A stretch of DNA of 64,000 nt from contig NW_024881619.1 in assembly GCF_019059575.1 (NCBI RefSeq), forward strand, positions 310,001 through 374,000, given 5' to 3'. The position numbers were made by a program, and so were the translations under genes. Positions within the stretch are counted from its first letter, which is position 1; every line of letters begins with the position of its first letter. Under the pieces are notes generated by a model, which did not search any database, was not told where the DNA came from, and worked only from the letters and a program-made list of their open reading frames with translations. This stretch comes from Amphibalanus amphitrite (Eukaryota > Arthropoda > Thecostraca > Balanomorpha > Balanidae). Shown one piece after another: positions 1 through 64,000 of this stretch.

Positions 1-2722
1 GCGTTTGGCCTTCGCGGCCAGTCGCCGCCGGGGGGCAGACGGGCCGGCCCCGGACGGAGCGGTACCGGCGCGGGCTCGGCCGCCGCCGCCGCCGCCGCGC
101 TCGGCGGAAGGCGGCCAGTTTCGGGGAGCGTGCCCCCCGCCGGCGCCAGCTCACCCTCGCCGCTTACCGGGAGAGGCCGGTGCCGGAACGCGGTCGTTAA
201 CGGCCGCTGCGAATCGGTGCCGAGATCACCGCGCGCTGGTGGTGCAACACCTCAGCAGGCCCGTGCGCGGCTGCCGCCGGATGATCAGGTAATGAGCTTC
301 ATGATCGACCCCGCACGGCCTCGCGATTGGCCTTTTACGTCGGCAAAGCCGTGCTACAGTTAACCGGCCGGATTTTGAAGCCGACTGGAAGCGCTCGATA
401 AGGTGCAGGCGCTGAGCACGGTTCCGCCACGCGCCCCACGTCCGGGTGCGCCAGTTTCGTGCCAGACAGGGCGCCTCTAACCGCCCTTGTTCTGCGACGG
501 TCTTCCGTTGTTTAAGTTTCTCGCCGTCATATAGGTGGGCCGCAGATCCGGGGCCTCTAAATGTCGCATCGCGTTATCTTGTGACGAAGCTGGTCTCACT
601 TTTTTCAGGGTACAAGTGCACTGAAAGCACGTGACGACGACGTACGCCATTCAACCGGCCAGACAAGCAGTGATAACACATTCCAATGACGTGATCGTAA
701 ACAGAACAGACTCACGACGTAGAGGAACTAAATGCGAGTGTGTGCCCCGATTTGTTCCGAGCTTGTCCCTAAAAGCTATTTATTTGAAATGTTCGGTGCA
801 ATCAAGCTTGATGTCTGCCGACCCGATAAATTGCTTGTCCCAAAGGGCTGAGACTGACAATTAGCAGGAATGGAAGAAACTCATTTTGCGAGAAATTTTA
901 TGGGTGCCCCCATCGGCAGTAAGATAGATAACCAAACAGATAAAAAACAAATAAACTAGCAAACGTCTGCTTGTGAACTATTGGTACCAAACAGTTTGCT
1001 AACCACTAACAATGTTATTTTTTAGTATCCTAGCTGATCAGAGCGCAGAGTGATGACGTAAATTGGTCCCGGTGTCACTGAAGTGGTCACATTTTTCGTA
1101 ATTTGCTACCACAGACGCTTGTCGTCTCTCTCGATGTTTCAGAGCCGTTAGATAACGCCACTGAAATGCCATTAGAGGCAGGATTCGCTGCTGAAACACA
1201 GTACAAAATCCCGCTAAGCGTTTAGAAACATGTGCTGGGTTTTGTACCCATTGCGTTGTGAGCAAGCTCCGTGAGTCAGCAAAGCTAGATTCAGAGACAG
1301 ACATTGTTTTACAGCCGTCCTCCAGCCGCCGACACTTCACGCCAATATGCGTCAGATTTTTCCGGGAGTGAGCGGTTTGTTTTGAGTACGAGATCGGTTT
1401 ATTAATACGGTCAGGCCGGGGTGTTACCGGACTGGGGGACCGCCGCCGACCGACTGTCACCTGGCGCCGACTCCCGCTGAGTTCAAACGGCAGCGACCGG
1501 CGCGGCCGCAATGATTTCGCCACGCACACACTGCTCCGTTTATCCGGCGGTAAATATTCATCAATAAGTCGGTCAACGTTCGTAAATGATCACCAGGTGA
1601 GTTATGCTTCTTGAGAAAGAGTAAACGAAGCATCCTTATTCAGTTTGCATCGTTTCTGTGAAGCAGTCTGGGGCCGCGCCGGTCCCCTTCCCCTGTTCTG
1701 CAGAGCCGCCGCCGCCGCCCGGCGCGGGCCTCTCGCGGCGGGCGGTGGCGGCGGGCGGTGGCGGCGGGCGGCGGGCGGTCAGTGGGCCGCCGCCCGCCGC
1801 CCGTCGGCGCCGGCCCGCTCGGTCAGCACGATCACGGCTCGGCTGCCGGCGGCGGCCCTGTTACAGTCGATATCAGTGTTGGGGTAGGTCGGGCCGCGCC
1901 GGCCGGCTGCCAGCCGCTCCCTGCCGGCCAGCCGGTGCAGCGCGGCTGCCAGGGGTGGCCACTGGCCGCTGCCGCCGCCCCGCCGCCCCGCCCGCAGACA
2001 CGGGTCGCAGGCCAGGTGAGGACTGAGGAGGCGGCGCACCGCACCAGTCACCCCGGGAAGCCCGGCCCGGGTCGGTCGCGGACCACTAGTCGCGATCGGG
2101 TCCGCCCGATCGGTGGGAGCGTCGCCCCGCTTCCCTCCCGGATGGAAAGGGAAGCAGAACTCGATCGGAAATCCCGCCGGCGGCGGCGTTTGCCTTCAGG
2201 CGTTACCGGTCGTCGTGGCTGATTGCCGTGAGCCGTTGGCCGACCAGCCTTCGGGTTTATCCACTGGGAGTGGGGTCACGCCAGTACGGTCGGTAATATT
2301 TGCCCAGTGATGCACAAAGAATGTCTCCACCAAAGGCCGAAGTGATGACGCGGATGGCCCCTCTCCCCGTTCGGCAGCGTTCGAGCGCTATTGTACGACC
2401 GGCAGTGGTATCGGTAGCGTGCGGCGGATCGCTAACGGCCAGCCGCTATTACTCAGCCGTTCTCGAGTTCGCTGAAATCGGGCGACCGGCTCCGTTTCGT
2501 CCGGTGGCCAAAAGTCATGTCAGCGCGGTGTTAACACTGCATTGTAAAACGTTATCGGTCGGCGGCACCAGCCGGACCACCCTTCTGCCGCGCTGGCCGC
2601 CCAAAAACGCTGCGGCTAGATTTTTGACATCGGAATTTCCCCCTGAAATCCCAGCACTGGTCGCTGCCTGCCCCATCGAGTGGCACTCCCGTTAGCCCGC
2701 CGGTGGCGCGTGGGGTACTTAC
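1..2722. other. GC-rich, CpG-dense region without a convincing gene
   Basis: This stretch is dominated by C, G and CpG, with CCG/CGG runs around 80-100 and 1705-1800. The open frames in it are proline-, alanine-, glycine- and arginine-rich and follow the trinucleotide runs. The longest minus-strand frame (1038-1529) shows no domain or splice-flanked structure I recognise. The base composition fits an unmethylated CpG island or 5' flank of a regulated gene, but that is inference. Confidence 0.5.
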
Positions 2723-2946
2723 GAATGCGTCCATTTTCATGTCGACCTCGGGCCGCACCCGATTGTTGAGTGTGATGATGCGGTTCAAGATGACGGCGTC
2801 CGGCGGCGCCTGCATGTTGACGTCGCCATCGAACGCCTGAGAGTGCTCGATCGAGCAGGGGTTCTTCCACTGAGAGCGTCTCGCCGTCGGTGCCGACATG
2901 GCCGGTGAGAGTGACGATAAAAACAGGAACAGAAATACTGACGGGT
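2723..2946 (-). CDS. Putative internal coding exon, possibly near the N-terminus of a secreted protein
   Basis: On the minus strand a pyrimidine-containing acceptor ending TTTTGCAG (AG at 2948-2947) precedes an open stretch of 224 nt. That stretch ends at a consensus donor GTAAGT beginning at 2722. The exon would enter in a phase that leaves two bases, encode 74 codons, and leave in phase 0. Its start is hydrophobic (PSVFLFLFLSSLSPAMSAPT), like the core and cleavage region of a signal peptide. It is followed by a mature-looking segment with a single cysteine and ordinary amino-acid use (PDAVILNRIITLNNR, then RPEVDMKMDAF just before the donor). This differs from the low-complexity frames around it. 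I do not recognise the family, and neither the upstream exon with the start codon nor a following exon was found. It could be a chance open frame between good splice sites. Confidence 0.35.
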
Positions 2947-5900
2947 CTGCAAAACGGAGACGGCGGCTGTTAGAGGTCGGTTCACACAGACACGCGTACA
3001 TGACAGCAGGCTGGGGCGGGGTAGCGGCGGCACGTGTCCCACACTCGGGGACGGACGGACGGCCACCGTCGTCGGTGTGGTCGGGAGACTGCACCGACGC
3101 ACACGACACCACCCCTGTCAAGGTGGGCGCCGGGCGACCGTTTACAGCTCTCAGACAGGTGCCGCGGACTGCGCTGTGACTCACAGTCACACGACAGGCG
3201 AACAGAAACACGGCGACTGATATAGACGGCAGCCGCCCGCGCCACGCGCATACACATACACAGAGCTCCTCCACGAACTAGGACGTCATTAAACGTTCCG
3301 ACATCGTGCGGAGGAGTTCCACGGGATGGCGCACGGGTGACGGCGCAGGCACCAAAAATGGCCTCATACGTCAGCCGATTACGGGCCTGACTCGTGCTTG
3401 AGTTTTATGCCGCCAATTTTGGCATTTCGTACACGCTTTGTCAATCTGATGGCGAATGTCAAGCGATTCATGCCAGAAATACCTGTCGTTTTCATTGAAA
3501 CAAACGTCACCCCATTCATTTCATTGCCGTTCAACCGGCTTAGGAGATTTGAAACAGGTTGATGTCACCGACATGGGATTATACTAAATTACACTAAATA
3601 ACAAAGTAAACAAACACATCACGGAATAAACTCAACCGCAAACACCACTGATAAGCCGGTTGCGGGGGAGGAAAAATCGCCTGTCTTCTGGCCGCCATCC
3701 CAATTAAGACGGTGGTCGGTGGACCACAGCGGCAAGTGCGGCGCCATGCCGCGGGTACGTCACTTCTCGCCGCACTAGCCGTCTCGACCGCGCCATTTGG
3801 CCGTGTTTAACGAGCGGCGCAGACGCGCTGTGCGCCGCGCTTGCCGCGCTGCGCCATTCCACGGAGAGGGCGGTAATTTCGGCGGAGCGGCGGTGTCGGC
3901 GCGGCGGCGGCGGAGGCGGCGCGGCTGCGGCAGAGACGGCGCTGCAGGGCGATGTCATTGCGCAGTGAAGCCGTCAGCCGCCGCCAGCCCACCCTAACGG
4001 ACTCGCGGCACACACAGGCCGACCATGAGAATGACAGAGAATTGCCCGGGCGCGCTGCAGAACTAATGCCACCGCCGGCGCGCCGCGCCGGTGCCGGCGG
4101 CGCACCGAACACACATTCCGGCGTGCTGTTGCCGGGCCGCAGCTCAGGTCATCGAGGTCACGCTGACCGGCGCGAAGGGGAGTCGAGGACAGCGCGCAGG
4201 TGGTGGCCCACCGTCCGCGCCAGGAGCGACCGCGACCTGCAGGTAAACGCCGTCCACTCCTCCGCGCGGCCGGAGACACCAACGGCGCACCCGGGACACC
4301 GGCGGCGCACCTCGACCGGTCCGTCTTGCACGCGCAGTCAGCCGCGACCGATCGGCGAACAAAGCGGCCGTCCGCGCGTGGACCTTGTGCCGAGCATGAC
4401 ATCATAGTCGTCTCTGAGACCGCGCCGCCCCTGCACCAATAATAAGCATCTGCCAGCAGGCGCGACGCGTCAGCGGAGAGGGCCGACCTTCTGACCACCG
4501 CGCCGACTGCGTCATCTGTGTAGGACGTCACGTCACAGCGGCGTGTGTGTGTCTGTCTGCGGACCGGTGTGTGTCGCTGACGCGGAGCCATCTGGGCGCG
4601 GCAGAACAGTGTCCTGTCACTGTGTACACACACCGTGTTGGCGGCATGCACTGGTCAGTCGCCGGGGCGGTTAAAGACACCGCCGACCGGAACATCTCCC
4701 CAGGCGCTGGTATCGGACGGACCCGACGCCTCCAGCCGAGTCCCAGAGAGGGACTATTCGTCATCACAGCCAGCACGTGCCTGGGGACGTGATACGGCAA
4801 ATAAACGATACCAACAGCTCTTTGGTATTTGAGCGAGGGAAGCTCTCATGACCCGTCACCGCCCCGATAGCGGTATAGTGGTCCATTATGAACCAATAGC
4901 CGCAGACCCGTCAGCACGATGATTAATGCTGATTTGGATGACAGTTGGCCGGAAGAGTCTTAGGGTAGGCTGGTGAAGCTCAGCGGCGTGGTGTCTTAAC
5001 CAGTTATTGAATGATTTATGAACTAATCCGGACACTTTCAGAAGTGCAGCGACTAGCAAGCGGCGCTTTAGTAGCACATGCTGCAAGAATCAACCAGAGA
5101 TAATCGCTTTGATAGCGACAAGGCAATAGAGGTAATGTGCATCAATAAACAATGCGGCACCAAGGCAGCAGCCCTGCGGAATGCCGGCAATCACAGTCGC
5201 TCGCCCTTGGCTGTGTCCGTGCCGGCCAGCTGCCGTCGTCAGTGCACACAGATGTCAACGGCAATCGTCCACACCATCAGCCTCACCAGGCGTGCAGACG
5301 GGCGAGCTCTTCGACACCAGCCGAAATCACGACTGGTGTCCGGCTCTCGGTGGCTGTCACGATGTCGCTGCGCCCGGCGCCTGCCGTCGCGGGTCCCCTC
5401 AACCAGGGCAGGGTCCGGGTCAGCGCTGCCCCTGCGACTACTGCGCGGCTCGTGCGGTGCCCTTTCATCGGGTCTTATCTCGTCGTTTACTTTATTGGGA
5501 CTGTTAGCGGGAAGCCGGCGGTCTCGTGTGAGCTGTTCCGTTGCCCGGATCGTCTTCCGGACCGTTGGAACGCCGCTAGGGGGGAGGGGGTACGTCACAG
5601 CCCGGCCGCGTGACGCGATCGGCCACCGTATAAAGACAGCTTTAGACAAAAACTGGACGCGAACGAGACGGTAAAATGGATTTATGCTTTAAAAAAAGAA
5701 ACGAGCACATCGCAAGAAGCAAAAATGTGTTTCTAGATTGAATTTCGTTGAGAACTGAGTTCACACACTACACAGCTGGCTGCTTTGTGACAGTTGAAGA
5801 ACTAGGCATTAAGGAGCTTCTCACGCGAGAATTACGCCTCGGCGATTTTTGGTGTTTCTCTCCACCACAGCCTAATCTGTCGGCCGTGTCAGCAGGCTCT

Positions 5901-8900
5901 CATGAAGCCGCGCGCGCGCTGTCGTCGGCTACCTGCACAGGCCACTTTCTAAAATTTGTTCACGGCCTTTCTGTGGCATTGACTGTGGCGACACTCCGCG
6001 AAACGTCACACGATCGGGACTTGCGGTGGATACCGCCAGTGGGTTACTGGTGTGATTGAAGAGGTCAGCGGGGAGGTCAGGAGCCACACGGGCAGTCCTC
6101 AGCGTCAGGAGTACGGGGTACCTGATGGAAAGTCCCGACTCATCTCTGGGCAGTGTCTGGTGCCCGTCCACGTCAACTCATCGGAATGCATGCCACTCAT
6201 TTCAGGTAGCGCTTGACGTCACGAGAGGCAATAGTATCGCCTCATTGATCTGTACTTTACGTGCCACTGTTCTGTTTGACTGTGTGCCTCAGCAGTAGCT
6301 AAAAGGCGGCACCAGGCGTTAAAAACGTTTCTTTCCACGCCGCCTGGCAATGCGCAGTATCGGCCTGAATTCGTCACCAAAAACCAACAAATCGCCTGGC
6401 CACCTTGCAATCGCAAGCAAGCGAACAGCCGACTCAACACCGGCGAATTACCAGGCAGCAAGTCAACGCACCGGTCGCCGCCCTCGTCCGGTCGAAATTG
6501 CGCCCCGGCCGGGCCGACCCGTGAGAGTCGGCCGGGTCTAGCAGGTCGAGCGGAGAAGGTCGAGTCGAGCTGCTCGGCCACTATACCGGCGGATAAAGAT
6601 GTCGGCTCGTCGACAGCTCCGAGGCCTCCCCCGCTGCTGCGTCATCCGACACGTCATCACGGCGCGATCCAGGCGCCAGCCAGACCGGCGCCCCAGCTGA
6701 TAGTGTGAGCCAGTGAGTGAGTGTGTGACTAGGACGTCACTGGCTCCAGTCAGGCGCGCCGCCGAGCCATGCCGCACAGGTGAATGGAATGATGTCCTGT
6801 CCAGGCCGGCGCAGGGTCACCGTCAGAGCGGTGGTAGGGAGATCCCTGACCGCAGCGCCGCCGTCCGGACTCGTCACCGGCTGTAACCATTGGGAGGCGT
6901 TCACCTGAGACATGCGAGCCGTGACCGGTCACCGGGTCATCGGTAACCGGAACGGGACGGACACGGCCGACCTTGTCATGGTCAGCCGATGTCCAGGCCG
7001 CACTGGGACCGACATTCTCCACCGGCCGTTGTGTTACGTTAGAACTAAACCTACGTCATTGCGAAAGAATAGCAAACTGATGCGTCATGAGGAGCAGCCG
7101 GTACCCACGGAGCCGGCGACGGTGGACCGGACTCAGACATCGGAACAAACTTTGTAACTGCTGAGTCTTGATCCTGCCACCCACGCTTTATAATCATGAC
7201 ACCTGGCTATCCGTGCTAAGCCGTGTCGAGCAGCGACAGCACGCAGATTCGTTGAGAAAACGTCCGGAAGGGACGGCCAGGTTCCCTGGCTGACTAACAC
7301 AGGGTCTCGCCGGCACGAGGCCGCTCAGCTCCCCTCCAATTGTTCGGAGCCGCCGCCGCCGCCGCCGCCGCCGCCGTCGACACCTGCCGACGGCGACTCA
7401 CGTGTCGGAACGTGTCGTCAGCACGTGGCGACCACGTGAGTTTAGCGCGCGACACTTGAATCGACACGCACGTCTGCCGCTGTTCGATGCGATGCGCGGC
7501 GTGTTGGCCAGTCCGACTGCCCGATATACCCGGTGCCGAACTGTGTGTCCGTGCACTGAGTTCACCTGACAGTCCTGAGACCTCACACGACTAATGGCAC
7601 GGCGGCGAAGACGGCGCATTGAGCGCGCGCGGCCAAAAATGTGTCAGACACGCCGGCAGTGACCTAGTGAAATCCCGACCTATCTCGAGAGTGTATTCGA
7701 CAGCGGGCCGACCGCGCCTTGAGCGCGGCCGCCGCTGCCGCTATGATACGGTCCGTTTATGAACAGGGCGATCGGAGCCCATTGACTGGCCGCCGAGCTG
7801 TTGTGATGGGACGGGGCGACAGACCGGTTTCAGCGGCGGCCCGCTGACACAGTCGCACGCCCCCTCTAACCTACAGCGGGCCGACAGATTTGGACAGATA
7901 ACCGGCGGCTTGCGGTCGTCGTCAGGACTGCAGGGGGGCAGACGGGGCAGGGGACACACGGCGGTCCTCTCTGCGGTACCAGCGGCACGCGAACAGTCAA
8001 CGACCCGCATTTTTCTCTCCGCTCGTCTCCTGAGAAGGGGGCTTTCTAACGACAGTGAAAATGCGCTGTGGGGTCAACAACCGGCAGGCATGGGGACGGG
8101 GACCGTGGCTTCGCTCCCTGCTGCTGAGCCCCCACGGCGCCAGGCCGAGCGGCCGGCCGCGCCGCGCCGCGCCAGACGCCACAGCAAGGCCGCCCATGGG
8201 CGCTTCACGAAACCGCGGGTCAACACCACGCCGGGATGGTACCAGGAACATGCCGGCTGCAGGCGGGGCGACCCAGTGAGCCTCGGACCGACACCCCGCG
8301 CCGGCTAACAGTCCGGCACCGCGCCTAATTGCGTCATGCATACGGCATCATCTTGCATCATACGCTGCATACCGGGTTATCGTACAGACCGTGTTCGGTG
8401 TGATGATTTTTGTGAGTCCATCATGTTTTCAGCGTACCCGATCGAACGGCAGTGGACAGCCAGGTGGGCGCCCAGACGCCACTCCAGTAATCCCCCGACA
8501 CCTAGACATAACAGTCTGGCAAAATGATTAGCCTTGCAAGCATGGAAATGGGCGCGAGTGTCTGAGCGCACCCAGCTTGTCGCCGCGGCCGGGCAGAGAC
8601 GGTCGGCACGCTCTCCGTGTCCTCCGTCAAATCACGCTGTAAGCTGGCTCTCCGCCGACGCCGCGCACGACCAGTTTGTCGGTCGCTCACCAAACGACAT
8701 CCCCAATCTACATGGTGTGACAGGGGTGCAGGGAACGGGGGAGCGGATCAGCGCGCAGCCGAAATGCCAGCAATGCCAGCGATTTTTACCCACCCTTTGC
8801 CGTGGATTTAACTAGATAGTTTCACATTCAAAACAGAACATGCCGAGTGTTAGAAAATGGAGTACAGTTACGAGAGAAGTTATTTGGTGTCGGCCAATTG

Positions 8901-9863
8901 TTCATCCACCAGTTGATAGGTAGGTTCGGTCCGGTCAACTACACAATGAAATATAACAGTGCATATAAGGAAATATATTTTCGTATTTCATGGACTCTGA
9001 CGTCAGGCAATGAAAGGGACCTATCGATATTGAATTTTGCTAAGCTTAATTGATGTTCGTACTTCGTTGTATAGAAAAACAAAACTTCAAAATAAAATTA
9101 ACAGTAAACCATGCATCCGCTATTTACAGCTTCTAGTACGTGGTGTATGCAAAATTGTCCGGGAACTCGGGTTCGTTTTTCATTTTCAATAAAAAACACA
9201 ATTCTAGCGAACAGTGTTTTTAACTATTGAACACAAACCTTCGGTTAGTATGTGCATTTTATGTGTGCATATTTTACGTGCAAAACGGTGATAGTTTGGA
9301 AATTACCAATCATAGTTAACTCAAAATATAGGAACCTTACAGCCGCTCGGAATACCAGAAACTCTTATACCTACGACAATAAAAATTAATTAGAACCTCA
9401 AACCTTTCGGTCCGTGCTCGACTGATACAATTCGACGATGTACTCACGTTTGAATAAATACTGGAATGCGTGGAGGCAGGGTGTGCTGTGTCGTACCGTC
9501 GCCGCCGACACGGGCACGGTCCGCCTCCGCGAGCCGTCGACGGCGTGCACATGGGCCGTCTGTGTGACGGTGTGTGCACAGTCGAGCGGCCCGTGGCCGC
9601 AGTCACATGGCACCCTGCACTGGCACGCGCTGCACTCGGAGCTGTCACCCCGCGACGCCGACGTCAACTCCATCACGGCTCGTCCTCTGATAGCGCTCTC
9701 TCTCGCTCTCTGTGCTATCTCTCTCGCTCTCGCCGTATGCTCTACCGACCAGCCGCGGCCGCCTATGTCGCCTCACCGACTCCTGCCGTGCTACTAATGC
9801 ACCTCATAGCGTACACACGTATAATATCGTTCATCCAAAGCGCCTCGCTCACCAGCCGTCTCC
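2947..9863. other. GC-rich intergenic or intronic region, no gene recognised
   Basis: Nearly 7 kb of CpG-rich sequence alternating with short AT-rich islands (about 3400-3660 and 8820-9420). It contains a (GCC)n run at 7349-7376 and CT-rich microsatellite sequence at about 9690-9740. Open frames are short, overlap on both strands and have no recognisable domains. It could be upstream regulatory DNA or a large first intron of a gene outside the window. Confidence 0.4.
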
Positions 9864-9918
9864 ATTGGCTGAGCGCAGTGCGGTGGGCGGGGCCGTGACG
9901 TCAGACAAGGTGACGTCA
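9864..9918. promoter_or_regulatory. CpG promoter-like cluster: CCAAT box, GC box and two CREs
   Basis: Within 55 bp there is an inverted CCAAT box (ATTGG, 9864-9868), a GC box (GGGCGGGGCC, 9885-9894) and two perfect palindromic cAMP-response elements TGACGTCA at 9896-9903 and 9911-9918. The CREs are 15 bp apart. These are known binding sites for NF-Y, Sp/KLF and CREB/ATF factors, and the combination is typical of CpG-island promoters. No transcript start or adjacent coding exon was identified, so direction is unknown. Confidence 0.45.
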
Positions 9919-10482
9919 CCTCGCCGGCTCGAAATCCCGGCGGCTGCCGACCGCGTCATACGTTGCATGGCAGAGCGGCGCGCGGCCCGGCGGTGCAACC
10001 ACGTGCAACGGGCGGCCGACGACCAGCACCGACGGCCAGCGACAGCCGCCCCCTCGGCAAACCTTCCAACGGGAACTGGGGCGTGTCACGCTGACAGGGG
10101 GAGGGGACAAGGCCGTCTTCTCACCGTTCGGGGTCGCCTGAATCACCGGAACCTACTTCAGACCCGATAACGCATTCCGATGACGTAGCGCGTATCCGGG
10201 AGTGCCGGTGTCGACGCAATACGCACCGCTATCGTCGTCTGGCCGGCGTGGGAGTAATCAGAGCGAGCCCGGCTGCTCGGCCAGCTCCGCGCAGGACTGA
10301 CTGAAGCTATAATTGTCGCCGCATTTTATTGCTCGCTGAGACGGCTTATCTGGATTTATCGGTTCGTAATCTGGCGGTGACGACCTGCTGAATTGGGAGT
10401 GGGCCGGCGATCGGACATCACCGGTCCATGGGAGCAGCGGCGGGGCACAGGTGCAGTCGGCGGGCAGAGCTGGGCAGCTATC

Positions 10483-10505
10483 GGCGGCGGGGGCGGCGGA
10501 GGCGG
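10483..10505 (+). repeat. GGC-rich microsatellite
   Basis: A short imperfect run of GGC/GGA triplets. It produces poly-glycine or poly-proline frames that overlap on both strands. No function is suggested. Confidence 0.6.
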
Positions 10506-10699
10506 CAGGTACAAAGTGCTGTCGTCGCCCTGCGCGATGCCGGTGCTGCCGGACAGCTGCTGGGCTCCCGTCGGCCCACTGAGTGCCTTATTGTCGTCAG
10601 CGCCGGACGCGCCGCGCCGGCCGATTGGACAGTGGCGAGACACCGAGATTAGATAAACTGTTCTCGTTAACGGTGAGCGAGAATCGTTGCGCGACCTGC

Positions 10700-12480
10700 A
10701 TCCGGAAACAGTTTGCGAGGCTGCGCATATGGGAGGTTCCGATTCTCAGAGGCAAAAACTAAAAAGGCAAATTTTCTGCGCCCATATCAGTTCAGCATCA
10801 TAATGTTCATCGACTTTCCAACCTTTGATCGTAAAGGTTTAGTTTTACCTGTTATTATGGCATCATCGTTATTCGTTACAGCCACTGGGAAATTTGTGTT
10901 GCAAAATAACACAGTGATAACTTCAATCCCACTAGCAACGCCATCTTACAACGAAAGGTTTTAGCAATCGAGTCCTCGGGGAATTGTCACAATCTTGTGA
11001 CAATTGACTCCGTTCTTCTTCGCGCAAAGCAGTTTTAGCTGATAAATGGAGTGACAGAACACAGAGTTTGGAGGCTTCTGTTTAAAGCTGTTATTTTTGG
11101 AGTCTTCCTTCGCAATGGTTCACGTTAAAAAATATATACCAAGAAAATAAAAAATATTAAGATAAAAATATAAATAAATAATAAATATAAATAATAAAAT
11201 ACTTTCCTCCTTTAATAGAAAGAAAAATGTTTGAGCAGCTTGTTATGATCCTTAATTTTGATGAGTTCGTTATGTATTCAAGCCAATATTTGCAGAAATT
11301 AACCTACCTATCATACTGAGTTCTGTATAGCACTGCCACTGAAAACTGCACCGGGCCGAGTTCAGAGCTAACAGCTACTAAACACTACCATTCATTCGAG
11401 CTATTTCGGTCAGCGAGGGCCCGATTTAGAAACGGAAGTCTGACGTATATCTGACATTCATGGTCATGGTGCAGTGCGGCGAGCCAGTTGAGCGAACCAT
11501 GGCCTGTGGCCTTGAGTGACACTCTTCCAACTACCATACAGAATTCAGCAGACGACTCGACTGAAACTGCAGCCAGCAGCGAGAGGAAGGCATGAATTTA
11601 TCGAAACATGCACGCCCCTGTCTAGAAAGGAACTTTTGTGAAGGCCTGCGACTCAATTTTGTAAATGATGCAGGAAAGCATGGTTTGACGACTCTCAGCG
11701 CACTAGCGAGTCCCATCGGTTACATAATTAGCTCGTCCGCCTATTGTGCTGCCATTTTTAGAAAGTTTGTTTGATGATTCGATGAGTCGTTCGGGGACCA
11801 CGTTACAGAGAGCACCATTCTGATATCGCAACGGGAGCATGTCTGTCCACGCCTGTTTCGACGGGCTCGTTTTGTCAAACACCGTACTTTTTTGAAACGT
11901 TGACGGCAAGTTAAAAAATTAATTGCCATCAATAAATAGCAAAAAGGCTATCAAAGACTACCTTCATTTTGCGGGGTAGAAGCGTGGTGGATTGTGATGC
12001 TAAAATGCAGGGCCAAATCACAATGTGTTGCTGTTTAGGGTCGAGTGTTCATATGTATGTCATGAGTCTGCAGGGAGTCATGAGGCATGAATTTTGAAGC
12101 GGTCTAAAACTGGTAAAGTGGCTCAGTGAATGTGAAGTTAAATAGCTTGTGTTGGAAAAGAATAGCACCAATGCAAGATTTTAAGTGCGTCATGATGATT
12201 ACCAATGCATTCCTTTGGGCGTAGGTTCTCCTCCCTTACCTTCCAATAACTGCGATTTTCTCTGTCTATGACAGCATCCATCCATGTTATCATCTTCCAA
12301 TTTATCAACAGCAACCATCGTATATCCCTCCTCTTCTCGCCTCATCCTTCTGTCTGCTGTGCACATTCTCTCCTTTCCACTTCGCTTTTGACCGCCATCA
12401 GCCCGCGCCATAGCCTAAGTAGTCCTCCACCATCGCCGAAACGTTCGGGAGCGATACCGATCATTCCAGTCTCCCTTTCT
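10700..12480. other. AT-rich gene-free region with an A/T low-complexity tract
   Basis: Composition changes sharply from the GC-rich left side. A low-complexity tract of A and T (many ATAAATA units) lies at about 11125-11220. No coding exon or repeat family was recognised. A GC-rich block with a GCGC run follows at about 12488-12500. Confidence 0.4.
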
Positions 12481-14692
12481 CCTGAGCGCGCGCGCGCGCC
12501 GGCGTGCGTTCTCTGCTGTGATTGGTCGCCGGTGGGGACGGAGGGACGTCATGGACCGATCAGAGGCCACCGTTTGGACCCGGTCCTCCGACGGAGACCG
12601 CCCGCTTCCGGTCCTCGGTTCAGAGCGGAGCGGAGGGCAGGAGGGGCGCCACGGGCTTTAGAACACTGGACAGACGAGGTGGGCAAGTAGTTTGAAATTG
12701 CGAATATGCTAAATTTTAGCGGTTTGCACAGCGTTAGACTCAAAGGAACGTCAGAAAGAGGGATTAACATTCAATCACTTCATCAGCGCGATTAGTTCTG
12801 GAAAGTATTGTTGAGGTGTCTGCGTATCACCCACCCAGAAACACCCTTTCTGAATGTGGCAGTACCCATATGCACCAAGGTGTCTAGTTTATAAGACGGT
12901 TGCATCATGTAATCATGCAGCTAACACAGGCTCCTCGCCTGTATTTTACCATCCACCTGTTCAACAAGCGCCTCAAACAATGAGTTTCTTGCGGCTTGGA
13001 CCACCCGCGGACGTTTGGCAGCGGTGTTTCTCCATTGTTACCACGAGGGGCCTCGCTCACCACCGGCGTTCCCCGCTCCCTGCCCGGCCAGACTTTTCTC
13101 AACAGAACACAGCCGAGCCCCGTCAGCGTCCAAATTTGGATTTATTCGCTACCAGTGACACACATTGGTCTCGTAACGCTCGGAGCACGTACAGGAAAGG
13201 ACATTTCAGGAAGACTTGGCAAGGTCGTCAGCCCGTTGCTTACATGTACTAAAACCAGCAAAAGGGCGCGTTTGGCAAAAATTGGCACATGCGCTATCGC
13301 ACGCCGTTCGCCTGATTTCCAGGTTCAGTGCGGGCTGGGTGCTATGATTCACACGAACAACCGGTCAAGTGCTGTTCCGAAACAACGGCGACCTGGTACG
13401 CGGCAAAATCCTCGCCGCGTGCCTCGAAAAAGTAAAACTTGGGATTAGTTCAGCCCGCGAATCTGGCGCTATAATGTGCATGACGTGAATGGATATATAG
13501 GATGTACGCGTGGCTTGATATATTGCAGAAGATGGCGAGCAGATGTTTGGTATTCAATCCGAAATTTCTGTGACGGTGAGTTTAATCTGACCGGACTGCG
13601 AGGGTTGTTCGGTAAGCTCTATGAATTAATGTTCCGGACGCGGCTAGCTCAATTCAGATTAGGCAGGTGTTCCCGATAGTTGAACTATGCAGGTGTCCGA
13701 TCAAAACATCACAATGTATTTCATACACACACCATGAACTTGTCAATGCAGTGGTGCGTGGCAATGTTGAATATGCATGCGTCGTTCCTTTGCTTGTGTA
13801 TCGTCCTCTGCCGTTAAGCATATACTGACACAAGCGGAGATGGGCATTGACGTGCTAAATGTGCATTGCTTATAATTAAATGTTTCTGCAACACTGACCT
13901 CTAATTATTTTCCCTGGTGGTGAAACAGCAATTCTGAGCTCTAACATTTGGGATCCTTTCTGGAATGGGGAATGTGCGGCAAGCACTAAAACCAGTTGTG
14001 CTCATTGCTCGAGTCTTTGGCATCTATACGCTAACGTACGCTAACGTACAGTCCCACGACAAGGCATGATAAGTAGAAATATTGCGGCGCAGTAGGCCTC
14101 TATGTGCGCAGAAGTTGGCCCGTGACCGACTCCGTGAATGGCGAGCTCAGGAAACGGAACTTCATACACAGAAGTACAGTTTTGTACACAGAAATGTAGT
14201 TTTATACTTATTTGGGAAATGTTTAACGGTTAGGTAATATTTCTCTAGCTTCATTCATAGCGGGACTGTCCCATGGACCATTTCCGAGAATAAATAAACA
14301 CTCAGCAGAACAGGCCTGGAGGCGGCGACCAAGACGCTGTCGGAGTTCCTGGCAACGACCGGGGGACATCTGAAAATCAGCTGTCCGCCTGAGGTTTCGG
14401 CCTATAATCAGTTTCGATCCTGAACCATTTGGTTCCAATCCCTAACAATTTGGATCTGATCCTGAGCCATCGGGGCGCGTTCCGAATCAATCCGAGCTGG
14501 GCCAAAAATATCCGGAGCGGACTCCGTTCCATGTCACTCGCGGAGAGTAAGTCGTGATAAAACATAGGAGCTATAACCGAAGGTATGTTGTCAATAGTTA
14601 AAACACTATTCTTTAGAATTGTGTTTTTCTAGTGAAAAACAAATCTGAGTTCCCTGACAATTTGGCAAAAGCTGCCTGAGATTGGCGGGAAC

Positions 14693-14720
14693 CATAGACC
14701 TCTGTATACAGAGGTCTATG
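14693..14720. repeat. Perfect 28-bp palindrome flanked by an 8-bp direct repeat
   Basis: The sequence reads identically on both strands over 28 bp, with half-site CATAGACCTCTGTA. The 8 bases GCGGGAAC occur immediately before it (14685-14692) and again at its end (14720-14727, sharing the last G). This is the arrangement left by insertion of a minimal inverted-repeat element with an 8-bp target duplication, as hAT-type elements make. It could also be an excision footprint. Confidence 0.6.
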
Positions 14721-15970
14721 CGGGAACGTATTCGTTTTCTAGGCCCGAATATGCACATCAATGCGAGATGACCCGGTACAGCAGCGTTTGGAGCCAATAA
14801 CAATCAACCGACTATGCTCGACAGCGTCTCATTGACTCAGTGTAGCCCGAAACTAAGACGAAACATAGTTATCCAACGCTACACCAGCTATCATAGGTCA
14901 CCAATATTGCCCTGATTTATCAATTGTCCACAACTCTAAACGGTACTTCCGATTACCACTTCAGCCAAGGACAAGAGAAAAACATCGGCACACCATCTGT
15001 TCATCTAAGCTCGCACATCGACAGCGCCCACATGTGGTCATTGTAGAAATCAGCTGATCATGGCCAGGGGTCCGTCTATCGTGGCCAGAGGCGAATCTAA
15101 GAGACTAGGACCCAGAGGACAACCTGAGGGTCCTGTTGAGCCCCAATCGCGTGAGAACGGTCCGACCGAGACTTTTGTGACGCCATCCGAGCAGCAGCAG
15201 CGGAGGAGGATGGCGTTCGGCGAATGTCAGTCGGTGACATCACGTATGTGACATGTGGACAAACTGTCGGGCGGGGCGGCGGCGGCTTCCTCCGAACGTG
15301 CCGCGCTCCAGTGAACGCGGCGCAGCGGGCCGTCCCAGGGTCGTTTTCAGTCCGGTGGGTGTCTGATCGCAGCCCGGCGCCTCCAGCGTGCTCCTCGCGC
15401 TCACGTCATCTAGCTCACTGAACACATGAGCTGTGCAGTCTTGAGCAACAACCTCGTGGCCTCAGCGTTCGCCAAACCGGCTGCATTGCTAGCCGCCCCG
15501 CCCCTCCCTCCCTCCCTCCCCGCGGAGAGGCGCCGCTGATTCAGGAACAGGTTATGCGTGAATCCCCGGTGACGAGGCGGAAAGTGGTCGCCCGCTGGCG
15601 GTGGGGGGTGGAGGGGGGGGGGGCGGATAAGCAGCTCAGTGGTTTATAGTGGGATGTTCCGGTCATTCTTGGTGTGCGTGGAAGTAGTTTAGGCTGATGC
15701 GGCTGGACATACCACTATTTCCGGGAGTGAGACGCCGCTGTAGTGGTGATACTGAAACTCCGGTGGCTGTTCCGCTCTGTGTCTCCCTTCCTGTGGCGAC
15801 TCAATGGGTCTGTTACGCTGAAGCGGCACGACTGTCTGTCGGCTCAGTGGTGCAAGGGGATGAGAAACCGTTATGACGTGCCCTGTCCTGAATAAACACA
15901 CCACCATCGGAATAAATAATCAAAGCGGCCCACTCAGAGCACGACGGTCCGGAAACCTTGACGGCGCCCA

Positions 15971-16030
15971 TTTCTGCGGCGCTTTTGTGTTTTCTGCGGC
16001 GCTTTTGTGTCTTCTGCGGCGCTTTTGTGC
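15971..16030 (+). repeat. 20-bp tandem repeat, three units
   Basis: Units start at 15971, 15991 and 16011 and share TTCTGCGGCGCTTTTGTG with one or two end differences. The 20-bp period matches that of the larger minisatellites at 43-44.5 and 52 kb, but the unit sequence is different. Confidence 0.8.
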
Positions 16031-17260
16031 CTGCAATGTCGCCTCTCTGAGTTCGACACGGCTCAGTTTCGACCATGGAGTAGCGACACGCGAGGCGAGT
16101 TCGTCTGGCCGGAGTGGTGGGGACGGGAATGGTGTGACAGGCAGCACGGCAGGGCCGGCACCAGTGGCATCGTTAGCTGCAGCGCGACACCGGCCAGCTC
16201 CCACCGTGCCGGCAGCACGGGTCACGGATCACGGGTCACGGGTCACGAAACATGGAACTGTACCGACACTGCCGTGACCTGGCAAGTGTCGGTTACGGCA
16301 CGGCACCTACACGGGCCATTGCGGGCCATTGAGGGGAGATTTCATACTGTATGACTCCTCACAAAGTGTTGAACGATTCTAAACATTATGTTTATTAGTT
16401 TTATCTAAAAAAAATATACTTAAAAGTGATACTGATTGCCAATAGCTAAAAGGTCATTATTCGACTGTACTAAAACGTGTCCCTCACCCTTAGCGCTCAT
16501 CTTACAAGAAGTAGCGCAATATTACCCAGAACTGAAACGTCCTACCCTGACGTAACATGCGACTTGAATGATGTCACTCACAACCCGTGCAAGTGGAGAT
16601 GATATAGCGAGACTTTGACCTATCATAAATGAACAGCCTTACATGTGCTCCAGCGAAGCACGAGCTCCTACGTTGTGTGTTTATATTTAACAAGATAGGC
16701 CTCTTCAGTATCCTCTTTAAATGTTTATAAACGAGTGACCCAGCCAGCGCAAGTGCAGCGCTCGGGTCTTTGGTGTGTGTGACTGTGGTGTGACGTCATA
16801 TGCATACGTCACTTAGGTACAGCAACGGATTACAGCACGGCTGCGGGATGAATGAAATACCGTTGCACAGAACAGCTGTATGCCGTCTTATTGATTGCAG
16901 TTATGAAAGGCAAACCAAAAATATTGATAATGCCCAATTCAGACACATTCTTTAAAAAAAAAAACAATCTCAGTCAAGCGAGTAAAGGCCGAACATGATA
17001 GCGCCAAACGTTGCAATGCTAGGCAGTTCCAAATATGTGATAACATTTAACCACCAGCCCAAAGCATTGATGCTTGCTTAGCTCGCGCCTGGATGGGATC
17101 TCAGCCGATTTCGCCAAGATGGGGGGGGGGCGTATTTCGCCACACCCGATTATATGAGAGACTAAGAAAGACGCGGAAAAAGCAATAGATCAGCTCACTG
17201 TAAGATATTTCAGAAATACATATAACTGTCTTTTTTCGATCAGCTCATTGCTGAGATCAC

Positions 17261-17400
17261 AGAAGCTAAAACCAGTAAAACGCCTTTTGGGCGAAGAACG
17301 AGCGAGCGAGATAGTGAGCCCTGCACGTGCAGAAGCTAAAACCAGTAAAACGCCTTTTGGGCGAAGAACGAGCGAGCGAGATAGTGAGCCCTGCACGTGC
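17261..17400 (+). repeat. Exact 70-bp tandem duplication
   Basis: 17261-17330 and 17331-17400 are identical over the full 70 bases, each ending in CTGCACGTGC. The lack of any difference suggests a recent duplication. It prolongs the open minus-strand frame 17190-18020, which is therefore repeat-derived. Confidence 0.95.
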
Positions 17401-17439
17401 GGAAGGGCGAGAGGGTGCTTCCAACGGGCTTGCGCAAAG

Positions 17440-18125
17440 CACCCTTCTAACTGGTCGCTAGCGGTGTGCCAAATTTGAACGCAATCGGCCCAGCCGTTCC
17501 TGAGATCTGGAAGCGGCATTCTGCACGTGCGCACGTGCAAACGGGGTCCAAAATGACTTTTGCACGGCACCCTACTAACTGGTCCCAAACCGTGTACCAA
17601 CTTTGAGCGCAATCGGCCCAGCCGTTCTCGAGATCTGGAAACGCCCCCTGCACGTGCGCACGTGCAGTAGCACCCTAACCGCAACACATGGGAATGCATT
17701 GCCTGGTGGATGCCTACCTGTATGCCAAGTTTCAGCGAAATCGCCCAAGTAATTACCGAGTTACTGAAATGGGAACAAATTTGGCACCTCTTATTGTTGT
17801 ATTTTGCACGTGCACTGGGGGTGACCCACATGCATCGAGAGTATCCTATTTTGGGTAGAAGGGATGCTGCTACCCTATAAAAATTACCGCAAGTCAATCG
17901 CCCAAGCGCCAAGCGGCTGCTGAGATATGAGCCTCTCAAAATCACTACTTTTGCAAAACAGCTTGAACACCCTTGGCTTTTCACGTGGCACGTGCCACGA
18001 CGGTCACTGAGATGTATCAAAAGTAGTCAATTACGGGGTAGAAGGAATGGGGCTACCCAACAAAAAAGACCGCAGGCCAATCGGTCCAGCGGTTGCTGAG
18101 ATATAAGCCTCTCAAAAGCGTTACA
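17440..18125 (+). repeat. Degenerate modules with AATCGGCCCAGCCGTT core and CACGTG palindromes
   Basis: Related segments recur near 17460-17515, 17590-17640, 17715-17765, 17890-17935 and 18070-18110. Each has a GCAATCGGCCCAGCCGTT-like core followed by GAGAT. The block also holds repeated GCACGTGC palindromes (about 17391, 17523, 17531, 17651, 17659, 17805). The core resembles a phrase common in invertebrate interspersed repeats. No coding function. Confidence 0.6.
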
Positions 18126-18665
18126 GGCCGGGCCGGGCCGGGCTGGGCCATACTGATACTCATACTGCTCATACTGAGATTTTTCCGTTATATTGAAAAG
18201 ACTCACTTCGCTCGCTGCGCTCGCTCGCTCGTAATTATCACACAAGAAATCCCAGCTTTGAAACTTTTCACAAATCTTTGAATAACTCGGGAACGAATAG
18301 AGCTAGCTTGCGCGATGAAAACATCTTAGATCTGTTCAGCTCAACGATGTGAATGGACTGATATGCAGCATGACCTTTTTTGTAACCTTGACCCGATGTC
18401 AAATTTTGAAGTTGACCTTTTCAGATCAACTTATAGATTATCCGACGCGTCTCAAGTCAACGAGAGCAGCGCAATGCCGTTACTCGTAAAATCAACGTAA
18501 TAAAAGCTGGGTACCTATCAAACGTTATAGCAGAAAAACGCTTTCCGAAAAAGCATCAGATTGTGAGTTTTTGCCCTCTGGAGGCTAAACCGTTGACCTC
18601 AGTTCAAATATGAGAGTAATATACAGGAAAAACTTTAAAAGAGCTATCATGCGCTTTTCTGTAGC

Positions 18666-21600
18666 ACTGTCCGCGAGAAGGATGGTACGCGAATTGCAAT
18701 AAAAACATTACCTACCGACTACCGTTGTTTGTTATGAAAAGCGAGCGTCTGAGCCCAAATACATACTGAAGTTCAGACGCATAGCTTCTTTGTAAACGTC
18801 GGTGAGTACAAGACTGACAGTGTAAATTTCTTGGCAACATCTTCTTACGAATTTTATGGAAAACGATTGTCCTAGAATTGAATTAAGTTGGTTCTGATCC
18901 GCAGATGATATACGTGGCTTTCTAAAAATGCCCCTTTGCACGCATGATTTGTCTACTTGTAATCAAAATTTGTCTTCCCGTGATAATGAGAGCGTTTTCG
19001 TAGCAGCTAGGTATCTGAATAAAGCATGTTCACTGTTGGGCAAAGAATACGTAAGTATAGTTAGTCATAATAACTCGGGAAAAGCAAAGTACATGAGAAA
19101 TAGTAAATGTGTATTTGATTGCCTTTTTAATGAGATCTCAAAACGACTTTTTCATCTAGAGACATGCTGAGCCATCCACCTAAGTATATATTCACACTAA
19201 CCTCGTGATGAAAAGGAAAAATGCATCTGCTTGGAATCGCCACAGCTCACACTGAAACTCACAGTTATCATCATGGACAGCCCGTCCATCAGGACATTTC
19301 AGCAGCCCAGACAAGGCGACTCGCGCGTGCCCGAGACGCCGTACCCCGAACCTAGCCATCCTTTGCGCCAGCTCCCAGACGGCAACCATAAGTTACGGCG
19401 ACGGCACTTCGCGAACACGGCTTCATAGCGGCGTGACTCAGGCCGTGTGTATGTACACAGAAACTGGCCGCGCGGCTACTACGGTGCACGATGTGAGGAT
19501 CGCCTTAACGACCTCTCCGGAGCGCCGAGGACAGCCGCTGAGTGTGCGTCTGGTCCAGTCCGCGGTCCAGGAACCGCTCAGTGCTCCGGCAGTGCCTCAA
19601 CTACCCAGATTTAGAGCTGAAATGTCCGGCGAGGCCCATGAGCCACTCATTTCCGGACTGCCGGGAGCGGCGCAAAGCGAGACGACCGGAACTGAGAAAG
19701 GCGTCTCACCACCACCCGGTCATTTCGCTCCCGTTTAGAGCGCTTTTCCGGAGTGGGGCGTGAGACGACTGACCGCCGGCCGGCCAGCCGCAGTCGGGTT
19801 CGTTAGAACGCACGCCACGGCCCCTTCACGGGAGCCAGCGGAGGACTGTCTGCGGCCGGCGGGGTACAAAGCCGCGCCGGGGGCAGCGCCTGCCGCCCCA
19901 GCTGCCGGCGACCCACCGGCGCCGCCGCAGACGTGACCTATTGCCGACGGCCGGCCGGGTACAGGGAAGGGGACGCTCTTAAATGGTCCACCGGCTTTGT
20001 GCTCTACTTCGTACCGAGAGAGAGAGATGGATAGTTGTGGAGTAGACACCCCTGAACGTGACTCAGACAACAGGGAGATTTACCCTGAAGGCATAGTTGC
20101 ATCCACCCCTCTACCGTTTGCAGGAATGTTCGGCTAGTCGAAAGAGAAGAAAACTGGTTCAGTTGGAAAAGTAAAACAGAAAACTTGATTTTCTGATGCA
20201 GCTCCCTGCTCGTAACTAAATAATCTTGTGAACGTTAACATACATGGACTTCTCATTGTTGTTCCAAGAGCACCTATCTCCTCATGGACAAGAGTGATGT
20301 GATGTTCCTCTCTTCAGAAGCTATCAGTTGACTGGAACGCTAATGAGCATCACACAATTGATTGTGCCCATGGTGAGCGTTGGGTCACATCATTTAACTG
20401 TAACCGTGTCACTAAGCGCGTGTGATGCGGCACAGTCTACCACTCCAGGCAACTGCTTGCCTGAGAAAAGTGGAGCACGATTCTGTAGTCAACTGGAAAG
20501 CATAGCAAACTGACCGAGCAGTTTTCAGTGACGATGCCTTCGACACAAATCGGCGAGATAAATACCACAAGCTTACAATAAGAAATTAAAACAATGGTTT
20601 AGTTTGTTGTAATAAGCGGTGTCCTAAGGCTGTCTCAGGTGCCGGAGTTTGTGTTCTTTTATCTTTTTTCCTTGTGCTGTTTTTTTTTTCTTTGTGTACT
20701 TTCCCGTCTTCTTACCGGACAGCCCTACGCAGTCATATGCCGACTGAGCAATGTAAAACACCAACACCGGTAGATATACATACATTGTAGCTTTGCGGGG
20801 AACAAAGTGACGAGACTGAAAAAGAGTACCTGTTTCTGCACTATGAATCTTGGTGAGACATGACGTCACACAGTCGGAAGCTGGTGTGTTACTGTATTAC
20901 TCAACATGATGTAAATCATGCAACTTACCATAAGTGATTTTTCTGGCCTAAACCCACGAATAGAATACGCGGATATCCTCTAATGCGGTGTGGTTAAAAA
21001 GCACCTTTATGTACTAAAATATTGAAATGCTTGCAGACAAGAGCAATAACAAGCTTAACATCAGTAAAATCCAGGGCGCTGTTCCGTAGAACGTGCGTAG
21101 TCCGGCTAAACCTTCCCTGTCTACCTTTGAACTCAACAACAATTATCAGCAACAATCGATCAACACCTGGCGCCGGTCGAACAGAAATGCACGATCAACG
21201 AGCACATCTTTTCGACTCTGCAGGGAAATACACCTCATCAGAACAAGCTCTGATCGGTTTCCTACCGAAACTTCCTAAATCTAACAGAATATTTTTTGTC
21301 GACCCATATGCTGTGAGCCAGCGCTTGATAGAATAAATTGGCGTCGTAAATGGTGAGCCGAAAATATATTTACAATGTGTTGATTCCAACACGAATGGAT
21401 TACTTGAACGAAAATTACACTCACAAATCAGTCAGGACATGGATGACAAGTCATGTCTGTGCCTCTGCCGAGTTCAAAGGAGTGCATAGGTGAAACTGAA
21501 AGGAGCAGAACCTGTGCGGCCAAACCACGTCAGTTAGTTAGTTTACCGGGCAGAATCTATCGCTAACACGATGCCAGTATTTATGAGAGATCGGTCGGCT

Positions 21601-23936
21601 CTAAAGTGAGACGTCAGTGGCTCAGCCCACTCAAACCGTCAGCTGATTGCCAGTGAAAGGACACACAAACTGTACTTCTCGGACAAGTTCTGAGCGTATT
21701 GGAGCACAACTACTCATTGACGCCGTGTAGGAACTGAAACGGTTCGCAAAGCATTACCCAGGGCAAACAGTCCCGGCCGGGCCGCACCATGCAGCAATCA
21801 CCACGCCATGTGTGGATCGCCCATGATCGTAAATACTTACATACATAGCATTGTGTACTCAAGGACGCGCGCGGGCTATAACGGTCAGTGGGAAATATCC
21901 AACGCCGTGCCATGCATCCAATTTCTGGCAATAGCGAATCAGTAGCGAGACAACTTCCCAACCACATACTGAATGTGATTCTGTAAATTAACCTATGATC
22001 GTGAGAATTACCAACGTTTTCCATAAATCTCAGTACTGAATGTGATTCTGGAAATAAGCCTATGATCGTGAGAAATACCAACATTTTCCATAACTCAGAA
22101 ATCTTACGCAAAGACGATCGTCCCAACCACGATCCACAGCTCACAACGGTCGGCGATGGGCACATCGGGGAGCCGCTGGGAAATACGTCCACGCAGTCGC
22201 CGCCAAGGTAGAGCCCCGCCGCGTCACAGCCAGGTGCTACAATATCTCGTCTATAGACAATTTACCGGTCAGGGGACTGATGACGTCGCTGGAGCTGTGC
22301 TTCCGAGACGGGATCGCGCCCAACGGCCACCGTGCTATATGATGTCATTTCATGCTGTTAAGGTGAGATGTTACGAGCAGTTGCAAAATGTCATGAAGAC
22401 TAGTGCTTAAAATAGCTGCATACGTGCTAAAAATAGCACCACATGACTTTGATCACACGAAGACGTAGGAAGAAGCATGACACAATTATTCGCCAACTGA
22501 TCGGGGATACGGATATGGAAGGAGCAAAAATACGTCTGCAGGAAGGGGTGACCGTTGCCGACCGAACGAACAGCAACCAGGGGAGACTCTTTGACCGCCT
22601 GTATTTAGGGCCTTGGCCTGAGCAGCGCTGATCGCCAATGAGGAAAACGTGCCGACAAAATCAGCGGCTCCTCCGGGAAAGTAAGCGCTACCCGTGCCCA
22701 GGCTCGACCCATACAGCTGGGAGTGATATAGCGGCTCTAACTGCGCCGCTGGTATGTCGTTAATGACGCCTTTTTAGGTGGCGGTCCGAGGCCAAGCCGG
22801 TTACGTATTTGCAGTTTTGTCATGTTAACATAATATTCCGTCACTGACAGACGGAGAAAGTTACGCAGAGGTGATGTATTTACGGAGAAAAATATTGTGA
22901 TCGGAAAAAATGTGTTTGTAGGCTATGTTCATGAGGCGGCAAGCATGACGGGTTAATATACGGTTCACATCATGCACGCTTTAACAAAAATACGTATGCA
23001 ATGTAAATTTGAGCTTAGGCCCAGAAAAAAGGCCTCTACGCAACAACCTTAACTGGTGCAATTATTAGATGGAAGTATCTGAATTGGTCCAAGCTTTGCT
23101 AGAAAAACACATACAAACAGACCCACGCACACACGGACGCACGCACACCTACACTGACTGTTTCCTTTTTTATCGTTACTCTTTTATTTCAAAGTCTTGT
23201 GATGTATTTATTGTAAATTATGTTCCTCCTTATGACAGCACATTGACCCAGGGGAACCGGTTTAGTGGTAGCCCTGTCACCGGAAATCTTTCCTCACTTC
23301 TTGTGGTTTACCGCCCGAGTCATCTGCATCCACAATAGAAGGGTGGGTCTCCAGGTAAATGCAGCTCAGGGTAAGCTCTGATGGCTTGTGTAGAGCAGAT
23401 AGAGGTCACGAAATAGAAAAAAGATATCACTATCCTCTAATTTGATATAACGTTTGTCATTAACTATTATTGGTCCCCTAGCGAGCTAGTTTAGACAAAA
23501 TTGCCGGGCCAACTTGAGAGTAGCCGGGCCTCTATGAGCCGGGCAGTCATGGTGTGCGACACTCCATTTTTTTAGCGAGATAATTTTGATGTATGAGTGG
23601 GCGAATCTGATACCTAACATGAAAAGATATTTGCCAATGCAGTGAATTTGGTAATAACAGCCCTCGAGTGTCATCAAAACTCACTAAAAAAAATTACACT
23701 CCCAAGAAAATTAATTTTCGATTTTACGCATATGGATATGAAACCTAATTGTTTTACCTACTGGGTAATTAACTATGCACAGAAAGCCTATATTGCCTCA
23801 AGATGCTTTTCTCACAGATGTCAGTCACCGGATATTGACTCGAACAAACGTGGGCGTGACAGAATATTTACTTGGCATCCTCCGACGATGTAGGTACAAA
23901 AAAAAAAAATAAACAGACAAATAAACGAGACACAAG
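18666..23936. other. Gene-free region
   Basis: No coding exon, RNA gene or element ends were recognised apart from the 67-bp duplication listed separately. A GC-rich block lies at about 19730-19990. Open frames are short and show no domain. Confidence 0.35.
21967..22100 (+). repeat. 67-bp tandem duplication
   Basis: Two adjacent copies begin TACTGAATGTGATTCTG at 21967 and 22034 and stay aligned through CCTATGATCGTGAGAA and TTTTCCATAA. A handful of substitutions separate them, so the event is older than the exact 70-bp duplication at 17.3 kb. Confidence 0.85.
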
Positions 23937-24811
23937 GCTGCATCCCAACTTCGCCATGGTGGGAGGCCTTTTTGGCCACACCACATTATCTCAGAAAGTA
24001 AGCAAGCTAGAAAGACGCAGTAAAAAGCAATAGATAGCTCGCTAGAAAATCTTTCAGAACTATCCCAGTCATTTTTCGATCAGGTCATGACTGAGGTCAC
24101 TGGAGGTCACCAAAATAAAATTATCGCGACTTTTGTTCCCGATCATGAGAACTTTTCACAAAGTGGCGTATAACTCGGAAATGGAGCTACAGCGCCGAGA
24201 AAAGGCGCATTCGATAGCTCTGTCAAAGGTCTTTCTGGATAGTGTCCTCAGATTTAACCTAAGGTCAACGGTTTAGCCTACAGAGAACAAAAACTCACAA
24301 TTAGACGTTTTTGATGAAAAAATTTATGTCACAACTTGACTCCAAGCTTGTATTACGCGGATTTTACCGGCATCGCGTTTGTCTTATCGAGACGCGTCGA
24401 ATGAACTATAAGTTGACCTTTCCAGGTCAATTTAAAAATTTGTCCTCAGGTGAAGGTCACGGAAAAGGTCATGTTCATTGTTCATATCATTTGCTTCGTA
24501 TTGTTGAGCTGAACACATTCATGGTGTTTTCAGCGCTCTAGTAGGTATGTTTCTATTTTAAGTTGTTCTCAAATCACTGTTAGTTACGGTTCATGAGCTA
24601 AAATGACCTGAGGGGCATAAAAGGGATTACAGGTGCAATTTTCGTATTCAGTGTGTCATATTCACATGCGTTCCGACGTTTGCGGGTGTTATATGTAGAC
24701 CAAAACAGCATTTCATTTTTGCTTCCATGGACTTATAATGGAGAGGTCACAAAATTGAACTGACCTGTCCTTAGGTCACCGATACAAAAATTCCAAGATA
24801 TGCAAATTGTT
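23937..24811 (+). repeat. AGGTCA-rich interspersed repeat, left part
   Basis: Homologous to 47290-48063. Both contain TAACTCGG followed by GAGCTACAGC, then GTCAACGG, a GACGCGTC/GACGCATC block, AGTTGACC/ATTTGACC, and CCTCAGGTGAAGGTCA. Many AGGTCA or TGACCT half-sites are present, including a GGTGAAGGTCACGGAAAAGGTCA stretch split by short spacers. The repeat is interrupted at 24812 by a hAT-like element and resumes after 27263. No protein-coding capacity is seen. Confidence 0.7.
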
Positions 24812-25168
24812 AGTACTGACAGGGCTGGTAAAAAGCGCCGATTCGCTGATAATATCGGAGCCAGAACAATAGCTGTACAAGCTATTTAGGGAGCCAGAAA
24901 TAAGCGTTTCAACACAAGTATGCATGTGCAGGATAACTGTTAAGTTTTGTTTCACATTTTCATTTTATTTCTACGACAAACCTTTAAATACAAGATGCCT
25001 GAGCACGAATATTAAATTAGTAGCAGCATTCAATTTCCCAATAAGGTCTTATGCGCAATGTTTGTCTAAAAAGTACAAAGCTGGTAGCCTATTCAGAATA
25101 GCTGTAAATGCTTACCGCGAACAGCGTCAGCATTCATCAGTCGAAGAGCCATCAGTCGATTTCCAGCT

Positions 25169-26181
25169 TTAAAGGGACTATCCCACCTTCTAAAATGTTG
25201 TTAAAACCAGTTAAATTGTGCCCGACTTTATAGATTGGATGACCAGGAACACGGTTCTGGCATTTATTTTTCATTAAACATCTTAGGCTTCCCATATTCC
25301 AAACACAAACTTTCATATATGTGACGTCACAGCCCAAAATTACCTCCTTCCCCAGGCCACATTACTGTCATAAAGCTGATTCGTTTTACTCTGTAGGCAC
25401 CACAACAAAGTTCAGACCATGTTTTAAGCGATTTTTCAACGAACAAACCCATTTAAATCAGAATGACTAAACGAGGTGACGTCACACTAACGGTCGCTCC
25501 ATGTTGAAGATAGGGCCTTGTACAAGGCCCATTTTCAAATGAAGGGAACGAATTTCTTCAACACCAAGAGGCCGCGGGGGTTGCAACCTAGATAGATAGT
25601 GGTTTCTGAACCTCGCCGCAAACTTGGCTATCTCAACTCAAACCCCATGTTAAAGGAAAAGGGCCACCTTTAACATGGGGATTGAAACTGAGATAGCCAT
25701 CTTGTAGCCCGTGTCCGAAAACCTATCTGTAAACCTCCTTACGGCCGATTTCGGCCTCCATTCGTAGTTATCGGCAATTTTAAAAGAAAATACGCCAGGA
25801 ATGCGTCCTTATCCCAGGAATGCGTTCTTATCCGACAATACAGCCACCCGCGGCGAGGCTTTGGTTTTTTACCAATCAGCTCCAACCAGCTCAGCTTTAA
25901 CCAATCAGCTTATCTGACACAATCCGACGAGTCTGTCTTCTGAACGCTGATTGGCTTGAGTGTGACGTCATCGCTATGCCATCATACAGTAGGTGCCGTA
26001 GAGAGTATCAACATAGTACCAATATGTTACTTAGTTTTAAATACTTTTTCGCGAATTGTGCACTTCTGGCACCAGTTTTAAAAAGAAAATGAAAAATAAT
26101 AATGTCAAAATGAAAAACAACGATATCTTCATATTTCACGAAGGTGGCCCTTTTCCTTTAAAGGTGGGATAGTCCCTTTAA
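25169..26181 (+). mobile_element. TTAA-duplicating DNA element (Kolobok- or piggyBac-like), non-autonomous
   Basis: Inverted ends AGGGACTATCCCACCTT (25173 onward, and in reverse complement up to 26177) are flanked on both sides by TTAA (25169-25172 and 26178-26181). TTAA duplication is shared by piggyBac and Kolobok elements. An end beginning AGGGA rather than CCC argues more for a Kolobok-like group, which is inference. It holds no long frame and lies inside the hAT-like element, so it is the younger of the two. Confidence 0.75.
25626..25698. repeat. Imperfect inverted repeat (hairpin) inside the TTAA element
   Basis: GGCTATCTCA...CCCCATGTTAAAGG is followed after about ten bases by its near reverse complement CCTTTAACATGGGG...TGAGATAGCC. 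The arms are about 31 bp with a few mismatches. The loop sequence AAAAGGGCCA recurs reversed at the right end of the element (about 26143-26160), so this may be a nested or duplicated end. Confidence 0.7.
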
Positions 26182-27263
26182 CACTACGGAGAATAGGGCT
26201 CCGTAACTTTTATCAGTTGATGAGGACCTAGTGTTGAGGGAACGGGGAGCCACAGAGCCTTCTACCATTGGCGGTTCACTGTATTACCGACTAGTTTAGA
26301 ACACAAATAATGATATTCAAGTGGCCTTTTCATTTTTATCAATGCAGGGCATGCAGGGTTGCGGCTGGTTGCGGCACGGGCAAACTGTACATTTCATGGT
26401 ATGTTGGTTGTTGTTTGTTTGGATTTGAAGTTGCTCCTTTTCTGTATAGTACCTACATCTCATAGCAATATCATAGACCACCTACCTCAATATTTTAAGC
26501 TGGTCAAGCTGTGGAGCTAGACATAAATATGGCGCTTGTTTTTATTTTGAAGATGCATACGGATACCTAACTCAAGTGGCTAAAGATACTCATTTATTTG
26601 CCAACCAACCCAGTATGGTTAGCATATTTGTTACAAAATCAAAATAAATTTTGAAGATTAAGATATGTTCCTCTTCTGCATGTTTTTCTTTTTGGTACGC
26701 CATACTCAAAATATGCTTATATAAGCAATCATGATTTATATTTCAGGCATTTTGTAACTAAAATTAATATTAGACTTTCACTTATAGTGCCTTTGTGTTT
26801 CAGTTCTCAGCGTAGGACATCATCAATCATGTGTATCTCAGATGATGCAGACAATGACCAGCCTGCGGAAGATCTATGCTAGTGGGTGAGATGATGAAAT
26901 TTCCTCTGTTGGTGAGTCAGTATTATATTTTTTTTTTTGTCAACAACATTCATTGCCTTACATGCATTTGTGCCTTACATTTCTGTCACCAACCAGCTTG
27001 AGCTTAAACAAAAGTAGAAGAAATTATATACCTACCTACATTCTTTTGCTGTGTTTGACACCAGGCGATGTCCTAAAATCAGGATACATCAGTGAGCTAT
27101 AAGTAAAACTAAAATAGTTACTGATGAGGTTTAAGGTGTTCCTGAAAAAGGACGTTGTTCACCGCACTTTCAAGCATTCTGTTACGCGTGTTAGGAGCCA
27201 CTTTTCATGGCCGAAAATTTGGTCAGAGCCACCAAAACCATTTTTACCAGCCCTGAGTACTGA

Positions 27264-27500
27264 TTCCCTCACACAATAGCCTAAGTTTCATGCTTCTGGG
27301 ATGTAAGCTGTAGGAATGAATGAATCACAAAGTTTCTTAGAGGCATCATGGCATGGTCACTTAACTTGACCTGGTGACCTGGTGATCCGGGGTTAAAAAT
27401 TTCACACACGATGCTGTCAAAGCGAAATTGATCCATCATGAGCTAGGTACCAAGTTTCGCGGCGCTGCGCACCGCGGTTTTCTCCCCCCCCCCCCCCTTC
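27264..27500 (+). repeat. AGGTCA-rich repeat, right part, ending in a poly-C tract
   Basis: This continues the repeat interrupted at 24812. The segment with TTGACCTGGTGACCTGGTGAT followed by AAAATTTCACAC matches 48058-48071 plus 50467-50510 in the other copy. Both copies then run into a long C tract (27486 onward here, about 50599 there), which may mark the element's end. Confidence 0.6.
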
Positions 27501-29269
27501 GTTCGGGTGAAGGCTAATTACCGACAAACCAAGATTGTTTTTAAGATTTAAGTTCTATTTTTCGGTGGTTAACGGGGTGAGACAATACAAAGAAAACGAA
27601 AGGGAAAAAGTAAAAACGAAACGAGACTTTCCACTTCCGAATCACATTTGTGTTGGTCAGTGGCCAGTACTATTTATTTTTATTAGCGATCTGCCAAAGA
27701 ATTGATTTAAGGAAATTTATTTGTATTTCTTCCTACTACCTTATCAATATCAACTAATGTTCCATCAAATTTGTTAGAACTTTGTTGTGTTTTCATTTGC
27801 CAGGTGAGGCACTTTCGGTTCAAATGAAGACCAATTCAGAATCGTTAGGTGGTATGGCAAGGAACGAAAATTGACTGAGACCTGAGAGTTGAGACAACCA
27901 CCGACTGTTGTGCTGAACGGAAGTGCCCCAGTGTGAGGTCACCCCAACCAGCCGCTCAAACGGTCAGTCCGGAGGAGCCGCACTCACCAGTCGGTTGGGT
28001 GGGAATTGGGATGGCAGTCACAGTCAGCACGAAGTAGGGTAGCTTGATCAGGGATGAGGATGGATTAGTCCTGATAATTGAAAGATCGGATGAGTCAGGT
28101 GCCAGGAGTCCATCCCTTGGCACTGCTTCGGTGCAATGCCAAGTGCAAGTGGGCCAGTGGCGCAGGAAAACCGACCAGCATAGGTACTGAGCCTGCCACC
28201 TAGCGAGCGACGATGAGATGAAGCTTGAAACCCTGACCACCAGAGGCTGCTCCGGTCTTCAATACCGCAAATCATAGATCCGCAAATGACTAGCCGCACC
28301 GGACGGACGAGCTGAGCTCTGGTGGCGACCTCTACAACGATTTGGTGAGCTGCCGCAGCGACACAGTGGCCGATATCGGAACTACTCGGACCGAGACGTG
28401 CTCTCGACAAGGTGCTGTTCAATAGCAGTTCGATGAATAACGACGCAGTAGTGACCCAACAAATCAACTGCATATGCATGCCAGACCAGAGACATGATCC
28501 GAGGGCTGACCAGGTTACAGACTTCCATGGCTCATCTCCAGTACTGTACATACTGCAATAATGCATAGATGCCAAAAGACGGAGTCTGGAATATAGCACT
28601 TAGGTCAGGATGTCCTTTCACGTGTCCACTTTCACCCAACCCATAGATCGATGATGTCATTATGACTGGGGTCGCTGGCCATAGGCCAGTGGCCAGTGTC
28701 CAATAGCTGGTGCGTGGGCGTTGCAATTTACTTTGACATGAACATGGCGAGTGCATACATTGGCCACCGGTTTAATGCCAAATTAAACGGTGTATTAGAA
28801 CCATAAGGGTCAGTGAAAAGGTGGCATTAGCGACGGTAAGTGTCGTAGATGTTGTAAAACCATCAACCCCATGGCTCATGATTAGACTTTAGGGCGCACT
28901 TCAAATTCTGCTGCTGCTCAAGAGCTGCAAATGCAAATGTGACATTTACTCCGCAAGCACCATACGGAATAAACGATCATGCAAAGAGCGCTATACGCTA
29001 GCATGAAATAAAACAGTCGTAATCGTAAAATGAAGCTTCTAAACGCCACAGGTCACCACGTCCCATAAGTTCTGTGGAATACTCCAATGGCAACATCTGA
29101 CTGCTGCCTTCATGGCTTGGAAGTCGGAATCGCCTTAAAAAGGATTAAAACGGCATGCGTCCTGCAACATTTACCGACAAGCCTTTCGGACACGGAAACG
29201 TATGATGTTCGTTCACCACGCGAAGCAGTAGCACGGTGCCTGAAGTGACTGTCCCTGCCATCCACCGAG
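27501..29269. other. Gene-free region with one 183-codon frame of unknown meaning
   Basis: A minus-strand frame at 28048-28599 stays open for 183 codons but shows no domain, signal peptide, or splice sites that join it to a neighbour. I see nothing else that is convincing. Confidence 0.3.
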
Positions 29270-29398
29270 TGACTCACCTGACTCTGGGCTCTCCCTGGAG
29301 GCTGACTCGGGACGTCCTCAGCTGACGGTGACTCAGTGGCGCTCAGCTGACTGCCGAAAGACTCTCGATCAGCTGATCACTCACTGCCGGGTCACGTG
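29270..29398. promoter_or_regulatory. Cluster of AP-1 and E-box sites (candidate enhancer)
   Basis: In about 130 bp there are two TGACTCA sites (29270-29276 and 29329-29335), three CAGCTG E-boxes (29319-29324, 29344-29349, 29370-29375) and one CACGTG within TCACGTGA (29393-29398). TGACTCA is the classical AP-1 site and CAGCTG/CACGTG are bHLH sites. The density is suggestive, but no target gene is close. Confidence 0.3.
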
Positions 29399-32395
29399 AC
29401 GTTCTAAGCACCCTGCAAAGTGCAACAACACTCGGATCAGTTACATTATATCATATTTCTCTCGGTATTTCTCTCGGGCACTTGGCGAGTTGTTTAATAA
29501 GCGATTTCTAAACTAATGGCATTAATTTTTCATTCAGATATAAGAAAAACTTTGGGAAAATTTATATCCCGGACAAATGATATGCACAAAAATCGTTGTT
29601 GTGTTTTTGTCCAATAGCTGACAACCTGTTACGTTTATATCAAGTGTTCCTGTTTGAAAACTCTCAAGTAGGTAGCAAAAACAGAGTTTTGCTCAGACCA
29701 CAAAGCATCAATGATCAATATCTTGCTCTTTTGGATGTTTGTATATAATTGTGCATAATATCTAGCCCGAGTACGCTGGGCTAAAATATGATAAAATGCC
29801 ATTTATGATAAAATGAAAAATGAAAAATGCGTAAAAAAAATTAAATGATGAAACGATTTGTAATGTGGGATTGAAGCTGAATATGTCATCCAGCCTTGTA
29901 ACAGGCGCTGAAAAATAAACGGCGAAACCTTGCGCAGCAACGGGGCTGCTAATTACACCAAGCACAGTTGTATAAGCAATAAAGCATGCATGGACGAAAA
30001 CGGTAGAACATTCAAATCACTTGATTTATAATGAGCAGAGGATCTATATTCTTAGATACATGAATAAGCGCATTCATTTATGGAATTAGGGAATTAGCGC
30101 AATATCATGAATGTATCAGATTAAAAACAGGACATTTCTGCGCAGCTTAGTCATTTGATGCGCTTATGAATGCATGTGGTGCATGAAGTACCATCACATA
30201 CCACTCGTATGTGCTTTCTTCGGCCTGTATTCGGCTTTGGGACCCGTCCTGACGGGCGACAGATCGGATCGTTTGGGTCAATACAAGACGACCTCGCCTG
30301 TCCGGCCGCCGCCGGCGGTGATAATAATGCTGAATGTCACTTTGTGCCGACCTCCTCAGCTCCTCCCCTCCTCCTTCCCCCTCCTCCTCCCTCCTCAGCC
30401 ACATTGATCGACACTTTAAACAGACAGGCCAGTGGCCACTACACGACACACAGGTGGGATATGGGGTGCTTCAGCGGGGCTTATTGGCATTTGCACGGTT
30501 GGCAATTAATTTGTGGATTACGGGTTTAAAAATTAGCATAGCTTGGCATTGCTTAGCTACATCAGCTATAGAGTCAAATTATCGGCAAGATGAGGAATAC
30601 TGTTGACGGAAGGGGCCGTAAATATGCCGCGCAGCATATAAAGCATCTATCATTTTTTCGTACCATGTGAATTATGAACCGTACCGTACGCAGGGTCGGT
30701 CCGCGAACTACCGGCGTCGGCCCGATGCGACCGCACGTATAACAAAAAACCTGCACAGATATGTAAGCACTGGTAGATGCGCATTGATTATGCAAAAGGT
30801 ATGTTATAGCAGGGCCGTAAGCAGGGCTCATCCTAAGCAGGTTAGCTCCATAGGACATTGGCGTGATAGAGGAATGGCATGAACAAGGAGCATCCATGGT
30901 TGTTGCTTTTTATGGAGAAAAAAAAGCGAACGAATGATGTATATGAGCGATTTTGCACCAATGCCCGTGCATGTGTAGCAGCCGCCCTGGAAAAACTGCT
31001 GTTTAGATCCCATTTGCATTTGACTTTTGAATCTTCTTTCGGTAGCAGATGATAAATGAATTCCCTCCAAGTAAAATACAAGTTTATTGGCTTTGACAAA
31101 AGCCTCAATCAATCTCTCACCGGAGCACCGGCCTCAGAGAACGTTGTAAGCACAAACAGTGTGAAATGAATTGACAGAGTGTCTAGTGCGCGTTGTTGAC
31201 AATTTGTATTGAATAAACAAATTGCGGTTCGGATATGTCGGGGCGGCCAAGCTGAAAGGATGCAGTTGGGCTATACAAAACCCACACGACAGGGCACATG
31301 CCGCAAGGGTGAGTCGCTTCGCTCAGAATCGATTTCGGGTACCTTTTGGATATTTTGGTTGTAGGGCAAAATGTTCCATATAAGTGCCCGTCTCAATGCA
31401 AGAAAATTTCACAGATTAGTTTTGTTTTACGGCACAGAGCTCTAAGCATATCACAATTAAATGAAGCGCGGCTTTTTTCTCGGCTGACATGTTCAATGCT
31501 CAACAGCGTGAGTTATCCAAACAAACGGTCCTACCGGCTACCTCCCCCAGTTCTCACCTGGCACGTCAGGACAACCCGCCAGTCGATGGAGGACTGAAAC
31601 CTGACCAACTCTCACTCTACCACACGCCCCGTTTTCCTCCTCTCTCACTCTACCCCCACGCCCGTTATCAGCGGCTCTCGCTCTCTCTCCCTGTCCCACG
31701 CAGTCCCCGCGACTGACAGCCCACGGTCCTACCGCCAGGGGCGTGTCGCCGCCCACCGACTCAAACTTCGACCGCTCCACACCACGCGGAAACACACCGT
31801 GAATGTGGGTCAGTCGCGCACCAGCACGCACAAGAGGTGAAAAGTGGACAGGGATAATCGGCGCTGGTCAATGGCCGATTAAATACCTACTAACCTCTAG
31901 ATACTATAAACGGCTACAATGGACTTTGTTTTTGTACTAGCCGGCTAGTTATAAACAGTGAACTTATTACTTACTTGTCTTTTAAAACAGCTAAAATGTT
32001 TCACAATCACTCAGAAGCGCCCGGTAGTCTAGCAGGTAAAAGGACGTCGAGTCGTATACAAGCTGCACCTCTAGCACGCACCCGCCGTGGGCGACTGACG
32101 GCACAGAACTGACCGGCGACCCCGCCTCACCCTCCTACTTCCCCTCCCCTGAATGGACCGGCCCCACCCACCGCCCACTCAAGCGCCGCGGGCGTGCCAG
32201 TCGCCACCCCCCCCCCCCCCGCCCCGCCCCCACCCCTCCCCGCCCATGCGAATGGACCGTCTGAGCTATATTGCGACGCGTATCAATAGACGGGACGGAG
32301 TGTGAGAGGCCGCTTGGCGTTTTTGTTTGTTCAACTAGGCACACACAAGGTCTGAATAAGTACCGATGTTAATTTTATATGTATGGCTATAGTGT
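29399..32395. other. Gene-free region
   Basis: No coding exon was recognised. Low-complexity CT-rich sequence occurs at about 30345-30405 and 31600-31700, and a C-rich tract at about 32200-32240. Confidence 0.35.
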
Positions 32396-34180
32396 GCTAC
32401 CGCGTCTTTTTTTTTTTTCACTTTCTTGTTTATTTGTACATCTTTCAGTGCATTCGTTTACAAACCTTTGGATGTGTTAACATGCACTTACATTGTTTAC
32501 ACAATCCCGCTTCCTGCAAGCGGCGGAAACTGGTTTACAGGGGTCACGTGTGACCATTACGTCGGTGACAGCGATGCACAGTGCGATCGAAGCGCCGCGA
32601 CCGACGGGTGGAACGGCACCACTGCACTCGTCGGCCCACTGCCCGTCGCTGCCTGGCGGACAGAACGGCGAACGCTTAGCCAACCCCTTCGCGTGGTAGT
32701 ATATTCCGCTGACTGTCCGTCCTCGCTCCCACTCCACCGAGCATGGTCAACAGTTGGCTATATTTACGACAGAAGACATCTACCCTATTAGTACAGTCAG
32801 CTATATATCGCTCCACATTTAAGTAATTTGTTATAAACGTGATAAAACCGGGTGCATCTGGTCTTTTCCCCAAATTTCTACACTGCCATATGTAAGCTTT
32901 ACCGAGCAGGAGCGCCGCCCGCAGCGGCGCCGCCGCCAATGGTCCGTTGCGCTCACACGTGCCCAGCACTATCACCGACGGCACAAGAGGCGTGGCAAGC
33001 GAGAACATTCTTTTGAATTCTAACCAAAAGGTTTTACTGGATTCGCAACTCCAAAAAATATGCAAGATGCTTTCAACGGGCCATGAACAACGATCACATT
33101 TTTCGTCGTCCCTAATACGGTATAAAAACAGGAGCCTGTTTGTAGGTAAAATCCTATGTAATAGACGTAACTGTAGCCAGCGAATTTTGAAGTCATTTGT
33201 GCTTTCATAAATACATTTAAAGACTTCTTTCCATGAGCCTGTTTGGATTTGTAGTTCGCGTTCCCATTTTTCTTGAGCTTTATTAGGAGTAGTTGTCACA
33301 GTGAGATTTATCATTTGTTTGTATGACCACTTTGCCGTTTTGTAAGTATTGTTTAATTCCTCGTATAAATCAACCTCATGATGATTCATTGTTTGTTCGG
33401 GCCTGTTCAGTTTGCATTTCCAATCTCGTGGAATTCGTTCCAAAATAGTGTGCCAGGTAAGGAAGTGACCACAATTATACTTCCTCTGTAGTTCATCACA
33501 GTTCATGATACGCCTAGCGCTGGCATTATACAAATCTTTAATTCTCAATACGCCATTCGATAACATCCTTCTTTTCGGAATGCTGGGATGGTTATCTAAT
33601 CGCAATGCCTGATTGAGCCAAAGGGACTCGTTTATGATCGACAACTCAGTTAAACTGTTACCCTGTGAGATAGTCTGCCAGGCAAGTACCGTCTCTATCC
33701 AGAAAGGATTATGCACTACATCGCATAACTCTTTCTTCGCTATGTTGCATTCAAAAATACTAAGGGTATCCGTAACACTGAGTTTGCTTTTCATCACGTC
33801 TTTCCATTTCCCTCGGGTATCATCGTCAAGGTATTTCTTGACCCATGTTATTCTAAGGCTGTCGGCCTGTACTGACGGATCTGGCACTTTTAGTCCTCCA
33901 AAGTGATAGTCATTTTTCATTGTTGTTCTCTTTATCTTATCCTTGCCTTTGTTCCAAATAAAATTGAACATTATCTTTTCAATCTCTTTTAATTGCTGTT
34001 TGTCTGGTTTCTCTATTACTGACATTGTGTATACCAACTGTGACAATGCAACAGATTTAATTAGATGGACTCTACCATATGGAGTTAAGCCAAACTTGAG
34101 CCATGGGTTTAGCGTTTTTTTAAGCTTCTTTATTTTTTCAGGATAGTTTAGGCTTGCTAAAGCTAAAGCTACCGCGTCTT
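32396..34180 (-). mobile_element. 5'-truncated L1/Tx1-like LINE with poly(A) tail and 13-bp target duplication
   Basis: The insertion spans 34167 down to 32407. It is bounded by an exact 13-bp direct repeat GCTACCGCGTCTT at 32396-32408 and 34168-34180. On the minus strand it ends in about 12 A residues next to the duplication, the signature of target-primed reverse transcription. Only the last part of the element is present, covering the C-terminal part of the reverse-transcriptase ORF and a 3' untranslated stretch of about 270 bp. The perfect duplication and open reading frame point to a recent insertion. Confidence 0.93.
32676..34167 (-). CDS. LINE ORF2 C-terminal fragment (reverse transcriptase tail with CCHC finger)
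   Basis: An uninterrupted frame of nearly 500 codons enters from the truncated 5' end of the LINE and stops at 32676. It begins inside the reverse-transcriptase thumb/connection region, with LNPWLKFGLTPYGRVHLIKS and then IMFNFIWNKGKDKIKR and FGGLKVPDP. These phrases are diagnostic of L1/Tx1-type LINEs. Further on is a zinc-finger-like C-x2-C-x8-H-x4-C (CDRC...LHIFWSC), the zf-RVT motif common near the end of these proteins. The catalytic YxDD core and the endonuclease are missing through 5' truncation, so the fragment cannot move itself. The first ATG in frame is at 34046, but a native start is not expected. Confidence 0.9.
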
Positions 34181-35553
34181 ATAAAAAGATGGGCCGGCTG
34201 CTTCCTTGCCTAAATGTCCAATCGTTTTCTCATTAATGTAACTTTATCAGTAGTTGTTTTGGTACCTACCAACTAATGAGTTCAGCTTGTTGATTTCAAG
34301 TGGACCTTTCTTCTGACGTCTATTTTTAGAGGTTCTTGATCTATTCAAGCAACACGATCATGGTGTTATTCGTGATAAACAGCAGTTATACCAGAGCGCA
34401 TTTTTAGGGTTAGGCCCACAGGGCACAGGCGGACCCAAAAAGAGATAAAAGAGAACAAATATCTAAACTCCATGTCCTTCCGAGCGCTGTTATCCAAATT
34501 AGTTAGTGTTTGGGGCTTTTCGGGGGTGTCAAATTGTGCAGCTGTCACCCTCGACCTGCTACTGATCTGGCCCACAACTGCACCTCAGTTCAGAGGCTGC
34601 AGCTGGAACTGATCACCTCGCGCAGCTCACAATATGCAGCAGAGCTGCTGAGCTGACGGCTCCATAAACACCCCAGCTGCCTCGGATACGGCCGGAATGT
34701 CGAGCTGAAAATACCGCCAGGCCGCCCGATCAACGAGTTCGTCTGAGGCTTTTTATAGAACGGAGAGTAAACAGCCGCTAAATTAAGTCAACATTGCCCA
34801 AAGTCTTGAGTAGCTGGGTTTAGGTCGCCTCTCTCACGGGCGGCACAGAGCACGCCTTGTGTATGGTTTTCGTCTCCATTCTCCAGTCACGTTCTGGCGC
34901 AGCGTAAAGCGCGCTAAGGGCTATACTAGTACAAAGTGCGCGACAAACAATGACCTGCTTTGCCTGTGCAAGCACTCGTGCACACACATCAGCGAACAGG
35001 GAACCCCTGTGGGGCTTCTGATTTGGTGCTGGTGGCCCTCAGTGCCCGTATTTAGTTCATAGAGTGTGAGCCCAGGGTTGACGGAGTGAATATGAAGGGC
35101 AAGACGCAAAACTGCCTATGAGCTGGTCAGTGGCCTTATTTTACGATCCTTTTAATAAGTTTTTTTTCCGGCCCATAAAGTTATCGTTAAAAAGACTAGT
35201 AAAAATAACATATCATGTATAAACACGCCATAAATGCTTCAGCATACTACCGCGGCATACCATTTATTCGGCCTACGTCAAAAATCAACTGTTTTTTTTT
35301 CGGAAGACAATCCAAAAGTTTCCAATTGAATTCAGCGTCTAGCTATAGGTAGTAGTTAGGTACTAAAGATATGTTTATGTAATACGCAACATGCTACGAT
35401 AAGGAAGCCATATAGGCGTGTTTATCTATAGATCCTGTCCCTGTCCTGCACAAAACATTTATCTATTAAAAAGCTCTGCCAGTTGATATGTTTAAATGCT
35501 GGCGCACGAAGTTAAGCAGGAACTGGTGCACATTGGAGCGATAAGGCTATGTC
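34181..35553. other. Gene-free region with E-box-rich segment
   Basis: No gene was recognised. Three CAGCTG E-boxes occur at 34539, 34600 and 34674 within about 140 bp, beside several AGCTC/AGCTG repeats. Regulatory meaning is speculative. Confidence 0.3.
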
Positions 35554-36435
35554 TTAACCCTATTAGTGGCAGGGGGGGTTGTTTTTATCCACCCCTCAGG
35601 TTTTTCGGGAATATCTCCGAAACCGCTGAAGCTACGATGCTGAAATTTTCTGACTTTTCCTAAAACTAAATTGGGCACATTCCCTGAAAATTTCAAGTTC
35701 ATAACTTTACCAGGGGCGGCTCCAGAGCACTGCAAATTGGGGGGTCCTATTCGTGAAGCGAGTCATTTGGCGAAGATCACGATGCTGCACCAGTTTTACG
35801 AACAGTGAATGAAAGGTATCATGTGATAACATATACAAAGTTATTGTGCATCCTCTTTTGACACGTTTTTGCTATAATAGGCGGATCCAGGCGTCCAAAA
35901 AGGGGGGTTATTTTTTACCTCCCAACATAGGTGCCCTGACACCGCCTATGCATGACCAATACAATTTTAGTCGTTCTCTCATAAGAAAATTGTAACATAA
36001 CAAGACCATTGCCACCCTTTTTTGGAAACAGTACCAACAAAAACCTTATTTACTATACTTTTTGTGTACCCCCAATCTCAATGATCTGTATCCGCCTATG
36101 ATTTTTGAAAATGCATATTTTTAGGATCCATGTGAATTCCTGGTTCATTCTCTATCGATCGGCAAAAGTTGCGTTAAGATTGGTTCAGAAACCTGGCCGT
36201 GATAAACAGTCTAAAATGTATCTGCAATTTGCCCGTTTTTACCCCCCTCTACCCCCCTATTGACATTTTTTAATTTTATTTTTTTTTAGAAATGTAGATC
36301 TCGTTGAGTCAAATCGAATGCCGTTTGAATTTTGAAAATCGGCCGGTTAGATCTCGAGATATCAAGGGGGGGTCGTAAACAGCCCCCCCTGCCACTAATA
36401 TGGGGTAGCCAGGAGCCTGCCACTAATAGGGTTAA
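35554..36435. mobile_element. piggyBac-like non-autonomous element with TTAA duplication
   Basis: Perfect 16-bp inverted ends CCCTATTAGTGGCAGG (35558 onward, and in reverse complement up to 36431) are flanked by TTAA at 35554-35557 and 36432-36435. Ends starting CCC plus TTAA targets are typical of piggyBac. The 874-bp interior has no transposase frame. It includes a second copy of the end motif (TGCCACTAATA near 36388). It also has internal segments with CAGGGGCGGCTCCAG (about 35711) and ATAGGCGGATCCAGG (about 35877), which resemble ends of the hAT-like family elsewhere in the window, so other insertions may be nested here. Confidence 0.8.
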
Positions 36436-39400
36436 CCAGGAAATAGACAAACCATGGAAGTATTAGAAAGATAACATCAACCTAAACACTGCATATCAGT
36501 CCGATTGTCACAATTGACATGCGACAGACCTATATAAATCGCAAGAACCATTTTTTTTTTTGGTGTTGATAAATGATAAACTCGCAGACACCATTTGCCG
36601 CATTGCAAGAGCATTATCACTCCTATTCTCGGCTTCCGCTTGGTTTTCCTTGAAGCTATATATGTAGAGCCCCACGTATCGCGGGGACTACAGAACCTTG
36701 CTGAGGGACAGGCACCCATATGCTGCTGTAAACTATGTATGGCTGATTCGTGGTTGCGCGGTCCAGTCGGCATCCACCGGGCACCGCTGTTAGGGCTGTC
36801 TGCCGCTAGCGACTTTAGCTAATGAGTGTGTTTGGTCGATGTGTCGTGAATTGAAAGGGGGAGACGTTTGGCACGTAGAACTGCAGCTTGCAGGCTATTT
36901 CGGTCCAAATTAGAGTGGTTGAAAATAGCATTCATTGGCCAGAGACAAGAATGAACCATTAGTGTTAACCATAAGAGTATTCATTATAACATTAATTCAT
37001 TCTCCAAGTCAATATCACCTCATTACCGCATTACCTCATCACCTAATAACATTTTAGTTCGTAGCTGAATGAATATGCATGGAAAAAGATAAATGACAAA
37101 CGTAAGCACACGGGCAAGTACATACTAATTACCGTAACATCACAAGTGCAAAACATTTTTGTTAGTAAGTGACCAAACGGCAAACCTTGCAAGTCAGAGA
37201 AGCTCCGGCCTCGCGTATTAATCGAAGAGCTCGTGTGGAGCACTGCATCGAGCCGGCATGACGCTCCCAATTTCAGCGATTTCACGCACCCCAGCGGCTT
37301 ATCAGGCTATCGACAGCAATTTGGAGCAAACAAGCGTCGGATACCGAGAATTCTCCAGTCTCCGGTTCCAAATAGACTCGGGGTGCGGGACAAACGTCCG
37401 CCCATATGAAGTCAATGACGGTCGAATTCCGAGAGCTCCCACCAGCAGCCACCTGCGACCGAGTCCGCCGCTGTCAGTGTGAGGGTTTCCGGCCCTAATT
37501 TCGGGCCGCCGATTCCCGGTATACGAGGAGTCGTGAGTGGCAGGCGGCGCGGATGGCCGCAGTCACGCACCCGAGTTCTAACCGGCAGCAAATCACGAAA
37601 CGGGCGCACGCCACGCGGCTATCAAAGATCAAAGCCCACAGCTTGGGTCGCTGAACCGACCTCTGAGGACACCCTGTGAACGGCGGCGCTGTTGCAGAGC
37701 GTAAGGTCATAGCTGTCTGCCGTCTGATGAATAATACGGCAGCAAACAAATGTAGCAATAGTCTGAGAGACCGCAAGCGTTTTTAACAAGACTGGCAGAC
37801 AAATTTGGGGGCATGATCCATTCATACAATGGTCACTATCGCTCCGTTGACAAGGCGGTAATTCCACCTAGCCCATCTCGGAGACATGAAACACATTCCA
37901 GTCATTGCATTTCATCAGCTCGCCACTTGCTCCGGACTCCAAATGAGCTCAATGGAAAGGCATGGTTCGTAGGCGTTCCATTAACTGACTGCAGAAGCAA
38001 TAACACGTCTGCCAGGCTGCACAATGCATTTGAGTAGCCTCAAGGCTCAAACTGGTGTTAGTATGGATTGTTTGTGTCTATACAGCCTACGGTATAAGGA
38101 CAACTGAAAGTTAACACGAGTTCTTGCAAGAAGCACGCGTCTCTTTCCAAGACTCATAAGTTACATGACTGATGACATCAACCTAACGTGGTGGTGGGCA
38201 TAAACTGCGGAGCCGAGCCTTTGGTGCCGACACGACCTCTGTCATAAAACAGCCTAGAACATGACACCAAACATGCTAAGCAGCCTCTGCAGGGAGGAAC
38301 CACGCTCCAGAGCGTGCCAAACAACAGCACGAGCGCGAGAGGTCTCCTGAGTGGTCCATTCCTGTCACTTTAGCGGCACAAGCATCCCTCAGCACCACAG
38401 CGACACGCACCACAGTCATACCTCAGCACCACGGACACTAGCACACCCCAGTCGCAGTTGCTCACAGAAACATGACGCAGCCGGCCAGGGTGTGACATGA
38501 CTTGGCGTCTCTTGGTGAAGACAGGTGCGCAAATGTGCGACCCTAACGCTGTGTCATGCCGGGTGCATGGCGTCAGCTCAGCAAGCTCGGTACGGCTTTA
38601 CGCTGTGAAAGCTCAAAGCTCGACGACACAGGTGTGGATAATACTGAGGCTACCGAGCCATTTCCACACCGGAGCCGGGTGGGAAAAGATGGAAAATCGA
38701 ACTAATGCGGTTTATAAAGACGATTGAAAACACCCATGCCATTTGGCCGAGTGCAGCACTGCATGGAAGGTTAGTGACCACAATTCCGGAATTTATATTG
38801 TCAGTGCATAAACTCTGATAAGTGTGATCCGGGCTAAAGAATGCCGAAATATTTTTGCTTCTTAAACAATAAACACTCACCGCTCATCCGTTTACAGACA
38901 CGCCGTCTGCCGTGCCGTCATACGGGACATAAAACGCAGCAAAGAAGTAAAGAAAATGATGCAGCTAAAAACATTTGAGTGCCTGTTACAAAACCAATGT
39001 GACTATAAAATGTTTTGTAGGGTAGGTAAGCTGTCTAAATAGTTAATTAATAGCTAAAACCTAAGACAGATAGTAACATTAACTAATAATTAAAACGTTA
39101 GTGCGGCGAACATCACGCAAAGCCTTGTGAAAATTCAGCGTAAATGCAATATCGTTAGTCCATGTAAAATGTGAACGGTTATCTTCAGATCGGAATTTGC
39201 AATTTCACCTAGCAATTAAGGTGCAAATCCGTTTATCACGCAACATAGTTATCTAGCGAAGCATCACATCATTTTCGTGCCACGCAAGAGGGTTACCAGC
39301 CCTGACATTATTCTTCAGATACAACGAAAGCTCGGGGGCGGGGGCTCCGCCACAGTCTCATGATGGATTGGGGAGTCTAACCCAAAAATGCACATTTTTA

Positions 39401-40069
39401 TACATCAGGCTGCATTGCGGGAGTGAAATTATTGGGGTCTGAGCCCCCATGACCCCCCCCCCCCTCCCTTCCCCTATCCGCGGTGGCGGAGCCCCTGTGG
39501 AAGCCAGCAGTGACCTACCTAACTGGTATGTAGTGGTCTATGATCCAATGCATAAGAAGCATTAAATCAAACTTTCCTGATGACACTTGCTCTGACACGT
39601 CACCATAACCACCACAGGACTTTGTGATGACTTCATCCGGTGTTGGTGGAAGCATACTCGGGAAGCCAGATCAGAGTGCGGCTGGTTTTGACGTCATGCT
39701 GGGCATACAAAGCCACTGATTGAATATTGTTTTATAAACTGCCATCAACTCATCGAGACCGGTTGGTAAGACCCGAACCGTTTGGCAATGACACACGAAT
39801 TATGTGAAATGCATTCATTGTAACCATACTTGTTTAATTTCCCAATTTCGGTCATGTTTAACTACAGTTCATTCATGCAAATAAAAAAGGCATCAATTTA
39901 TGTCCAATTGCAATGATTGTAACACACCAATCATTTACAAATCCATTCTATCGTGCAAAAAAAAGAGAAAATGCTCAAACTTCTCACGACCACCCAGTTC
40001 ATTACGCCTTTCAGCGTTGATAAAGTTCTCATTTATCTGCAAGCGCTCTTGAAAAGAATATCGTTGTGC
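36436..40069. other. Gene-free region with one small inverted-repeat element
   Basis: No coding exon was recognised. The only structured part is the 159-bp inverted-repeat element listed at 39339. Partly repeated CTCAGCACCAC phrases occur near 38390-38430. Confidence 0.35.
39339..39497. mobile_element. Small inverted-repeat element (MITE candidate)
   Basis: The left end CGGGGGCTCCGCCAC and the reverse complement of the right end, CAGGGGCTCCGCCAC, match at 14 of 15 positions and enclose about 130 bp with a C-rich tract. No target duplication was found, so the exact boundaries are uncertain. Confidence 0.5.
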
Positions 40070-40074
40070 ATGCC

Positions 40075-40450
40075 TAGTCTGTGAGCTGTCTGCTAGTCGT
40101 CTTCTAGCTTATTCTTAAACCGTCTCCTTAGCCGACTCCCAGCTACGTCAGTCCTCATGCAGTCGTTTCCCGTAGTCGCCTCGGCCGTCTCTGAGCCTTC
40201 TCTTAGGCGTCTCTGAATCGTCTCCCAGTCGTCCTCAAACCGTCTCCCATGGCCGTCTCTCGGTCGTTCTCAAACCGTCTCTGAACCGTCGTCGAGCTAT
40301 CTCGCAGCCGTCTCCTATCTCGGAGTCGTCTTCGGGCAGTTTCTCAGCCGTCTCTCGGTCGTTTTCAAACCGTCTCTGAACCGTCTCCGAACTATCTCGC
40401 AGCCGTCTCTTATCTCGGAGTCGTCTCCGGGCGGTCTCTCAGGCGTCAGG
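40075..40450 (+). repeat. CGTCTC-rich minisatellite with a ~97-bp higher-order duplication
   Basis: A degenerate unit of about 10-12 bp built on CCGTCTCTCAG recurs throughout. Two adjacent blocks (about 40251-40346 and 40349-40442) are near-identical, from CCGTCTCTCGGTCGTT through AACTATCTCGCAGCC to CGGAGTCGTC. This shows expansion at two scales. The reverse-strand frame across it is a repeat artefact. Confidence 0.75.
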
Positions 40451-41425
40451 CGTCTCCGAGCCGCAGTTCGTCTACTGCAGTGAGGCGACTCCGGCGGCGA
40501 GTGGCTCGACCGACTCGCCGAGTATTTTCGGCTGCCCACGCGGGACGGCCCGGTAGCCTCAGGCTAAACACACTTCGGAGGCGGGGCGGACCGGGCGGGG
40601 TGGGCGGATAGGACCCGGAAGATTAGGTTTCAACACAGCGTAGTAACGGCCGGCCAGGCAGGTATTGCTTGGGTGGAAAGACGGTGTGCGAACTCATTGA
40701 AGCATGGCTCTGAGCTTCAATGCACAAGTAGGAATGCCTAAAATGTACCTACTGACACTTGTTTGGAGAAGTTGTGTGCGCCAATGCAAAAAGAACCATC
40801 GAATACTTGGCCTTTTTGTCACATACTCAAGTTACTTCGAAAAATTTCCTGAATGCGGACAGGGTCTGGTTCAGCAGCCTTAAATATCCCAAATATTGCA
40901 CGGTTTCTCGCAGAACGAAAGACATGACGCGTGTAATTCAGTACAGAACATTCTGTCTGTTTTATCTTCGCATTTATTGATGGTCAATAAAAACCGAATA
41001 CCTAAGGGCCCAGCGTGAGGTGACCCGCATCACCAACACAGCCATGATAGCCACTCCCTCCAGCGCTGTAAACATCACACCTCCCTGATATTTGAGCTCG
41101 AGGAATGTGGCACGTGTGAGCGCTCCGCAGGGAGGTGCAGGTTAGTCCCCGACCTGTCACCCAGCGCCGCAGGCAGTCGGAGTCGGCTGGCGGCTGGCGC
41201 AGTGCCAAAACATCAGGCGACTCCACCTGAGGCACACGAAGGGACGAATACCCTGCCGCCGGCAGACTGGGAATAGCGGGTTTCTGAGAGTAAATGTTTA
41301 TGTCAATAGTGAGATTGAGCTGGTAGGGTAGCCATATCTGACCGTCGCGTCAGTGTTCGATAGAGGGCTGGGCGAGTCACAGCGCTTCAAAAATATTTTT
41401 TATGTTTCTATGCCCGGCCCAGCAA
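40451..41425. other. Gene-free region
   Basis: A GC-rich piece at 40480-40620 is followed by ordinary sequence. No gene or element was recognised. Confidence 0.35.
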
Positions 41426-41646
41426 TAAACACCATTTATATCATAAAGTCTTTCTTTTGATGGAATCAAAAGTAATATAAAGTTTAATGTTAGGCATGAC
41501 ACGACAAAAAAGAGTTTTGAGTTTTGAAAAGAGTTTTGAAAAGAGTTTTGAAAAGAGTTTTGTCACTGAAGATGAATCTTGTGATTCGAAACCGGTCTGA
41601 ATTTAATACATGAATGTCGTGTCATGCCTAACATTAAACACCATTT
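41426..41646 (+). mobile_element. Small retro-inserted element with hammerhead-like core (Penelope-like candidate)
   Basis: A 197-bp insert (41438-41634) is bounded by an exact 12-bp direct repeat TAAACACCATTT (41426-41437 and 41635-41646). A duplication of this length fits target-primed reverse transcription better than a DNA transposon. Inside are a perfect 24-bp inverted repeat (41483-41506 with 41615-41638), a 12-bp tandem GAGTTTTGAAAA repeat at about 41519-41560, and a segment resembling a hammerhead ribozyme. Short-stem hammerhead motifs are known from Penelope-like retroelements; the family assignment here is inference. Confidence 0.55.
41563..41600 (+). ncRNA. Hammerhead-ribozyme-like motif
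   Basis: The order of conserved parts matches a hammerhead. CTGAAGA (41566-41572) is the CUGANGA box. A hairpin GAATC-TTGT-GATTC would be stem II. GAAA (41588-41591) follows, and then ACCGGT, a self-complementary stem III, ends in GTC (41595-41597), the usual cleavage triplet. TCA before and TGA after could form a 3-bp stem I. One unpaired T between CTGAAGA and stem II and the short stem I weaken the case. The ACCGGT palindrome would suit a dimer, as described for Penelope-type hammerheads. Activity is unknown. Confidence 0.4.
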
Positions 41647-42924
41647 GGTCCAGCATGAAGCAAAAGCTCCCGAATCAGGAAAATTAAATCGCGTTTCCAA
41701 TAAAAACAATGAACGTGCGCTATCAATGTTGTTTACATGAGCATAATTTCACGAGCACTGTAAGAATTTCCAACAAACATAGCACCCCTTTCAATGGCAA
41801 AACGACGGAGGTATGCTATCATTGCAGTGGCATTCCTAGCCATGCTAACAAATAATTCAGACACAACAGGCTCCCTGCAGTCTTCAGCGGCCATGTATAG
41901 CGTCATACATAACCCATTTCCATGACAGCCGCCTGTGTGAATTCATTTGTCCGCATTAGAATGCCAAATAGATAGGTGACTAGTTATAACACATAGGTGA
42001 AGCGATCACACAACCTCTGAAGTCTGAGGCCTTAAAACCATCATGCTCTCGCTGCCCCAGTTCCATCGTCAACGATACCAGGCCAGCTATGTCAGCCGAC
42101 TTTCCTTCCAGAAGAATGTCTCTCGAGGACAAAGTGGGACGGACCAAACCTATTACAAAACAGCCGACCCTGGCCTCATGTCCTGGCAGTCTCTGTCTAC
42201 AAAAACGGCCATTACAACAGCGCCGCAGGCAGCAGGGCCCAATAGCTACCCGCCGCTCACCGCCCGCCGCTCACCGCCCGCCGCTCACCGCCCACCGCCT
42301 ACCGCTCACCGCTCACCCCACCGCCCGCGCCGTGAGCCGCCCTGTGAGAGTCATTGTATTCACTGTTGGCTGGGCGTGCGTGACCTTCGGTCCCAAATGG
42401 CTGCGACGATGACCTCCAAGCTGGTAGAGGACGAAACGGCTTCGAGGGTAATGGAATGGAAATGACTATTCGTTGTTTGTGGCAGTGATGGTGTTCGATG
42501 AGGAATATGTGTCAAACAGCTGGATATTTCAGTCGAAATTAGTGTCGTAAATCAAGCTGGAGACTGGAGCTGTCATTTAAAGCCCACCACCTGAATTAAG
42601 CTCCATGGCGTTTCGGGTAGGCCGACAGGGTCACTGACGTATGGTCTCGTAACTGCTGAGCCGGCAGTGTCACACAGATGGACTGGGGCCGCAGTCCACG
42701 TCGAGCTGCTGTATCAGGTCGGACCAGTTCGGGGGGAGGGGGAGGGGAGACCGCCCTCCCGAGCCGGGCGGCGACGGTAGACAAAACCCACCTGCCAGCG
42801 GTCGATACCGACTTCGGCACAGTTTGTCGGTGTTGCTGTCTCAAGAGGGTCTATTGGAGAACACGATCGAAAAAATAGTATGGCTAAGCAGACGGTGAAA
42901 GTTAAAGCAGCTGGAGCAACTTGG
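41647..42924. other. Gene-free region with a 14-bp microsatellite
   Basis: The 14-bp unit CGCCGCTCACCGCC recurs imperfectly at about 42250-42330 and creates proline/arginine-rich frames. Nothing else was recognised. Confidence 0.4.
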
Positions 42925-43059
42925 AGCATGAACATGGGTGTAACTTTGTATACTTTCGAGGTCCCATGTGGGACCCCAATGCGAACATTTGGGACCCCAA
43001 TTGTCATTTTGGGACCCCAATAGTGGAGGCCCCCGAGACGCACCAGCTACTTTGCAAAC

Positions 43060-44545
43060 GGAGGTCCGATGTTCATATAAAAGGTTCTCTGTTTAAATAG
43101 GAGGCCCCTTGGACAAATCGGAGGCCCTGTTGGACAAATAGGAGGCCCCCTGAACAAGTAGGAGGCCCCCTGGAGAAATAGGAGGCTCTCTGGACAAGCA
43201 GGAGGCCTCCTGGACAAATAGGAGGCCCTAGACAAATAAGAGGCCCCTAGACAAATAGTAGGCCCCATGGACAAATAGGAGGCCCTCTGTACAAAAAAAG
43301 AAGCCCCCTGAACAAATAGGAGGCCCCATGGACAAGTAGGAGGCCCTCTGTACAAATAGGAGGCCCCCTGCAAAAATAGGAGGCCCCCTGGACAAATAGG
43401 AGGTCCTAGACCTAGACAAACAGGAGGCCCCTTTCACAAAAGGAGGCCCCCTGGACAAATAGGAGGCCCCATGGACAAGTAGGAGGCCCTCTGTATAAAT
43501 AGGAGGCCCCTTGCAAAAATAGGAGGCCCCCTGGACCAATAGAAGGTCCTAGACCTAGACAAACAGGAGGCCCCTTTCACAAAAGGAGGCCCTCTGGACA
43601 AATAGGAGGCCCCTTTCACAAAAGGAGGCCCCCTGGACAATTGGGAGGCCCTCTGAACAAGAAGGAGGCCCCCTGGATAAAGAGGAGGCCCCCTAAAATA
43701 GGAGCCCTCTGGATAAATAGGAGGCCGCTTGGAAAAAAAGAGGCTACTTTAACCAATAGGAGGTCCCCTGGACAAAGAGGAGGCCCCCTGAACACGTAGG
43801 AGGCACGCTGGACAAATAGGAGGCCTCTTGGGCAAAGAGGCCCCCTAGAAAAATAACAGGTCCCTTGGACAAATAGGAGGCCCCCTGGACAAATAGGGGA
43901 CCTCTTGAACAAATAGGAAGCTCCATGGACAAGTAGGAGCTAGAGGCCCTCTGTACGAATAGGAGGCCCCCTGGACAAATACAAGGCTCCCTTAACAAAA
44001 AGGAGTCCCTTAAAAAAGGAGGCCCCGGGACAAGTAGGAGACCCTTGGACAAATAGGAGGCCCCTGCACAAATATGAGACCCCTAGTCGAATAAAAGACC
44101 CCTGGATAAATAGGAGGCCCCTTGACAAATAGGAGGCCCCTGAACACGTAGGAGGCCCCTAGATAAAGAGGAAGGTCCCTAGATAAAGAGGAAGCCCCCT
44201 GGAAAATAGAAGCCCCCTGGATAAATATGGGACCTTCTGGAGAAACAGGAGGCCTCCTGGACAAATAGGAGGCCCCATAGACGAATAGGAGGCCGCTTGG
44301 ACAAATAGGAGGCGCCGATAACCAATAGGAGGCCCCCTAGACAAACAGGAGGCCCTCTGTAACAGTAGGAGGCTCTCTGTACGTACAAGAGACCGACGCT
44401 CGACCTGTAGAAGCTTAGCTGTATGTACACTAGGAGGCTCTCTGTGCAAGTAGTCGAAGTAGGAGGCTCTCTGTACTGTACCTACAATTACAAATAAGAG
44501 GCCCCCTGGGCAACTTAGATGCAACACAAATCGGAGGTCACCTAT
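43060..44545 (+). repeat. 20-bp minisatellite, unit AAATAGGAGGCCCCCTGGAC
   Basis: About 1.5 kb of imperfect units of mostly 20 bp, with length variants. Because 20 is not a multiple of three and the unit has no stop on the minus strand, long minus-strand frames appear in every phase with repeated GLLFVQGASYLSRGPP phrases. They are artefacts. Higher-order copies exist: the block around 43400-43460 is repeated at 43530-43590. Confidence 0.9.
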
Positions 44546-44606
44546 AAAAAAGCGGGACTCTGTTGGAATACCTGATTTAATAAATCATTTTTCTGATATT
44601 CAAATT

Positions 44607-46172
44607 ACTTAGATATAGGTAATCCTCGTCCGCACATGGGGGGGGGTCAGTGGTTGCCACACCCAACCCCCCCGCCCTAGGTAGTTTTTTTTCTGCTCTG
44701 CACTAAACATTTTGATTGCTAGAAGTCGGATGTTTCGTATAGCTGCTGCTCTATCCTTTTTTAGCGTCCACTGAAAATTTCAAGTTTCTGTGGTTTTTGG
44801 TTTCGGAGATATGACCTTATTCTTCAGGTAATGTCATAGCCCAAATGACAAATACCCAATATCTTGCGTTGGCGTTGGGTCTTGTGAGCTTTTGACACCT
44901 TGATTTCGGCCTTTTTTGTCAGTCTTACCTCCCACCTATCATGGAACATGTTGTTCAATGATGTAGAGATGCCAGGGTCAGGGTCAAGGTCAACCTAGGT
45001 CGTCTAAAAATATTGCGTTTTAGGCAAGCTGAATTTACTTTCGTGAAGTTTCTTTGACTGTATTTTTGTTAAAAGCTTCTCAGTTCGTGATCTCATGTAA
45101 TATGGACACATTCACAATCGGTGCACACATCAGTATACACACAGACACACAGACATACAAACACATGTCATTGACCTTGAGCTAATTTGACCTGAAATGA
45201 CCACAGCCAGCAAAAACCTAGTCGGATAGTGTGACAAAGAGGTTCTAGCTGGCTTGGCACCACAATACGGCAGCGTCATCGGTATATGATGAGCAGCGCA
45301 CGTGATATTCCAACGGGCAACGGTGACCCCAAACAGCAACATTCTTTAGTTTGACCTGACCTGGAAGGTCAATGACTGACCTGATGAGGTAAAATTGGTA
45401 TCATTGGATCCGTCTCTTCCCAAAGAATCTGTTGCTCTTGACCGCAAGGCTTAAAATCTTGTAAGAAAAAATTGTGGTGATGTCGAATAAGATACCTACA
45501 CAAGCAGCGGGCCAACCCATCATATACCGATGACGCTGCCGTATTAGTGCCAAGCCAGCTAGAACAGCTCTTTGTCACACTATCCGACTAATTTGCTGGC
45601 TGTGGTCATTTCACGTCAAGTTAGGTCAAGGTCAATGATATGTGTTTGTATGTCTGTGTATGCCTGTTATGTACTGATGTGTGCACAGATCGGTTTGTGT
45701 GTCCCTATTACACTTGATCATGAACTGAGAAGCTTTTACTAAACATACAGTCAAAGAAATTTCACGAAAAGTAAATTCAGCTTGCCTAAAGCGCAATAAT
45801 TTTAGATGACCTAGGTTGACCTTGACCCTAACCCTGACATCTGTACATCGCAGAACAACATGTTCAATGATAGGTGGGAGGTAAGACTGGCAAAAAAAGC
45901 CGAAATCAGCGTGTCAAAAGCTCACAAGGCCCATAGCCATCGCAAGATATTGGGTATTCGTCATTTAGGACATGACATGACCTGAAGAACAAGGTCATAC
46001 TCGTATCTTCAAACCCAAAAGCCACAGAAACTTGAAATTCTCAATGGACGCTGAGAAAAGATAGAAAAGCAGCTATACAAAAAAATCAGGTTTCTAGCTT
46101 TAAAAATGTTAAGTGTAGAACAGAAAAACTAACTTGGGGGTGGCGACCCTCCCCCCAGGTGCGGGCGAAGGT
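44607..46172. repeat. Large palindromic (foldback) repeat with ~650-bp arms
   Basis: The left arm 44607-45291 and the right arm 45518-46172 are inverted copies. Matching blocks include CAATATCTTGCG/CGCAAGATATTG, GTGAGCTTTTGACA/TGTCAAAAGCTCAC, CTAGCTGGCTTGGCAC and CAGCGTCATCGGTATATGATG. The spacer is about 226 bp (45292-45517). It contains GACCTGACCTGGAAGGTCAA and later phrases homologous to 60285-60345, tying it to the AGGTCA-rich repeats. The outer ends (CCTCGTCCGCAC and CCTTCGCCCGCAC) flank G-rich tracts. Confidence 0.8.
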
Positions 46173-46665
46173 TAACCCTCACACTTTCTGGGGTCGGCTT
46201 ACGGCTAGATTCCTTGCGCAATGCTGTGCCGTTAATTTTTTTTCTATAATAAAGGCATTGTGTTTTATTGTCAAAAGTGAAAAAGCCAGAAATTTTCGTC
46301 GATTTCGGATGCTGCGGGGGATATTTACATACAATGTCACCCTGCTGGCCTGAATCCACCAGTAGGGTCAGGTGACCTACCATTTCTTTATCAATATTCA
46401 AAAAAAAAATCATGGCATCAGAGCTGTGACGAAAAATAAGTGGCCTAAATCCGATGAGAAAACTGGATTTGGGGGTACCCAGGTTTGGCTTCTGAGCCTC
46501 TGGTCCCCCAATGAAAATTTCTTAGAGGAGGCCCTGGCGTGGTTCGTAAATTACCGCTTTCGCAATTGGAGGCCCCTAATTGCTTGGAGGCCCCCACTAA
46601 ATGGAGGCCCCATTGGACGTTTGGGACCCCAATGGTGATGTCAAAGTTTCACCCATGAGCATGAA

Positions 46666-47195
46666 TTTTTTATTGGATGGTGATCTGACGTAAAACGGGC
46701 CATTAAAATCGCACGGCCGTCGACATAAAACAGATAACAGCACACAAAAATTCACTAAAAAGTGCCTCTATTACACCGCAGCGAGTCCAGCCCCGGTTTT
46801 TGCGCAGTGTGCGTCGCACCCGGCGATCCACACATGCCCCCGGGGCCTTCTACGCAGCTAACCTGCAAGTGAACCAACCCATCGCCACCACAGCTCCCAC
46901 CAGGGCAACCCACCTCCCTCAGTCCCATCCTCACCTTTAATTTCCTCTCGTCCTCTTTCTTCCTCGTCTGGAACCGCTACTGTAGCGTCGACTGCGTGCG
47001 GGAAACCTTCGCCACGCCGTCGCCGAACACAACTGACCCAATCGCTGGCGACCGACGGCAACCGACCGGCCACCGGTGCCGCGCCGTGTCGGTGACGTCA
47101 TCAGTGACGATGAGTGACGTCATTGGGGACGTCACTCACCTGGCTGGTGTGCCGCTACACAGGTGGGTATAGGAGTAGTTATTTACTAACCGTAA
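46666..47195. other. Short unique region
   Basis: This lies between two repeat blocks. It has normal composition, a CT-rich stretch around 46910-46970 and a CRE cluster at its right end. No coding exon was recognised. Confidence 0.35.
47093..47135. promoter_or_regulatory. Cluster of three CRE-type sites
   Basis: TGACGTCA occurs at 47093-47100 and 47115-47122, and GACGTCAC at 47128-47135, within GC-rich sequence. CREB/ATF-family factors bind such sites. No transcription start was identified beside them. Confidence 0.35.
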
Positions 47196-48062
47196 ACGGC
47201 CCGGTAGATTGGGCCAATACGCGGCCATGCGCGGTATGGTGGAATAGGCGATTAATTTCGCCGATTTTCAGGTCGAAGATTGACAGCTTACAAGATGCCG
47301 ACGCATAACTCGGGAACCAATTAGAGCTACAGCACCGCGGAAAAGCGCATTTGATAGCCATATTAGCATGCTCTCTGGTTACTTCTCTTAGATTTGACCT
47401 AACGTCAACGGCTTTGTCTGCAAGGGGCAAAAACTACCAAAATAGACGATTTTTTCGGGAACAGTTTTTCTGCAATAACTTTTGACTCATGCCTTGCACG
47501 AGCTTTCTTTTACCGACATCGTGTTCCTCTCGTCAAGACGCATCAAATTAACTACAATTTGACCTTGAGGGTCAACTTGAAAATTCGACCTCAGGTGAAG
47601 GTCATGATCTGACCGGAAATTGTCATGTTGTATATATCAGTCGATCTGCATCGTCGAGCCAAACACAACTAAGGCATTTTCATCGCTCTAGCATGCCTCT
47701 TTCAAAAGTTATTAGCGAAAAACTGTTAGATACCATTCGTGAACTGAGATGACCTCGGGCATAAACAAGGGTCACGGGTGCTATTTTCCTGTTCAGAGTG
47801 TCAAAGTCACGTAGAGTGTTTTATAGTGTTTAGAATAACTTCCGTCCAAAAGAGGTGGTTTTGAATTTTCTCCCATTGACTTATAACAGAGGTCACAAAA
47901 TTGAGCTGACCTTAGGTCACCGATATGAAAATTCTGATGCATAAATTTTGTACATGCTGTTGCCCTTATCAATCGCTGAAAGTTTCAAAGCGATTGGTCA
48001 CTCGGTGTAGCTACGGCATACATACATTGAAACATTTTATGAAGTGAGGTCACTTGAAGTGA
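47196..48062 (+). repeat. AGGTCA-rich interspersed repeat, left part
   Basis: A diverged homologue of 24100-24811, sharing ATAACTCGG, GAGCTACAGC, GTCAACGG, GACGCAT/GCGTC, and CCTCAGGTGAAGGTCA. It is interrupted at 48063-48070 by an 8-bp-duplicating element and resumes at 50467. TGACCT half-sites recur (for example TTGACCTTGAGGGTCAA near 47561). Confidence 0.65.
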
Positions 48063-48539
48063 CCTGGTGACAGGCGCGCACACAGGATTTTTGAATGGGG
48101 GGGGCACGACCTTCGAACTGGGCCCCCCATGCCGAAGGCCCCCCCCCCCAAAAAAACGGCCCACGGGGCTATATTTCGGTTGGTTTGAAGCTTGAGCAAT
48201 TGGTTTGTCAATGCATGGTAGGTAAAACAATTATTTCGGTACCAGCTTAATTTTCAAAACATATATATTTTTACGCTAGCATGTTTTTTAGTATGTTTTT
48301 TTTTCGCGGATCCCGGACCCGCGAGTCACCCGGGGGCCCGGGGTCAGCTCAGGCAAGGATGTATCCTGGACCTTTCGATGAGGGAGGCACGGTGGGTCCA
48401 GTCTCACTGGCAGACGGGCTCTTTAAAACGGTCTTTGCATGAGAAAATGTGGAAAATCGGCAAGCAAAAGTATCATTTATGCCCGAGGAGTGTGCCTAAT
48501 GTACACTAATGCCTAATTTACATGGTATTTTACGAGCGA

Positions 48540-49035
48540 GCGAAGCGAGCGAGCTCCTCAGAGTCACCGGTGTGTGGCGCGCTCAGAGGTGCCAGTGAAA
48601 GGCCGTCAGATGCGCTGGTGTTGGGTCCTCACATGCGCCGTTGCGGGGTCTTAGGGCTTAGGTGGGGCCATCATTGGCATGTGTGTGGCCCTGCAAAATG
48701 GCCTGCAAGTGGAAAGTGGCCCGTCATAGGCTGGCAAGGACACTCGGAGGCTGGTAAGAGGCCCTCAGAGTCACTGGTACGTGGCCCTCAGAGGCGTCGG
48801 TGTGGGGACTCTCAGAGCCGCCGATGTAGGCCCTTAAGATGCGCTGGTGGGGGTCCCTTGGAGGTGGGGCGAGGGGCCTCGCAGTTACCGTTGTGGGTGC
48901 CTTTAGAAACACTGGTGTGGACCGTGTGTCTATCACAGACGGATGTGGAGCCATAGCAGCCAATCCCTCGTTGGCCGTTATTAGGGCCCTGAGCGGCCGG
49001 CGAGGTCTCTCAGAAACCGGCATTGGGCCTTTATG
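48540..49035 (+). repeat. Degenerate ~30-bp minisatellite
   Basis: Units with GGCCCTCAGAGTCACTGG-like phrases recur with many substitutions (about 48550, 48600, 48760, 48790, 48840 and later). They form the left part of the element's interior and leave open frames in both directions. Confidence 0.6.
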
Positions 49036-49214
49036 AAGATAATTGTGGCTACATAGGAGCCAATAACGTGCCCCCACAAGCCCTGTGGTGTCCTTCCGAG
49101 TTGAAGTGCGGCCAGCGCGAACCCTCTGCTACCAACTGGCGCCGCAGGGCCCCTCGGTTTCGAGAGGAACCCTAAACCCGAGAACGGGCACGTACCCCCT
49201 CGCTCCCTTGCTAT

Positions 49215-49445
49215 GTCACTGAATCCAAGTGATTAGGGACCCTTTAGGTAATCAGGGGCGTTTCAGATGACCAGGGGTTTTCAATTGATCAGGGGCCCAC
49301 CAGGTAACCATGGGCCCCTCTGGTAACCAGGCGCCCCTTAAGTAACCAGGGACCCCATCAATAACCAGGGCCCCTCAGTAAACGGGGGCCATTCAGGTAA
49401 GTGTAGGAGTCCCGCAGATAACCAGGGCCGGCGAGGTTTCTCAGG
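49215..49445 (+). repeat. ~20-bp minisatellite, unit AGGTAACCAGGGGCCCCTC
   Basis: About ten degenerate units built on GTAACCAGGGGCCC, changing into a different unit at about 49445. Non-coding. Confidence 0.7.
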
Positions 49446-49469
49446 TCCGTTTTTTGACAAGGCTCTTAT

Positions 49470-50330
49470 TGACTCAGGTGCGAGCCCTTTGCCATCAGCA
49501 GAGGGCCCTTTCAAGCCTTTTGAGGGCCGTTTAACGTCTCTTGAGTTCCCATTGAGGCCTTCTAAGGGCCCTTTGAGCAGTCGAGGGGCCTTTGAGGCCT
49601 TTTGAGGGCCTCTTGACGTCAGCTGAGGACCGTTGGACGCCAGCTGAGGATCGTGTTTTTGGGCCTTCTGATGGCCATTAGACGCCAATGGATGACCCTC
49701 TGACACCAACTGGGGCCCTCTGACACCAGCTAAGGGCACTTTAAGTTTGACACTAGCTCAGGGCCCTCTGGCATTAGCTGGGGGGCCCTCTGACGCTAGC
49801 TCAAGGCACTTTGACGCTCTTTAAGGCCTTTTGAGGGCCCTTGAGGTCTTCTAAGGGCCCCTTGAGGCTTTCTAAGGGCCCCTTGAGGCTTTGAGGGCCG
49901 CTTGACGCCAGCTCAGGACCGTTTGAGACCTTCTGATGGCCATTTGGCACCAGCTGGGGGCCCTCTGTCAACAGCAAAGGACCCTTTAGAGCCTTCGGAG
50001 AGCCGTTTGACGCAAGGGCATGGCCCTCTGACGCCAGCTCAGGGACCTTTGACACCCTTTAAGGCCTTCTGACGTCCGTTTGACGTTAGCTGAGGGCCCT
50101 TTGAGGCTATCTGAGGGCCCTTTAAGGCCATCTGAGAGTCCTTTGAGGTCATCTGAGGGCTCCTTAAGGTCATCTGAGGGCCCTTTGACACCATCTAAGG
50201 GCCTTTTGACACCAGATGAGGGCCCTATGACGCTAACTGAGGGCCCTTCGAGGCCATCTGAGGGCCTTTTGAGACCATCTGAGGGCCCTTTAAGGCCATT
50301 TGAGGGCCCTTTGTACACGGTCTTCGGTGG
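49470..50330 (+). repeat. 21-bp minisatellite, unit TGAGGGCCCTTTGAGGCCATC
   Basis: About 40 units, most regular from about 50090 to 50310. Each carries a palindromic AGGGCCCT core. Because the period is 21, the minus strand stays open as seven-residue repeats of the type GPSDGLK. Nothing else suggests translation. Confidence 0.85.
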
Positions 50331-50466
50331 TCTAAGGATTAGTTAGAGGCCCATTTGAGGCGGCCTTCGGCCGCCTCAAATGGGCCCCTTCCTTCGAGTT
50401 GGGCCTCCCAACTCGAATGGGGGGGCACGGGCCCGTGTGCCCCCCCCCCCCTTGTGTGCGCCCTTG

Positions 50467-50640
50467 CCTGGTGACCTGATCTTGAATGACCTTGGTGTGA
50501 AATTTTTACAACACGTGTAGAATTGATGGATGATGGAGCGCCGCCGTTTTTTAGATATCCGTGAAAAACCGCAGGAAAAACCGCAGGTGTTCAAACACCC
50601 CCCCCCCTCCCCCAGCAGGGCGCCAACACACTTTGACGAT
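50467..50640 (+). repeat. AGGTCA-rich repeat, right part, ending in a poly-C tract
   Basis: This resumes the repeat interrupted at 48063. CTGGTGACCTGAT, AATGACCTTGGTGTGAAATTT and a terminal C-rich tract correspond to 27365-27500 of the other copy. Confidence 0.6.
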
Positions 50641-51185
50641 TTGCCCCAGTAGTCAAAATTCCTTGGCCGAGGCCCTGACTCTAATACATAACCCTATTTG
50701 CACCTGCATTTATATCAATATGCTGAGTATTTAGGAGCCTAATAATGCTGATAAACACAGCTGAAATGACTTGAGACCCGTGACAGTATGAAACATAACG
50801 AAGATCGTTCTAAGACATTAGGTATAGGTACACTTTCCGGTTAGGCAAGTACGTCTACCTATATGTGTCGGTCATATTCAGTGCCTATTATAGCCTATAT
50901 GTATACATTTTATCGCAACAATACCTATACCCACTAAGCGAGGAAGGCATGGGCCGGGCCCTCGTTTGACATTTTGGTGTCATCTGTTTCGCCAGATTCG
51001 CCAGATTGTGTGTGTCGCCGGGCGCGTCATGGAATAGATTCGTCATGATCGTTATAAAATAGATATTTAGATACAGTCACAAATTTACAGTAGATAAATG
51101 GGTTACCATGGACCGGTCGCGATGGCCCACACTCCCAGCTCAAAGTCTCCAACAGCCTTACGATCTTTAGGCTCATTCGCCAACA
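50641..51185. other. Short unique region
   Basis: AT-leaning sequence between two element clusters with no gene or repeat recognised. Confidence 0.4.
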
Positions 51186-53171
51186 GCTTCATCCACTGGC
51201 GGATCCAGGCTTGCGTTTTGGGGGGGGCCAACTCATGCGGAGCCAAACCTAGGGTACCCCCAAATCCTGTTTTCTCATCGGATTTAGGCCACTTATTTTT
51301 CGTCACAGCTCTGACACTATTAATTTTTTTTAACTAAAAAGAAAAATATATAAATGGTAGTCCACCCGACCCATGCCTTTATATTACTTTGTGAACACTT
51401 ACCATTGCTTTTGTCGACCAGTTAACCCGCTTCGAGTCAGTTCTTGGGTCCCTTTGCGGGCCGGGAGGTGGTAAAACACCCCCAGTCTAACTCGGCTCCT
51501 GGGCCACGCACTGATTGAACTATGTTTCATTATCGTTTGGGGAGGGGCAAACGGGCCACTTTAGGCCTCTGGGAAAGGGGCATGGCCCTAAATGCCCCCT
51601 CCCTGGATCCGCCAGTGAAAGACACCATTGGAGCTGCAGTTGGGTACCTCAGACGTCAGGGTACGCCCTCAGATGTATAGGACTTGCGTGGAGACCTCTT
51701 ATGCTGTAGTGGACTGAAAGGACCCAAAGGAGCCCGTCTAGGGCTCCCGGAGAATGGAGATAGACGTGGGCCCTCAGGAGCCTGCCAGAGCCCCCAATGA
51801 GGGATAAGTGAGGGATACCAAGTGCCTGCAATTGCATATTGCATAAGCCATAACGCCTTTACAAATCAATATATTATGTATCAGTGGCAGATACAAGGGG
51901 GGCCACATGGGTCATGACCCCCCTTGGTGCCCGGGGGCACCACCGGCCAAGCAGGGGCACCACCGGCCAAGCAGGGGCACCACCGGCCTAGCAGGAGCAC
52001 CACCAGCCCGCCAGGGGTACCACAGGCCTAGCAAGGGCACCACGGGCCTGTGACGGGTCCCACAGGCTTGTCAGGGACACCCCAGGTCTGTCAGGGACAC
52101 CAGAGACCTGCCAGGGGCACCACCGGCCTCGCAGGGGCACCATGGGCCTGTTAGGGGCACCAGAGGCCTAGCAGGGGTACCACAGGCCTTACAGGGGCAC
52201 CACCGGCCTTGCAGGGGCACCAGAGGCCTAGCAGGGGCACCACAGTCCTGTCAGGGCCCAGGGGCACCAGGGGCCTAGCAGGGGCACCACAGGCCTGCCA
52301 GGGGCACCACCGGTGTAGCCTTTACAAATCAATATATTATGTATCAGTGGCAGGTCCAAGGGGGGCCACATGGGTCATGACCCCCCTTGGTGCCCGGGTG
52401 GTGCCTGTCAGGGGCACCACCGGCCTAGCAGGGGCACCACCAGCCCGCCAGGGGCACCACAGGCCTAGCAAGGGCACCACGGGCCTGTGAGGGGCCCACA
52501 GGCTTGTCAGGGGCACCCCAGGTCTGTCAGGGACACCAGAGACCTGCCAGGGGCACCACCGGCCTCGCAGGGGCACCATGGTCCTGTCAGGGGCCCTGCC
52601 GGCCTCGCAGGCATCACGGCATCACGCAGGGGCACCTTGGGCCTGTCGGGGACATCACGGGCCTGTTGGGGGCGCTTTAGGCTTGTCAGGGGCACCGCAG
52701 TCCTGTCAGGTCCCAGGGGCATCAGCAGCCTAGCAGGGGCACCCTAGGCCCGCCAGAGCCACCACAGGCCTGCCAGGGTCCAGGGGCACCACAGGCCTAG
52801 CAAGGGCACCATGGACCTGTCAGGGGCACCTCAGGCTCCCGTGCCCCCCCCCCCTGGATCGGCCAGTGATGCCACACCACGCGAAACACCGCCAACTACC
52901 AGCTGCCGCGCCATAAACACGTGCCAACAACAGTCTTTTTTTAAGGTCGACTCCTCTCGCGCAACTTTTGACTGACCCTCACTGCTACCATATTGCTTCC
53001 ATATTATGCTGTGGAAAGCTTTACTTCACCAAGTGGCTAAAAACCTCCTTCAAGGTATATTTTCTTAGCATTTTTTCGGACGTTTTGGGGGGGCCAAACC
53101 GGCCACTTTAGGCCTTTGGGGGGGCCATGGCCCCCGTGGCCCCCCCCCCTGGATCCGCCAGTGGCTTCATC
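51186..53171 (+). mobile_element. Non-autonomous hAT-like element with internal minisatellite, target duplication GCTTCATC
   Basis: Outer ends CACTGGCGGATCCAGG (51194-51209) and its exact reverse complement (53148-53163) are flanked by an exact 8-bp duplication GCTTCATC at 51186-51193 and 53164-53171. Further right-end copies of the same motif lie inside at about 51602-51617 and 52853-52868. Altered left-end copies lie at 51882 and 52345, so several family members are nested or internally duplicated. The left 130 bp matches the reverse complement of 63000-63127 and parts of 46420-46500 and 60660-60725, showing an active family. No transposase frame was seen. Confidence 0.85.
51855..52850 (+). 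repeat. 20-bp minisatellite (unit CAGGGGCACCACCGGCCTAG) with a 463-bp duplication
   Basis: Imperfect 20-bp units fill about 51930-52315 and 52395-52850. The 80-bp segment before each block (starting CCTTTACAAATCAATATATT at about 51856 and 52319) is nearly identical, showing that one block and its leader were duplicated in tandem. Confidence 0.9.
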
Positions 53172-53839
53172 GCACTCGCACGAAGCGAGACGCAATCCCA
53201 TTTCCTGCTCAGAAGCATAGGTACCTTCCAATCGCGCCTTAAAGTCCCTAATTGGCAGCAGTCGGGTTACTGTATTGCGGTACAGCATACCCTCAGGGGC
53301 TCGATACTAGCGACATCTATGCGTCGAATGTTCAAGTATCGTAGGCATTGCGGTTTCCGCGCACCGCTGCAGGGTAGCTGACTATAATAGTTGAAGACTA
53401 TAATAGTTGAATGTTACAGACTATATATAGTTAGATATTGTGACAAGACAACGGTGCATGCCTACTAACGTCATTCGTAATAAAAGAATTGCTAACACAA
53501 TTATTACCTGATTACCGCAAATAACATAAGCGTATGAAAAGTAAGATACCTATCTAGGTATGCAGCATGAGTGCAACGGCAGGCTGATTTTGCATCGAGA
53601 ACCGTCCGCAAATCCGTTCGTAGTGTGCATTTATTAAAAAAGACATCTAGAATTGAGTAAGCATCAAACCAACAATCACAATGGTACAAGTGGTCAATGA
53701 ATCTAAATGCCAAATGGAGATGAATGTTAAAAGCATCAGAAGTCTCGGCTTCATTTGACGATTGAACAAACGTGCATAGAGTCCTTTGAAATAAAGAATT
53801 CGCGGTCATTCACAACAGAAATCACCTTCCCCGCTGCAG
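53172..53839. other. Gene-free stretch upstream of the esterase gene
   Basis: A TATAATAGTTGAA phrase is repeated near 53382-53410. No exon or repeat family was recognised. Confidence 0.4.
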
Positions 53840-54294
53840 TGCTGACTGCTGAGCGGTTCTAACACTCGGTTCACGGCCACGGTCGGCGCTGCCGTCTCTG
53901 CTCTCCTCTCGCCGGTCCGGAGATGGGTCACTGACCCTTGCACGGTGAGTGCAGAGGCGCCCGCGGCTGCGGCACACCGGTGGACGGCGCCGCGTGCACT
54001 CTCAGTGACCAGCAGTCGGCTCTCAGCAGTGCGCTCAGTTCTCGGTGGTCAGTGGTCAGAAGAGACTGGTGTGTCGACTATGAAGGTGCTGTGGTAAGGG
54101 CTGGGCTGGAGCTGTGATTAGATGGCTTGAAGTGATGTGACGAACCATCGACAGAAGAAAGGGTCCATGCGCCCGCGGCAAGCTGAAAAAAAAACTCTGG
54201 GGATCTTGCCGTGTTCTGGTGATCTGAAGAGAAGCCAGCAGTCTGGTGAGCTGCAACAGCTCGGCGTGGAGACGGCTGTAGCTGCTCCAGCTCG
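53840..54294 (+). promoter_or_regulatory. Probable promoter and 5' untranslated region of the CASD1-like gene
   Basis: GC content rises before the start codon. TCAGT initiator-like sequences occur near 54001 and 54038-54060 (arthropod initiators are commonly TCAGT). A possible non-coding exon donor GTGAGT lies at 53945. There is an in-frame TGA at 54247-54249 upstream of the ATG. The exact start site and any 5' intron cannot be decided from sequence alone. Confidence 0.35.
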
Positions 54295-56191
54295 ATGGCC
54301 GTCGGGCTGAAACGACAGCAGAAGCTGTTCTACGCTGTTTGTGGACTGGCTGTGCTGGGGTTCATTTGCACCGTCAGACTGAATTCAGGTGAGTATCCTG
54401 AAGACCATCATGATTATAGCCAGAGCCCAGAACATGCATTTGTGACATTAATTTGACGTGGCAGCTGTGCAATAATTTAGGTACAGAGGCGATGGAATTT
54501 TGTTTTGAAAAAAAAGATGGTCATAGAACAATGCAATGCCCTATGCCGAGTATTGTGAGTCTGAAATACTTTCAGTCATAAATATCTCAAAATTATTGAA
54601 TAAGTGAGGCCTTACAACTAACAGTGGGCAGGCACGCACTCATAATTGCACGGCACCCGAGCTTGTCTGATGACGATAACCTAACCGTTATCCCCGCCGC
54701 CAGATCGTGTTCCGGTCAGCGGGTGGCCATCGGCCGGCTGCCTGCGGATCCTGCAGCTGGACTCCTCGCTGCTCGGCTGCGTGGACCACCACTTCCACAC
54801 CATCCGAGACCCGTGTCACTCAGACTCCCAGACCGCCGAGCAGGCGAGCGGCTGTCTGCGGCGGCGCGCGGCGCGCCTGGGACGGCCGGCGCGGCTGGTC
54901 CTTATCGGCGACTCGCGCAGCCGCATCCTGCAGGAGCAGCTGAAGGAGTTCGTCCACCTCTCCATCGGGCCCAAGCCGGAGGACATCAGCGCCGCGGACG
55001 TGCCGCCCGGGCCGCTGCACGACTTTCAGCTGTTCGCCACGCGCGACATGTGTCCGATCCGTGGAAAATTCTGCAGCAACATCCTGACCAGTGACGTACT
55101 GAGCGTCGAGTTCTGGCGCAGACCGTTCCTCTACACACTCTTCGTGCAGAAACTGCGGGCGATAGCGACCGAGTGCCGCGCGCGGCCGCCGGCCTGTCCG
55201 GATCTCGTGGTGCTCAACGGCGGCCTCTGGTACATCCAAATGCGCATCCAGCAGCTAGTGGTGATCGAAAACTCGCCCACCGCCTGGATGATCAAGCTGG
55301 GCGAGCACGTGACCGAGCTGCGTGCCGTGCTGCGCGAGCTCTCCGAGCTAGTGACGGTCGTCTGGAGGCTCGAAGAGGCCATCACCTCAGATGCCCTCGG
55401 TCTCGGCAAAAAGGATATGGACTATCAGAAAAGGATAACCGCGTCGCACCCGTTCTTCTACGAGCTTCAAAGACAGGTGAGTCGTGGCTGGAGATGTCTT
55501 ATTTGTGATATAAAAAACGCGTTATGGGTTTCGGACTTCGGTACATTAGGCCAGGCGTCGAAGCGGTCGAGGATTACCGGTAAAGTTTGATTGCTATTAC
55601 TTCTATAGGCTGCAAAAAAATGTTTTTTTTTATAATCCGAACCATGTGAACAAGTAACCTTTGCTAGATCTCTTCCAATCAGTTCACTGCGGGGAGCAAA
55701 TTAATTTTCTCTGTTTAGGTCAAACGTGAAACGATTAGTGTTTGTTTCAAATCAGTGCATCTAAAAAGACCATAGGTTATTGTCAAAAGAAAGTTCTCGT
55801 TGTTTGTCTGTCTTGTCAAATTCTGACCTGGGGCATAACTGTAAAGTGTAAAAGCTCGGCTGCCCATTGAGTGCCCGACTCCGCACGCAGCACAGCCTCG
55901 CTCCCGGCCCACCACTATAACCGCCGCTCCGCCCTCCCGCCGTTACAGGTCCCTCGGCTGGCGGTGTGGTCCTCGATGCTGCCAGAGACCATGGACGTGG
56001 CGCAGCGGGTCTGCAGGCCCGTGCGACAGCTGAACGTCTCCACAGACGCCGTCATCGAGGACACGTTCGACCAGTGCGAGGACGAGATCCACGCGGGGCC
56101 GGCGCTCCGTCAGCGCTTCATCTCTAAATTGCTGGACATTCTGTGTGAAGTGGATGGAGATCGGGAGCCGGGTCACTGCTGCAGGGGATAA
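54295..56191 (+). CDS. CASD1-like SGNH/PC-esterase domain protein, membrane-anchored, 3 exons
   Basis: Three exons (54295-54388, 54704-55476, 55949-56191) join in frame across introns with GTGAGT donors and CAG acceptors, giving 369 residues. An in-frame stop 46 bases upstream supports this ATG. Residues 11-26 form one hydrophobic segment after a basic stretch (KRQQK), fitting a type II Golgi or ER anchor. The SGNH signature is present: GDS at 100-102 with Ser102 as nucleophile, an NGGLW block at 203-207, and a C-terminal DxxH (Asp334-Glu-Ile-His337) that would complete the catalytic dyad. The order and spacing resemble the N-terminal domain of CASD1, the sialate O-acetyltransferase, including a V-W-R-L stretch before the final block. 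CASD1's multi-span acyltransferase part is absent. A related PC-esterase of other specificity is possible, so the acyl substrate is unknown. The gene converges on the P450 gene. Confidence 0.85.
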
Positions 56192-56665
56192 CAGAGGAAG
56201 CGGGTGGGAAATTGTGACTGCGGGTAATGTGTTGAATGGTGTGGCTTTCATTGTACTGCATAACGACACTGCTAAAGATGTTTCCATTTAAGGAAATATT
56301 CCACCAACATCTCAGACGGCGACGGGCGAAGATCGTTCTTCTGAACTGTGATGGCTTCTTTGGGGAGAGAGGACGACCGTTTCAGCTTTTCGACCACTTA
56401 GAGCCCCGAGATGAGAGAAGAGGAAATTGGATTGGTTTGAACATCCAGCAGTGCGCTGTTGTGGCCGAGTCCGTCCCGTTGGGACAGTGGGACGAGCCTC
56501 TCAGCCTCTCAGTCTCTCCGGGGTAAATGCTCCTTCTGAAACTGCCTTCACCGTGCCGGCTGCCTGGATTAGCCGTCGTCCTAAAGCAGGGAGGATGATC
56601 ACTTATCAGTGCTGCCTAAAGATGGACAGTTCTGGGAATAAAGGGAATAACGTGTGTAATGATGC
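56192..56665 (+). other. 3' untranslated region of the CASD1-like gene
   Basis: About 470 bp between the TAA at 56189-56191 and the first AATAAA downstream. Short open frames in it overlap each other and have no domain. Confidence 0.5.
56637..56642 (+). terminator. Polyadenylation signal AATAAA
   Basis: This is the first AATAAA after the stop codon of the CASD1-like gene, followed within 15-30 bases by GT-rich sequence (CGTGTGTAATGATG). A second AATAAA at 56775-56780 could serve a longer transcript. Confidence 0.55.
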
Positions 56666-56859
56666 CGATGTCGTTTCCTGTTGAATGCTGCCAGGTAACC
56701 ATAGGATGTTATGAGAACGTCTGCTGTTATCGTATGTTAAAGTGATGGTCATGCTCATTGCTCAATATACAACAAATAAATGCCAACGAAATAAATAGAC
56801 GAAACTAACTCGTACTTATATAAGCGAAACGAACCAAACGAGAGCAATGGTCAGTACGA

Positions 56860-56869
56860 TTTATTTATT
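56860..56869 (-). terminator. Polyadenylation signals of the P450 gene (overlapping AATAAA pair)
   Basis: On the minus strand AATAAATAAA occurs about 480 bp after the P450 stop codon and is the first such signal there. It leaves only about 200 bp between the predicted 3' ends of the two convergent genes. Confidence 0.5.
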
Positions 56870-57348
56870 CTTACAAACGCGTGTTATAACAGCACCTCAC
56901 TGCACGCACTTCAGACGCTTCTTCCCAATGGAGAGTATCGCAAATGCTTGGCGTTAGTGAACGTTTACTGACCTCAAAAATCAAAAGCGTCGTGTGTTAA
57001 AAGAAATCAATACCTATCAATGGCTTCTGGACATGGAACTACCTTACATTACATTGCACCAAACAATCTAATCGACCGTTGACTAGCCACTTTCACACCA
57101 CTGAATATTGACCGTCATCAAATTAAAAGCGTCGGAAGCTTGTTCTTTTACAAGGTAATGAATATATAAATAGCCAGCTTAACTCGCAAAGACGGATCAG
57201 CTTTAAACAAAACTGAACAATCTTCCCGCTAGTAGAGCCCAGAAGTCCAACTGGTACAATGGTACAACTAACACAACGGCCATAACTATTGCTATTGCCC
57301 AGTTCGTCGCTCACCGGCACAAGCATGTATCCCGGCGTCACGCATCCA

Positions 57349-59327
57349 CTAACGCGGGAAGGGCACCACAAGCGTCTCACTGGGTCGAGACAATACTTGA
57401 TGCACAGGCATGGTGGCCACCTGACCTTTCTCTGGAAGGTGGAACTCGATCCTTCGCAGCAGACCGGCCAAAAACGCGAACAGAAGACTCCGGGCGTGAG
57501 CCTCTGCCAAGCAGACGCGAGGCCCAAAGCCGAACGCCCGCACCTGTTCGCGAAGCTTGGCGCCGTTCTCGCTTAGGAAGCGGTCCGGTCGAAACACGTC
57601 CGGGTCGCCCCAGACGGCTGGGTCATGGTGCAGTGAGTGCTGATCCGCTAGTACCATGGCGCCCGCAGGGATGTGGTAGCCGCGCAGGCTCGTGGCGCCC
57701 TGCGTGGTGGAGTGCCGGTTGATGGGTGTCAGTGTCACGAAGCGAAGCGTCTCCTCGATGGCGGCCTGGGTGTAGGGACACTGGCGCTCGTCCTCCACCG
57801 TCGGGGCACGGTGGTCTCCCAGGAGCTCAGTCAGCTCGGCACGAACCCGCTCCTGCACCTCCGGGTGCTTCGCCAGAAGGAGGATGGTCCAGGAGAGCGC
57901 GATGGGAGGGGGCTCCAGAGAGCCCAGTAGCAGGTCCTTTAGCATCACCAGCAGGTTTTCGATGGAGGTGTCGTGGTCCGCCTTGGGGATTTGCAGTAGG
58001 TACTCGTCGATAAAATCCCGGGGATGAGCCTCGTCTAGCGTCTCGATATGTTCGTCGATTCGAGCCTTGATGAAGTGGCTCACCTTGTCCAGGGATCTAG
58101 CCAATGTTTTCACGTCTGATCTCTGACTGGAGAAGTGTGCCAACCACGGAAAGAAGTCCAGGTGAGACTGAATATTTGCCAAAAGTCTTACGATGTGAAA
58201 GCTTGCGTCCTTAAGCTCGCCAATTCGAGGATCATGCGACTCGAATTCAAAGTTCATGATGAACTTAAGCGTGACGTTTGCTATGGCTCCGGTAAGTTCC
58301 CGTTCAATGTTGACCACTTGTCCTTTCAACTCCACTAGGTCCTCGACCAGCTTGGAGCACTCTGCGCTGGCCAGAGTCTCAAGTTTGTTTCTGTTGAAGC
58401 CCAGTCTACCCAGCGTGCGGATGATGAACTTCCTGTTGTGCTGCCACTTGGATCCGTCGGCCAAGCTCACCCCGAGGTTGTCCCAATGCCCGGCCAGACG
58501 ATTCAGGTAAGTCCCGGTCATCCCGTGTAGACGAACATCCTTGGCTGCCTCCTGTGGATGCATAAGGCAGAACATTTGTAGATCGGATGTTTCTATTATC
58601 TAGATATGATTATCCACATAACATTTTAAATCAAACATTTAGGTTTCATGATCTGCTTAGACTTGTGGTAAAGTTTTATGGCTGAATCGCAATTACAATT
58701 GCAGGACAACCAGTGACCCTATATGTAAAGGCAGCATCATTCAAGCTCAAAATAAGCTCCTTTAAAAACAACCTGATAACGGTAGCGCCGATGGCCGCAC
58801 AGTAGGTACCTTAAGAGCGTCATATGTGCGGATGACGACCACGGGCGTATCCAGAGCGATCCTGAAGAAGACGATGGGTCCATACTTGGCCCCGAGTCGT
58901 CGGCAGAGGTCCTCGAGGCGACCACCGGTCCAACAGAGCTGGATGAACTCCCAGCTTCCCAGCAGAGGGATGCTGACCGGACCTGGCCCGGTGTAATGGT
59001 GCGTCAGGAGTGGGGGCGGAAAACAGAGCAATGGCTCGAGGTGTCTGGTAAGAATCGGGGAGAACGGTCGAAGGGTCGAGCGTCCCAACCCTTTTCCATG
59101 CATTCGTCGCGCATGACGAAACTTGCCTAGCAACGGCCCTGGGTTATTTAGCCCTTGAACAGAAGCTGTTTAGATTTCGTTGATCTCCTCTGTTTCTGTT
59201 CTGTGTCAGAAATCAGAATTCAACGTTCAGATGGATGCTCACCGGGCGGCAAATTCCCACGGTACGACACAATCCTCTTCAGCACATACCAAGCCACAAT
59301 AATGGCCAACAAAGCTATGGCGGACAT
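57349..59327 (-). CDS. Cytochrome P450, CYP2-clan-like, 486 residues, 3 exons
   Basis: Minus-strand exons 59327-59243, 58982-58810 and 58551-57349 join in frame (phases 1 and 0; donors GTGAGC and GTACCT, acceptors CCAG and ACAG). The first exon is only 85 nt and codes for the membrane anchor (MSAIALLAIIVAWYVLKRIV). The join across the first intron restores the proline hinge NLPPGPVSIPLLGSW, confirming the model. Family marks are the C-helix WxxxR (Trp122-Arg126), ExxR at 353-356, PDRF at 408-411, and the haem loop FGFGPRVCLAE at 426-436 with Cys433 as ligand. Length is normal for a microsomal P450. The I-helix is odd: LLGSLEPPPIALSW (294-307) replaces the usual AGxxTT, so the oxygen-activating threonine is proline. 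The LPPGP-type hinge and haem loop suggest the CYP2 clan; subfamily and substrate are unknown. Confidence 0.92.
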
Positions 59328-59590
59328 GCTGCTCGGGCAGCGGGGCAGCGGAGATGTGCTCGCGAGCCGTCCTCGCCGGACACTGCTGCACCCTGTAAGC
59401 AGTAAACAGCGGCTCGCCGCGGTACACCAGTCGTCAGGTCAGCGGGCACGACGACGGCGACGCCGGGAGATGACCTCGTTCGAAGGGGGCAGGCCGCACT
59501 GTCAAGTGTTATGTCAGCACTCGAGTGGTCTGGCGGAGGGACACGATACACTGACCTACGCCAGATTCGTCAATAACTCTCATCCGTGTA
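59328..59590 (-). promoter_or_regulatory. Likely promoter/5' region of the P450 gene
   Basis: GC-rich sequence lies directly upstream of the P450 start codon. The coding frame is open upstream but has no further ATG in the nearby stretch. A possible acceptor (CTGTTTACTGCTTACAG near 59394-59410) leaves room for a 5' untranslated intron. No TATA box was found. Confidence 0.3.
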
Positions 59591-60414
59591 GGGGGGGGTG
59601 TCGAACGGACCCCCCCCCCCTCGGTTTTTCGCGAATAACTCGCGTGAAAAGCGGCCGATCGCGACAAAACTTTCAGTACCCTCAAGTTGATCAAATTTAC
59701 ACCTACCCTGAAATTTTCATGACGCTGACCCAAATGACCTTTGACCTGTGACCTACTTTTCGAGACCATATTTGGCCGCGGAATCGCGATTCGGCGTCTA
59801 TGTCGGCTCGCATTAGCCGCGCGCTTGCAGTCTTTTCGTGGTTTTAAGCGTTGAAATATGTGAAATGATGTTGGTCCCATGCATTAGGGTGGGTATCAAA
59901 GTCACCTGAAGGTCAGGTCAGGTCATTGACCTTTGATGACCTCGGTTCACTTTTTCGACAGTTACATGTTACTAGGCCAGTTTTTGGAGATGAATTAGAA
60001 TTTAGCAACCATATGAACATTTACGAAGTAGTTTTGGCGCCTTCGTAACATGTTGCGAAGCTGTGAGAGGCGGTTGACACCTACCTACTACGAATGCCCG
60101 GCAGGACCCCTACTGGTTGACCTGACCTGCGCTGACCCGACCTGACCTAAATGCATTAAGACATCATCTGTGATCAAAACTAACATGGTAGGTATTCGTG
60201 ATCAGCACCCCGAAACCCCTATTGCACCCACACTTTACGACGTTCTAACAGGTCCCGATTTTTCCGACTTTTTGTCATTGCCCTGACCTGGAGGGTCAAC
60301 CAATGACCTACTAGGACCTTAAAATTGGGTCATCGGCTTCCTCTCGTTACAGGAAACACGCTCGTTTTTCCCGCGAAGCTCTAGCTTGATCAGGGGCGAA
60401 ACGGCAAGGGGGGT
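59591..60414 (+). repeat. AGGTCA-rich interspersed repeat (copy D) with tandem DR1 sites
   Basis: It starts with a G-tract/C-tract end (GGGGGGGGTGTCGAACGGA then C10) and contains GATCGCGAC, AATCGCGATTCGGCGT, CATGCATTAGGGTGG and CTACTGGTTGACCTGACC blocks shared with 61690-62840. Its right end, with a related G/C-tract end, is found after the nested element at 63128-63150. At 59735-59754 three TGACCT half-sites are each separated by one base. At 59911-59944 AGGTCA half-sites overlap, followed by more TGACCT. It encodes nothing. Confidence 0.75.
59735..59754 (-). promoter_or_regulatory. Perfect tandem DR1 nuclear-receptor sites
   Basis: TGACCT-T-TGACCT-G-TGACCT reads on the minus strand as three AGGTCA half-sites in DR1 spacing. 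DR1 elements are bound by RXR/USP heterodimers, HNF4 and COUP-type receptors. The array lies about 410 bp upstream of the P450 start codon and is in the same strand orientation as that gene. Its partner copy at 61777-61789 keeps the first DR1. Function is inferred only. Confidence 0.5.
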
Positions 60415-60594
60415 CACTGGCGGATCCAGGGGGGGGGGCCACCGGGGCCATGGCCCCCCCCAAAAGCCTGAAAGGGGGGGCCAACATATCTTTTGCCCCC
60501 CCCCCCCCAAAAACGCTTGAAGAAAAATTAATGTAAGAAGGTGTTGCGTAGTAGATTATACCTACTAGAATCAGCAGCGTGATTCAATAGCGTA

Positions 60595-60877
60595 GAGAAA
60601 GCCAGGGGCGCGGGAACTACTTTCAGACTGGGGGGGGGGGGGGCACACCATAATAGAGATCAACCTAGGGTCCCCCCAAATCTAGTTTTCTCACCGATTT
60701 TAGGCCACTTATTTTTCATCCCTTGGCTTTTTCAACAAAAAAGAAAACATTGGCGAAAAAGGGCGGTATTCCGTCTGAAAGTTGTGGGGGAACCGCCCGC
60801 ACGGCCCCAGAGTTGGGGGGGGGGGCAAGCTGCCACCACTGGCCCCTCCCCCCGGTTCCCGCGCCTATGGAGAAACT
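60595..60877. mobile_element. 267-bp inverted-repeat element (hAT-like MITE)
   Basis: The ends CAGGGGCGCGGGAAC (60603 onward) and CATAGGCGCGGGAAC (reverse complement, to 60869) match at 13 of 15 positions. The flanks GAGAAAGC and GAGAAACT agree at 6 of 8, fitting an aged 8-bp duplication. The interior has inverted subterminal CTTTCAGAC/GTCTGAAAG and long G tracts. The segment without this insert is represented at about 61575 in the neighbouring partial copy. Confidence 0.65.
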
Positions 60878-61813
60878 ACCGGGCTTACTAGCTTCCTTCA
60901 TAAAGTGTCGTCATGTCTTGTCGTCACCCGAGAAGGTCTTATTGCATACATATCGATTGAACTGACAACTGTCAAGTTAATAAACTTGCTCTGGCAGCCT
61001 GACCTGACATGACCCGGCAATTTTTCATTCACGGAATATGCGCAATAAATTTTTTAGGAACACTCACTGAGTTTGCGTTGAAAAAAACTTGTTTTGTTTG
61101 GTAATTGCACAAGAAGCATATGAGGGACCTTTTTGTCCCTTCCTGCGAAACAGTAAAAGACTTATTTCGATCAGAGCTCAGGCCAATCTCTATGGGGTCA
61201 GTCGGGTCACTTATTTCTTAAAAGGGTCCTTACGGCATCCGAGGACCAATTCCAGCTTTTGAGTGCACCTCATCAGCATTTGATGCTACAACAGATGTTG
61301 AAATATGAATATATGTTACAGGCCATATGAAAATTTGGTCCGTTTGCAAACGGCCTGGTCCAGTCAGGCCATATGAAACAGCCTGAAAACACTGGCCGTT
61401 TGCAAACCATGACCTGAAATATCAGACCGTTTGAAAACGGCCTAGTTAGTTTCGGTCTAGCGGATCCAGGGGGGCCACGGGGTCATGCCCCCCAAGCCTG
61501 AAAGGGGGGCAACATATATTTTGGTCCCCAAAAACACTTAAGAAAAATGAATGTGAGAAGGTAGCGTAGTAGGTAGAGAGAAAATACCGTATCATTAAAA
61601 ATATGTGAGCTTGATAAAAGTGTTGGTCTTGTCTTCACCCAAGAAGTTCTTATTGCATACTTTACCTCTCGATCGACGTGTGAAGTTATCGTGTAAGTTA
61701 TCATGAAGCCGATCGCGACGAAACTTACGTACTCTCATGTTTACAAAGTCTGAAAACTTCATGACCCTGACCCAAGTGACCTTTGACCTGTGGCCTATTT
61801 CTCGAGACTATCC

Positions 61814-61970
61814 GTGCGTTCGGAGAACATGTAATATTCACCGTCCCCGGGAATATTCCCCGTGCCGCGTTCGGAGGCATATCTCTCTGAACGGCGGCAA
61901 TCTCCGGGAATATTCCGCGCGCATGGAATATTCAACGGATTCCACGTGGAATGTGCCTCTCCGAACGCAC
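61814..61970. mobile_element. 157-bp MITE with GTGCGTTCGGAGA ends
   Basis: The left GTGCGTTCGGAGA and right TCTCCGAACGCAC are exact inverted repeats. The interior contains further self-complementary GGAATATTCC-type palindromes. The insert is absent from the homologous position of copy D (about 59770). The target duplication is not clear (possibly TAT or ATA), so the superfamily is open; a PIF/Harbinger-like element is one option. Confidence 0.75.
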
Positions 61971-62534
61971 CATATATTTGGCCATGCTTGAGGCCATGTT
62001 TGGCCGGAATCGCGATTCGGCGTATAGGTATGTCGGCTCACATTATCCGCGCGTTTACAGTCTTTTCGTGGTTTAAAACGCTCAAACATGTGATATGATG
62101 TTGCTCACATGCATTAGGGTGGATGTCAATGTCACCTTACGGTCAAGTCAGGTCATTGACCTTTGATGACCTCGGTGCACTTTTCCGAGTTTAACATGTT
62201 TCATAGGATAGTTTCGTTTAGCTGATTTTGAATTTAGCATTTAGCAACCATTTGAACATTTACGAAGTAGTTTTGATGCCTTCGTATCATGTTACGTACT
62301 CGTATGTAGCTGCCAGTGGTAGTGGACACCTGCTATACGGACGCCCATAAGTAAAGTACCCCTACTGGTTGACCTGACCTGACCTACCCTGACATGGCCT
62401 AAACGCATGAAGACATCATCTATGATCCAAACTAACATGAAATTCATGATCAGCACAAAACAAAACTATTACAGCCTTACTTTAGGAGGTTCTGACATGT
62501 CCTGATTTTCCCGTCTTTTGGGTCTGTGATCTGA

Positions 62535-62709
62535 CCTGGGCGATGTTTCACGGCACGCTACCAGCCGCTGCCAGCACTGATGACACTTTTGGTTTCAATG
62601 GAGACATCAACAAGCCAAACCCACAACACTACCGAAGGTTGACCTTAGCTCGCGGAATGCGCTGGCAGCGGCTGTCAGGCGTCAGCGCGACCGTGAAACA
62701 CCGCCCTGG
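62535..62709. mobile_element. 165-bp MITE with 5-bp flanking duplication CCTGG
   Basis: The element 62540-62704 starts GCGATGTTTCACGG and ends CCGTGAAACACCGC (13 of 14 in inverted match). Further inner inverted matches include CAGCCGCTGCCAGC. CCTGG flanks both sides (62535-62539 and 62705-62709). Copy D has a single uninterrupted ACCTGGAGGGTCAACC at the same place (about 60284), giving a filled/empty-site comparison. Confidence 0.75.
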
Positions 62710-63150
62710 AAGGTCAACCAATGACCAAGGACCTTAAAATCGGGTATCATAGGCTTCGTCTCGTCACTCACGGGCAACACGCTTGTTTTTTTCCGCGAGC
62801 TCTAGCTTGATCAGGGGCCGAACGGCAGGGAGTCCAACCGACACCTTCCAGCCCGCGAAGGCTGCGCCAAGCGCCGGCCCGGAGCGGTCTAACTGGTCGA
62901 CAAAAGCAATTTGAAGTGTTTTCAAAGTAATATAAGGCTCGGGTTGGGTGGGCTGCCATTTCTTTTTTCTTTTCTTTTTAGTTAAAAAAAATTATCGTTT
63001 CAGGGCTGTGACGAAAAAATAAGTGGCCTAAATCCGATGAGAAAACAGGATTTGGGGGTACCCTAGGTTTGGTTACTTGCAGGAGTTGGCCCCCCCCCCC
63101 CAAAACGCAAGTCTGGATCCGCCAGTGAGGGGGTCCACCCCCCCCCCCTT

Positions 63151-63660
63151 ATACGTTCACGGCTGGAAAACACCAATACGGGCGAGGGTTGAACCTCCGA
63201 ATGGGATTCTGAACAAGGCTGTTCATTCTTGGTTCATTCAAAACAAGATCGGAGGCAGTGGCGTATCTAGGATTTCTCTCAGGGGGGATCCGCAGTCAAA
63301 AGGGCCCTTGACTGACTGGGTTTTAAAGGGCCCTTAAGTGGCAAAAGGGCCCTTGTAGCTTGAGTTGAAAGGGCGTTCAACCCGCGTCCCGTGGGGGGGG
63401 GACGAAACGGCCCCCTGTCCTCTTCCGTAGCTATCTCCTAAATGACTGCAGATATCCCAACCAAACTTTCAGGACGTCTACGGGCATCCATTTTACACAT
63501 TATGACCAATTTTTTTTTTTTCCAGAGGCTATGATAGGTTGGCCGCAAATGACGTCATGTTCTGCCATTTTCGACCCAAAAAAGGTTTCGCAGGAAGAGC
63601 TGTCAGCCCTACAGAGCTGTAGATACATAAAAATGTTCCGAGATAAAAGGTGTACAATTA
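63151..63660. other. Further DNA-element end and GGGCCC repeats, no gene
   Basis: CAGTGGCGTATCTAGG at about 63257 resembles the ends of the CACTGGCGGATCC family. It is followed by three or four AAAGGGCCCTT-containing units at about 63295-63385, then G-rich sequence. The other end was not identified. Confidence 0.45.
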
Positions 63661-63663
63661 ACA

Positions 63664-63750
63664 GGCCTAGGTCAAATCTGAGCACAGTTTAGCCCCGCCT
63701 TGGGTTGGGCCCAGGCTGGAGCGTTGACCCTAGGTCAAATCTGAGCACAA
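63664..63750 (+). repeat. Direct repeat CCTAGGTCAAATCTGAGCAC
   Basis: The 20-bp phrase occurs at about 63665 and again at about 63729, about 64 bp apart. It contains an AGGTCA half-site. The spacing could reflect a short duplication or the flanks of a small insertion. Confidence 0.7.
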
Positions 63751-63793
63751 ATTACAGAAAGAATGTCAAAAGAGTTTTGTTTGTTTTGTTGGG

Positions 63794-63853
63794 CTATCAT
63801 CCTTCCGGCCCTTTCGGTCTGACCAGACCATTTCAGGGCCGGAAGGATGATAG
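63794..63853. repeat. Perfect 19-bp inverted repeat (hairpin)
   Basis: CTATCATCCTTCCGGCCCT (63794-63812) is followed by its exact reverse complement at 63835-63853. The 22-base loop contains a second small palindrome, GGTCTGACCAGACC. It may be a snapback mini-element; no flanking duplication was found. Confidence 0.85.
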
Positions 63854-64000
63854 GAATTGAGGGAGACATTGGTCTGGGCGGGCACCTTGGTGAGTCACCG
63901 GGGCTGAGCCTGTCCAACAGGACAGGCCGACCAGCCCCCCAAGTGCTCACTGCACCCGGTTACGAGTGTGCTTCCTTAGGAGCTGCAGTGCGCTCCAATG

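Follow-up and report, generated by a model that had tools for sequence, protein, structure and literature searches.

Three transposons in the barnacle Amphibalanus amphitrite (contig NW_024881619.1, positions 310,001 to 374,000, a stretch of 64,000 nucleotides referred to here as the window) are best read as members of the hAT superfamily. They are likely to be non-autonomous members of hAT lineages that carry at the left end a kilobase-scale array of 20/21-bp subterminal repeats, which are putative transposase sites. The array is an inherited feature of the family that moves with it, and is not made anew in each copy; it looks like an enlarged set of transposase landing sites and not a stray minisatellite. 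The features in the window are as follows.

42925-42932, no strand: left target duplication of element 1, AGCATGAA, with an exact right copy at 46658-46665.
42933-46657, plus strand: element 1, a 3725-bp non-autonomous element with inverted ends CATGGGTGTAACTTTG and CAAAGTTTCACCCATG.
43095-44359, plus strand: array of element 1, 63.8 copies of the 20-bp unit AAATAGGAGGCCCCCTGGAC at period 20 (Tandem Repeats Finder).
44733-46082, no strand: long imperfect palindrome in element 1, arms 81-100% complementary, recurring in other copies.
46568-46635, plus strand: right-end cluster of element 1, three GGAGGCCCC and one TTTGGGACCCCAATGG on the strand of the left array, read directly.
48063-48070, no strand: left target duplication of element 2, CCTGGTGA, with an exact right copy at 50467-50474.
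48071-50466, minus strand: element 2, a 2396-bp non-autonomous hAT, from its end match to the C894 hAT.
49251-50313, minus strand: main array of element 2, 21-bp unit with an AGGGCCC core (Tandem Repeats Finder, core spacing).
51186-51193, no strand: left target duplication of element 3, GCTTCATC, with an exact right copy at 53164-53171.
51194-53163, plus strand: element 3, a 1970-bp composite non-autonomous element with inverted ends CACTGGCGGATCCAGG and CCTGGATCCGCCAGTG.
51194-51617, plus strand: left-hand segment of element 3, with an inverted end on either side and no duplication of its own.
51882-52867, plus strand: inner part of element 3, starting CAGTGGCAGATACAAGG and ending CCTGGATCGGCCAGTG, containing the arrays.
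51934-52836, plus strand: arrays of element 3 at 51934-52310 and 52403-52836, 20-bp unit GGGGCACCACAGGCCTGGCA (Tandem Repeats Finder, core spacing).
63256-64000, minus strand: C4-type hAT, right end, containing three AAAGGGCCC cores and 81% identical over 123 bp to the C4 right end.

Across the whole window, pairs of 8-bp duplications 150-9000 bp apart were sought that enclose CA...TG ends agreeing at 11 or more of 14 bases. Four elements were returned, 42933-46657, 48071-50466, 51194-53163 and 24820-27255, the last of which (AGTACTGA) is without GGCC cores; the coordinates and exact 8-bp duplications given for the three array elements in the initial annotation are thus confirmed. The inverted ends agree at 13/14 bases in element 1, 12/14 in element 2 and 14/14 in element 3, and the exact duplications rule out a Helitron, for which no target duplication is expected. 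All 17 complete copies of element 1 (window copy included) are flanked by identical 8-bp duplications, as are the four further complete copies of element 2 and three of four further copies of element 3, the fourth having one mismatch. A duplication and inverted-end finder run on random window spans fired at 41 of 295, with none in a backwards control; in a rerun the 46 of 312 spans that gave a match traced to two pairs, the element 24820-27255 and 6962-12534, the latter with 9/12 ends that may be chance. A finder match alone is therefore weak, and the assignment of L021 and L025, two more array elements encountered in flanking sequence, also rests on their arrays and 11/12 ends.

Tandem Repeats Finder assigns element 2 a period of 21, its best block holding 12.3 copies, and element 3 a period of 20 (18.5 and 21.1 copies). 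Core-to-core spacings, counted with one mismatch tolerated here and in the relatives below, peak at 20 bp in element 1 (23 of 51 intervals), 21 bp in element 2 (15 of 41) and 20 bp in element 3 (24 of 32), a distance of about two helical turns. Inverted ends and GC-rich 20/21-bp arrays, as first described, are therefore present in all three elements; the GGCCCC/GGGCCC core does not extend to element 3, whose core is GGGGCACC with GGCC further on. Stop-to-stop frames of at least 90 aa overlap the element region 25 times, but many of them, among them the longest at 148 aa, are translated repeat sequence, and tblastn with two hAT transposases gives no match in the window. The elements contain no transposase gene, consistent with their original description as non-coding.

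Arrays of this type also occur in gene-carrying hATs. One (C894) is 8,958 bp long with an exact 8-bp duplication, GTGGCGGT, and an uninterrupted 799-aa frame; another (C4) is 10,210 bp long, also with an exact 8-bp duplication, TTAAGGTA, and has a 659-aa frame and a 148-aa piece with one stop between them. Both proteins contain the Pfam domains DUF4371 and Dimer_Tnp_hAT, and since they are only 35% identical over 638 aa the array design spans a deep split. In each the array lies beside the left end, extends for about 1-1.7 kb and is situated 5' of the gene, about 5 kb from the frame; C894 has 36 cores with a modal spacing of 20 (19 of 35), C4 has 65 with a modal spacing of 21 (26 of 64), and the right ends hold 3-4 further copies of the core. 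The design is thus not tied to non-autonomous elements.

The units of element 1 and C894, element 2 and C4, element 3 and L021, and C894 and C4 match one another better than any of 300 shuffles in each comparison, and the element 3 unit has no match beyond shuffles to those of element 1, C894 or C4. The claim that the three elements have different repeat units therefore holds only in part, and the repeated independent origin proposed with it is not supported: arrays are inherited within families, the unit of element 1 and that of element 2 each match a hAT unit, and the two hAT units are themselves similar, which rejects a separate origin for elements 1 and 2. A single design, its presence within non-autonomous elements and the dispersal of minisatellites by transposition are all upheld. 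Element 1 is linked to the gene-carrying hATs by its array unit only, and element 3 only through its inner start, which resembles the C4 left end. Element 2 is linked by both end and unit; its left end is the C894 right end in 20 of 21 bases, so it is reversed relative to C894, and its main array adjoins the end corresponding to the C894 left end. Because its end is like that of C894 and its unit like that of C4, there is no strict correspondence between ends and units.

Membership in the P, MULE/Foldback or another superfamily with 8-bp duplications is very improbable, given that array-bearing relatives encode hAT proteins and that the element 2 end is near-identical to that of one of them. 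P elements start with CATG, as does element 1. Tandem repeats are found in the ends of Foldback-like elements in the excerpts of one report (PMC4079207). The arrays here are one-sided, however, and are not inverted copies at both ends. Core strings in the stretches counted lie on one strand in element 1 (30:0), element 3 (23:0) and C894 (21:0); those of element 2 (16:15) and C4 (35:34) are near-palindromes, so that strand is uninformative there. One-stranded cores in element 1, element 3 and C894, together with arrays at one end in C894 and C4, rule out a Foldback with tandem-repeat inverted ends on both sides.

The association of array and ends is best documented for element 1. The array is entered from all 23 left ends in the sequence examined, all 75 end-paired copies are at least 2.8 kb long, and 93 of the 100 array 30-mer matches listed lie behind a same-strand left end, with six of the other seven 2.6-4.0 kb from a right end. 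Neither array-less ends nor arrays mostly outside such ends, the two patterns initially named as contrary to the proposal, is thus seen for this family; the comparison is less stringent for element 2 (8 copies fetched) and for element 3 (4 copies fetched with a query that itself contained the array). One locus considered as a gene-bearing copy of element 2 (L031) is a copy broken by other sequence and was rejected. A survey of arrays of at least 100 bp with 18-23-bp periods in 252,713 bases, comprising the window and 20 loci chosen for element 1, places all of them in duplication-bounded elements or element 1 copies, except L016:293-397 and L018:32-260, and this argues against random genomic minisatellites. 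The former exception sits at the edge of its stretch.

It is also conceivable, if unlikely, that the array is a tolerated minisatellite, in which replication slippage or faulty post-excision gap repair lengthens any short GC-rich repeat close to the end of a hAT, and a functionless array is then dispersed by transposition. Consistent with this, uninterrupted element 1 arrays vary in size by copy (about 50-67 units), arrays contain higher-order duplications (with periods of, for example, 83 and 216 bp, and 99 and 47 bp), and conservation is near-uniform along the element 1 unit: per-column means in 16 other copies are 0.954 for core and 0.946 for spacer, so that the core is hardly better kept and no core-specific selection was found by this measure. 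This account fits poorly with an array beside one end in two such divergent hATs whose opposite ends repeat the core, with a 20/21-bp period common to elements 1-3, C894 and C4, and with the lack of any array-less element 1 copy among the left ends and paired copies above. Less likely still is a regulatory role, with the repeats bound by a host zinc-finger protein or serving the transposase gene as promoter, enhancer or silencer; the 5' position in both C894 and C4 favors it, but the distance from the gene frame, the retention of the array by gene-less elements and the recurrence of the core behind the gene do not.

We therefore favor the interpretation that these are probably greatly expanded, one-sided subterminal repeats, with putative transposase sites two helical turns apart. 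The GC core would be the recognition site of the transposase N-terminal zinc finger, and numerous sites along one DNA face would allow a multimeric transposase to find and load onto the left end easily, the right end then being captured in cis, as in the proposal for Hermes. Arrays would lengthen by local tandem duplication and be kept because copies that have them are mobilised, and gene-less copies would retain ends and array. A stronger and doubtful version is that the hAT left end is a kilobase-long loading strip, in which 36-65 phased zinc-finger sites on a single face of the DNA nucleate a long transposase filament or cluster, transposition depends on array length, and hundreds of gene-less array copies are transposase sinks, regulating or parasitising the elements that carry the gene.

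Several observations count against transposase sites as the explanation. A Hermes-like octamer has eight fingers, far fewer than the 36-65 sites; the core is hardly better conserved than the spacer, and the element 3 unit has no match in element 1, C894 or C4. A 42%-identical relative whose right end is similar (C154, L067) has no GGCC cluster at that end, and only two of 23 hAT 3' flanks examined have one next to an end that could be recognised; in L038 and L068 there are at least three cores but no such end. No exact array 30-mer lies within 24 kb of 11 of 72 element 1 left ends, and a search for a gene-bearing element that has the ends of element 1 gave none among the left ends and hAT places listed (the first 100 of 240 left ends, 80 hAT places), the closest pair of these being 34.5 kb apart.

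The maize Ac/Ds subterminal motif is AAACGG, and differs from the repeats described here in forming no phased kilobase array. Ac/Ds is similarly a hAT with subterminal repeats, and at least 200 bp of each end is needed, according to excerpts of two reports (PMC10368747, PMC3260210). A close parallel is Hermes of Musca domestica, a hAT with short repeats near its ends and asymmetric use of left and right: in the excerpted account (PMC10368747) several BED fingers bind left-end subterminal repeats and none the right end, and the many sites are thought to help the multimer find the left end. Its BED finger and its 17 and 14 AAG(T/C) motifs, which are most closely packed at the tips, contrast with the 36-65 regular 20/21-bp units over 1-1.7 kb, with GGCC cores and DUF4371-type proteins, in C894 and C4. 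Tandem repeats in the long ends of Galileo hold extra transposase sites whose multiplicity is proposed to give specificity, although Galileo belongs to the P superfamily and has long repeats inverted at both ends, with three mapped sites in one family (PMC3688188, in part); the elements here are hATs with short ends and a one-sided array. Tetris of Drosophila virilis is likewise non-autonomous, and its internal tandem repeats gave rise to longer arrays (PMC4079207), but these are 220-bp repeats in both inverted ends, the duplications are 8-10 bp, no autonomous partner was found, and Mutator has been suggested. Our literature search, with subscription journals mostly outside its reach, found no description of hATs bearing arrays of this kind.

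These elements bear on two questions of mechanism, the number of subterminal sites that a hAT transposase uses and the reason for its unequal ends. They offer a natural dose series (the uninterrupted element 1 arrays of regular units) beside gene-carrying relatives, one with an uninterrupted transposase frame. The repeats of DNA-transposon ends are also one concrete source of dispersed 20-21-bp minisatellites.

Element 3 seems to contain, as its inner part, an array element embedded in it whose own duplication is not visible; a free-standing relative of this part is L021:4627-5780. No free copy of the 424-bp left segment with its own duplications was found in the sequence examined, and 2107 first-look solo candidates (40 scored) are not counted as solo elements. 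A fourth partial example, initially placed near 63257, is present with its start corrected to 63256 and is the right end of an array-type hAT; its left end was not found, and the element runs past the window, with an array at about 66084-66507.

The window contains three gene-less elements with arrays of 20/21-bp GC-rich tandem units that carry short GGCC-type cores, and both the coordinates assigned to them in the initial annotation and the 8-bp duplication flanking each proved to be exact. The inverted ends of elements 1, 2 and 3 match at 13, 12 and 14 of 14 bases, the array periods reported by TRF are 20, 21 and 20, and the modal core spacings are 20, 21 and 20 bp with a sharp peak (23/51, 15/41 and 24/32 intervals respectively). 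A further element, at 24820-27255, is hAT-like and array-less; its ends agree at 14/14 positions, it lacks a GGCC core and any frame reaching 100 aa, and arrays are thus not automatic in such duplication-bounded elements. These are listed together with two gene-carrying hAT elements found elsewhere in the genome and named after their contigs.

Duplication-bounded elements in the window and gene-carrying hAT elements elsewhere in the genome
Window 42933-46657: element 1, gene-less, with array
Window 48071-50466: element 2, gene-less, with array
Window 51194-53163: element 3, gene-less, with array
Window 24820-27255: element without GGCC core, 2436 bp; duplication AGTACTGA; ends CAGGGCTGGTAAAA on both sides
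C894:195712-204669: C894 hAT, 8,958 bp; duplication GTGGCGGT; 799-aa frame
C4:612104-622313, minus strand: C4 hAT, 10,210 bp; duplication TTAAGGTA; 659-aa frame plus 148-aa piece, separated by a stop

Arrays phased at roughly two helical turns are a standing, one-sided part of these hATs, in gene-carrying and gene-less members alike. In the 807.5 Mb genome (2644 contigs) the element 1 left-end 18-mer has 240 exact matches (backwards control, 0), and a right-end 25-mer has 259 with at most two mismatches. Twenty stretches were fetched, 13 in listing order and seven picked from the match lists, so that the sample is partly chosen for good match; with the window they contain 23 left ends, 17 of which have a right end in the same stretch. 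All 17 of these copies have identical 8-bp flanks, representing only 16 different sequences since two of the copies share one insertion site within another element-1 copy. The array is entered from the left end in 23/23 cases; in L015 (one of the 23) and L018 it is cut short by an insertion that has retrotransposon-like frames. Identity between copies continues through the array (~95% for the closest, 70–87% for others), and the array is therefore inherited.

Among the matches listed, the first 100 left ends yield 75 left-right pairs of 2.8–14.5 kb, the shortest (2,812 bp) being longer than element 1 minus its array (~2.5 kb); the other 25 have no partner within 20 kb among the right-end matches listed. 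For an exact 30-mer taken from the array there are 342 matches in the genome (145+197). The first 100 of them divide into 85 no more than 1.8 kb behind an element 1 left end, eight farther behind one (1.8–8.2 kb; one at 21.9 kb), six near a right end only (2.6–4.0 kb) and one that is ambiguous. The exact 30-mer is present behind 61 of the 72 same-contig left ends among the matches listed and absent behind 11. The initial annotation had named two patterns that would speak against its proposal, copies of the ends without arrays genome-wide and arrays mostly outside such ends; the 23 ends, the 75 pairs and the 30-mer positions display neither for element 1.

Eight copies of element 2 were fetched, and the four complete ones all have exact 8-bp duplications and 94–98% identity through the array (one in two blocks around an insertion). 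Copies L032 and L036 reach far into the array and end at the edge of the fetched stretch, L033 ends in the early part of the array, and L031 ends before reaching it. The four element-3 copies fetched have 22–33 cores each, with exact duplications in three and a one-base difference in the fourth; having been found with an array-containing query, they are uninformative on array-less copies. Element 3 is a composite of three parts: an end-to-end segment of 424 bp, an inner part that holds the array, and a piece of 296 bp on the right. The inner part has a free-standing relative with a matching unit (L021:4627-5780, duplication TCTGCCGC).

A search for the hAT-dimer region (PF05699) identified at least 149 places in the genome. 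Among 23 hAT 3' flanks (~1 kb downstream), 20 hand-picked from these places for varied scores and frame lengths and three from a protein search, two have at least three GGCC cores ~15–25 bp apart adjoining a recognised end; L038 has three cores and L068 an array-like stretch adjoining a damaged 67%-identical relative, neither with a recognised end. The complete C894 and C4 elements were obtained by extending upstream from the two flanks that have cores adjoining a recognised end. Their left-end arrays have cores at ~20–920 bp and 35–1735 bp with modal spacings of 20 and 21 respectively, and their right ends have 3–4 cores each, those of C894 on the same strand as its left array. The two proteins share 35% identity, and each contains DUF4371 and a hAT dimer region, with a CxxC...H...H stretch ahead of DUF4371 (by eye) that we take to resemble a TTF-type finger. 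The C4 stop lies inside this stretch; with a stop in its gene, this C4 copy may be inactive. The C894 protein has a second full-length copy on C1223 (100% identity as listed), and its matches to solved structures are only Hermes entries, or same-match entries named transposase, all weak (E 0.08–0.11).

The element 1 unit AAATAGGAGGCCCCCTGGAC closely matches that of C894, and the element 2 unit matches that of C4; these matches, and those of C894 with C4 and of element 3 with L021, each beat 300/300 shuffles. The element 3 unit is borderline against that of element 2 (30/300 shuffles) and not similar beyond shuffles to those of element 1, C894 and C4. The element 2 left end CAGGCGCGCACACAGGATTTT differs at one of 21 bases from the reverse-complemented C894 right end; element 2 is thus reversed, with its array on the side corresponding to the C894 left end. 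A fourth, partial example noted near 63257 is a real element end, at 63256, now identified as a right end of C4 type (81% across 123 bp); an array follows at ~66084-66507, beyond the window, and a search for the left end found none.

On the model of Hermes, each array core is probably a transposase site. The Hermes octamer uses BED fingers to read several subterminal repeats at its left end but no repeat at its right, and the authors propose that this enables it to locate the left end within the genome (PMC10368747); in Galileo, extra binding sites can reside in tandem repeats of long ends (PMC3688188). Higher-order periods in the arrays suggest that they grow through local tandem duplication. 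That the arrays are without function we consider unlikely, and keep in view because core is hardly better conserved than spacer in element 1 units (means 0.954 and 0.946), so that these copies show no evidence of core-directed selection, because L067, a 42%-identical relative seen at its right end only, has a similar right end without the core cluster, and because no gene-bearing partner carrying the ends of element 1 itself turned up among the matches listed, where the nearest hAT place to a left end is 34.5 kb away (100 of 240 left ends). Both hATs with subterminal repeats and mobile elements with internal repeats are already known; no report of a hAT lineage with a phased, one-sided kilobase array, gene-carrying members included, was found in the literature searched.

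Several other arrangements were observed. In L011 and L027, two separate places in the genome, different element-1 copies each lie within another element-1 copy, at roughly one and the same position in it and with an identical duplication TGTCAGAG; either this position is a target hot spot or the nest was duplicated. An element at L025:1582-3397 is nested in an element-1 array (duplication GGAAGCCC; ends agreeing 11/12) and contains a 23-bp GC-rich array. The middle of element 1 (44733-46082) is a long imperfect palindrome with arms 81–100% complementary, also present in other copies. The C894 element has a second tandem array, made of 13.6 copies of a 247-bp unit with 96% match; it lies at ~2295-5679 of the 8,958 bp, after the 20-bp array and ahead of the transposase gene. 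A partial diverged copy (84%) of the element 3 left segment lies at 62842-63127 on the minus strand, directly before the C4-type right end. A segment of ~80–130 bp is common to the element 1 right side (46401-46480), the element 3 left side (51252-51331) and, by eye, the sequence 3' of a further hAT gene (L054, ~630-700), hinting that end pieces are exchanged among hAT families.
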